A stretch of 37,215 nt of DNA from Alphaproteobacteria bacterium (GTDB taxonomy: Bacteria; Pseudomonadota; Alphaproteobacteria; UBA9219). The notes under the pieces are model-generated. The model did no database searches. It had not been told where the DNA came from and saw nothing but the letters and a program-made list of their open reading frames with translations. This document shows positions 1 to 37,215 of the stretch, piece by piece. The position numbers and the translations under genes are program-made. Position 1 is the stretch's first letter; each line of letters starts with the position of its first letter. The DNA lies in NCBI GenBank assembly GCA_028690155.1, contig JAQVBU010000004.1, positions 102,609 through 139,823 of the forward strand. The letters run 5' to 3'.

Positions 1-272
1 ACGTCGCCGCTGACGTGGAAGGTTCCATTCACGTCAAGGGTTGCTTGGGGCGTTGTTGTTTCGATGCCGACCCTGCCGACGACGTTGTCGCCGCAATCTT
101 CGCCGCCGCCGCAGATGGTCATGGTGCGGTGACCGCCCGCGCCGATCGGAAGATCGGTCTTCTTTTCCGAGTCAATGCCGCTTGCCATGCATGGGATAGA
201 AAAAAAGACTATGGCAAAGGCTATAATAGCCAACAAGATCCACTGATTAAGATTTTTGAGGGAAGAAAACAT
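1..272 (-). CDS. Secreted protein with tail-fibre-like repeat motif, partial (N-terminus only)
   Basis: Read on the minus strand from an ATG at 272-270, with GGAG about 6 nt upstream; the gene runs off the left edge after about 90 codons. It opens with a signal-peptide-like stretch (about 28 residues, hydrophobic core ILLAIIAFAIVFF, ending CMA-S), then a cysteine-containing linker (TICGGGEDC) and the motif VGIETTTPQATLDVNGT. That motif resembles the short segment seen in many phage tail-fibre and bacterial surface proteins just before a variable C-terminal region. From the predicted cleavage site to DVNGT it is identical to the next gene (339-941) at both DNA and protein level, but the signal peptide and the sequence after DVNGT differ. 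It is probably exported; its function is unknown. Seen: reading frame, signal-like N-terminus and repeat. Inferred: secretion. Confidence 0.7.
   Translation of the reverse strand, partial: MFSSLKNLNQWILLAIIAFAIVFFSIPCMASGIDSEKKTDLPIGAGGHRTMTICGGGEDCGDNVVGRVGIETTTPQATLDVNGTFHVSGD
22..194. repeat. 173-bp exact direct repeat, copy A
   Basis: Identical base for base to 703-875 (offset 681). It encodes the segment from the end of the signal peptide to DVNGT in the partial gene at 1-272. The flanks diverge at once on both sides, so the repeat covers one protein module and not the whole gene. Confidence 0.95.
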
Positions 273-338
273 GAGGGGCTCCTTGAAAGAAAATTTGATG
301 ACCTGACTTACACAGGAGACGGGTCCAGATTAAGAAGG

Positions 339-941
339 TTATTCATGTGCACAATACGCAAGATGTCCAGACTGGACACCTCCATTAACAAGGTGTGATG
401 TAGTGAATCCAAGATATCCAGAGGGACAGTTCGAGTAGCAATCATCTGTTAAAATAGGCTGATCTTTACAGGAGAGAGAAGATGCAATGGTGCACCCTAT
501 ATAGTTTCCCCGTTTGTTATAATTTATAAAAAATACCGCCATGCCGCACAAAGTTCCTTTGTCGTCATTTCCATTTTCCATTGACGTCCAAACCTTATCT
601 TTGTTGCAATAGACGGGAGTGTGTTTGGTTGAATCATAGGCGAACGACCCTTCCGCTGTCCCTGTGCAACTTGCTCCCAAGGCCGCGGATCCGGCGCGGA
701 TCGTTCCATTCACGTCAAGGGTTGCTTGGGGCGTTGTTGTTTCGATGCCGACCCTGCCGACGACGTTGTCGCCGCAATCTTCGCCGCCGCCGCAGATGGT
801 CATGGTGCGGTGACCGCCCGCGCCGATCGGAAGATCGGTCTTCTTTTCCGAGTCAATGCCGCTTGCCATGCATGGAGAAAAAAGAAGAGAGCCTACCATG
901 ACGGCCAAGGCACAAAAGGAAACTCGTGTAAGGGACGACAT
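339..941 (-). CDS. Secreted protein with tail-fibre-like repeat motif
   Basis: A 200-aa protein. The start at 941 is preferred over an upstream ATG at 977 because a G-rich ribosome site lies about 7 nt upstream and the paralogue at 1-272 starts at the equivalent place (MFSSL against MSSLT). The N-terminus is a signal peptide (SFCALAVMVGSLLFSPCMAS). Residues about 30-80 hold the module shared with the paralogue, ending in VGIETTTPQATLDVNGTIR. The C-terminal 120 residues are rich in cysteine and glycine (YCNKDKVW, CKDQPILTDDCYSNCPSGYLG), which suggests disulphide bonds outside the cytoplasm. The family is not recognised beyond this; a surface or appendage-associated role is plausible but unproven. 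It lies in chromosomal DNA just left of the element. The neighbour on its 3' side is a paralogue on the same strand 66 bp away, so the two may be cotranscribed. Confidence 0.75.
   Translation of the reverse strand: MSSLTRVSFCALAVMVGSLLFSPCMASGIDSEKKTDLPIGAGGHRTMTICGGGEDCGDNVVGRVGIETTTPQATLDVNGTIRAGSAALGASCTGTAEGSFAYDSTKHTPVYCNKDKVWTSMENGNDDKGTLCGMAVFFINYNKRGNYIGCTIASSLSCKDQPILTDDCYSNCPSGYLGFTTSHLVNGGVQSGHLAYCAHE
703..875. repeat. 173-bp exact direct repeat, copy B
   Basis: Second copy of the segment at 22-194, with no mismatches. It encodes the shared module of the protein at 339-941. Perfect identity with immediate divergence on both sides points to recent duplication or gene conversion. 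Confidence 0.95.
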
Positions 942-1170
942 AAATACCCCCCTTTTTTGTAAGAGAAATTTTATCAAGGATAGTGTCGATTCTTTACTTG
1001 TTTCTTAAGGATGCTTGCGAAAGGGTTTAGGGAATGACGCAAGGCTTTCGTGGCGCTTGAGTCGGCTTTTTTCAAGAGAATGGGCACGGCGTTGCCCTAA
1101 AAATAAGGCCGATTCCGGCCGTTTCAGCCTTTGGACGGCTTCTAAAAAAGGCTTTTTATGTGAAATGTGA

Positions 1171-1199
1171 TTGGCTTTGAAGGCGTTTGCTGATAGCGT
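1171..1199 (+). promoter_or_regulatory. Possible promoter of the split chromosomal tRNA-Leu gene
   Basis: TTGGCT at 1171-1176 and TAGCGT at 1194-1199 with 17 bp between, about 12 bp before the tRNA 5' half. The spacing is right but the -10 match is weak. Apart from this I see nothing gene-like in 942-1211; short G+C-rich inverted repeats near 1110-1125 may be the end of a transcript. Confidence 0.35.
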
Positions 1200-1211
1200 C
1201 GCCCCAGTTCT

Positions 1212-1250
1212 GCGGGCATGACGGAACTGGTAGACGTACAGGACTTAAAA
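1212..1250 (+). pseudogene. 5' half of chromosomal tRNA-Leu(UAA), cut by the integrated element
   Basis: Begins GCGGGCA (acceptor strand), TG, a D-arm (ACGGAACTGGTAGACGT) and the 5' side of an anticodon arm (CAGGACTTAAAA). After 1250 the tRNA sequence stops and is followed by GCCTAAAATT, which supplies no variable arm, T arm or acceptor. The missing part is at 35206-35250: GCGGGCA pairs perfectly with TGCCCGC at 35243-35249, and CAGGA pairs with TCCTG at 35206-35210. The rebuilt molecule is 84 nt plus an encoded CCA, a normal class II leucine tRNA with anticodon UAA. In the present arrangement neither half can give a tRNA. Confidence 0.9.
1241..1250 (+). other. attL core of the integrated element
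   Basis: GGACTTAAAA, identical to 35196-35205 at the other end. In the uninterrupted tRNA this covers the 3' part of the 5' anticodon stem and the 7-nt loop CTTAAAA. The flanking stem (CAGGA/TCCTG) is an inverted repeat around a 7-bp spacer, the usual layout of a tyrosine recombinase crossover site. Confidence 0.85.
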
Positions 1251-1279
1251 GCCTAAAATTATGCGTTTTTCACGACATA

Positions 1280-1318
1280 TTTACAAATAAGTTCAATATG
1301 TTATAATGAAATTGAACT
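1280..1318 (+). promoter_or_regulatory. Integrase promoter with overlapping inverted-repeat operator
   Basis: TTTACA at 1280-1285 and TATAAT at 1302-1307 are separated by 16 bp. The -10 box lies between the arms of a perfect 8-bp inverted repeat, AGTTCAAT at 1290-1297 and ATTGAACT at 1311-1318. A protein bound to the repeat would cover the -10 region, so this looks like a repressor-controlled promoter for the integrase gene 85 bp downstream. The regulator is not identified. Confidence 0.55.
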
Positions 1319-1329
1319 GAAAAAATGTG

Positions 1330-1347
1330 TTGCACATTCGTTACACA
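1330..1347 (+). other. Candidate integrase arm-type site, left end
   Basis: TTGCACA-4 nt-TTACACA. The same two heptamers, with a 5-nt gap, occur at 35118-35136 near the right end and on the same strand. The sites lie about 80 and 60 bp inside the two cores, as expected for the arm sites of a tyrosine integrase. Confidence 0.45.
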
Positions 1348-1402
1348 CTTTTTCACATTTTTCGGCTAAAATAGACCATGTCTATATAAAGTCCGGTGCG
1401 GC

Positions 1403-2689
1403 ATGAGTGTGCAAGAAACTGTGCAACAGACTGTGAAACACGAATTGATGGGCGGCAAACTTCACGTTTACCGCCGTGCGAACAGTGCCAAGTGGCAATG
1501 CTCGGCTTTCGTGAACGGGCGTAACTGGCGCGTGTCCACGAAAGAGGAAAGCCTCTCGCAGGCGAAGGACTTCGCCGAGGACTGGTATCTTGGCCTGAAA
1601 GGCAAGAGCCGTGCAGGCCAGCTCAAGACAGGCAAGCTGTTCAAGGTGGCGGCGCAGCGGTTCCTTGATGAGTTCGAAGTTATCACGCAAGGTCAGCGTA
1701 GCCCTGTTTATGTCCAAGGCCACAAGGACAGGATCAAGAACCATTTGAACCCGTTTTTCGGGCAAATGATCCTTTCCGAAATCACGGCTGGGCGCGTTCA
1801 GGATTACCGTATCCATCGCATGAAGAATGGGCGGAACGGGAAGCCTCCGGCGCGCAGCACGCTTCATCAAGAAATCGTATGTCTTCGGCAGATATTGAAG
1901 ACGGCCAATCGTCACGGTTGGCTCGACTATTTGCCCAATCTGTCACCACCGTTTCAGCAATCGACAAAAATCAGCCACAGGGCTTGGTTTTCGCCGGAGG
2001 AATATAAGCGTCTTTATGCCGCCACGCGAAAGAGGGCGATGCACCCGCCCAAGAAGCGTTGGCGCTGGTCGTGCGAGCAGTTGCACGACTTCGTTTTGTT
2101 CATGGCGAATACCGGCTTGCGCCCGGACGAGGCGCTCCGGTTGCAATTCCGCGATGTGGAGATCGTCAAGGACAAGGGCACCGGCGAGACGATCTTGGAA
2201 ATTCAGGTTCGTGGCAAAAGAGGGGTCGGCTACTGCAAAAGTATGCCGGGAGCAGTAGAGCCCTTCAAGCGATTGAAGGATCGCTTGCGTCCGACCCTGT
2301 TTGACGCCGACGAGAACTCGGCGGGTCAAAATCTTCGCTCATCAAAGGTCTCGGCGAAGCTTGTCAAAACGACGCCGACCGATCCGCTTTTTCCTACGAC
2401 GCATCATGAATTGATGAACAGCATTCTTGATGAGGAGAAGCTCAAATTTGACAGGGAAGGGAACCGCCGCACGGCTTACAGCCTGCGACACACCTATATC
2501 AGTCTTCGGTTGATGGAAGGGGCTGACATCTATCAGATCGCCAAAAACTGCCGTACCAGCGTCGAGATGATCGAGAAGTATTACGCATCCCATATCAAAG
2601 ACATGCTGGACGCTTCGGCGATCAATGTGCGCCGCGCGGGAAACAAAAAAGCGGCCAAAGACAAGAAAAGCCGTGAAGATGTTGAATAA
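1403..2689 (+). CDS. int: Tyrosine recombinase / integrase of the element
   Basis: A 428-aa site-specific recombinase that would catalyse insertion into, and probably excision from, the tRNA-Leu anticodon loop. The N-terminal part (about 1-160) has a SAM-like core-binding region; the catalytic domain follows. Visible catalytic residues: R240 in TGLRPDEALRL, a lysine in the beta-hairpin VRGKRG, R362-H363 in AYSLRHTYISLR, and a tyrosine at Y393 or Y394 in MIEKYYASH. The first His of the usual HxxRH box is Tyr here, and the usual GH before the nucleophile reads NC; such variants occur in functional phage-type integrases. The ATG at 1403 has a poor ribosome site. The gene begins about 150 bp from the left core, the usual place for an integrase, and is followed at once by the element's own tRNA-Leu gene. 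No excisionase gene was recognised. Confidence 0.93.
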   Translation: MSVQETVQQTVKHELMGGKLHVYRRANSAKWQCSAFVNGRNWRVSTKEESLSQAKDFAEDWYLGLKGKSRAGQLKTGKLFKVAAQRFLDEFEVITQGQRSPVYVQGHKDRIKNHLNPFFGQMILSEITAGRVQDYRIHRMKNGRNGKPPARSTLHQEIVCLRQILKTANRHGWLDYLPNLSPPFQQSTKISHRAWFSPEEYKRLYAATRKRAMHPPKKRWRWSCEQLHDFVLFMANTGLRPDEALRLQFRDVEIVKDKGTGETILEIQVRGKRGVGYCKSMPGAVEPFKRLKDRLRPTLFDADENSAGQNLRSSKVSAKLVKTTPTDPLFPTTHHELMNSILDEEKLKFDREGNRRTAYSLRHTYISLRLMEGADIYQIAKNCRTSVEMIEKYYASHIKDMLDASAINVRRAGNKKAAKDKKSREDVE

Positions 2690-2704
2690 CAAAGGTCTTT
2701 CAGC

Positions 2705-2733
2705 TTGGCAAAAGGAGAGGTTATCGGTATAAG
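2705..2733 (+). promoter_or_regulatory. Promoter of the element-borne tRNA-Leu gene
   Basis: TTGGCA at 2705-2710 and TATAAG at 2728-2733, spaced exactly 17 bp. Transcription would start about 3-5 nt before the tRNA at 2743. It is close to the sigma-70-type consensus and shows that the tRNA does not depend on a chromosomal promoter. Confidence 0.65.
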
Positions 2734-2742
2734 AAAGCGCAT

Positions 2743-3044
2743 GCGGGCGTGGCGGAATCGGTAGACGCAACGGACTTAAGCAAATGAAATTGAGTGCTCC
2801 TCGGGAAATCGAGGAAGTAGAACTGCCCAAATTCGGGGAACCCTTTCAAATGGCGATCCCGAGCCAAGCTCCGGCGACGGAGAAGGTGTAGAGACTAGAC
2901 GGGCAGCACCTAAGGCCTTAGGCGATGGTGAAGGGATAGTCCAGACCACAAACTTGCTTTCGGGCAGGGCGGTGAAAACCGTAGCAGGTAAGAAAATCCG
3001 TCGGAAGCAATTCCGTGGGGGTTCAAGTCCCCCCGCCCGCACCA
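2743..3044 (+). tRNA. tRNA-Leu(UAA) interrupted by a group I intron
   Basis: Exon 1 is 2743-2777 and exon 2 is 2993-3044; together they give an 87-nt tRNA including an encoded CCA. Acceptor strands are GCGGGCG and CGCCCGC. The D arm is GCGGAATCGGTAGACGC and the anticodon arm ACGGA-CTTAAAA-TCCGT with anticodon TAA. A variable arm follows, and the T arm is GGGGGTTCAAGTCCCCC. The interruption lies between U34 and A35, the position used by tRNA-Leu(UAA) introns of cyanobacteria and plastids. The gene has its own promoter and terminator. It lies inside an element whose insertion has split the chromosomal tRNA-Leu(UAA), so it is very likely the working replacement. Its stems differ from those of the split host gene at several base pairs, so it is not a recent copy of it. 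Confidence 0.93.
2778..2992 (+). ncRNA. Group I intron (IC3-like) in tRNA-Leu(UAA)
   Basis: A 215-nt self-splicing intron without an open reading frame. P1: the exon end CUU (2775-2777) pairs with GAG at 2792-2794, giving the obligatory U-G pair at the 5' splice site. Conserved core: P-like AATTCGGGGAA at 2830-2840, Q-like CCGAGCCAAGC at about 2859-2869, R GACTAGACGG at 2893-2902 and S GATAGTCC at 2935-2942. P7 forms by pairing GACTA (2893-2897) with TAGTC (2937-2941). The last intron base is G2992, as required. Size, insertion point and core match the tRNA-Leu intron family of cyanobacteria. Absence of a homing endonuclease implies spread together with the element or tRNA gene. Confidence 0.92.
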
Positions 3045-3054
3045 GTATTTCAAT

Positions 3055-3077
3055 GGGAGCCATCGGCTCCCTTTTTT
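3055..3077 (+). terminator. Rho-independent terminator of the tRNA-Leu gene
   Basis: GGGAGCC-ATC-GGCTCCC followed by six T, starting 10 nt after the tRNA 3' end. The 7-bp stem is perfect. It closes an independent one-gene transcription unit. Confidence 0.88.
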
Positions 3078-3201
3078 GTTTTTGGGAGCTATTCATTGGT
3101 GAGGGCTAATCACACACCAATGCTGGTGATCCTTGCTGATCTTTTGGCGGCCCTTTAAAAGGATAGAGCGGTTGAATAGGAATCACTGAATAGGTGCGAG
3201 C

Positions 3202-3960
3202 ATGGGTAAGTACAAAGCACTACAACGATACTTGTTAAATACCGATAAAAATACGCAGAAGATGCGATTTAAAGATGTCGAAGAAATTATTGGCAGCAAT
3301 CTTCCCCGTAGTGCCTATGTTCATTCCGCATGGTGGGCTAATGACGCCCGCGGCCACACGCACGCTACGTCATGGATTCAAGCCGGTTGGATGACGGAAG
3401 AACCTAATCTTAAAGACCAGACGGTTGTATTTCGGAAAACGCCTCCAACAAGTGTGAAAGAAAAGCGGCCTTTGAAAGTACGCACGTTAGAGCATAAGGA
3501 TGCTTCAGATATTTATCCATGGGATATTTGTTCTTGCCTTGAGTGTACGGCAACAATGCAGTGGGAGCCTTTAGGTAAAGTCGTTCTTGATGCCAAAGGG
3601 CGGCCTCTGTTTCCACATGTTGAAAATATTCCTGCTATATACAGAATCCGCATGCGTCAGAATGACAAGATATCGCTTTACGTTGGCGAAACAGATAATT
3701 TGAAACGCAGATTTGGAAATTATCGAAACCCCGCTCCAACGCAGCAAACGAGCCTACGAATACATGCCTTGATAAAAAAAGCCCTCGAAGTAGGGGCCGA
3801 AGTGTCTGCTTCAGCCATTGTAGGCAAGGCGTGGATTTCTATAGGCAGTAAACGAACATTTGCGAACCTAACATCAAAAACCGTTCGATGCTTGCTCGAA
3901 AACTCAGCCATCTTAACTTGTGGCGGTGAGGAGATTGAAACTTTAAACCGTGCAAAATAA
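3202..3960 (+). CDS. DUF7662-like domain fused to a GIY-YIG nuclease domain
   Basis: 252 aa. Residues about 1-80 (GKYKALQRYL, then SAYVHSAWWANDARGHTHATSWIQAGW) resemble DUF7662, a small domain often fused to nucleases or other DNA-acting domains. Residues about 145-200 form a GIY-YIG-type nuclease core: IYRIR at 146-150 stands for the GIY strand and LYVGETDNLKRRF at 159-171 for the YIG strand plus the conserved arginine; a downstream Glu is less clear. A Cys pair (CSCLEC, about 109-114) sits in the linker. It is the first gene after the tRNA terminator and is followed 12 bp later by a second nuclease-like gene, so the two probably form a unit. Likely role: restriction-like or other defence nuclease. 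This is inference from domain type and island context; substrate unknown. Confidence 0.65.
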   Translation: MGKYKALQRYLLNTDKNTQKMRFKDVEEIIGSNLPRSAYVHSAWWANDARGHTHATSWIQAGWMTEEPNLKDQTVVFRKTPPTSVKEKRPLKVRTLEHKDASDIYPWDICSCLECTATMQWEPLGKVVLDAKGRPLFPHVENIPAIYRIRMRQNDKISLYVGETDNLKRRFGNYRNPAPTQQTSLRIHALIKKALEVGAEVSASAIVGKAWISIGSKRTFANLTSKTVRCLLENSAILTCGGEEIETLNRAK

Positions 3961-3972
3961 CGGGGCCTGAAT

Positions 3973-4446
3973 ATGACAAATTTTCTCGAGCAGCTTGTTG
4001 CGGAATGGTATGAGTTTCAGGGCTATTTTGTTCGTCGCAATGTTAGAGTTGGAAAACGTCTAAATGGTGGGCATGAAGGCGAACTTGATGTTGTGGCCTT
4101 TCATCCCAGCAAGGGACGCCTTATCCATATTGAGCCGTCCATGGATTGTGATCCTTGGGATAAACGGGAAGCGCGATTCTCGAGAAAGTTCAAAACAGGG
4201 CGTACATATATACCGATGTTGTTCGAAGGCTTTTCATTGCCAGCAGAGATAGAGCAAGTCGCGCTTCTTATGTATGGATCGTCTAAGGATCACTCCACTC
4301 TGGGCGGAAAACGACTTATGATGATCGACGAGTTTATGGCGAACGTCAGAAAAGAAATCGAAGGACGGCAGATTCGAAATGCTGCGATTCCAGAACAATT
4401 CATCCTTCTTAGAACACTTCAATTTGCAGCGACTTATTGGAAATGA
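3973..4446 (+). CDS. Small PD-(D/E)xK-like nuclease-fold protein (tentative)
   Basis: 157 aa. The N-terminal half has the order of a small restriction-endonuclease-like fold: an EWYEFQGYFVRRNVRV helix and strand, then GELDVVAFHP with a conserved E/D, then LIHIEPSMD as the third strand. The lysine normally found two residues after the Glu is absent (IEPS), so either a variant catalytic site or a non-catalytic fold is possible. The pattern (WDKREARFSRKFKTGRTYI) is shared with uncharacterised proteins of mobile elements. It lies 12 bp after the GIY-YIG gene on the same strand, probably as its partner. No ribosome site stands out. Confidence is good that the gene is real, low on function. Confidence 0.55.
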   Translation: MTNFLEQLVAEWYEFQGYFVRRNVRVGKRLNGGHEGELDVVAFHPSKGRLIHIEPSMDCDPWDKREARFSRKFKTGRTYIPMLFEGFSLPAEIEQVALLMYGSSKDHSTLGGKRLMMIDEFMANVRKEIEGRQIRNAAIPEQFILLRTLQFAATYWK

Positions 4447-4503
4447 ATGCCATAAATAAATAGCTTCTTTCTTGATTGATGCGCGCTATGCTTGCCAAAC
4501 TCG

Positions 4504-4531
4504 CCAAGGGAAGATGGGCGGTTTCAGCCTT
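4504..4531 (+). repeat. Short dispersed leader-like repeat
   Basis: CCAAGGGAAG followed by a G-rich stretch and GTTTC-GCCTTGC, closely matching 6292-6322. It lies in the gap between the convergent genes ending at 4446 and 4534 and is probably a remnant of the leader seen before 6416. Confidence 0.4.
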
Positions 4532-4533
4532 GC

Positions 4534-5346
4534 TTATTCGCCCTTCCATGGATCGCCGGGAAGTAGATTGATCAGCCGTTCCTGAATTTCTTGCGAAGAT
4601 TCCGCAAGATTCCAAACATAGCCGGAAGAGAGCAGGGGCGTAATGTCCGCCGTGAACTCTTTCATCGTGAGCTTGGCGGCAAGGTTTTTCTCGAACATGG
4701 CGCGTGTGACGCGTCCGCCTTCTTGCTCCATATAGCCATTGAACGCCTGAACAACTCGCGCCGGATTGACGCTCGGGTTTTTGAGCGCGACGGCCAAATC
4801 GAAAAGATCGCGGCCTTTGCGGCGTTGGTAGAGGGCGCGCAGTTTTGTGCCAAGAAGTTCATCAAGTTGATAAGAGGTGATCGCGGCTTGCCCTTCGTAC
4901 CAGCGCGAAGAAACGGCGAAGGTAATCTTCTCGTAGCCGAAGAGCGTAAAATGCTCTCGGGAATTGATCTCAACTTTCAGACGAAGGCGCAAAGGCGGCG
5001 CGCCTTCGGACAGAAAGCGGTAATAAAGCGTGACGCGCCCCTCGTTTTGTTTCCATTGCGGATCGCCCAACCACGGATCAAGCGCGTCCCGCAAGGCCTG
5101 CATCGTGGGGCCGATAGGGGCGGCTTTGATTTGAACGAGGTCGATGTCTTCGGAATAGCGCGCGGCAGGTTTGAGGTGCAATTTGTAAAGCGCCGTCCCG
5201 CCGCGAAACGCGAGCGTTTCCGCAAGCGTTGGCTGCGAGAAGATTTCGACAAGCGCGCGGCTGATCACCAGATCCTGCTCGACCTGCTCGTCCTGAACCC
5301 ATGGCGCTTGCCCGCGCCACGCGGTGATGTCGTCGTGCGGGATCAT
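4534..5346 (-). CDS. abiEii: AbiEii-type nucleotidyltransferase toxin
   Basis: 270 aa. Toxin of a type IV AbiE toxin-antitoxin system; family members are nucleotidyltransferases acting on RNA (tRNA for characterised relatives) and cause reversible growth arrest, also during phage infection. Visible motif: FRGGTALYKLHL at 48-59 followed by RYSEDIDL at 63-70, the GGT/S...DxD signature of the fold. A later stretch (LDELLGTKLRALYQRRKGRDLFDLAVAL) is the conserved helical part with K and D typical of the family. The start ATG overlaps the antitoxin stop by 4 nt (5343-5346), so the pair is translationally coupled, antitoxin first, as is usual for AbiE. It may stabilise the element as well as defend the host. 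Confidence 0.88.
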   Translation of the reverse strand: MIPHDDITAWRGQAPWVQDEQVEQDLVISRALVEIFSQPTLAETLAFRGGTALYKLHLKPAARYSEDIDLVQIKAAPIGPTMQALRDALDPWLGDPQWKQNEGRVTLYYRFLSEGAPPLRLRLKVEINSREHFTLFGYEKITFAVSSRWYEGQAAITSYQLDELLGTKLRALYQRRKGRDLFDLAVALKNPSVNPARVVQAFNGYMEQEGGRVTRAMFEKNLAAKLTMKEFTADITPLLSSGYVWNLAESSQEIQERLINLLPGDPWKGE

Positions 5347-6128
5347 GTTTCGACCTCGATATCCGTGTTGATGTTAAGCCGCCACGCATTGGGCTTTGTC
5401 TCGGAAGCGGCTGGCGCGCTGGGTAAAAGCAAGGCCTTGTCTTTCGCCGTTTGGCGCACATATTCCTTGAGCGCGACGGCTTTGTCAGGCGCGCTGACAA
5501 GCTCCAGAAGATAGCCAACCCTTTGCGCCCACGCTATGGGGGCGGTCTTTGCCGCGAGGACAAGACGCTGCGGGTCAATTTGCTCGGCAAGCTCCGAAAG
5601 GATCGTTGCCGTTTGATCAAGTCCGCCGATGCGCGGCGCGTAGCCCACAAGATCGAGGGCCGTCGCCTCGACCGTCGAGACAAGGATCGTGCCGCGCGGT
5701 GTGTTGAACTTTTGCGTTGCGACTTCGGCGAGGCGGCTTCGGGAGAAGAACGCCACACGCACCATGCCGCACGTTATCGCTCGCCTGCTCTTGGCGAGCA
5801 TGACCTGAAATTCCTGCGGGCGGTGATGCGCGGCTCCATGATATTGCGCCGCCGACAAAAGTCCGGCGTAATAGGCGAGACCGCGTTCTTGCATAAGCGA
5901 AGGGATAAACTGATCCGCAGGCAGACAGCCGAGGCGTTTGTATTCCGGCGGAAGGATCACATGAAAGCCGCGCGCAGGGCTTGCCGTCAGGCTTTGTTTG
6001 CCAAGACGCAGCAAGGCCAACTTGGCTGCGTCGGGCGACAGAGACAAAGCGCGGCACATCGCCTCGGACGTGAAGTGATGCACGCCTTTGGACGCCAAAT
6101 CGTCGATATATTCCCGCGCCTTTGACAT
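5343..6128 (-). CDS. abiEi: AbiEi-type antitoxin
   Basis: 261 aa from the ATG at 6128 (MSKAREYIDDLASKGV), chosen because GGGAA lies about 8 nt upstream and because AbiEi proteins normally begin with this helix-turn-helix region; a longer frame opens at 6173. The N-terminal winged helix (about 1-60, including FTSEAMCRALSLSPDAAKLALLRL) would bind DNA and repress the operon. The following part (YYAGLLSAAQYHGAAHHRPQEFQVML, then GTILVSTVEATALDLVGY) is typical of the AbiEi C-terminal domain. It is the first gene of the two-gene abiE operon read leftward. The antitoxin blocks toxin activity without necessarily binding it, as known for the family. Confidence 0.87.
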   Translation of the reverse strand: MSKAREYIDDLASKGVHHFTSEAMCRALSLSPDAAKLALLRLGKQSLTASPARGFHVILPPEYKRLGCLPADQFIPSLMQERGLAYYAGLLSAAQYHGAAHHRPQEFQVMLAKSRRAITCGMVRVAFFSRSRLAEVATQKFNTPRGTILVSTVEATALDLVGYAPRIGGLDQTATILSELAEQIDPQRLVLAAKTAPIAWAQRVGYLLELVSAPDKAVALKEYVRQTAKDKALLLPSAPAASETKPNAWRLNINTDIEVET

Positions 6129-6291
6129 TTTTATTCCCGTCAAACAGACGAAATCATCTGCGTAAAGTATCACATTACAATACCTTATGAAAGTTTATTC
6201 TTGGTTTATATCGGGAAGTCTTTGAATCTTATCAATTATTATGGCGCGCCCCTTTGGGAACGGGCTCTACGCACTGTGCTCACCGAACCTG

Positions 6292-6322
6292 CCAAGGGAA
6301 GGGGAGGCCGTTTCGGCCTTGC
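6292..6322 (+). repeat. Leader segment with hairpin before the gene at 6416
   Basis: CCAAGGGAAG (6292-6301), then the perfect hairpin AGGCCG-TTT-CGGCCT (6305-6319). The segment is related to 4504-4531. It lies in the 240-bp gap between the abiE promoter side and the gene at 6416. I see no other gene in this gap. Confidence 0.4.
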
Positions 6323-6415
6323 GGTGACGATCCCTCGCGCATGGGATTGGAAGGGCGGTGCTGTTCGTGCTCAGTTGGCTGTCATCTGTACTTTCAGCCA
6401 TGTCGAGGTTCCTTC

Positions 6416-6889
6416 ATGCCAAGAGCCAAAAAGAAATCGCCACGTGCGAAAGAGATGCCGGAGTATTTCATTTTTGAAATTGCCAAGTGGGAGCCGTATT
6501 ATTTTTTGTCGATTGATACTGGCAAATACAGAGAAGGGCCGTATTCGGAGAACGTTGGGTTTGAGATTGAAGCAACCTGCGTCTTTCCTGAGAAAGTCAA
6601 AGGCCGGACGGCTGCGTTCGATATTGCGGGTAGACGAAATTGCCTGATGCCGCCGATAGCCCAAGACGATCCGGATTGGACGCCGAGGTGTGTTGGCGAA
6701 CTGGAACTCAGCCCGACCTATGGAAGATTTTATTCATCCATCCCGCACGAAAGTGTGCAGATCGTGTTGTCGGCTTTGGCGCACGGGCTTTTTCGGTTCA
6801 TTCTGGTGTACGGGCCGCCTTTAAAAAGAAGCAAGAGCCCATGTTCATTCATGCAGTTTAAGCGGACGGTTGATCTTGATGAGTATTGA
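6416..6889 (+). CDS. Hypothetical protein, 157 aa
   Basis: Start chosen at 6416 (MPRAKKKSPRAKEMPEYF) because GAGG lies 7 nt upstream and the sequence before it, although open in frame, reads like non-coding leader. The N-terminus is strongly basic, followed by FIFEIAKWEPYYFLSIDTGKYREGPYSE, which may be an OB- or beta-rich fold. A region LMPPIAQDDPDWTPRCVGELE and a hydrophobic C-terminal part follow. No catalytic motif was recognised and no transmembrane segment is clear. Proteins of this general appearance occur among small hypothetical genes of alphaproteobacterial plasmids. It stands alone between divergent AbiE and the convergent ATPase gene. Confidence 0.6.
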   Translation: MPRAKKKSPRAKEMPEYFIFEIAKWEPYYFLSIDTGKYREGPYSENVGFEIEATCVFPEKVKGRTAAFDIAGRRNCLMPPIAQDDPDWTPRCVGELELSPTYGRFYSSIPHESVQIVLSALAHGLFRFILVYGPPLKRSKSPCSFMQFKRTVDLDEY

Positions 6890-6930
6890 AGACGACAGGA
6901 GTGAACAGAAAAAGGAAGTCGCAAAACGTA

Positions 6931-9570
6931 TCAATCAACCTTGTCTTGCCGATCCCTAATATCCGAAATCCATTGAGAAAGAGTGTTAATTTCGCTTTCA
7001 ATAGTTGCTGGGGATGGAAGACGCGGGTTCAGTTCCCCTGGCTGGCTATGAAGAAGCATGGAACATCTTCCAAAGGCCTCCCTCATTGTTTTGCAATCTT
7101 CAGGTTCGATAATTGTGAGCTTCATTAGTCCTGCAGTTTCGACTTTTCGTGAGAGCCGCTTGATAACTGGACTTAAGGCTTCTTCCACGGATCGTTCCCA
7201 TGTGGTGCGAAGCTGATCTTGAAATGAAGTGACCTCACGCTGCCATTTGGCTTGATCTCCACGTTCATGATGTATTTTCACGTTTGCAAGATGTTTTCTC
7301 ATTCCTTCGATAACTTTATCAAGAGGCATAACATTTGTTGGCGGGTCTTCGTGACAAAATCCTGCCGAGTCAGTATTACGACTTACTAAACGATAAGATA
7401 CCTGAACCGCCTCTCTCTCTTTGGTGGCGCGACAAGCCTCATCAAGAAGTAGGAGAAATGCTATGTCGTGAGTAAAAACAATGACCTGCCTATCCCTTCC
7501 TTCTTCGGCTAAGCGTGCCGCGACTTTATCCCGATGAAGGTGATCAAGAGAAGAGACCGGATCGTCGAAAACAATAGCTGATTGAGCATCAACAGTCACA
7601 AGCTCTGCTAAGAAAGCAGCAAGCGCAACACAACGATGTTCTCCTTCGCTTAGAATCTTTCCGACGGGCTCACTTGGTTTGTTAATAAGGCGAACTTGAA
7701 AATATGGAACGCCGGCACTCGTTTTTGCCTGTTGCAGTTCGATAGCAAGCCCGGCAATCCCAAGTTTATTTACTTCAATAGAAAAGCGGCCACGGAGTCG
7801 GTTTGTAACAAGTGCATCAGCAAGGTCAGTGCTTAAAGCTGTAATGCGATTTGTGGTTGTCTCTTTTACAAGTCTTGATAAAGAGGCAATAGATTTCAAT
7901 CTCTGAATTTGTGCGAGCACGTCATTCTTAATTAAAGAGAGCCACTTACGATCAACAAGCTCGTTATACTCTGCAACAAGAGCGGCGCGAACTGGGGAGC
8001 CGTCCTCGGCTAGCAGGACAGTCATGCGTTGTGCCAGCTCTTGGCTGGCTAAGGCCATTTTACTGAAAGGTATGACTGGGGGTTGTGGTAACGCATGCTC
8101 AGAGGACAATCGATGTGTGCGCACAATGAATCTAAATCGCCATAAAGCTTTAACCGCTTCTTTGCGCATTTCATCTGCTAGCAGCGTGTTTCCCATGTCG
8201 TCGCGCACCGTAGATATAAAAGCAAGCATATCTCTTATAGAAATTTTGGTCGCTGTTAGTGAACCCAACTTTTGTTCATAAATGTTCCGAGCAGCGGCTT
8301 CTTGACGCTTGCTCTCATCTTTAATGAAGCTTTCAAAGCTTTGCAGCCGGTTAGCAGAGGCCTCATCAAGTTCCTGCTGACAAAGCACACAACGTGCACC
8401 ACTTTGTATAACGGGAAAGGGTTGTTCAGGATAAGCGGACTCTTGAGAATATACTCTGGCAGCTTCCCATAGTGTCTTCCAAGCATCAGATCCTATATCC
8501 GGCAGTGGTTCGGAAGAAAAAAGATTTGTAGATGCAGCTAAGGCTGCTTTTCTAGCAGCAGCAAAAGCTTGTGCCGATGAGCGCAAGAGCGCGACTTCTT
8601 CGTCTGAAATAGCTCTTGTTAGGTTTAGTAGGCGTTCGGTTGCATTATCGAATTTACTTTTAATGGCTTGTATCTGGCGGGCTGCTCGCGCTGGATCGCT
8701 GCTGAGGTCTGTCCTGAGGAGTTCTAGACGCGCGTCCTGATCAGAATCCAAAGAGGAAAGATTTTCAACATCTATGGGCTTTGTGACAGCCGAAAGACTA
8801 GCCATCAATTTCCCTACAGCTGTTTCAGACTTGCACTTTGGTATAGAAATAACTTCCGGTGTTTGTTTTTTTAAGGCCTGAATTTCATCATTCAAGCATG
8901 TTTTCATATTCTGACAAGCCTGCGCAAGAGCGGCCAAAATCTTCAAAGGCAATGGGGTGTAAGCCAAATCATTAATGTTATCGACGTGAACATTAGCGGT
9001 GCGACTATCAAATACGCTAATAGCCGACAGCATGGCGTCAGTTGATGTCCCAAGCGTCCAAGTAACCGAGCTTTTTTGTGCGCCAACTGAATAGTCCAAG
9101 CTGGCCTTGGGCATGCCTGGATTTTCTGTGTAAATGTTTGGCAGGATAGTTTCCCCCTTTGGGGAACGCGCTCGGCAAAGCTGTTTTAGGATGCGTGCAT
9201 AGCCTGACTTTCCAGCACCATTGTCACCGTAAACTACGGTTAGCCCCGCCTTGCAGAAAGTCAACCGTTCACCAACAGCAAGGGCATTAACGTTCTCTAG
9301 GCTGTGTAATGCTCCTATCGTTACAACAGCATTACCTGCTGCAGGACTGCGGACATGGATAGCTTCAAGAGGAGAGCCAATGGCTGTGCCTTTACAAATC
9401 TTCAGCAACTCTGCCAAATCAGATTCTTCAAGTTTATCTTGAATGCAGAGCCGTCGAAGGGCATCGCGTTGCCAAACAGGGCATCCGGTTGACCAGTCGA
9501 GAATAGAACTAAAAGCTGAAGCCTCGTTCGTTATGGGGGCTGTTTGTTCTGCTGTTGTTGTTTGTCCCAT
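6931..9570 (-). CDS. RloC/PrrC-like ABC-type ATPase with CxxC zinc-hook motif and possible C-terminal HEPN nuclease
   Basis: 879 aa from the ATG at 9570 (MGQTTTAEQ), preferred over 9588 because GAGGGAG lies just upstream. Walker A is GDNGAGKS at 115-122, an ABC-like signature LSEGEHR lies at about 641-647 and Walker B is IVFDDPVSSLDH at about 666-677, with the switch histidine in FTHD. A CVLC motif at 394-397 lies in the helical middle region, like the zinc hook of RloC and Rad50. Near the C-terminus, R835-X5-H841 (RCSMLLH) fits the R-X4-6-H motif of HEPN RNases. RloC and PrrC are ATPase-controlled anticodon nucleases, so an infection-triggered RNA-cleaving role is plausible. The nuclease assignment is inference. 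The gene stands alone and is convergent with 6416-6889. Confidence 0.72.
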   Translation of the reverse strand: MGQTTTAEQTAPITNEASAFSSILDWSTGCPVWQRDALRRLCIQDKLEESDLAELLKICKGTAIGSPLEAIHVRSPAAGNAVVTIGALHSLENVNALAVGERLTFCKAGLTVVYGDNGAGKSGYARILKQLCRARSPKGETILPNIYTENPGMPKASLDYSVGAQKSSVTWTLGTSTDAMLSAISVFDSRTANVHVDNINDLAYTPLPLKILAALAQACQNMKTCLNDEIQALKKQTPEVISIPKCKSETAVGKLMASLSAVTKPIDVENLSSLDSDQDARLELLRTDLSSDPARAARQIQAIKSKFDNATERLLNLTRAISDEEVALLRSSAQAFAAARKAALAASTNLFSSEPLPDIGSDAWKTLWEAARVYSQESAYPEQPFPVIQSGARCVLCQQELDEASANRLQSFESFIKDESKRQEAAARNIYEQKLGSLTATKISIRDMLAFISTVRDDMGNTLLADEMRKEAVKALWRFRFIVRTHRLSSEHALPQPPVIPFSKMALASQELAQRMTVLLAEDGSPVRAALVAEYNELVDRKWLSLIKNDVLAQIQRLKSIASLSRLVKETTTNRITALSTDLADALVTNRLRGRFSIEVNKLGIAGLAIELQQAKTSAGVPYFQVRLINKPSEPVGKILSEGEHRCVALAAFLAELVTVDAQSAIVFDDPVSSLDHLHRDKVAARLAEEGRDRQVIVFTHDIAFLLLLDEACRATKEREAVQVSYRLVSRNTDSAGFCHEDPPTNVMPLDKVIEGMRKHLANVKIHHERGDQAKWQREVTSFQDQLRTTWERSVEEALSPVIKRLSRKVETAGLMKLTIIEPEDCKTMREAFGRCSMLLHSQPGELNPRLPSPATIESEINTLSQWISDIRDRQDKVD

Positions 9571-9691
9571 AGCTCCCTCATAGTCCATTTGCTTAAAGCG
9601 ATAGACTACTATTCCGTGTATTTACAGGCGTGTAAAGAGAACAAGCTTTATCAATGGGAATACAGACTTATGCCATTTAGCTTCATCTGTT

Positions 9692-9785
9692 GCTGACCCT
9701 AAAAGCGAGAGCACTTTGCCCTTGGCTACGGTCTCCTCGGCTTTCGCGTTACCGCGCTTGCAATGGTACCCGTGCCGTGGAGGAA
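9692..9785 (+). repeat. Dispersed structured leader, copy without an obvious gene
   Basis: Starts GCTGACCCTAAA, then has CTTTGCCCT and GGCTTTCGCGT in the same order as the leader of the DUF736 gene (10592-10794). It is followed at about 9828-9850 by the hairpin GCCGCCC...GGGCGGC. No rightward gene follows, so this may be a truncated copy. The stretch 9571-9852 otherwise holds only the promoter side of the ATPase gene. Confidence 0.45.
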
Positions 9786-9852
9786 GAAAGGCTAGTGCCT
9801 AAGACATGAAGCATTGCCGCCCCCGTTGCCGAGGGCGGCTTGGCTTTTGGTC

Positions 9853-10002
9853 TCAATCAGGCGGTTCTTTGCGGAAGGTCAGCGATCCGCCGAGGGTGAA
9901 CCAGAGTTGCGCTCCGAACCTCGTCAGGCTCAGGCCGAAGGCGAAGCCCACGATCCGAAGTTGATCAAAACAAATCTTCAAATAAGAAATCACGATACGC
10001 AT
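9853..10002 (-). CDS. Small protein, 49 aa
   Basis: Minus-strand ATG at 10002-10000 preceded by a near-perfect ribosome site AAGGAGGA with 5-nt spacing; the TGA stop is at 9855-9853. Sequence starts MRIVISYLKICFDQLRIVGF and ends LTFRKEPPD. The middle is hydrophobic (IVGFAFGLSLTRFGAQLWFTLGG), so a short membrane or amphipathic peptide is possible. The strong start signal is the main evidence that it is real. No function is known to me. A G+C-rich hairpin (about 9828-9850) lies just beyond its 3' end and may end the transcript. Confidence 0.6.
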   Translation of the reverse strand: MRIVISYLKICFDQLRIVGFAFGLSLTRFGAQLWFTLGGSLTFRKEPPD

Positions 10003-10060
10003 GAATGTCCTCCTTTTAAAATGACCGCTTCAGCGCGGCGTTGTTGAAGGCAGGTTTCAA

Positions 10061-10157
10061 GCGCCGTGATCGTCTGGCTGCATCGCCCTGCGACTGCAAC
10101 CCCAGAGAAGGAGCGTTTGTTTCAAACGCTTGCAGCCGTGAAGACGATCCAAGGCGC
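10061..10157. other. Strong multi-stem inverted-repeat structure in a gene-poor stretch
   Basis: Nested arms: GCGCC 10061-10065 with GGCGC 10153-10157; GATCGTC 10068-10074 with GACGATC 10143-10149; GGCTGCA 10076-10082 with TGCAGCC 10131-10137; and an adjacent inner hairpin AGCGTTTG-TTT-CAAACGCT at 10112-10130. All arms pair without mismatch. This could be a structured RNA or a single-strand DNA structure used during transfer. The remaining bases from 10158 to 10591 contain open frames on both strands but no codon pattern, ribosome site or motif I would call a gene. Confidence 0.55.
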
Positions 10158-10591
10158 ATCATGGCTTCATCAAGGACGCGGCAGAGGCGGCATCGGGAGG
10201 CACTTCGGTTTCGTGATGGATTGTTGAAGGTTTTTTCTCTCGGATCGGGAGCGGCGAAGCCCTCGGCCCGACCGCCGCGAAGGGAAGCGCGCGAGGCCAA
10301 GACGAGCCTTTGGTTTTGCGCCAAGGCGGGGCTGGTCTTTCGCAAGGGATCATCGGAGAGGCCAAAAGCCACGCCGCCTTCCTGTTACGGACGCTTACAA
10401 CGCTGCCGACACATTGTCCTTCGACCGGAAGAAAGAAGCTTTTGTCGTATTTTCGATGAAGGCGAGGGGCTTTGTTTGAGGCAATGGGTTTCGTGCCTTT
10501 TGGACTGTCGTTTTGTTTACGGTTCCGCGTGACGGATGCCGTTTGTTCCTTTCAGCGGGTGCCGCTCATCATCCATTCAACCTCGACGGGC

Positions 10592-10794
10592 GCTGATCCT
10601 AAAGCGCATCTCCGCGCGTCAGGGCAAGGGCTTTGCCCTCGCCACGGTATCCCCGACTTTCGCGTCGCTTCGCTAGCTGCAAGTCGGGTGATCCCCCTCC
10701 GTGGCTCGCCCTTCTGCTGCGGAGGCCTCTGCGCTTTGTCGGATCGCTGTCGAGGTCGCATGGAGCGGCCCCCTAAAACAGAAAGGAACACATC
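10592..10794 (+). promoter_or_regulatory. Structured leader of the DUF736 gene
   Basis: Consecutive perfect stems: AGGGCAA 10621-10627 with TTGCCCT 10633-10639; CCCGACTT 10652-10659 with AAGTCGGG 10681-10688; CCTCCG 10696-10701 with CGGAGG 10720-10725. Blocks GATCCCCCTCCG (10690-10701), GCTGTCGAGG (10746-10755) and GCATGGAGCGGC (10758-10769) recur in the same order before ardC at 19592-19669. It is probably a shared regulatory RNA or a promoter active on single-stranded DNA. Confidence 0.55.
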
Positions 10795-11088
10795 ATGTCT
10801 ATCATCGGAACCTTCACCAAGCAGAACGACGGCTTTCAAGGCAACATCGAAACCCTCACCATCAAAACCAAAGCCAACTTCGTTTCCGTCGAAAAAAGCG
10901 GCGACAAAGCCCCAGACTTCCGGCTCTACGCGGGCAAGGCAGAAATCGGCGCGGCGTGGTCGTCCAAGAGCAAGGAAGGCAAGGCTTACATCTCGGTCAA
11001 ACTCGACGATCCCAGCTTTGCGGCCCCCATCCTCTGCCGCCTCGTCGAAAGCGACAAAGGCCACAATCTGGTCTGGACGCGCCAATAA
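10795..11088 (+). CDS. DUF736 family protein
   Basis: 97 aa, matching the DUF736 family in length and sequence: MSIIGTFTKQNDGFQGNIETLTIKTKA at the start, then KSGDKAPDFRLYAG, GAAWSSKSKEGKAYISVKLDDPSFAAPI and a C-terminal LVWTR. These small single-domain proteins are widespread on alphaproteobacterial plasmids and integrative elements; the function is not established. AGAAAGG lies about 8 nt upstream of the ATG. The gene follows a long structured leader shared with ardC and is followed by a strong terminator-like hairpin before the DUF2958 gene. This suggests it is expressed at a high level or at a particular stage such as entry into a new cell. Confidence 0.9.
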   Translation: MSIIGTFTKQNDGFQGNIETLTIKTKANFVSVEKSGDKAPDFRLYAGKAEIGAAWSSKSKEGKAYISVKLDDPSFAAPILCRLVESDKGHNLVWTRQ

Positions 11089-11095
11089 CCCCATC

Positions 11096-11126
11096 GCGGC
11101 CTCGGTATCAAACCGAGGCCGCTTTT
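11096..11126 (+). terminator. Terminator or attenuator after the DUF736 gene
   Basis: GCGGCCTCGGT (11096-11106) and ACCGAGGCCGC (11112-11122) form a perfect 11-bp stem with a 5-nt loop, followed by TTTT. It lies between the DUF736 and DUF2958 genes, so it may reduce read-through into the second gene. Confidence 0.85.
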
Positions 11127-11156
11127 CTATCCCGATCTTTTTAATGAGAAAACACC

Positions 11157-11516
11157 ATGAAACTCATCACATCCGAACAACGCGAGCAGCTCCTCGCCAA
11201 CGGCAAGGCCAATCGTGAAAGACAGGAACAAGGGCTTGATCCCATTGACTTCAAGCCGGTCATCAAGCTCTTCACGCCTGACGCTGGGGCGACGTGGCTC
11301 TTAACCGAGATCGATCCCGACGAGCCGGAGATCGCCTTCGGGCTTTGCGACCTTGGCATGGGGTTTCCTGAACTTGGTTATGTCTCGCTCACGGAGCTCG
11401 CCGAGGTGCGCGGTCAGCTCGGCCTCTCGGTCGAGCGCGACCTTCACTTTGAGGCCGATAAGACGTTAAGCGCCTATGCCGAAGAGGCGCGGAGACAGGA
11501 AGCAATTATGGCTTGA
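11157..11516 (+). CDS. DUF2958 family protein
   Basis: 119 aa. Starts MKLITSEQREQLLANGKANRE and contains the core DFKPVIKLFTPDAGATWLLTEIDPDEPEIAFGLCDLGMGFPELGYVSLTEL, which is characteristic of DUF2958. These proteins are common next to DUF736 and antirestriction genes on alphaproteobacterial mobile elements; the function is unknown. The gene lies 68 bp after the DUF736 stop, separated by a terminator-like hairpin, and ends just before a second long hairpin shared with the convergent gene at 11560. Confidence 0.87.
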   Translation: MKLITSEQREQLLANGKANRERQEQGLDPIDFKPVIKLFTPDAGATWLLTEIDPDEPEIAFGLCDLGMGFPELGYVSLTELAEVRGQLGLSVERDLHFEADKTLSAYAEEARRQEAIMA

Positions 11517-11521
11517 GTCCT

Positions 11522-11551
11522 AATCAGGAACCGCTTTCGCGGTTCCTGATT
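11522..11551. terminator. Bidirectional terminator hairpin
   Basis: AATCAGGAACCGC (11522-11534), TTTC loop, GCGGTTCCTGATT (11539-11551): a perfect 13-bp stem between two convergent genes. The T tract on either side is short, so termination efficiency is uncertain. Confidence 0.7.
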
Positions 11552-11559
11552 AAATTACT

Positions 11560-12138
11560 TCAACGGTGATTGGCTAACGCTGTGATATGCCATGGTAGCA
11601 GAAAAACTCCTTCTCCATTCAAATCGTTAATCGTGTTCTCAATTTCGGCACGTGGCAGTTCCGTTGTAGTAGGTAGATTAGCGAAAGTCCTGAAGTTCTC
11701 AGCTAGATTCATTATGTTAGAGCGCTTCATTTCCCTTTCGTCTGATGACAAAGAAGGAACTTTTCGAACAAAGGAAGCCCAGTTATCTTGGATATAATCG
11801 GCGATCGCGACGAGTAGGCTTTGACGACTGTGCCCCCTGATTTTGCCTTCATCCGAGGATCGAAAAATGATCAAGTTGTTGTCGTTTTTTCTTTCGTCTT
11901 CCTCGATCAATGTTTCTTTTGCAAAATCATCGAATATTTCCCGTGGTAGTTCCAGAAGATTGGTAGAGAAGCCCGAAAGCGTTTCAATTATAAGAGGTTT
12001 TCCGCCTTTGTCTCTGATAGAGATTACATCCCGTTTTAGGGTCGTGTAGGGCGCGCCTTTTTCAAAATAGATGCGGGCGTCTTTTTGTACGATGAGTTCC
12101 AGATAGTCTGTCGAACGCAACAAGTTTCGAGAGTGCAT
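11560..12138 (-). CDS. Hypothetical protein, 192 aa
   Basis: Start set at 12138 (MHSRNLLRSTDYLEL) because GGAGG lies 4 nt upstream; an in-frame ATG at 12162 lacks such a site. Rich in charged residues; the segment IYFEKGAPYTTLKRDVISIRDKGGKPLIIETLSGF may form a beta-rich domain, followed by helical stretches with ELPREIFDDFAKETLIEEDE and LVAIADYIQDNWASFVRKV. No known motif or membrane segment was recognised. It stands on the opposite strand from DUF736/DUF2958 and in the same direction as the traD-like gene before it, but 82 bp apart. It is a likely cargo gene, and a regulator or defence component is possible. Confidence 0.6.
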   Translation of the reverse strand: MHSRNLLRSTDYLELIVQKDARIYFEKGAPYTTLKRDVISIRDKGGKPLIIETLSGFSTNLLELPREIFDDFAKETLIEEDERKNDNNLIIFRSSDEGKIRGHSRQSLLVAIADYIQDNWASFVRKVPSLSSDEREMKRSNIMNLAENFRTFANLPTTTELPRAEIENTINDLNGEGVFLLPWHITALANHR

Positions 12139-12220
12139 AACGCCTCCAGTATGAAAGAACATTATATCTTATATGGGGGGCTAAACTTCGTTAACAAGAG
12201 TACGAAAAGAGTTTTTGTAT

Positions 12221-12694
12221 TTATTGATGTTCTTTCTCACCAACCAATTTTATTGATCCCCCCATCCCCTCGACCGTTTCTTTTGCGTTTGCAAAATCGA
12301 CCTTGCCTTCCCATTGCTTAAGAAAGCGATTGTAGCGGAAGCCGAGGGAGCGAAGGGTGGCTGTAAGTTCGGGGTCGATCTTGGTGCCGAAGCGGGCGAT
12401 GGCGACGACACGGGTATCGGCCTCTTGCTGGAAATGTTTTGATCCCGCGCGTTCCCATGTGCCAACCGCTTTGGGGTCGTCTTTCGCTTCCGCCGCGATG
12501 TGTAGAAAACGGTCATAGAGCGCGGCAGGGGGCAGGGCATCAATCCCCGCCTTGACGAGCAAACCGCCAACCTCGATGAGGTGGCGCGTTCGCTCTTTGC
12601 GCTGCATGAGTTTGAGGCGCGCGGCCTCTTGTTCGGCCCGCGCTTTCCGCGCAGCGGCTTTTTCCAGACGTTCCCCAAGCGTTAATTTTGGCAT
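12221..12694 (-). CDS. traD: TraD/MobC-like conjugal transfer accessory protein
   Basis: 157 aa from the ATG at 12694 (MPKLTLGERLEKAAARKARAEQ), with GGGGGA about 6 nt upstream. The first 60 residues are a basic helix with a coiled-coil look, and QRKERTRHLIEVGGLLVKAGIDALPP matches the short TraD domain of Ti-type transfer systems. The C-terminal part (ADTRVVAIARFGTKIDPELTATLRSLGFRYNRFLKQWEG) has a separate small fold. Such proteins bind near oriT and help the relaxase. Transcribed away from traA, with the candidate oriT between them, which is the layout of Ti-type DNA-processing regions. Confidence 0.75.
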   Translation of the reverse strand: MPKLTLGERLEKAAARKARAEQEAARLKLMQRKERTRHLIEVGGLLVKAGIDALPPAALYDRFLHIAAEAKDDPKAVGTWERAGSKHFQQEADTRVVAIARFGTKIDPELTATLRSLGFRYNRFLKQWEGKVDFANAKETVEGMGGSIKLVGEKEHQ

Positions 12695-12806
12695 AGCGTC
12701 CCCCGTTAATTGACGGTTTTTCGACACCCTTGGCGGCATCATAGCATAATTTTGGCGATATTTCTACGTAACGGACAGTTATGCAGCCTGCGTTCATACG
12801 CAATAT

Positions 12807-12850
12807 GCGTTGCAAGCAACGCGGATTGCGAATTGTGCCCAATTATGTTA
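12807..12850 (+). other. Candidate origin of transfer (oriT)
   Basis: In the 166-bp gap between the divergent traD and traA genes. GCGTTGC-AA-GCAACGC (12807-12822) is a perfect inverted repeat, preceded by ACGCA-ATA-TGCGT, which overlaps its left arm. It is followed by TGCCCAATTATGTTACG at about 12836-12852, which as I recall resembles the nick region of Ti-type oriT sites. Position and structure support the call; the nick site is not established. Confidence 0.45.
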
Positions 12851-12860
12851 CGATGCTGAC

Positions 12861-15251
12861 ATGGCAATTGAATTCGCCCGTGTTCGGTACATTAAGCGTA
12901 GCGACGGTGGCAATGTCTGCCGCTCCTCCGCTTACAATGACCGCAGCGACCTCCTGTGCAAGCGCACGGGCGAGCGGTTCTATTTTGCTCACCGCGATCC
13001 CGTCCTCTACAAAACCGTCCTTTTGCCCGAAGGCACGGACGAGAAATTCCGCGATCCGGAGCTGCTCTGGAACGAAGCGCAGGCCATGGAAAAGCGGAAG
13101 GACTCGCAGGAAGCCCGCGAGCTTCTTCTTGCCCTTCCGACCGATGTCGGCCTGACGCTCGACGATTGGAAGGCCATGACGGAGGAGTTCGTTAACGAAA
13201 ACTTTGTGAGCAAAGGCCTCGCGGTTCAGGTCGATATTCATATGCCGCACAAAGGCGAAGTTAACGTCCACGCCCACATCTTGATCTCGACCCGCCGCCT
13301 TGAGGGGGAGCGTTTCGCGGATCACAAAGCCCGAGATCTCGATCCTGAAATCAAAACCATGAAAGGTGGGAAGAAGGCTGTAACCGAGGCGGAACGTTGG
13401 GGCGTGTTATGGCGGGATTACCAGAACCTTTATTTCGAGCGCGAAGGGCTCGAAATACGGGTTGATGACACAGGCCCCTATGCTCAACGGCATGAAGGGC
13501 CGGTGCGCTTGCGAACCCGTCCCAAGGATGCCGATGCCCGCGCCGAGGCTACGCGGGAAGCGAATATTAAAGCCTTACACGATACCGATAAGATATTGGA
13601 AACGCTCACACGCAACCGGGCGACATTCGTTGAAATGGATATCGAAAGGCTTCTACGCAAACACATCGAAGATCCCTTGGAGCGCGCCGGTATCCGGGCG
13701 CAGGTCTTGAGCCACAAGGACGTTATCGCGCTTCATAACCGCGACAATGGAGCTTTTACGGGCCGCTATACGGTGAAGGGCGTTCGGGAACAAGAAAAAG
13801 AGGTCGTGCGCGCCGCAGAAAGAATTGCTGCAAACAGAAAAGCCATCAAAGGACGTTACGCACAATCCGTCGCTAAAGAAATGACCCTCGATCCAGAGCA
13901 GGAGGCTGCTTTTCTTAGGGCTACCGGAACAGACGGGCTTGTTGTGATTGAGGGGCTGGCGGGAACCGGCAAGAGCCACAGCTTAGCGGCCATTAGGGAG
14001 GCTCATGAGCGTTCTGGTTGGCGCGTCGTGGGGTTAGCGCCGACCAATGCTGTTGTGGAAGATATGCGGAAGTCCGGTTTTAAGGAAAGCCGCACCGTGC
14101 ATCGGGAAGTCTATTGGCAGGAGCTTAAAGGCCAAACCCTGTTCGAGCCTTGGGATCGTAGAACGGCGATCATCGTGGACGAGGCTGCCATGCTTGATAC
14201 CTTTACCTATTCCCGCCTGATGAAACAGGCGGCAGAAAAGGGAGCCAAGGTTATTCTGGCAGGCGATGACCGGCAGCTTTCGAGCGTGGAGCGCGGCGGG
14301 ATATTCACGGTTCTAAAAGAACGGCATGGCAGCGTCATCATCTCCAAGGTGCGGCGGCAGGAGAAAGATTGGCAGAAGGAAGCTTCGGAAGACTTCGCGC
14401 AGGGGCGCATGGCGGAAGGGCTGCGCGCCTATGCCGAACACGGGCATGTCCACTGGTCGAAGGACATCGACGAAAGCCGGACGCGCCTTTTGTCGGATTG
14501 GGATCAGGACAGCCGCGAGAAACCGGAAATCAATCGTTTCGTCTATGCGGGCACGAATAAGGAAGTGAACGAGATGAACCGCCTGATCCGCGATATTCGG
14601 GTGCAGCGCGGCGAGATCAAGAATGAAATCGAAGTCGATACCGTGCGCGGCAAGCTGGCGTTTGGCGCGGGCGACAGGATTCAATTCCACGGAACCAATA
14701 GGCAGTTTGATATTAATAATGGCGCGCTCGGCACCATCCAAAAAATCCGGGAGGGGGAGATCACGGTTAGAACCGATAGCGGGAAAAGCGTTTCCTTCAA
14801 TCCGCAAGAGTTCAATGAGTTTGGCCTCGGTTATGCCGGAACGGTCTATCGCGGCCAAGGTAAGACGCAAACGGAAGTTTATGCGCTCTATGACAACGCT
14901 TTTGCGTGGAATGCGCGAACGGCATACGTCGGTCTTACCCGCCACACGGATCGGGTTGAGCTTTATGTGTCGCGCGATTTGGCTTCAGATGAAGTTGTTT
15001 TGGCTCAAAGGATGTCCAAGCGCTTTCGCGATGAGGCTAGCCTTGCCTGGGCAACAGAAGGTGAAGTCAAGGAAAAGGGCAAGGAGAGGGGCGAGACGGA
15101 ACGCGGTGAGCCTAGTCAATCTGCGGGCAAACACACGCTTCCTTTTGTCAAAGATCGTGAAAACGCTACTCAAACGACGCCGGACAACGGACGCGACACA
15201 TCGCTTCCTTTCGTGAAAGATCGAGGCGACGATGACGAGATGGAACGGTAA
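12861..15251 (+). CDS. traA: Ti-type TraA relaxase-helicase (MOBQ class)
   Basis: 796 aa from the ATG at 12861 (MAIEFARVRYIKRSDGGN), chosen because relaxases of this class start immediately with such a strand; the frame is open 51 nt further. The N-terminal relaxase domain (about 1-230) has the three-histidine metal motif H-x2-H...HAH (H130, H137, H139 in HMPHKGEVNVHAHIL) and a Tyr-rich start (SSAYNDRSD, Y25 a candidate nucleophile). A RecD/TraI-like helicase follows with Walker A GLAGTGKS at 365-372 and Walker B IIVDEAAML. The tail contains LPFVKDR twice. It would nick oriT, stay covalently attached and unwind the strand. It is shorter than the Ti plasmid TraA (about 1100 aa), lacking its C-terminal extension. 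Confidence 0.92.
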   Translation: MAIEFARVRYIKRSDGGNVCRSSAYNDRSDLLCKRTGERFYFAHRDPVLYKTVLLPEGTDEKFRDPELLWNEAQAMEKRKDSQEARELLLALPTDVGLTLDDWKAMTEEFVNENFVSKGLAVQVDIHMPHKGEVNVHAHILISTRRLEGERFADHKARDLDPEIKTMKGGKKAVTEAERWGVLWRDYQNLYFEREGLEIRVDDTGPYAQRHEGPVRLRTRPKDADARAEATREANIKALHDTDKILETLTRNRATFVEMDIERLLRKHIEDPLERAGIRAQVLSHKDVIALHNRDNGAFTGRYTVKGVREQEKEVVRAAERIAANRKAIKGRYAQSVAKEMTLDPEQEAAFLRATGTDGLVVIEGLAGTGKSHSLAAIREAHERSGWRVVGLAPTNAVVEDMRKSGFKESRTVHREVYWQELKGQTLFEPWDRRTAIIVDEAAMLDTFTYSRLMKQAAEKGAKVILAGDDRQLSSVERGGIFTVLKERHGSVIISKVRRQEKDWQKEASEDFAQGRMAEGLRAYAEHGHVHWSKDIDESRTRLLSDWDQDSREKPEINRFVYAGTNKEVNEMNRLIRDIRVQRGEIKNEIEVDTVRGKLAFGAGDRIQFHGTNRQFDINNGALGTIQKIREGEITVRTDSGKSVSFNPQEFNEFGLGYAGTVYRGQGKTQTEVYALYDNAFAWNARTAYVGLTRHTDRVELYVSRDLASDEVVLAQRMSKRFRDEASLAWATEGEVKEKGKERGETERGEPSQSAGKHTLPFVKDRENATQTTPDNGRDTSLPFVKDRGDDDEMER

Positions 15252-15263
15252 CGCGTGCGCTAT

Positions 15264-17177
15264 CTAACCTTTAAGGGCTTGCAGATTAATTCCCAAAGAC
15301 TTCAGCGACGCATGATCGTACCAGACCACCTTTTGTCCCGGTATGGGATCGAGATTTTCGACGAAGACAATCTGGTCGTTGCGTTTCAACGCCATCAGTT
15401 CGTCAGGATAGGCCAATTGACGTTGCGCCTCGCTGACGCCGCTCGTTCTAGTCCAGCTTGAGGTCGATGTCGTCGAATCCGTGGAACTTCCTCCGCTGCT
15501 GGAAAAAGTCATGCTTGTCGCATAACTGATGGCTTTGCCGACGGCCCATGAGAAATTGTGCGTTTCAACCGTTGTTACGCCGCAGAGCGTGGAAAAATAT
15601 TCGGCAGTCATCTTATCACGGCTTCCAAAATATTGAATGACGCCGGAATTGCTGATGAAGGTTTGCCAGCCGTGTTCCCCATAAACGCGCGCAAGTTGGG
15701 AGAGGTCTTGGATAATGCCCCACAATTGCATGCCAAATCCTGCCATAAGGCTGTAAGCTTGTTCGAGCGCAGGCAACCGACCTAGGGCCGGCATTTCGTC
15801 AAGCAGGAAAAGAATGGGCTTTGAAGGTTTCTTTTCGACATTACGTGCATTGACGGTGATGGCTTGCTGGATCAGCAAACGCAACCAGCGATCAAAAGTG
15901 TTGAGGCGATCCGCTGGCAGGATGAGATAAACGCTGGTCGGCGCGCTCTTCAGTTCCTCGAAACTGAAATCCGACCTTTCCAAGCTTTGCCGGATGCGAT
16001 TGCTATCAAGAAAATGCGTGTGGGCCTGAGCCACAGCTAAGACGGAACTGAACAAACGCGTGGCCTTGGAAGCTTGCCGTGCCGCTGTGGAACGGACTAC
16101 GGGATGCGAATGCGTGGACATCTTTGTCAGGACATCTCTAAACATAGTGTCATCCATATTCAGGATGTCTCTGACCCGTCCCAAGGTGCGGTCATCGCTT
16201 TCTTCGTCTGCTGTTCCGACATAAAGAATAATGCCCGTCAATAGGGCTTTGGCTTCGTCGTCCCAGAAGCGTTCGCGAACTTCATTCTCTGGGACGACAA
16301 GGGCATCGGCTAATAAGAAAGCGTTTTCGGCGGCATCGGGATCGTCGCTTTTGATCCAGTCCAGCGGATTAAAGGCTGCTTGTGGCAGGCCTAGTTTTGA
16401 GGCGGCAACGTCCCAAGGGTCAAGCAGAACGACTTTTTGCCCCATCCCCGGAATATTGTCTTTTGTACTCCCTTGTCCTCTGCGGAGAGCGGTGACGAGC
16501 GCGTTCTCACCCTTCGGATCCACGATGAAGGCTGAGCCTTGATGAAGGAGAAGGTTCGGAATGATAGAGGATACGCCTTTGCCGCTGCGCGTGGGCGCAA
16601 CGGTCAGTAAATGGCGTGCGCCTTCATATTGCAGAGGATGCGTTTCTGAATTGGAGGCAAAAGTTCCCAAGAGGAGGCCGTCGGAGCCGATAATGCCGTT
16701 TTCTTGCAGATGTTGCAAAGTGGCCCATTGAGCCGATCCTAAACTTGTTGCTCTTTTGGCTGGCAGGATAATGCCCATTTTCTTGCCGATGCGGATGCCA
16801 AAATAGAAGGCAACAAAGAAGAGTACGGTAGCGATTAGATAGGACACCGCGTCGCCTTCAGGGGAAGGGCCGAAAGCCGCAAACAGAACAATACCGGCGA
16901 GAATGGCATAACCGATATACCGTCTGAATTTTTTCAAAGCCGGTGAAAAGAAAGCGCCGATAATGATCCCGATGATGGAAGAGAAAAGGCTCGGAAGAAG
17001 ACGGGCCCAAAACGGGGAGGATTCGTGTCTGACAGAAGGAAAATCGTAATACTGAGCGTGTGCGGCGACACTGAAGAGAATAATCAGTAAACAAGCGCAG
17101 ATCGCAGTTGAGAAGGCAAAGGTTCTTTTTTGTGACAATCTTTTGATATTAGCCAAGACAGATTCAGAGGGTTCCAT
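15264..17177 (-). CDS. traG: TraG/VirD4-type coupling protein 1
   Basis: 637 aa from the ATG at 17177 (MEPSESVLANIKRL), with GGAG 5 nt upstream. Membrane segments at about 21-38, 62-78, 90-104 and 114-128 anchor it in the inner membrane; the cytoplasmic ATPase follows. Walker A is APTRSGKG at 194-201 and Walker B LLDEMPALG at 458-466. The stretch AQAHTHFLDS is typical of the VirD4/TraG family. It would bring the relaxosome to a type IV secretion channel. The C-terminal part has a Ser/Thr-rich stretch (SSSGGSSTDSTTSTSS). It ends 12 bp from traA on the opposite strand. A second coupling protein is encoded 540 bp upstream, which is unusual. Confidence 0.9.
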   Translation of the reverse strand: MEPSESVLANIKRLSQKRTFAFSTAICACLLIILFSVAAHAQYYDFPSVRHESSPFWARLLPSLFSSIIGIIIGAFFSPALKKFRRYIGYAILAGIVLFAAFGPSPEGDAVSYLIATVLFFVAFYFGIRIGKKMGIILPAKRATSLGSAQWATLQHLQENGIIGSDGLLLGTFASNSETHPLQYEGARHLLTVAPTRSGKGVSSIIPNLLLHQGSAFIVDPKGENALVTALRRGQGSTKDNIPGMGQKVVLLDPWDVAASKLGLPQAAFNPLDWIKSDDPDAAENAFLLADALVVPENEVRERFWDDEAKALLTGIILYVGTADEESDDRTLGRVRDILNMDDTMFRDVLTKMSTHSHPVVRSTAARQASKATRLFSSVLAVAQAHTHFLDSNRIRQSLERSDFSFEELKSAPTSVYLILPADRLNTFDRWLRLLIQQAITVNARNVEKKPSKPILFLLDEMPALGRLPALEQAYSLMAGFGMQLWGIIQDLSQLARVYGEHGWQTFISNSGVIQYFGSRDKMTAEYFSTLCGVTTVETHNFSWAVGKAISYATSMTFSSSGGSSTDSTTSTSSWTRTSGVSEAQRQLAYPDELMALKRNDQIVFVENLDPIPGQKVVWYDHASLKSLGINLQALKG

Positions 17178-17265
17178 GGAGACTCCTTTGGTTCGGGCTT
17201 CCCCGGAATGGGTAAAAAGCGGCAGCAAATCATAACAGGATGATTATTTCAGGCAAGATTCATAA

Positions 17266-17772
17266 CTAGCTTGGGCTGGGGCCGTTATATTTGCGCTTTG
17301 GTGTAAAGCGATGTTGGGATACCGAAGCCGTTTTTGTTACTTGTTGCACTGGATGGATGCGCTCCGGTCGCGGGGTTTCTTCCGGTTCTTCCGGATAGGG
17401 CGTGGGAGCTGGTTCCGGGAGATGAATTTTATGCGGTTCTTGCGCGGTTGAAGCGAAATTCTCAAGCGCAGCGATGACAAGGCCTCTGAAAGTCACATCT
17501 TTGAAGGCACAGCGGGTGCAACACAAAGCATCTGGCTTGCAACCCCACGCTTGCATACCCGCCTCGGCCAGTTTTTGAAGAATGCGCAGGCCTTCGTATG
17601 TTTCGACAAGTTGCCGGAACATTGGCACCCAATGGGAACGGCTCGGTGTGCGTGGCCTTCCGGCTCTGTTATAGCGATCTTTCCAAACAGACAGGCCATC
17701 CGCCGCATAAAGGAGGATGATCTTGACCGGCGGCGGCAGAAGAGGGCGTTCTTCTTCGAGCGGGGTTTTCAT
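17266..17772 (-). CDS. Hypothetical protein between two coupling-protein genes
   Basis: 168 aa. Its start overlaps the stop of the upstream coupling-protein gene by 4 nt (17769-17772), so it is translationally coupled to it. The first 60 residues are basic (WKDRYNRAGRPRTPSRSHW); LRILQKLAEAGMQAWGCKPDALCCTRCAF contains a Cys cluster (CxxxxxxCCxxC) that could bind a metal ion. The last 60 residues are proline- and glutamate-rich (PEPAPTPYPEEPEETPRPE) and probably disordered. No known family was recognised. A role in DNA transfer with the two coupling proteins is inferred from position only. Confidence 0.6.
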   Translation of the reverse strand: MKTPLEEERPLLPPPVKIILLYAADGLSVWKDRYNRAGRPRTPSRSHWVPMFRQLVETYEGLRILQKLAEAGMQAWGCKPDALCCTRCAFKDVTFRGLVIAALENFASTAQEPHKIHLPEPAPTPYPEEPEETPRPERIHPVQQVTKTASVSQHRFTPKRKYNGPSPS

Positions 17773-19265
17773 GTCGCGTTACCCCTTCCTGCGCGGATCA
17801 TGGGGTTCGGATCAAACAGGCCGATAAATTCCTTGTCCGCGAAATAACGCACGCGATCCGCAAGAACCGGCTCTTTGCCTTGAAGAAGGAGGATTTCTTT
17901 CCGGCGCGGCAGGCGCATGATTTCCTGCGGCATAAGAAGAGCGCGCGATGTTGCGCTATAACTTTCTGCGCTCTGATCGTATTCTGTTTTGCCGCTGCGG
18001 CTGTGTTGGCGCACCATGATTGTGCGGTGTCCTAGCATATCGGATAAATGCTGCGCCGTTCCGAGATCGTTGACGCCAAAGGCTTGCACGGCTCCGGCAT
18101 TGGCAAGGAAGGACTTCCAGCGGTTCGGGTAAAGGTCTTGAAGCTGGCTCAAATCCTGCAAAATCGGCCACAACAACACGCCATAACCGGCTAGAAGCCC
18201 CATGGCCGTTTCGATGGCTTGCAAACGCCCCAGCGCAGCAAACTCGTCTAGCATAAACAAAACTGGAACAGGCGGAACTTGTCTATCGCGCGTCATGGCG
18301 GAGAGGCAAAGGCCGACAATCAGACGCAGCCACCTACCATGCGTTGCAAGCCGATCAGCGGGCAGCACGAGATAGATTGTCATATTGCCGTTCTTCAAAT
18401 CTCTCAGGTCGAAATCTGAAGCCGACAATACTTCCGTCATGCGCGGACTATCCAGAAAGTGCGTTTGCGCTTGCGACGTGGACATGACGCCGGAGCGTTC
18501 CTTGTCCGTCTTTTGGCGGATACGCCGCGCTGTACGGGAAACCAACCCGTGCGCGCTTTTGTTTTCGGCCATTTCATCAAGAATGGTGTCAAAGCCGTCT
18601 TCGCCTGCCGTCAGCATGGCGCGGAGTTTGCCAAGATGCCGATCTTCCGGAAATTCCGTTGTGGCAATGTGCATCAGAAGGCCGGAAATCAATGCGCGGG
18701 CTTCGTTGTTCCAAAACTCTTCTTCACCTTTGGGAGAAGGCAACACAAGACCATCGGCTAGCAAGGCGGCATCCTCGGCAATATCATGGCTCTGTGGCGC
18801 AAGCGACAGCAACGGATTGAAGCGAGCGCGCACCTGTCCAGTAAGTCCCCACGGGTCGAGAACGTAAACAGCTTGCCCCATCGCGCAACGCGCCCGCGCT
18901 GTTACCATGGCATTCTCGCCTTTGGGGTCGATCACGAGAACCGATCCGGGCCATGTCAAAAGGTTCGGGATAATGGAGGAAACGCCTTTACCAGCGCGGT
19001 TCGGAGCAAGCGTCAGCAAATGCTTGTTGGCATGCTCGCGCACAAGGCGACCGTTCAAACGCCCAAGGATAAGGCCCTGTTTTGCGAAAAGGCCGTCTTT
19101 TTGAAGACGTTTCTTGCTTGCCCATGTCGCTGTGCCGTGGGCGGTATCGGTCTCATGTCGGAAATAGGCGATCTTCAACAACTCATGGCCTGCTATCGCA
19201 AAGCCAACGAGTGCCGCGCCAACCGAAATAAAGTTTATGCCAGTCGGGAAAAAGGAAAGAGTCAT
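17769..19265 (-). CDS. TraG/VirD4-type coupling protein 2
   Basis: 498 aa from the ATG at 19265 (MTLSFFPTGINF); GGAGG lies 5 nt upstream, whereas the ATG at 19277 lies inside that site. One membrane segment (about 10-29) precedes the ATPase: Walker A APNRAGKG at 87-94, VIDPKGENA, and Walker B FMLDEFAALGR. It shares the motif order of the 637-aa protein (SQAQTHFLDS, YLVLPADRL, RWLRL) but lacks its extra membrane helices and Ser/Thr-rich tail, so the two are distant paralogues. It is the first gene of a leftward unit with the 168-aa protein and probably the 637-aa coupling protein. Having two coupling proteins may widen the range of helper secretion systems; this is inference. Confidence 0.88.
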   Translation of the reverse strand: MTLSFFPTGINFISVGAALVGFAIAGHELLKIAYFRHETDTAHGTATWASKKRLQKDGLFAKQGLILGRLNGRLVREHANKHLLTLAPNRAGKGVSSIIPNLLTWPGSVLVIDPKGENAMVTARARCAMGQAVYVLDPWGLTGQVRARFNPLLSLAPQSHDIAEDAALLADGLVLPSPKGEEEFWNNEARALISGLLMHIATTEFPEDRHLGKLRAMLTAGEDGFDTILDEMAENKSAHGLVSRTARRIRQKTDKERSGVMSTSQAQTHFLDSPRMTEVLSASDFDLRDLKNGNMTIYLVLPADRLATHGRWLRLIVGLCLSAMTRDRQVPPVPVLFMLDEFAALGRLQAIETAMGLLAGYGVLLWPILQDLSQLQDLYPNRWKSFLANAGAVQAFGVNDLGTAQHLSDMLGHRTIMVRQHSRSGKTEYDQSAESYSATSRALLMPQEIMRLPRRKEILLLQGKEPVLADRVRYFADKEFIGLFDPNPMIRAGRGNAT

Positions 19266-19539
19266 GGCCCCCTCCAAAATCCGGAGATCGGGCAGGGCCG
19301 TTTTGTTGACCTCTTACATGGGCGGCTTGTGCCGAAATCCCCATTGCGTGTCTGAAATTCGCATAAAGCAAACCATTTCCTATTTATCATTCACAATAAC
19401 ACAAAAATTTGAAACTTAAATTTACACGCTGCATACACGAGGATTCATTTTCTCCTTTTGCAAAAAAATATTTTGCCGCCATGCGTTCTCGATCCACGCA
19501 GTCCTAGGGCGCACCCCGCCGCTTCGAGACAAGAGCTTC

Positions 19540-19692
19540 ACTTTCGGCGCGGTCTCCCCATTCTTCCGCGCGTTGCTTGTGCAGAACGGGCGATCCCCCT
19601 CCGCGCCTCATCTCTCCGCTGTCGAGGCCCCACGCCCTTTTGGGCCTGCATCGAGCCGCATGGGGCGGCGCGAATGCAAAAGGAGAGGAAAA
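19540..19692 (+). promoter_or_regulatory. Structured leader of ardC
   Basis: Shares GATCCCCCTCCG (19592-19603), GCTGTCGAGG (19618-19627) and GCATGGGGCGGC (19658-19669) with the DUF736 leader in the same order, and has a GCCC-TTTT-GGGC hairpin at 19634-19645. The region before it (19266-19540) has no gene; its part at 19360-19470 is A+T-rich and probably holds promoters for the divergent units. Confidence 0.55.
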
Positions 19693-20586
19693 ATGTCGCT
19701 CGAAAAAGCCAACGTCTATTCACGTATTACAAATCGCATTGTTGAAGAACTTGAAAAAGGGGTCAGGCCTTGGCTCAAGCCATGGAATGCCGAACATGCG
19801 GCAGGCCGGATCACAAGGCCGCTGCGCCATAACGGGCAACCCTACAACGGCATTAATGTTCTGACGCTTTGGACGGAGGCCACGTCTCAAGGTTTTTCCT
19901 GTCCAATCTGGATGACCTATAAACAGGCGCAGGAACTTGGCGCGCAGGTTCGCAAAGGCGAGAAGGGGAGTCCTGTTGTTTTTGCGGATCGCCTTCACCG
20001 CAAGGAAACCGACGATAATGGCGACGAAATCTCCCGCGAGATTCCGTTCCTCAAAGGCTATACCGTCTTCAACTGCGAGCAAATCGACGGCCTTCCGGCG
20101 CATTACTCAGAGCCTGCCAATCCTGTTCTTGATCCCGTACAACGCATCGAAAACATCGAACAATTCTTTGCCAAAACAGGTGCAGACATCCGGCATGGCG
20201 GTGACCGGGCCTATTACGCCATTCAGAATGACTACGTTCAAATGCCTCCGTTCGAGACGTTCCGCGATGCCGAAAGCTACTACGCGACTTTGGCGCACGA
20301 AATGACGCATTGGACGCGCCACGAGAAACGTCTCGACCGCGAGTTTGGCCGTAAACGCTGGGGCGACGAAGGCTACGCCGCCGAGGAGTTGGTGGCCGAA
20401 CTTGGCAGTGCGTTCCTGTCAGCTGATCTTGGCTTAACGCAAGAGCTGCGCGACGACCACGCCTGCTACATCGCCAACTGGCTCACTGTCCTCAAAAACG
20501 ATAACCGCGCTATCTTTACGGCAGCGGCATATGCCGAAAGGGCTTGTGGATTTTTGCAGGGCTTCAGTTCAAAGACGAGCAAATAA
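19693..20586 (+). CDS. ardC: ArdC-type antirestriction protein
   Basis: 297 aa from the ATG at 19693 with AGGAG about 6 nt upstream. The N-terminal single-stranded DNA-binding domain (about 1-130) opens with YSRITNRIVEELEKGVRPWLKPW and contains RHNGQPYNGINVLTLW and MTYKQAQELGAQVRKGEKGSPVVF, all hallmarks of ArdC. The C-terminal zinc metallopeptidase domain has HEMTH at 202-206 followed by WTRHEKRLDR, with a third ligand probably in AAEELVAELGSAFL. ArdC proteins bind incoming single-stranded DNA and protect it from restriction; the full length suggests it is active. Its leader, shared with the DUF736 gene, suggests early expression after transfer. Confidence 0.93.
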   Translation: MSLEKANVYSRITNRIVEELEKGVRPWLKPWNAEHAAGRITRPLRHNGQPYNGINVLTLWTEATSQGFSCPIWMTYKQAQELGAQVRKGEKGSPVVFADRLHRKETDDNGDEISREIPFLKGYTVFNCEQIDGLPAHYSEPANPVLDPVQRIENIEQFFAKTGADIRHGGDRAYYAIQNDYVQMPPFETFRDAESYYATLAHEMTHWTRHEKRLDREFGRKRWGDEGYAAEELVAELGSAFLSADLGLTQELRDDHACYIANWLTVLKNDNRAIFTAAAYAERACGFLQGFSSKTSK

Positions 20587-20621
20587 AGGAGATCTTGAGA
20601 GCGGCTTCCTACGACGTGGAA

Positions 20622-21821
20622 TTAAACGAATGGGTCGAACCAAGGCGGCAAAGCCTTTCCTGTTAACCCCGCCTCAAGCCGTTCAGCTGCATTTTTTAGA
20701 AGCATACACGTTTCTTTACGTTCCATGCTGCACCGATAGTCTCCTCCACCAATCTCTCTCGCTCTCATTGCCGTCTTGCATAGTGACAAGAAGGTATTCC
20801 TTGTATCTCGCAAATCGTCATCTATCCAAACGGAGGCTGTGGAGTTTTCAAGAAGCGAGATCTTTTGGTTTATTTTGTCGACCTCCCTTTTAGACCAATC
20901 ATATCCGCTCAAAATATCAAACAATTCTTTTACACAAAGGCGAAATGGATCCTTGCCATTGGTTGTGATAGAGGTTCTTTTTTGTTTGAAAAGTATGGCT
21001 ATTAAGTTCGTTACCGAAGCTGTTGCCTCCAGACATAATGCAGCCATTCGATAATCTGCTGTTCTTTTATGTTGAAGAGCCAGAGATAGTTGGAACGCAG
21101 CTTTTGCGTGTTTTCTAGCATCTTCGTTGGCGTTTCCTTTCAGTTCAAAATCAAGCACAGCTTGAAGCATACGCGTCGCATCCGTTGGAGATACCGACAC
21201 ACCATCAGAAATACTATGGCATGCCGGATCAAATACCTCCTGAGCTACAGAGATGAGGGTTTCTCGACAAAGAAGCCCTACGGTTTGGAAGTCTTCCTCT
21301 GAATGAGCTGAAAATAATGTTGATTTAGCCTGCTGAAGCTGTCGATCTACTTTTTGCCATCCAGTAGGCTCGTCAAAAACTTGCACGCACTCACCATTAG
21401 CTTGTGGAACAAACACCGGCCTTCCTGAGATTTGATTCGCCTCAATAATCTTCCAGCCATCCTTTGCTAACTCTTTGTTGTATGCTTCTACGAGTTTAAT
21501 AACTTGCTCTTGTGAGGGGCGGACAACGGGATGAACCGTTTCACAAAGGAAACGTAAAAATTCCTCATCAGCGCTGCGTAGGAGATTAAATCTTTGATCA
21601 TAAAACACCCAGTCGTCGTTCCAATCGGAATTCATGACGCAGTGCTGAAAAATATCACCAGCAGCATCGGAAAATCTTCGATCTGTTGAAGGCAGCTTTC
21701 CAAGATCATACAGTCTGGCTAGAAACTCATTATCCTGAAGTCTTCCAGACCATGAAATATTCCCTGCTGTAAGGAAATCAATGATCGATCTTCGGGTAAC
21801 TTCACTGATGTTATTCGTCAT
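20622..21821 (-). CDS. AbiJ N-terminal-domain-4-like abortive infection protein
   Basis: 399 aa from the ATG at 21821 (MTNNISEVTRRSIIDFL), with AGGA 5 nt upstream; other ATGs lie at 21827 and 21845. The N-terminus (RRSIIDFLTAGNISWSGRLQDNEFLARLYDLGKLPSTDRRF and DWNDDWVFYDQRFNLL) resembles the AbiJ_NTD4 domain of abortive-infection proteins. A middle part (VDRQLQQAKSTLFSAHSEEDFQTVG) and a helical C-terminal part (ARKHAKAAFQLSLALQHKRTADYRMAALCLEATASV) follow; no clear RNase motif is visible in the latter. It overlaps the preceding gene by 11 nt, so the two are probably cotranslated. The role is likely phage defence by growth arrest, by analogy with AbiJ; the trigger and target are unknown. Confidence 0.7.
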   Translation of the reverse strand: MTNNISEVTRRSIIDFLTAGNISWSGRLQDNEFLARLYDLGKLPSTDRRFSDAAGDIFQHCVMNSDWNDDWVFYDQRFNLLRSADEEFLRFLCETVHPVVRPSQEQVIKLVEAYNKELAKDGWKIIEANQISGRPVFVPQANGECVQVFDEPTGWQKVDRQLQQAKSTLFSAHSEEDFQTVGLLCRETLISVAQEVFDPACHSISDGVSVSPTDATRMLQAVLDFELKGNANEDARKHAKAAFQLSLALQHKRTADYRMAALCLEATASVTNLIAILFKQKRTSITTNGKDPFRLCVKELFDILSGYDWSKREVDKINQKISLLENSTASVWIDDDLRDTRNTFLSLCKTAMRAREIGGGDYRCSMERKETCMLLKNAAERLEAGLTGKALPPWFDPFV

Positions 21822-22932
21822 GACCATCCTTTTGCCGGAGTTCATAGGATTCTGATTTTTCCGATTTGGCAGAAGGTGATGAGAAAGTTGACATAAGTTT
21901 TGGGGTAGAACCAGTTACAAGCCAGCCATCAAGGGCATCAATCACACGCTGTGTTAGTGCTGCAAATTCTATGATGTCTGCGCCAACCAAACGTACAGTC
22001 TCTCCTAATTTGACAGTGGAAGCATAATCAGAAAACTTATCATCCATAATGCTGAGGTTGTGGCCAATAATATGCCGTTTCTGGATGTTAAGATTTAGTG
22101 TCTCCATTTCATCGGGTGTCAGAACGGAAAAAGGATTTAGCGTTAGTTCAGAAAAACGAGCTTGGGCTTTTTCAATGTTCTGAAAGTCATTTCTTGGTGG
22201 CTTAGCGATCCCATTTGCGAGATGTTCTATTCCATAAAGATATACAGTTTTGAGTGTTGCTTCAAAAGCAGTAAGGACATCTTCGTGAGCATTGCCCATA
22301 AGTCGGTAGGCGAGTTCTTGATTGTCTTGCTGCCCCTCAGCTAAAGCTACTTGTTTAGAAACAAGGGTAACTTCACGAGCAAAATGCAATTTTAAGTTTG
22401 GAGCACCACAATCAGGACAAAACAGTCCTATAGCAAAGACGCCGTAATCTCGTCCACAATGATCACAAACAATCTCTCGGAGCAGATCTTGCCTCCAAAA
22501 ATTCGGGCGAGGCTTATAGCGAGGGGTGCCGCTTGTTTTGATTGTTATAACCCCTGAAGAGAACTTGTGCCCTAGGCCGCGAAACATATCATGAAAAGCT
22601 TGGCTTATGTCGGCGAGGGCAGCATGTTTTACAATTTCCAGGGCCGCTTCTTTATCTTCTGGATGCGTAAAATCTTGGTCATCTGCAATTACTCCGCTGT
22701 AAGGGCATACAGTCTGTTTTGAATGTGGGGGTAGCTTCATTCGCTTGCGCGCTTCATCTGTGATGACAAAATCTTTTTGAACTTCTCCAAGAATAAAGTG
22801 CCGGGGATGCGTCTTTTCATTGGGTGAGTATCGATAAACTCTTCCGTCCGGTGTTTTGGGTAAAGGGATTGCCAGTTTCTTGTGGCTGTATGTTCCTCCT
22901 ACTTTGTATTTGTCGAGATTGTTAAATTTCAT
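21811..22932 (-). CDS. Zinc-ribbon protein with HEPN-type RNase motif
   Basis: 373 aa, with GGAG 9 nt upstream of the ATG. The N-terminal half has a conserved CPYSG turn (about 76-80) and then a four-cysteine zinc ribbon, C156-x2-C159 and C172-x2-C175 (CDHCG...CPDCG). The C-terminal half is helical and contains R286-X4-H291 (KRHIIGHN), the catalytic signature of HEPN RNases, after a helix FEATLKTVYLYGIEHLANG. I know no named family for the whole protein. It sits downstream of hsdM (59-bp gap) and overlaps the AbiJ-like gene, so it probably belongs to the same defence operon. A nucleic-acid-sensing ribbon coupled to an RNA-cutting HEPN is the most likely reading, stated as inference. Confidence 0.65.
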   Translation of the reverse strand: MKFNNLDKYKVGGTYSHKKLAIPLPKTPDGRVYRYSPNEKTHPRHFILGEVQKDFVITDEARKRMKLPPHSKQTVCPYSGVIADDQDFTHPEDKEAALEIVKHAALADISQAFHDMFRGLGHKFSSGVITIKTSGTPRYKPRPNFWRQDLLREIVCDHCGRDYGVFAIGLFCPDCGAPNLKLHFAREVTLVSKQVALAEGQQDNQELAYRLMGNAHEDVLTAFEATLKTVYLYGIEHLANGIAKPPRNDFQNIEKAQARFSELTLNPFSVLTPDEMETLNLNIQKRHIIGHNLSIMDDKFSDYASTVKLGETVRLVGADIIEFAALTQRVIDALDGWLVTGSTPKLMSTFSSPSAKSEKSESYELRQKDGHDE

Positions 22933-22991
22933 GAGTCAAGCTCCTCAGCGTTTGCAAAGACTATATTGTCTGCTTTGCAAAAGAATGTTTG

Positions 22992-24491
22992 TCATGTGTT
23001 GACTATCCCGCTGTTACTGCCTAACGAAGCCAAAACTTCCTTGAAGCTGTTTAACCCAGCTTCAAGGTTTTCGATGATCTCTGTGGCAAGGTCTTCGGGG
23101 TCGGGCAGGTTGTCCAGATCGCTCAGGCTTTTGTCTTTCAGCCAGAAGATATCGAGGCTCGTTTTGTCGCGGGCGACAATTTCCTGATAGGTGTATTTGC
23201 GCCACCGGCCTTCGGGGTTGGTTTCAACGTTCCATGTTTCTTTGCGCTTGTGGCGGTTTTGGGAATGATAGCAGGCAACAAATTCCTGCAAATCATCATA
23301 GCGCAAAGGCTTCTTCTTAAGCGTATGGTGAATGTTGGTGCGATAATCGTAAAACCAAACTTCTTTCGTCCAAGGCTTTGGGCTGGCCTCGCGGTTATCA
23401 AAGAAGAGGACATTGGCTTTCACACCGTTCGCATAAAAGATACCCGTTGGTAGGCGTAAAATTGTGTGTAGGTCAGCGGTTTCCAATAATCTGCGCCGAA
23501 CAATCTCACCCGCGCCTCCTTCGAACAATACGTTATCAGGCACAACAACCGCCGCTTGCCCTGTGGTTTTGAGCATGGTTCGGATGTGCTGAACAAAATT
23601 GAGCTGTTTGTTTGAAGTGGTGGCCCAGAAATCCTGACGGTTATAGGTCAGGTCATCGGTTTCCTGTTCGCCTTCTTCGTTCGTAAAACTCATGCTGCTT
23701 TTTTTGCCAAATGGCGGATTGGCAAGCACGTAATCAAAACTCTTAGGGCTGGACGCAACAAGAGCGTCGTTAGGCGAGATCATGGATTCGCCATCAATTT
23801 CACCGATGTTATGCAAAAACATATTCATAAGACAAAGGCGGCGTGTGCCAGCCACAATCTCATTGCCGAAAAATGTTTCGTGTTTCAGAAACTCTTTCTG
23901 TTTTTTGTCAAGCTGGGCGTGGCCAACCAGAAAATCATACGCGGCTAGGAAAAAGCCGCCTGTACCGCAAGCAGGGTCGGCGATAGTGCGTGTAGGTTCA
24001 GGGCGCACACACTCCACCATCGCTTTGATAAGGGCGCGAGGTGTAAAATACTGGCCAGCACCCGATTTCGTGTCCTCGGCGTTTTTCTCAAGCAACCCTT
24101 CATAGATGTCGCCCTTAACATCGGCCTCCATCGTCACCCAATCGGTGTCCCCGACCATATCAATCAGGCGATAGAGCTTGGCGGGGTCTTGGATTTTGTT
24201 CTGCGCCTTAGTGAAAATCTGGCCGAGCATTCCTTTTTTGTTGCCCAGTTCACGCAAGAGCGTGACGTAGAAGACTTCAAGCTCTGCACCCCTACGGGAC
24301 TTCAATTGCTGCCAGTTGTATTCCTTGGGAATACCAACATCGCGCTTATAGGGCGGCTTAGAGTACTCATCCGCCATCTTGAGGAAGATAAGATAGGTAA
24401 GCTGTTCCAAATAGTCGCCATACCCCACGCCGTCATCGCGCAACGTTGTGCAGAAGCTCCAGACCTTTGAAACGATAGATGCGGCGTTCAT
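22992..24491 (-). CDS. hsdM: Type I restriction-modification DNA methyltransferase subunit
   Basis: 499 aa. An N-terminal HsdM helical domain (about 1-140: VWSFCTTLRDDGVGYGDYLEQLTYLIFLKMADE) precedes the N6-adenine methylase: motif I ADPACGTGGF at 171-180 binds AdoMet and motif IV NPPF at 258-261 is catalytic. The C-terminal region interacts with HsdS. Length is normal. AGGA lies 8 nt before the ATG. It is 9 bp downstream of the PIN gene, so hsdM is separated from hsdS by two extra genes, unlike the usual hsdR-M-S or M-S-R order. It modifies adenine in the sequence chosen by HsdS and is needed for both methylation and restriction complexes. Confidence 0.95.
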   Translation of the reverse strand: MNAASIVSKVWSFCTTLRDDGVGYGDYLEQLTYLIFLKMADEYSKPPYKRDVGIPKEYNWQQLKSRRGAELEVFYVTLLRELGNKKGMLGQIFTKAQNKIQDPAKLYRLIDMVGDTDWVTMEADVKGDIYEGLLEKNAEDTKSGAGQYFTPRALIKAMVECVRPEPTRTIADPACGTGGFFLAAYDFLVGHAQLDKKQKEFLKHETFFGNEIVAGTRRLCLMNMFLHNIGEIDGESMISPNDALVASSPKSFDYVLANPPFGKKSSMSFTNEEGEQETDDLTYNRQDFWATTSNKQLNFVQHIRTMLKTTGQAAVVVPDNVLFEGGAGEIVRRRLLETADLHTILRLPTGIFYANGVKANVLFFDNREASPKPWTKEVWFYDYRTNIHHTLKKKPLRYDDLQEFVACYHSQNRHKRKETWNVETNPEGRWRKYTYQEIVARDKTSLDIFWLKDKSLSDLDNLPDPEDLATEIIENLEAGLNSFKEVLASLGSNSGIVNT

Positions 24492-24500
24492 TATATATTC

Positions 24501-25622
24501 CTATTCTTCATACCAGTCATCATGGTTAGGCTCTACATATCCAAAATCGATAGTATCTATTGTATCAACGAGTTCTAGGCAAGATACCTCTATCTCTGGA
24601 GGGGTGACAGCAAATGCGCCCTCAATTGTAATTAGGGCAGCAGCTTCGAACTCTGTTTCATTTTCCACTGTTTCACCGCCTAAAGGAACATATTCCTTGT
24701 CAATAGAGTCCCACGCAGAGAATGAAAACTCGGCTTGAGCCTTCGCCTTGATATTCACAGGGATCTTAAATACGATTTTATTAACGCCAATTTGCACTAT
24801 TGTAAAACTGTATTCTTCGTCGAGGTTCATGAACTCAAAGTCTTCAAAAAATAATTCCGGGTATTCAACTTCATAATGAAGTGACGAATCTGCTTCAGGC
24901 TCAATTTCTAACGATGAAACTTCGTTTGAGATAGACTCTGAAATTGTTTGAAGGTGGTCTGGATGCTTTCCTTGAACCAATTCAGATAGGAACGTTGCAA
25001 CGAATACCTTTGCCTTTTCAACATGTAATTGAAGTTCTTCAAATGCACTCCCTAAATCTATTTGAGCATCAATGCTCTTGGATTTGTCCGCATAACCTGT
25101 CCAACCCTTATCGCCCGTAATTGCGAGAATTTTCTTATTATTTTCATCTGCCCATTTTTCTAAGGACAATAGAGCTATAGCATCAGGGAACTCTTTTCTC
25201 TTCTTTTCGTTGTTTTCAAATGGCGGGGAAACATCAAAATACATCCGAACAAGATCGCAGATTTTTGCGCCATCACCTTTAATGATGGTCGCGCCAGTTC
25301 TATCGATAAAGCTTTGCAGCCGGTTTTTTGCCGCCTCTTCAGGAGATTTTTCGGCAGATGTAACCGCTTTCATTTTCTCAAAGGAGCCGTCTGATAAAAG
25401 CTTGTGTTTGTGGTTTTGTTTAAGGGCTTTCTCTAGTCCTGCCCAAGCTTCGTTGTAGCCATCTGTTATATGTTTAAGAACCTCCCTATATACTATTTCG
25501 GACAAAACAAACTGAACGGAACCTTGTTTGAATTGCTCAAGTTGGCCCAGCAAGCCACCTTCAAGATAGTTACCATTTTGAGTGAAGATATTTGCATCCA
25601 GCGTAATGGCGTCATACTTCAT
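24501..25622 (-). CDS. PIN-domain (DUF4935-type) protein within the type I operon
   Basis: 373 aa. The N-terminal 180 residues form a PIN-like RNase domain: D9 in ITLDANIF, SEIVYREV with Glu, KEFPDAIALLSLEKWA with Asp, and ITGDKGW with Asp, giving the acidic cluster that holds metal ions. The arrangement fits the DUF4935 PIN family. The C-terminal half (from about 210) is acidic and beta-rich (EPEADSSLHYEVEYPELFFEDFEFMNLDEEYSF...) and of unknown function. It lies between a gene of unknown function and hsdM, 9 bp from the latter, and has only a weak ribosome site. An RNA-cutting defence effector tied to the type I system is plausible but not shown. Confidence 0.7.
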   Translation of the reverse strand: MKYDAITLDANIFTQNGNYLEGGLLGQLEQFKQGSVQFVLSEIVYREVLKHITDGYNEAWAGLEKALKQNHKHKLLSDGSFEKMKAVTSAEKSPEEAAKNRLQSFIDRTGATIIKGDGAKICDLVRMYFDVSPPFENNEKKRKEFPDAIALLSLEKWADENNKKILAITGDKGWTGYADKSKSIDAQIDLGSAFEELQLHVEKAKVFVATFLSELVQGKHPDHLQTISESISNEVSSLEIEPEADSSLHYEVEYPELFFEDFEFMNLDEEYSFTIVQIGVNKIVFKIPVNIKAKAQAEFSFSAWDSIDKEYVPLGGETVENETEFEAAALITIEGAFAVTPPEIEVSCLELVDTIDTIDFGYVEPNHDDWYEE

Positions 25623-25709
25623 GATAGAAATCTGCGATATGCAGCCCCCATTTTTCTCTAGACAAATTGTAGGCAGGTAGTGCTCTCATAATTTTTAGCA
25701 TGAATGTAC

Positions 25710-26717
25710 TCATTTCTTGCCCGCCAGCCCGTATGTGAACAAATCACTTTGTTCTTTTTGTTCAACCGCAAAATCATCTAGCTCTGCAAACAGACCATCG
25801 TTTGTAAGCGGCTCGGAGATAGAGGTTCCGTTGTAACTGATTACACGAAGAACCCTTACATTAGTTGGCTTAGTGGCATGATCTGGATATGCCCACTGCA
25901 CACGCATATTGTCATTTATGTCGGGGACTATGTCTTTAATTCTAACGTGATGCCAGAAATTATCATCTTCAATGATGAAAGCTATGTCTTCTATTTCAGT
26001 GGTGCTGCCCTGCCATTTTCGTTTTTTATTGTCACGTTTCCAGTTTGGCGAATGCACTATTAAATCAACAATATCTACTTTCCAGCTCAGATGCTCTTCA
26101 AGAGCCTGTACCTCTATTGGGGCTGGTACGTTCACAATAAAGCGTGGAAAGTCCGCTCGTTTAATAGGGAAGTCATGCGAGGCATCAAACCCTAAGCCTT
26201 GGACTTCGGTATTTCTAATACATCCTTCATAAACCTTATTTCTGGCGGAATAAGCAGTGTGAAATTTTTCTTTGCTGAAACCAGTCTTTTCAAGATCAGC
26301 TGCATCTTTCTGCAAGAAACCAAGTACCATTAAAGCAATTATCATGGTGCAAAGTTTTCTTATATCAATTTCTGAAAGTTCGCGCGTTTTCCTTCCTGCT
26401 AGTTCAGCCCAATGGGACGGTTCATAGTCGGTGAGCCCCTTGATATAGGCTTTACCAATATCAGTACACAGGAAAGCCCAAACGGGTGCTGCGATGGGTA
26501 TTATAACTTGTAATAATTCAATTAAACCGCCCACTTCAGGCGTAACGACGAGCAATTCATATTTAAGCTGCTTATCAAAAAGCTCCCGATTAAAGTTGTC
26601 GATGATATCTTGTGCGCTTTTTGCTGAATCGATGAACTGGCTGAGCGGAATGTGATGCTCGGGAACATCAAAATGCAGCGGGATAATCCCCAAAGTAGGT
26701 TTGAAAGGTTTGCTCAA
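25710..26717 (-). CDS. Protein of unknown function within the type I operon
   Basis: 335 aa. The start is TTG at 26717, which overlaps the hsdS stop (TTGA) and is preceded by GGAGGT 4 nt away, a strong ribosome site; no better ATG is near. Residues about 62-95 (VGGLIELLQVIIPIAAPVWAFLCTDIGKAYIKGL) and 120-137 (LCTMIIALMVLGFLQ) are hydrophobic and may enter or touch the membrane. The rest alternates strands and helices (WKVDIVDLIVHSPNWKRDNKKRKW, IEDIAFIIEDDNFWHHVRIKDIVPDI). No catalytic motif was recognised. Tight coupling to hsdS suggests a role tied to the restriction system or its regulation. Confidence 0.65.
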   Translation of the reverse strand: MSKPFKPTLGIIPLHFDVPEHHIPLSQFIDSAKSAQDIIDNFNRELFDKQLKYELLVVTPEVGGLIELLQVIIPIAAPVWAFLCTDIGKAYIKGLTDYEPSHWAELAGRKTRELSEIDIRKLCTMIIALMVLGFLQKDAADLEKTGFSKEKFHTAYSARNKVYEGCIRNTEVQGLGFDASHDFPIKRADFPRFIVNVPAPIEVQALEEHLSWKVDIVDLIVHSPNWKRDNKKRKWQGSTTEIEDIAFIIEDDNFWHHVRIKDIVPDINDNMRVQWAYPDHATKPTNVRVLRVISYNGTSISEPLTNDGLFAELDDFAVEQKEQSDLFTYGLAGKK

Positions 26718-28078
26718 GCTGACCTCCGCCTTTCTTTAGGCTTCTTACTGCTGGTCTTTGATACCTCTTTTTCGGCGCGGATGCGTTCAAGCAAAACGCT
26801 GGCGGGCTCGTCGTTCGGGTCTTGTGCGACAAGCTGGCCGGAGAATGCTTTTTTTAGGATAGACTGGCGCAAAATCTTTGCCTGTGCGATGTACAATTCT
26901 GCTTGTTTCTGAAGAACTGCACTTATTGACAACTGTCTTTCTATCTCTTGAACCACTTTTTTTTGTTCATCAGAAGGGCAGTAAGGGATCGGCGTCGCGG
27001 ATAAGATTGTTTGATTGATTTTGGGCATGGTTCCGGCAGAACCTTTGGCATTCTTTCGCAGATAATTCCTTATTTTTGGGCTTGATAGCGCATAATAAAG
27101 GTATCTGCTGTCTATAATCTCTTCGTCGGCCCTTGCTCTAATCATAAGGTCAGGAAAAATGAATGCGTTTGGTTTGCCCTTGTAAAGGGCTGGCACACCG
27201 ACATATTCGATGGTGTTGCCTCGTTGTATGAGTATATCGTTAGGCGCGCACCAGATGTCACGATCCTCAAGGCCGTTTTCATCCAGATATTTAAAATGCT
27301 GATCAAGAAATTCCCCCGATGTCGTCGCGGATAGGCTGAGAACTCTGTATTTAGTCTTGTGATTTACGGGTTTTCCTGAATAGCCATTGGATAGTTTCTG
27401 CGATAGCAATGTCTCAAGATTTTTGTGCTCTTTACACCCATTGAATGCATGATCCAACGCCGACTGATAGAAAGCCTTAAGGGTTTCTTCGGAGACACAG
27501 AGGCATCTTGTTGCATTTTCTAATTCAGAAAACAGCTCTTCGATTTTTAAAACGATGCGCTTTTGTTCGTTTAATGGTGCCAAAGGAATTGGCAGCCTTA
27601 AAAATCGACTATGAGTTAAGTTGAGGCCACTATCATTAATGCCAGTCTTCATTTTATCAATCGCAACTTTTGCGTCTTGCGATAGCAGAAAGAATTCTAG
27701 GTACTTCGGGTCGACTTTTTGAGGGCTAGCGCGGAACCTATACATCTTGCCAGACATCATAAGCTTGTGACGAGTGGATTTTATAAAACAGGTTATACCG
27801 CACCTATTTCTGGGGCCAGCACAGGTCATCAATATATCGCCTGCTATTACCTCTATAGCTGGCTTTGGTTCCAATGATTTTGGTAGTTTTTTGTTCTCGT
27901 CCGGTAAGAAATAGCCGTCTTGAATGGCAGTGGTTTTTAATACGCCCCATTCATTAAGGTCGGCTGGTTCCTTCTCACATTGAGGACTCCATCCTTGCTG
28001 AACTACATTTCCATTATCGAGAGGCTGCAAGATTTCTTCAATCTCAACCTTTTTCCAGCTTTTCGGTAAGGAGGTCAT
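26714..28078 (-). CDS. hsdS: Type I restriction-modification specificity subunit
   Basis: 454 aa. Two target-recognition domains with spacer repeats: the first conserved helix IPLAPLNEQKRIVLKIEELFSELENA ends the first half, and IPYCPSDEQKKVVQEIERQLSISAVLQKQAEL ends the second. The half-domain starting LPKSWKKVEIEEI reads the first part of the bipartite site and the second half reads the other. Length is normal. The ATG overlaps the hsdR stop by 4 nt (28075-28078) with AAGGAGG upstream. It directs the methylase and the motor-nuclease to a sequence that cannot be predicted here. Confidence 0.94.
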   Translation of the reverse strand: MTSLPKSWKKVEIEEILQPLDNGNVVQQGWSPQCEKEPADLNEWGVLKTTAIQDGYFLPDENKKLPKSLEPKPAIEVIAGDILMTCAGPRNRCGITCFIKSTRHKLMMSGKMYRFRASPQKVDPKYLEFFLLSQDAKVAIDKMKTGINDSGLNLTHSRFLRLPIPLAPLNEQKRIVLKIEELFSELENATRCLCVSEETLKAFYQSALDHAFNGCKEHKNLETLLSQKLSNGYSGKPVNHKTKYRVLSLSATTSGEFLDQHFKYLDENGLEDRDIWCAPNDILIQRGNTIEYVGVPALYKGKPNAFIFPDLMIRARADEEIIDSRYLYYALSSPKIRNYLRKNAKGSAGTMPKINQTILSATPIPYCPSDEQKKVVQEIERQLSISAVLQKQAELYIAQAKILRQSILKKAFSGQLVAQDPNDEPASVLLERIRAEKEVSKTSSKKPKERRRSA

Positions 28079-30837
28079 GCCACCAGCGCCTCATTAATCT
28101 CACCGAGCAGACTGTCTGTTCTGTCTCCAAAGAGCTGATACATCTTTCCCAAACCGCCTTTGGCGTCAAAGGGGGCCATTTCAAGGTCTGTTCTGTCCAT
28201 GTGGAAGGAATTGATAATTTGGTCGCGGATCATGTGCAGCCATGCCATTTGGTCTTCGTTGAATTTCTCTCCGCCGCCGCTGTGCCGCTTCATGATCCAA
28301 TTTTGGAAATTACGGCGCACGGTGGCACGGTAATCTGAAAGCGTTTCATCAATACCGCAAGCGCGGCGGATAAGGCCCACGAGGGCAGTAAGCTCTTTAT
28401 CCGGTGCTTCTCCTTTATAATCATCCAGCAAGGCATAGGCTTGCCAGACGCGCAAAGGCGATAGTTTAGGCTTATCACTGCGCAGCTTATCCATGACTTG
28501 CCGGATCATATTAAAGGTCACGTCGCGGCGGCGCGCTGGTTGGGAATAGAAAATGGTCAGGGCTTCAATTTCATCACGATTGGCTTGCAGATAATCTTGG
28601 AAATCCTGCGTCAACGCTTTGGCATTTTCTTTGGCGTCGCCATCCCATTCCGCCCTTATCACCTTATCTAAATCGTCATGGACGATAGTTTGTTCTTTAT
28701 CGCGACGGATGTTGTCCAGAAGTTCAATAAGAGGGCCGTTGAGGAGCAGCGCGGCTTCGCGCACAAGTTTATCCTGTGCTTGCGTCAGGATGTTTTCTTC
28801 TGGTTCTTTACCTGCAGGTATCTTTGCAATTTCTCTGGCCTTAGCTTCAATCCGGTCTGGATCGATGGCGGCAATAAGGCTGCTCACAATATCGGTCAGT
28901 TCAACGCCGCCAGATTTTTCTCTGACGCGCTGCTGATCCTTGTCGTCAAGCTGTAAGTTAAGACGAGCAAGTCGTCCGGCAAGAGAACTGACCGTATCCG
29001 TATCACTTGCACCAAGCATTACACCCATCGCCAAATCTTTAAGCGGCACTGAGGGTTTGGTGATAAGCGGTTGGCTTGCCGTTTTCAGGGAACGGGTTAC
29101 CCCCACCGCGTCCACAATAACATAGTGTGTTTTTGCACTTGTGGCTGAAGGTGTGACCTTTTTAAGGTTGTCATGGTCAAGGGTGCGTGTGCCGCGCCCC
29201 TTCATCTGCTCAAAATAATTGCGGCTTTTCACGTCACGCATGAACAAAAGGCATTCCAGCGGCTTCACGTCCGTCCCTGTGGCGATCATATCCACGGTCA
29301 CGGCAATGCGCGGGTTATAGTCATTGCGGAACTGCGCGAGGACAGATTTGGGATCGTCAGCCTGATAGGTGACTTTTTTGCAAAACTCGTTGCCTTCGCC
29401 AAATTCCTTGCGGACTGTTTGGATAATGTCGTCGGCGTGGCTGTCTGTTTTTGCAAAGATAAGGGTTTTAGGAACTTCTTTTCGTCCCGGGAAAATCTCT
29501 GGCAGTTTTTCTTTAAATGTGCGGATGACGGTGCGGATTTGATCGGGGTTCACAAATTCCTTATCAAGTTGACTGGAACTATAAGCTTCATCCGTATCTT
29601 GAAGCTCCCACCGTTTCTTGCGGGTTAGGCGTTCACGCTTTTCGACCTGCTGGTTTGCCTGAACAACGCCGCCCTTTGTTCGTTCGGTATCAATAACGAA
29701 GATTTCATTTCCGACATTCACCTTATCGGCAACAGCCTTTTCGTGGGTGTAGTCGCTCACCACATTCTTTTCAAAGAACCCGTAGGTGCGATTGTCTGGT
29801 GTTGCCGTAAGGCCGATTAGCGAGGCATCGAAATAATCCAAAACCTGTTGCCAAACATTGTAAATCGAGCGGTGACATTCATCGATAAAGATGAAATCAA
29901 AGAATTCGGGCGGAATCTTTTTACTGTAAACAACGGGAAGCGGTTGTTTGGGCTGTGTCAAACGTTCCCATGGGTTTGTTTCTTCTAGAGCTTCTTCAAG
30001 GGGCTCGTCTTTTAGTTGGGCATAAAGTCTTTGGATAGTAGAAATGACGACCTGACTGTCACGGGAAGCGTTGGGGCTTCTACCGGACAGGCGTTGCGCC
30101 GTGTAAAGCTCGGTAAACTTGCGGTTGTCATCATTTGGAACATAGGACATGAATTCCTGTTCCGCTTGTTCTCCAAGGTTCTTGGTATCCACAAGAAACA
30201 AGATGCGTTTGGCATCGGCAAACTTCAAAAGACGATAGACGGATGTTATCGCGGTAAATGTTTTTCCCGCACCTGTGGCCATTTGAATAAGGGCGCGTGG
30301 GTTGTCCTTTTTGAAAGACTCCTCAAGATTTTCAATGGCAGTTATTTGGCAATCGCGCAGCCCCTCATGATTGAGGGATGGAAGCGTTTGCAGTCGTGCC
30401 CGCAGTGGAGCTTTCTGGCTCAACCACTCCTGAAGTGTTTCGGGGCGATGAAAGCTAAACACTTCACGCGAGCGAGGCTTGGGATCGCGGCCATCCGTAA
30501 AGCGCGTAATGGCTCCGGTGCTTTCGTAAACGAAGGCCAGCGGTTCTTTATTATTGACCCATTTTAGACGGGCTTTGGCGTAGCCGCTGGATTGCTCCTC
30601 AACAGCGGTAATGCGATGCCCCCAGTTTTCAGGCTTTGCCTCTATAACGCCAACGGCTTTCTGATTTACAAACAGGGCATAATCAACAGGGCCAACATCG
30701 GTCTGGAACTCACGGACAGCTACCCCAAGGCCAGCCCCAAAGTTCATCTCTTTGGCAGATTGAACAACCCATCCAGATTCTTCAAGCTCTGCGTCGATCC
30801 TGTCTCTGGCGATTTGTTCTGGGTTCTGGTTGAGCAT
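28075..30837 (-). CDS. hsdR: Type I restriction endonuclease/translocase subunit
   Basis: 920 aa from the ATG at 30837; a TTG just before it is also possible. The N-terminal nuclease domain has VDYALF with D52 and E66-A-K68 (VIEAK), the PD-(D/E)xK site. A superfamily 2 helicase follows: ATGAGKT at 187-193, DECH at 319-322, LTATP, and GRGTRTLD near 560-570. The C-terminal helical part binds the methylase core. Length is typical of one HsdR subgroup (about 900 aa). It is the first gene of the leftward operon hsdR-hsdS-unknown-PIN-hsdM-HEPN-AbiJ. It cuts DNA lacking the methylation mark after ATP-driven translocation. Confidence 0.95.
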   Translation of the reverse strand: MLNQNPEQIARDRIDAELEESGWVVQSAKEMNFGAGLGVAVREFQTDVGPVDYALFVNQKAVGVIEAKPENWGHRITAVEEQSSGYAKARLKWVNNKEPLAFVYESTGAITRFTDGRDPKPRSREVFSFHRPETLQEWLSQKAPLRARLQTLPSLNHEGLRDCQITAIENLEESFKKDNPRALIQMATGAGKTFTAITSVYRLLKFADAKRILFLVDTKNLGEQAEQEFMSYVPNDDNRKFTELYTAQRLSGRSPNASRDSQVVISTIQRLYAQLKDEPLEEALEETNPWERLTQPKQPLPVVYSKKIPPEFFDFIFIDECHRSIYNVWQQVLDYFDASLIGLTATPDNRTYGFFEKNVVSDYTHEKAVADKVNVGNEIFVIDTERTKGGVVQANQQVEKRERLTRKKRWELQDTDEAYSSSQLDKEFVNPDQIRTVIRTFKEKLPEIFPGRKEVPKTLIFAKTDSHADDIIQTVRKEFGEGNEFCKKVTYQADDPKSVLAQFRNDYNPRIAVTVDMIATGTDVKPLECLLFMRDVKSRNYFEQMKGRGTRTLDHDNLKKVTPSATSAKTHYVIVDAVGVTRSLKTASQPLITKPSVPLKDLAMGVMLGASDTDTVSSLAGRLARLNLQLDDKDQQRVREKSGGVELTDIVSSLIAAIDPDRIEAKAREIAKIPAGKEPEENILTQAQDKLVREAALLLNGPLIELLDNIRRDKEQTIVHDDLDKVIRAEWDGDAKENAKALTQDFQDYLQANRDEIEALTIFYSQPARRRDVTFNMIRQVMDKLRSDKPKLSPLRVWQAYALLDDYKGEAPDKELTALVGLIRRACGIDETLSDYRATVRRNFQNWIMKRHSGGGEKFNEDQMAWLHMIRDQIINSFHMDRTDLEMAPFDAKGGLGKMYQLFGDRTDSLLGEINEALVA

Positions 30838-30964
30838 CAAGTATCCAATGGCTGGTTATTCCATAACCCTAAGAAATTATGCTTATATTTCGCGTATGGC
30901 AATTCCAAAAGAATGAAGTTTGATCAGGAAATGGGCTGTTTTGGGTCTCTTTTTGACCTGTTTT

Positions 30965-32446
30965 TTAGCAAAGCCCCCTTATTCCATCCAGCAATACCCT
31001 TGTTGCCCTGCAATCATCTTCATTGTATTCGAGGATGCGGGCTTTGATGGCGGGGTCTTTGGTTTCTGTCCAGCGGTTGTACCATTCGATGGAGGCCGCG
31101 CCTGACGGGTGGGTGTCGCGCCAGTCAAAACCAAGATAGCGCGCCAGCGTTTTGATGGAGTAATCCTTGGTCGGCCATTCTATTGCCTTCAGGACAACAT
31201 CGAAATAGAGGTCAATGGCCCTAGCGGGATCAAACATATTCTCGATCTCTTCTGGGTGACAAACATTAGGGTATTTCTGGCAGAGCTTGCGATAAAGCGT
31301 TCTCTCATATTTTGAATAATAATAGATGATCGCGTCGGGATTGCTTTGGATGTAGGCCCAAGCCTTCGCAAAGGCCTCTTCTTCGGCCTCTGGTGTCGGA
31401 TCATCGGCAAAGACGGGAAGAAAACGTTCCGCTCCGTTGTTGCCGTTCAAACGTTCCACAAAGCCATGCAGATAACAAATGTCCTGCATGGGATCGACTT
31501 CAATATCGAAGAAAATCTCCTTCTGGCTGGTGGGAAGGCTTATCGGTGCGGTCAAATAGGGTCTGGCGTTTGGTTGGGTAAGCAATTGCGCTCGCGATTT
31601 CGCTTTGTGAAGTGTACTTGGCCCTACGCCTTGAAAAATTGTTCGGCTGCCTCTTATGAATTGTTGAACATCCATTTCCGCCAGTTCGTGGATGGAGCCA
31701 ATATGTGAAAGCATGGCGTCACGTTTGGATCGTCCTAAGGACGGGATCAGGGTGAGATCGTTGCTTGCTCTCAGTTGATCTTGGCAAACGCTATACCATA
31801 CGCAGTTTTTACATATGGCGCTGTAAGCGGGGATCGTTTCCAATGTGTGAGATTGAATTTGTCGCGCTTGGGTTAAGATTTCTTGATAGAAGTCCCAAAG
31901 ATTTTCTAAATGTCGTGTTCCTGTCGCCAGATAAAAGTCATAGAAAACTTCTTCTCCGTGAACATCCCAAACAAAGGCTTTAAGGCCGGATGACTTGCCA
32001 AGTTGTTGCAGGATGTCGGTATAGAGGGCGAGTTGGACGGCGTAATGTTTCTTCGGTTTCCGATCGTCCTCGTCACCTTCCTCGCCGGAGCCGGATTTAA
32101 TGTCTCCGGCGATGTAGCCTGCGCCATCCTTTCGAAGCAGGTCGGGTTCGCCAAGAAGATCACCAGAGGAAATGCGCCCATTATATATGAGTCCGACGCC
32201 TGCGTTCATGGCCTCTAGTGTTCGCCGTTCTTTGTCCTGCTCTTTGTAGGGGGAGAGGTCAAGAAATGGTAGGCCAAGATTGGCGATGACTTTCTTCTCG
32301 TAAAGGGAGCCTTTCTCCCAAAGGAGCTGGACGAAAGGGCTTATTTCATCCCGTTTGGTATAATCGCCGAATAAATCCATCGTAACCCTGTGCGGACATT
32401 GCACTAGGTCATAGAGTATTGAGGCGGATATTTGTGACTTGCTCAT
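30965..32446 (-). CDS. RecB-like nuclease of the TM0106 type
   Basis: 493 aa. The first domain is a Cas4/RecB-type nuclease: GEPD at 99-102 and GDIKSG with D115-x-K117 provide the PD-(D/E)xK residues, and C17 with C212, C215 and C221 (CKNCVWYSVC) would hold an iron-sulphur cluster as in Cas4. A helix-hairpin-helix-like part follows (LAEMDVQQFIRGSRTIFQGVGPSTLHKAKSRA). The C-terminal domain is an RNase-H-like 3'-5' exonuclease fold with FFDIEVDP at about 312-319 and YNEDDC near the end. The architecture matches TM0106-family putative nucleases. Its start overlaps the stop of the DUF6765 gene by 4 nt, so the pair is coupled. The role is probably DNA processing in defence or repair. Confidence 0.8.
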   Translation of the reverse strand: MSKSQISASILYDLVQCPHRVTMDLFGDYTKRDEISPFVQLLWEKGSLYEKKVIANLGLPFLDLSPYKEQDKERRTLEAMNAGVGLIYNGRISSGDLLGEPDLLRKDGAGYIAGDIKSGSGEEGDEDDRKPKKHYAVQLALYTDILQQLGKSSGLKAFVWDVHGEEVFYDFYLATGTRHLENLWDFYQEILTQARQIQSHTLETIPAYSAICKNCVWYSVCQDQLRASNDLTLIPSLGRSKRDAMLSHIGSIHELAEMDVQQFIRGSRTIFQGVGPSTLHKAKSRAQLLTQPNARPYLTAPISLPTSQKEIFFDIEVDPMQDICYLHGFVERLNGNNGAERFLPVFADDPTPEAEEEAFAKAWAYIQSNPDAIIYYYSKYERTLYRKLCQKYPNVCHPEEIENMFDPARAIDLYFDVVLKAIEWPTKDYSIKTLARYLGFDWRDTHPSGAASIEWYNRWTETKDPAIKARILEYNEDDCRATRVLLDGIRGLC

Positions 32447-33573
32447 GCTTGTCCAACTGAATGGGACGGAGATGAGGGAACGATTTTATGCTCTTTAAGA
32501 ATGGCCGTGCCTGCCTCTTGGTGGGCCTTGACAGCTTCTAAAAATTTATACCAATCCGATCTTTTATATTCCAATGGCTGCGCCCATTGGCAATCAATAG
32601 GACTCTTTTGAAAAAGGCCTCCAATATCGACACACAGTCGCTCTTGAACTTCTTTGATAAGTCCCGACCAAGTTTCGAGTATGGCCTCTTGCGCCCAAGA
32701 TATGTTTTCTTCGTCGTAGATAGGTAAGGCCTCGCTTCCATATTCTGAGGACATGGCGCGGCGACAATAATTCTTTATTCGTTGTGTCTTGGTAGAACAC
32801 TCTGATCCAATATCTTCATTCAAATCTTTCAGTAAGGCATCCACATTATTTTGAATAAATGTTTTGGTTGCGTGTTGATCGCGATCTTTCAAGAGTAACC
32901 AGAAAAGATGGCGTGCTGCATCAAGAAATCTTTCTCTATTATTGACGCGAGATACAATCAACCGTGGATCGTCCCAAACATTATTGGGAATGTCCGGGCT
33001 GTGGCCAAAAGCTCCATGCCCTGTATCAAGAAGATTTTCGACGCAGTATTCTTTGGTAGACGTCGGGTCTTTGGTATCAATGCATTTTGGTGTTGGGATT
33101 TGGTTTAATGGAGATTTTCTACCGATAAAGTTCTGATGTGCCCAAGTGTCTACATAAGCATGAGCGGCAATACCTATCCTGTAGATGCGGCTCTCATCTG
33201 TTTCGGGTAGATCAAGTGCGTTCTGCATCATCTTCTGGGCGAGCAAATTGTTAGGCGACGTAATTTCTTTGTCGCTCTCTTCGTTATCTATACGCGCAGA
33301 TGGGGAGATAACACTTCTGTCTCTAATTCCACACCAAGGAACGAAATGAAAAACTGGATAAATATGATAAAGCACTTCGGCTGGTTTTGTGATGTCCATC
33401 GTTTGGCTTAACGGATTTTCATAAAAATTATGTGCGCCGTCCGTTATACGACAACGGATTTTATTATCGTCAACGGCCTGACTGGCAAAAGCCAGAGTCT
33501 GAGCATCTTTGGGAACAAATCCAGCCCGTGCCGCTATCAGATAGGTCATATAGTAGTGGAATTCGACATCCAT
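32443..33573 (-). CDS. DUF6765-like protein (phospholipase C-like metal site)
   Basis: 376 aa from the ATG at 33573 (MDVEFHYYMTYLIAARAGF), with GGAGG 8 nt upstream; a TTG at 33588 lies before that site. Conserved stretches HYYMTYL, ASQAVDDNK, YHIYPVFHFVPW, YRIGIAAHAYVDTWAHQNFIGRK and DTGHGAFGHSPD fit the DUF6765 family, whose His/Asp pattern (AHAYVDTWAHQNF) looks like that of zinc-dependent phospholipase C/P1-type enzymes. The enzymatic role is inferred. It is coupled to the RecB-like nuclease by a 4-nt overlap and divergent from a patatin-like lipase gene 106 bp away. Nuclease, lipase-like and patatin genes together suggest a defence cassette. Confidence 0.65.
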   Translation of the reverse strand: MDVEFHYYMTYLIAARAGFVPKDAQTLAFASQAVDDNKIRCRITDGAHNFYENPLSQTMDITKPAEVLYHIYPVFHFVPWCGIRDRSVISPSARIDNEESDKEITSPNNLLAQKMMQNALDLPETDESRIYRIGIAAHAYVDTWAHQNFIGRKSPLNQIPTPKCIDTKDPTSTKEYCVENLLDTGHGAFGHSPDIPNNVWDDPRLIVSRVNNRERFLDAARHLFWLLLKDRDQHATKTFIQNNVDALLKDLNEDIGSECSTKTQRIKNYCRRAMSSEYGSEALPIYDEENISWAQEAILETWSGLIKEVQERLCVDIGGLFQKSPIDCQWAQPLEYKRSDWYKFLEAVKAHQEAGTAILKEHKIVPSSPSHSVGQA

Positions 33574-33679
33574 GGCCTGTGCCTCCAAAGTTCAAGAAAG
33601 TTTGATTTGAAACGGAAGTCTGGTCAATGACAATAAAATGTGCTGTCCTTTACAAGACAATAGCATCTTGGGGTATGAA

Positions 33680-34870
33680 ATGACTTTCCGAATTCTATCC
33701 TTGGACGGTGGCGGTGCTTGGGCACTGATAGAGGTCAAAACGCTTATCGCGCTTTTCGGCGAAACGGCTACGGGCCACCAAGTTCTTAGCGAGTTTGATC
33801 TCGTTGCAGCAAATTCAGGCGGCTCCCTCGTTCTTGGGGGACTAATCGAGGACTTATCACTTAAAGAGCTGCTGGATTATTTCATGGACGAAGGGAAAAG
33901 GCGGTTGATCTTTTCACCGCTCACGCCGCAGGACAAAATGAAATATTGCCTCGCCGAACTTGCTGGCATTGGCCCAAGATATAGCTCTGAAGCGAAATTG
34001 GCGGCTATCAAAACGCTGTTCTCAAAGCACGGAAACGATCCCATGCCGTTTATAGCGAACAGCATTAAACGGGGAGGGCGCCCTCATATTCACTTGATGA
34101 TTGTTGGGTTTGACTATGATCGGAACAGAGCGGCCTTTTTCCGATCTTCCTCCACCGGAGAAAGCAACGTTTGGGGGAAGGGAGCGCAAACATCCGCCAC
34201 ATTGGCTGAAGCAATCCATGCTTCCACGAACGCTCCTGTAAATTATTTTGATGTCCCTGCAAAATCTGTCGGCCAAGGAAAACGTTACTGGGATGGAGCT
34301 ATTGCGGGATACAACAATCCCGTTATGGCTGCCGTGACCGAAGCTATCGTCCTTGGTCACGAGGCAAAAGATATTGTCGTTCTGAGTCTGGGAACGGCTT
34401 CTGTCGTATTGCCACCAGCCGAACAAGGTAAGGCGACCCCTTATGTATCGCAACGGAGCAAGCCTGACTTGTTGGCAGACATCAACAAACTAGCGAAAGC
34501 CATTGTTGCAGATCCTCCTGATGCAGCGACATTCATGGCTCATGTTGTGACTGGAGGCGGGAAAGACCTGCCGACACCCGCTGTGAGCCGCATTGTTCGT
34601 ATGAACCCCTTGATTTGCCCTGTGAAGGATAAACAGGGGGGATGGATTGCTCCGGCAGGATTGTCGGCACAGGAATTCTCGGCGCTTTGCGATCTTGATA
34701 TGGACGCTGTTGAGCAAAGTCAGGTCGAGATGATTAGAAAATATGCTGATTTTTGGCTGTCCGACAAGGTTCCTAACCAGCCTATTCGAATGGATGGCAC
34801 AACACTTCAAATGGAGATCGGCCATCATGTCTTCAGCCTTGCGCGCGATGCTTGGGGCGTATTGCGGTAA
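33680..34870 (+). CDS. Patatin-like phospholipase
   Basis: 396 aa from the ATG at 33680 (MTFRILSLDGGGAWAL); a frame open from 33638 lacks a better ribosome site. It has the oxyanion loop DGGGAW at 9-14, the serine elbow ANSGG with S46 as nucleophile (Ala replaces the usual first Gly of GxSxG), and the catalytic Asp in DGAIAGYNNP at 204. These are all the elements of a patatin Ser-Asp dyad. Relatives cut phospholipids; in some defence systems (for example CapV in CBASS) they degrade the cell membrane. No cyclase or sensor gene is next to it on this strand. It is the last gene before the right end and diverges from the DUF6765 gene. Confidence 0.88.
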   Translation: MTFRILSLDGGGAWALIEVKTLIALFGETATGHQVLSEFDLVAANSGGSLVLGGLIEDLSLKELLDYFMDEGKRRLIFSPLTPQDKMKYCLAELAGIGPRYSSEAKLAAIKTLFSKHGNDPMPFIANSIKRGGRPHIHLMIVGFDYDRNRAAFFRSSSTGESNVWGKGAQTSATLAEAIHASTNAPVNYFDVPAKSVGQGKRYWDGAIAGYNNPVMAAVTEAIVLGHEAKDIVVLSLGTASVVLPPAEQGKATPYVSQRSKPDLLADINKLAKAIVADPPDAATFMAHVVTGGGKDLPTPAVSRIVRMNPLICPVKDKQGGWIAPAGLSAQEFSALCDLDMDAVEQSQVEMIRKYADFWLSDKVPNQPIRMDGTTLQMEIGHHVFSLARDAWGVLR

Positions 34871-34912
34871 AGGGTTAATTTTTTGCAAGAGAGTTCTCAT
34901 TGCCCTTCGGGA

Positions 34913-34936
34913 CTGACACAGCCTTCGCCGTGTCAG
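34913..34936 (+). terminator. Hairpin after the patatin gene
   Basis: CTGACAC (34913-34919) pairs with GTGTCAG (34930-34936). It is the first of two tandem hairpins and has no T tract of its own. Confidence 0.5.
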
Positions 34937-34944
34937 GGCAGTGG

Positions 34945-34968
34945 GCCGCAACCTTCGTTGCGGCTTTT
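34945..34968 (+). terminator. Rho-independent terminator after the patatin gene
   Basis: GCCGCAA (34945-34951), CCTTCG loop, TTGCGGC (34958-34964), then TTTT. It prevents transcription into the element end. From here to 35195 there is no gene; only the arm-type site and an A+T-rich stretch are visible. Confidence 0.75.
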
Positions 34969-35117
34969 AGGGGTTGAAAAGCTGAAATTGCGCCTGAGCA
35001 TGAAACGTGCTAAATCGCGTTCGGTTTACGGGTAGTTGTAGGGTTGAGCCGTAGGGGCTTAAGTCGCTTTGTGGGCGATCCTGATGGTTTTGTAGCGGTT
35101 TGGTTGGCGTTCTTGTT

Positions 35118-35136
35118 TTGCACAGTTTCTTACACA
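35118..35136 (+). other. Candidate integrase arm-type site, right end
   Basis: TTGCACA-GTTTC-TTACACA, matching the left-end site at 1330-1347 in both heptamers and in orientation. It lies about 60 bp before the right core. Confidence 0.45.
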
Positions 35137-35195
35137 TAGCACAAAAGAACATCGACTTTATCATTAAATAACAAAAGGATAGCCGTATACAAAAC

Positions 35196-35205
35196 GGACT
35201 TAAAA
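35196..35205 (+). other. attR core of the integrated element
   Basis: GGACTTAAAA, identical to 1241-1250. The base before it is C (element) and the bases after it continue the tRNA anticodon stem TCCTG (chromosome). Confidence 0.85.
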
Positions 35206-35253
35206 TCCTGAGCCAGCAATGGCGTGCCGGTTCGATTCCGGCTGCCCGCACCA
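35196..35253 (+). pseudogene. 3' half of the split chromosomal tRNA-Leu(UAA)
   Basis: The anticodon loop and 3' stem (GGACTTAAAATCCTG) are followed by the variable arm AGCCAGCAATGGCG, the T arm GCCGGTTCGATTCCGGC, acceptor strand TGCCCGC (35243-35249), discriminator A and an encoded CCA (35251-35253). Upstream there is no D arm or 5' acceptor strand. It completes the 5' half at 1212-1250 with full pairing, so the two were one gene before insertion. Confidence 0.9.
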
Positions 35254-35305
35254 CCGGCGCAATCGCCCGGGCGATCTTTTCAGGCGATCTTTCCAAGGGA
35301 ACGCA

Positions 35306-36856
35306 ATGGCCGACGATAAAATCCTCATTCTCGATTTTGGTTCTCAGGTGACGCAGCTTATTGCGCGCCGGGTCCGTGAAGCCGGGGTGTACTGTGAAAT
35401 TCACCCCTTCAACAAGACGGATGAACAGATACGGGCGTTTGCCCCGAAAGGGATCATCCTTTCCGGAAGCCCGGCTTCGACGTTGGAGCCGGGAAGCCCA
35501 AGAGCGCCGGAAGCGGTGTTTTCTTTGGGCGTGCCGGTTTTGGGCATTTGCTATGGCCAGCAGACGATGTGCATGCAGCTTGGCGGCGCGGTCGAGGGCG
35601 GCCATACGCGCGAATTTGGCAAGGCGCAACTCGAAGTTAAGAAACCTTGCTCAATGTTTGACGGCGTGTGGGGGCAGGGGGCTCGAAGCCAAGTGTGGAT
35701 GAGCCACGGCGACCGTGTGACGAAGATCCCGGAAGGGTTTGAAGTCATGGCAACAAGCGAGGGTGCGCCTTTTGCGTTTATCGCGGATGAGGCGCGGCGT
35801 TTTTATGGCGTTCAGTTTCATCCCGAAGTCGTGCACACGCTTGATGGCGCCAAGCTTTTGACGAATTTTGTGCACAAAATTTGCGGCTGCGGCAATGCGT
35901 GGAGCATGAAAGCCTTTCGTGAGACCGAGATCGAACGTATTCGCAAGCAAGTTGGCGAGGACAAGGTTATTTGCGGGCTTTCGGGCGGTGTGGATAGCTC
36001 GGTGGCGGCCGTGCTCATTCATGAGGCGATCGGCGATCAGTTAACATGTATCTTTGTGGATACAGGTTTGATGCGCGCAGGCGAAGCCGAGGAAGTCGTT
36101 AATCTTTTCAAGAAACACTACAACATCCCCCTCGTCGCGGTTGATGCGTCCAAGAAATTCTTAACGGCGCTGGCGGGTGTGACCGATCCTGAGCAAAAGC
36201 GCAAGATCATCGGCAAATTGTTCATCGAGGTTTTCGACGCCGAAGCCCACAAGATTCAAGACGTGGCTTTTTTGGCGCAAGGGACATTGTATCCGGACGT
36301 GATTGAAAGCGTGTCGTTTAACGGTGGCCCCAGTGTGACGATCAAGTCACATCACAATGTGGGCGGTCTGCCCGAAAAGATGAAACTAAAACTGGTCGAG
36401 CCGTTGCGCGAGTTGTTCAAGGACGAAGTGCGCGCGTTGGGCCGGGAGCTTGGTTTGCCTGAAAGCTTTGTGGGCCGTCATCCGTTTCCGGGTCCAGGGC
36501 TGGCCATTCGTGTTCTTAGCGATATTACGGCCGAGAAGCTGGCGATTCTCCGTCAGGCGGACACGATCTACTTGGACGAGATCCGCAAAGCTGGGCTCTA
36601 TGACAAGATTTGGCAGGCGTTTGCCGTTTTGCTTCCCGTGCGTACGGTGGGTGTGATGGGCGACGGACGGTCGTACGATCATGTTCTGGCCCTCCGCGCC
36701 GTGACGTCTGTCGATGGCATGACGGCTGAATCGTATCCGTTCGAACATGCCTTTTTGGCCAAGGTGGCGACGCGAATTATTAACGAGGTACGAGGGATCA
36801 ATCGAGTGACTTACGATGTGACCAGCAAGCCCCCCGGCACCATCGAGTGGGAATAA
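35306..36856 (+). CDS. guaA: GMP synthase (glutamine-hydrolysing)
   Basis: 516 aa from the ATG at 35306 ([25 protein letters not shown]), with AAGGGA 5 nt upstream. It converts XMP to GMP using glutamine and ATP, the last step of guanine nucleotide synthesis in the cytoplasm. The N-terminal class I glutamine amidotransferase has its Cys nucleophile in GICYGQQ (C82) with H172 and E174 (FHPEV). The ATP pyrophosphatase domain has SGGVDSS at 226-232. The C-terminal dimerisation domain ends with [11 protein letters not shown], the invariant GuaA tail. It is a core chromosomal gene 52 bp after the split tRNA and marks the right flank of the element. Confidence 0.98.
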
Positions 36857-36925
36857 AAGCTGTTGCATCGACAACCTGGGGCGGTGTGAGGTATATTGCG
36901 TAAAATATATACGAGAGGAGGTTCC

Positions 36926-37215
36926 ATGGCATCGAAGACAGAGGCGGAAAAAGATTTGATGGAAGCTGTTCTTGCTTTGAAGACTGTTGCGGAATGTCGG
37001 CGCTTTATGATGGATCTTTGCACGCCCAAAGAGCGTGCCGATTTGGTCGAACGGTGGAAGATTGCGCGGCTATTGGATGAAGGAAAACTATCCTATCGCA
37101 AAATTCATGCACGCACGGGAGCCAGCATAACGACGATTGGGCGTGTTGCGCGCTTTTTGCAAAAAGAGAAATATCAAGGCTATCGACTTCTTCTTGATCG
37201 GATGAAGAAGAAAGG
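36926..37215 (+). CDS. TrpR/YerC-family DNA-binding protein, partial
   Basis: Starts with the ATG at 36926, preceded by AGGAGG with 5-nt spacing; the frame is still open at the window edge after 96 codons. The sequence resembles the YerC/YecD family of TrpR-like repressors: CTPKERADLVERWKIARLLDEGKLSYRKIHARTGASITTIGRVARFLQ, with a helix-turn-helix at about 55-75. It is probably a small cytoplasmic transcriptional regulator. It follows guaA after 69 bp and has its own strong ribosome site; whether the two are cotranscribed is unclear. Confidence 0.85.
   Translation, partial: MASKTEAEKDLMEAVLALKTVAECRRFMMDLCTPKERADLVERWKIARLLDEGKLSYRKIHARTGASITTIGRVARFLQKEKYQGYRLLLDRMKKK

Follow-up and report, generated by a model that had tools for sequence, protein, structure and literature searches.

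Group I introns occur in bacterial tRNA-Leu(UAA) genes, for example in cyanobacteria, and mobile elements with extra tRNAs are known. The closest described systems are ICEs of Pasteurellaceae, in which, according to the available parts of the two papers, an intact tRNA-Leu replaces the disrupted one (PMC6028734, PMC6861422). In the same parts, ICEPmu1 and ICEMh1 are described as inserted in the anticodon loop of tRNA-Leu, which is UUG-reading there, and neither an intron nor an immunity rule is mentioned (PMC6028734, PMC6861422). Their integrases belong to the XerD family, with sizes of 30 and 36 kDa, as given in the available part of PMC6028734. Islander, in the available part of its description, states the usual rule that attP restores the tRNA gene; the islands of this type have a tyrosine integrase, an anticodon-centred crossover and a target fragment at one end, the attP fragment rebuilds the target, and the search relies on PF00589 (PMC4383910). 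ICEHin1056 and ICEApl1 are ICEs in tRNA-Leu(TAA), where the 3' part of the gene is rebuilt by a 65-66 bp repeat, and a separate spare is not mentioned in the available part of the paper (PMC4908127). Randau-Soll proposed that interrupted tRNA genes, kept by hosts, protect against integration (as quoted in the available parts of PMC4390854 and PMC3978253). tRNA fragments or islands are also treated in PMC9897764 and PMC2258188, and the arrangement described below is not shown in the parts of them available.

The window analysed here, that is, the whole stretch of DNA of 37,215 nucleotides, contains an integrative element of approximately 34 kb (window ~1244-35205), which splits tRNA-Leu(UAA) in the anticodon loop upstream of guaA and carries a spare tRNA-Leu(UAA) with a group I intron directly behind its integrase gene. 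Like ICEPmu1 and ICEMh1, it is inserted in the anticodon loop of tRNA-Leu and replaces the split gene by an intact element-borne copy; its integrase, of 428 aa and with the single Pfam match listed below, appears to differ from their XerD-family enzymes. It shares the integrase type, the crossover and the terminal target fragment with Islander-type islands, but it carries a whole spare instead of a rebuilding attP fragment, and its integrase has no match to PF00589 at E 0.001. With ICEHin1056 and ICEApl1 it shares the target tRNA-Leu(TAA). The intron is of the same family (RF00028) and at the same insertion point as those of other bacterial tRNA-Leu(UAA) genes; unlike them, the gene here is an element-borne spare and the intron lies inside the target of the integrase. 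As in the Randau-Soll proposal, the interruption would remove an integration target, but here a mobile element would shield its own spare, with a group I intron. The earlier note on this DNA knew of no description of such a system. This was wrong for the replacement tRNA-Leu, which is already known (PMC6028734, PMC6861422), while for a group I intron tRNA joined with an integrase replacement gene, and so for the intron as a shield, no description was found in the titles and abstract openings of the open-licence literature.

Anatomy of the element and its spare tRNA

The host genome (G000) has 2.1 Mb in 43 contigs, is 99.36% complete and, judging from its relatives, probably belongs to an alphaproteobacterium. 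The features of the window are as follows.

1212..1250 (+): 5' half of the native tRNA-Leu(UAA), attL, ending in the anticodon loop CTTAAAA at 1244-1250 (sequence, joined-flank ARAGORN)
1320..1375 (no strand): TTGCACA / TTACACA-like repeats, putative arm-type sites, located after attL and ahead of the integrase gene
1403..2689 (+): integrase, tyrosine-recombinase-like, 428 aa (Pfam PF14659 the sole match)
2705..2733 (+): promoter-like TTGGCA-17-TATAAG of the spare, TTGGCA at 2705-2710 and TATAAG at 2728-2733 (sequence)
2743..3044 (+): spare tRNA-Leu(UAA), complete with CCA, exons 2743-2777 and 2993-3044 (ARAGORN with introns)
2778..2992 (+): group I intron of 215 nt after U34, ending in G (ARAGORN; RF00028)
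3055..3071 (+): terminator-like hairpin followed by a T run (sequence search)
3202..3960 (+): protein with DUF7662 and GIY-YIG domains, directly behind the spare (domain match)
4534..6173 (-): AbiEii / AbiEi type IV toxin-antitoxin pair (domain and defence-system matches)
6931..9588 (-): AAA ATPase, PADLOC candidate defence model PDC-S06 (domain and PADLOC matches)
12221..12742 (-): TraD-like conjugal transfer protein (domain match)
12810..15251 (+): MobA/MobL relaxase with a helicase-like domain (domain match)
15264..19277 (-): two VirD4-like coupling proteins, 15264-17228 and 17769-19277, with a small ORF between (domain match)
22992..30840 (-): type I restriction-modification genes M, S and R, interspersed with one unmatched ORF and one gene for a PIN-domain protein
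33638..34870 (+): phospholipase-like protein, a relative of CBASS effectors (NCBIfam score under the cut-off)
35120..35195 (no strand): putative attP-derived arm at the right end, including GTATACAAAAC (sequence)
35199..35253 (+): 3' half of the native tRNA-Leu(UAA), attR, from the loop CTTAAAA to CCA (sequence, joined-flank ARAGORN)

The 10-bp core GGACTTAAAA is common to both junctions, at 1241-1250 and 35196-35205, so the insertion is site-specific and flanked by direct repeats of the core, as for other elements that target tRNA genes. When the flanks were joined at this core, ARAGORN gave an intact intronless tRNA-Leu(taa) of 87 bases, and the ends claimed for the element were borne out. 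The native gene is rebuilt at neither junction, both halves being incomplete, and the usual form of a tRNA island, with the target rebuilt by attP at one end, does not apply to this element. In the right-end arm, GTATACAAAAC resembles a tRNA-Leu 5' arm, and the same kind of arm is found in G423 and L228; repeats similar to those at 1320-1375 also occur upstream of related integrases. Downstream of the element, guaA has the GATase and GMP_synt_C domains. The left flank outside the element contains a long near-identical repeat (window 39-230 and 720-880).

Residues R240, R362-H363 and Y394 of the integrase are conserved in the family alignment, and we take them to be the catalytic residues. No match was obtained for the integrase in NCBIfam at E 0.001 or among PDB sequences at E 0.01. 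Integrase, relaxase and coupling proteins are present (mating-pair genes were sought in part of the ORFs), and because the cargo includes the relaxase, the TraD-like protein, the two coupling proteins and several defence genes, the element looks like a mobilizable defence island. Defence cargo is dense between 4534 and 34870, where a protein with an AbiJ N-terminal domain is also found.

With introns allowed, ARAGORN found a single tRNA in the window, tRNA-Leu(taa), whose intron follows position 35 and lies between U34 and A35; with introns disallowed, it found no tRNA in the window. The insert matches RF00028 at 2768-2964, scoring 55 bits where the gathering threshold is 50 (E 1.8e-11, Rfam), which places the conserved core and structure of a group I intron above the curated score. 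These results confirmed the complete, intron-bearing tRNA-Leu(UAA) behind the integrase. The promoter claimed for it, TTGGCA-17-TATAAG, is present in the sequence, but a stricter consensus scan, in which the second hexamer must end in T, listed none for the spare. Similarly, one hairpin with a T run was found where a terminator had been claimed, but shuffled sequences average 1.0 such match.

Relatives of the integrase and their spares

A total of 102 integrase loci were read, namely the window, 8 loci from 60 related genomes, 80 from a species collection, 3 from viral contigs and 10 from 385 class genomes. The 80 loci were the best of 512 relatives, the eight were the strong integrases of the 60-genome scan (weak matches L057-L062, L067 and L068 were left out), and the class-genome scan was cut at E 1e-60. 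Near-duplicates among the loci are L080/L081, L086/L088, L087/L091/L092, L118/L121 and L165/L168. The junction upstream of the integrase was UAA, CAA and UAG in 52, 33 and 2 loci, respectively, a rebuilt tRNA-Met in 11, a rebuilt tRNA-Arg in 2, and another type in 2 (L159, L173).

Among the 52 UAA loci, 46 have an intron-bearing UAA spare and one has an intronless spare (L151); three (L124, L137, L160) showed no spare in the 2.2-6 kb examined, and two (L093, L141) end too early to show it. The intron is therefore present in 46/47 UAA spares, and because the intron-bearing UAA spare recurs in 46 of the 102 loci, window included, a chance origin of the arrangement is unlikely. Of the 33 CAA loci, 19 carry a CAA spare that lacks the intron, L084 carries one interrupted after U33, and the remaining 13, all acidobacterial, showed no spare in the 1.7-6 kb examined. 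The idea that the acidobacterial loci are spare-less was ruled out for the three followed to attR (G418, G419, G420), since all three have a complete tRNA-Leu(CAA) inside the element, far from the integrase. Both UAG loci have a UAG spare. Stable intronless replacement tRNAs in related elements had been named in the earlier note as what would refute its proposal, and 22 near spares without an intron were found (near-copies included). The CAA and UAG spares are mostly without it, which means that the intron is not obligatory.

The claim that the spare matches the split isoacceptor held throughout. The isoacceptor of the spare was that of the split gene or of the attP core in 63/63 fully readable near pairs and in 3/3 far ones; these 63 belong to 69 near spares, and the other 6 were readable in part, none contradicting. 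For four intron-bearing UAA spares (L082, L105, L112, L167), the contig stops ahead of the 3' exon; the 5' exon of L155 contains N, the target core of L073 is decayed, and the target half of L171 is atypical, its spare lying approximately 2.0 kb off, as read in L255. ARAGORN named several intron-bearing Leu genes Cys, Ser or Phe; these names were wrong, and the genes were judged by their exons. At the 13 loci with rebuilt Met or Arg targets, no spare was found except in L072, in stretches of at least 1.2 kb (270 bases in L076); the rebuilt tRNA-Met of L154, which starts at the contig end, was read by eye and not by ARAGORN. In L072 (G042), the rebuilt tRNA-Met and the integrase are followed by a second complete tRNA-Met and then by a decayed intron-bearing tRNA-Leu.

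An attP-like junction instead of a tRNA half was seen in L097, L108, L113, L118, L121, L147 and L151, consistent with tandem or circular copies. On contig JAJZVA010000006.1, the related integrase loci L092 and L147 lie about 43 kb apart, the second with an attP-like junction, and they are probably tandem elements.

The integrase tree contained 98 integrases (L073 and L173 were left out, and L094 and L161 were dropped for in-frame stops in the aligned span), with L171, L093, L141 and L159 labelled unknown. The Met-rebuilding type formed one clade with a support of 100/98. The label "UAA with intron" required 12 changes, at least 7 of them forced by well-supported branches, and the label "CAA" required 9, at least 5 of them forced. 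This repeated switching between UAA and CAA targets, with the spare following, favours a functional link between spare and target over one frozen accident. The tree by itself does not show the reason for the intron in the UAA spare.

UUA decoding in the host and intron-bearing genes without the integrase

The host genome gave 45 RF00005 matches, of which the typed Leu genes were UAG and GAG only; six matches of 71-74 bases, class-I-sized and too short for a Leu tRNA, were left untyped. A pattern of the Leu D-loop and anticodon loop (UAA or CAA) had one match in G000, the attL half, and a pattern for an intronless host gene with the native 3' end had no match there. RF00028 gave two matches in the host genome, the window spare and C23:45056-45377 (L045, L229). 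The latter was identified as a tRNA-Leu(CAA) interrupted by a group I intron following U33: downstream of the final G of the intron, the 3' exon begins with CAAAATC, and joining the exons gives the core of the intronless tRNA-Leu(CAA) of the genus mate L206. A second UAA gene at this place would remove the dependence of the host on the spare, and was ruled out by the same 3' exon and core. The presence of an intron in this host gene and its absence in L206 amount to a gain or loss at the other target of the integrase family.

By the typed tRNAs together with the pattern and RF00028 matches, no intact UAA gene other than the intron-bearing spare was found in the host, and the claimed host dependence agrees with this as far as searched. 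The split gene was probably the only gene reading UUA codons. In eight further genomes with UAA elements (G414, G416, G421, G422, G424-G427), the pattern found no intact intronless UAA copy; it would miss intron-bearing second copies, RF00028 having been searched in G000 only. In 9/9 genomes including G000, each UAA match was either the attL half or an attR that lacks the acceptor strand, with the attL halves placed from contig ranges.

Intron-bearing tRNA-Leu(UAA) genes were also read in 387 class genomes. Of the 17 loci read (some RF00028 matches gave no locus and are outside this number), the integrase was in the fetched stretch in 5 and absent from it in 12; among the latter, L255 has an integrase approximately 2.0 kb away and L264 looks like a scar. 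In L264 (G172:C5) and L233 (G060:C68), half of a split tRNA-Leu gene adjoins a complete spare, and no integrase was detected over the 3.2 and 6.0 kb covered, respectively. These two loci are likely scars of decayed elements, and they look as though the host had needed the spare after the integrase was lost. Around the intron-bearing tRNA-Leu(UAA) genes of G001 and G005, 15 and 8 kb were read, respectively, and contained no integrase. Their neighbours look like housekeeping genes, which we take to be ATP synthase gamma and the Der GTPase, and the two genes may be relics or native genes.

Intron or altered core as a possible protection of the spare

We propose that the integrase acts on attP and on the anticodon arm of tRNA-Leu(UAA), recombining the two through the shared core GGACTTAAAA. 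Integration would split the sole gene for UUA codons, and the spare, arriving at the same moment, would take over; the cell would keep reading UUA codons because the element brings a complete gene of the same isoacceptor beside the integrase. This presumes that the spare is transcribed, spliced and used. A complete spare with the anticodon arm of the target would offer the integrase a further attachment site. The group I intron after U34 in the UAA branches would cut this site in the DNA, and self-splicing would restore the tRNA; in the CAA branches, the protection would come from an intronless spare that mostly differs at positions 30-32, beside and inside the crossover loop. On this reading, the intron or the altered core would make the spare refractory to the integrase. 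We consider it probable that this is a self-sparing, tRNA-splitting integrative mobilizable element, whose UAA spare is shielded by the intron and whose CAA relatives are shielded mostly by an altered core.

The claim that the intron breaks the core in DNA, with the core read across the exons staying intact, agrees with the relatives. The core across the exons was GACTTAAAA in 40/40 intron-bearing UAA genes with both exons readable; a wider count of 45/45 includes L084, a CAA gene read in the UAA register, and four contig-cut genes. CTTAAAA stands at the exon-intron junction in 0/39 listed intron-bearing UAA genes. Five relatives have CTTAAAC there, which is 6/7 loop bases, and the 5' exon-intron junction in the window reads GGACTTAA, which is 8/10 core bases. 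The intron guide pairs with exon bases A31-U34 (P1, by eye) and so holds the exon to GACUU. This leaves an intron-bearing gene little freedom to alter its core, a freedom that the intronless genes have and mostly use, and for the same reason the unchanged core of intron-bearing spares is not independent evidence.

For the intronless CAA spares, positions 30-32 were compared with the target or attP, with the near-copies L080/L081 and L118/L121 counted once. The match was 3/17 for near spares and 5/20 with the far ones, and 15/20 differ. A random pair of native CAA genes matches at these positions with a probability of 0.656 (about 34% differ), and 5/20 against this null gave P 2.5e-4, or P 1.2e-3 if L139, L145 and L148 are merged; the measure was picked after the data had been seen. 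A rule on base 32 only was too narrow, and it was widened to 30-32 post hoc. The native baseline, 150 CAA genes listed for this class, comprises 118 with GAC, 29 with GAT and 3 with other bases (counted by eye). Bases other than GA at 30-31 were found in 10/20 intronless CAA spares versus 3/150 listed native rows, a baseline of the window's class only, with 150 rows among more matches, which may hold a few element copies. The spares of L080 (=L081), L098 and L161 are identical to the last 38 nt of the host 5' half except for C32 to T32; these one-base cases may be one event, since the tree places L080 and L098 near each other and does not include L161. The core is also altered in L151, the intronless UAA spare, and in the UAG spare of L074. 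L084, the sole CAA spare with an intron, keeps its core. The excess of altered cores is visible in the sequences themselves, as are the split, the spare, its matching isoacceptor and the position of the intron, and "intron or altered core" fits a self-immunity rule. The rule is broken by six intronless spares that keep the core 30-38, five of CAA (L103, L118=L121, L140, G418, G420) and one of UAG (L108), and the expectation of the earlier note, an intron or altered loop in every relative, was mostly but not always borne out.

The link of the intron with UAA could be common descent of one cassette combined with the need of the intron for U34. In line with this, the spare may be a genuine replacement and its intron a neutral passenger, captured by chance and then passed on as part of the UAA cassette. 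A position after U34 is common for group I introns in tRNA-Leu(UAA) genes, the same site is occupied in the 12/17 loci without the integrase in the fetched stretch (L255 and L264 included) and in G001 and G005, related elements live without introns, and the host tRNA-Leu(CAA) is interrupted by an intron although the 10 kb read around it contain no such integrase. However, 46/47 UAA spares have the intron, compared with 17 UAA-intron loci read from 387 class genomes, and UAA and CAA branches interleave on the integrase tree. Most intronless spares show altered cores, and L084, with its intron, does not. We therefore hold a passenger intron to be possible but unlikely. It is improbable, too, that the altered cores of the CAA spares reflect a foreign origin of the spare gene instead of selection against recombination. 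Although spare and host gene differ at 4-8 of 38 positions in 9/14 pairs compared, GA at 30-31 is missing in only 3/150 listed native CAA genes, and L080, L098 and L161 differ from the host 5' half at base 32 alone (L080 and L098 being close relatives).

Two further readings concern the role of the spare itself. If loss of the element killed the cell, the element would be an addiction module, and the lack of another intact UAA gene in G000, and of an intronless one in the eight other UAA-element genomes by pattern, speaks for this. But precise excision would restore the native gene, as the flanks joined in silico gave under ARAGORN, and the scars suggest that the integrase can be lost and the spare kept; we believe that such a module is very improbable. 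With the host gene rebuilt upon precise excision, the arrangement is probably no addiction in the classical sense, and the addiction proposed earlier was half right: loss or decay of the spare would be penalised. That the spare is cargo which improves translation of the element's codons and is unrelated to the split gene recalls the extra tRNAs of other mobile elements. This is hardly credible, given that the isoacceptor of the spare followed the split gene or attP in all 63 readable near pairs and all 3 far ones, and that no spare was seen at 12/13 rebuilt-target loci.

Returning to the self-sparing element with a shielded spare, a wider reading is that a mobile element has put a group I intron to use as a shield for the target site and can therefore carry the very gene that it attacks, that CAA relatives change one to three core bases instead, and that some chromosomal intron-bearing tRNA-Leu genes are immune relics; for this the chances appear evenly balanced. 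The spare would explain how the element affords splitting what is probably the only UUA-reading gene. If the shield is real, a bacterial tRNA intron gains a concrete advantage, and the old proposal that tRNA interruptions guard against integration becomes directly testable. A large integrase family (512 relatives matched, best 80 read) would then break the rule by which tRNA islands are found, and some chromosomal intron-bearing tRNA-Leu genes would be relics of elements, immune to further insertion. As a minor observation, the GIY-YIG protein at 3202-3960 adjoins the intron-bearing tRNA, and a link to intron homing is possible.
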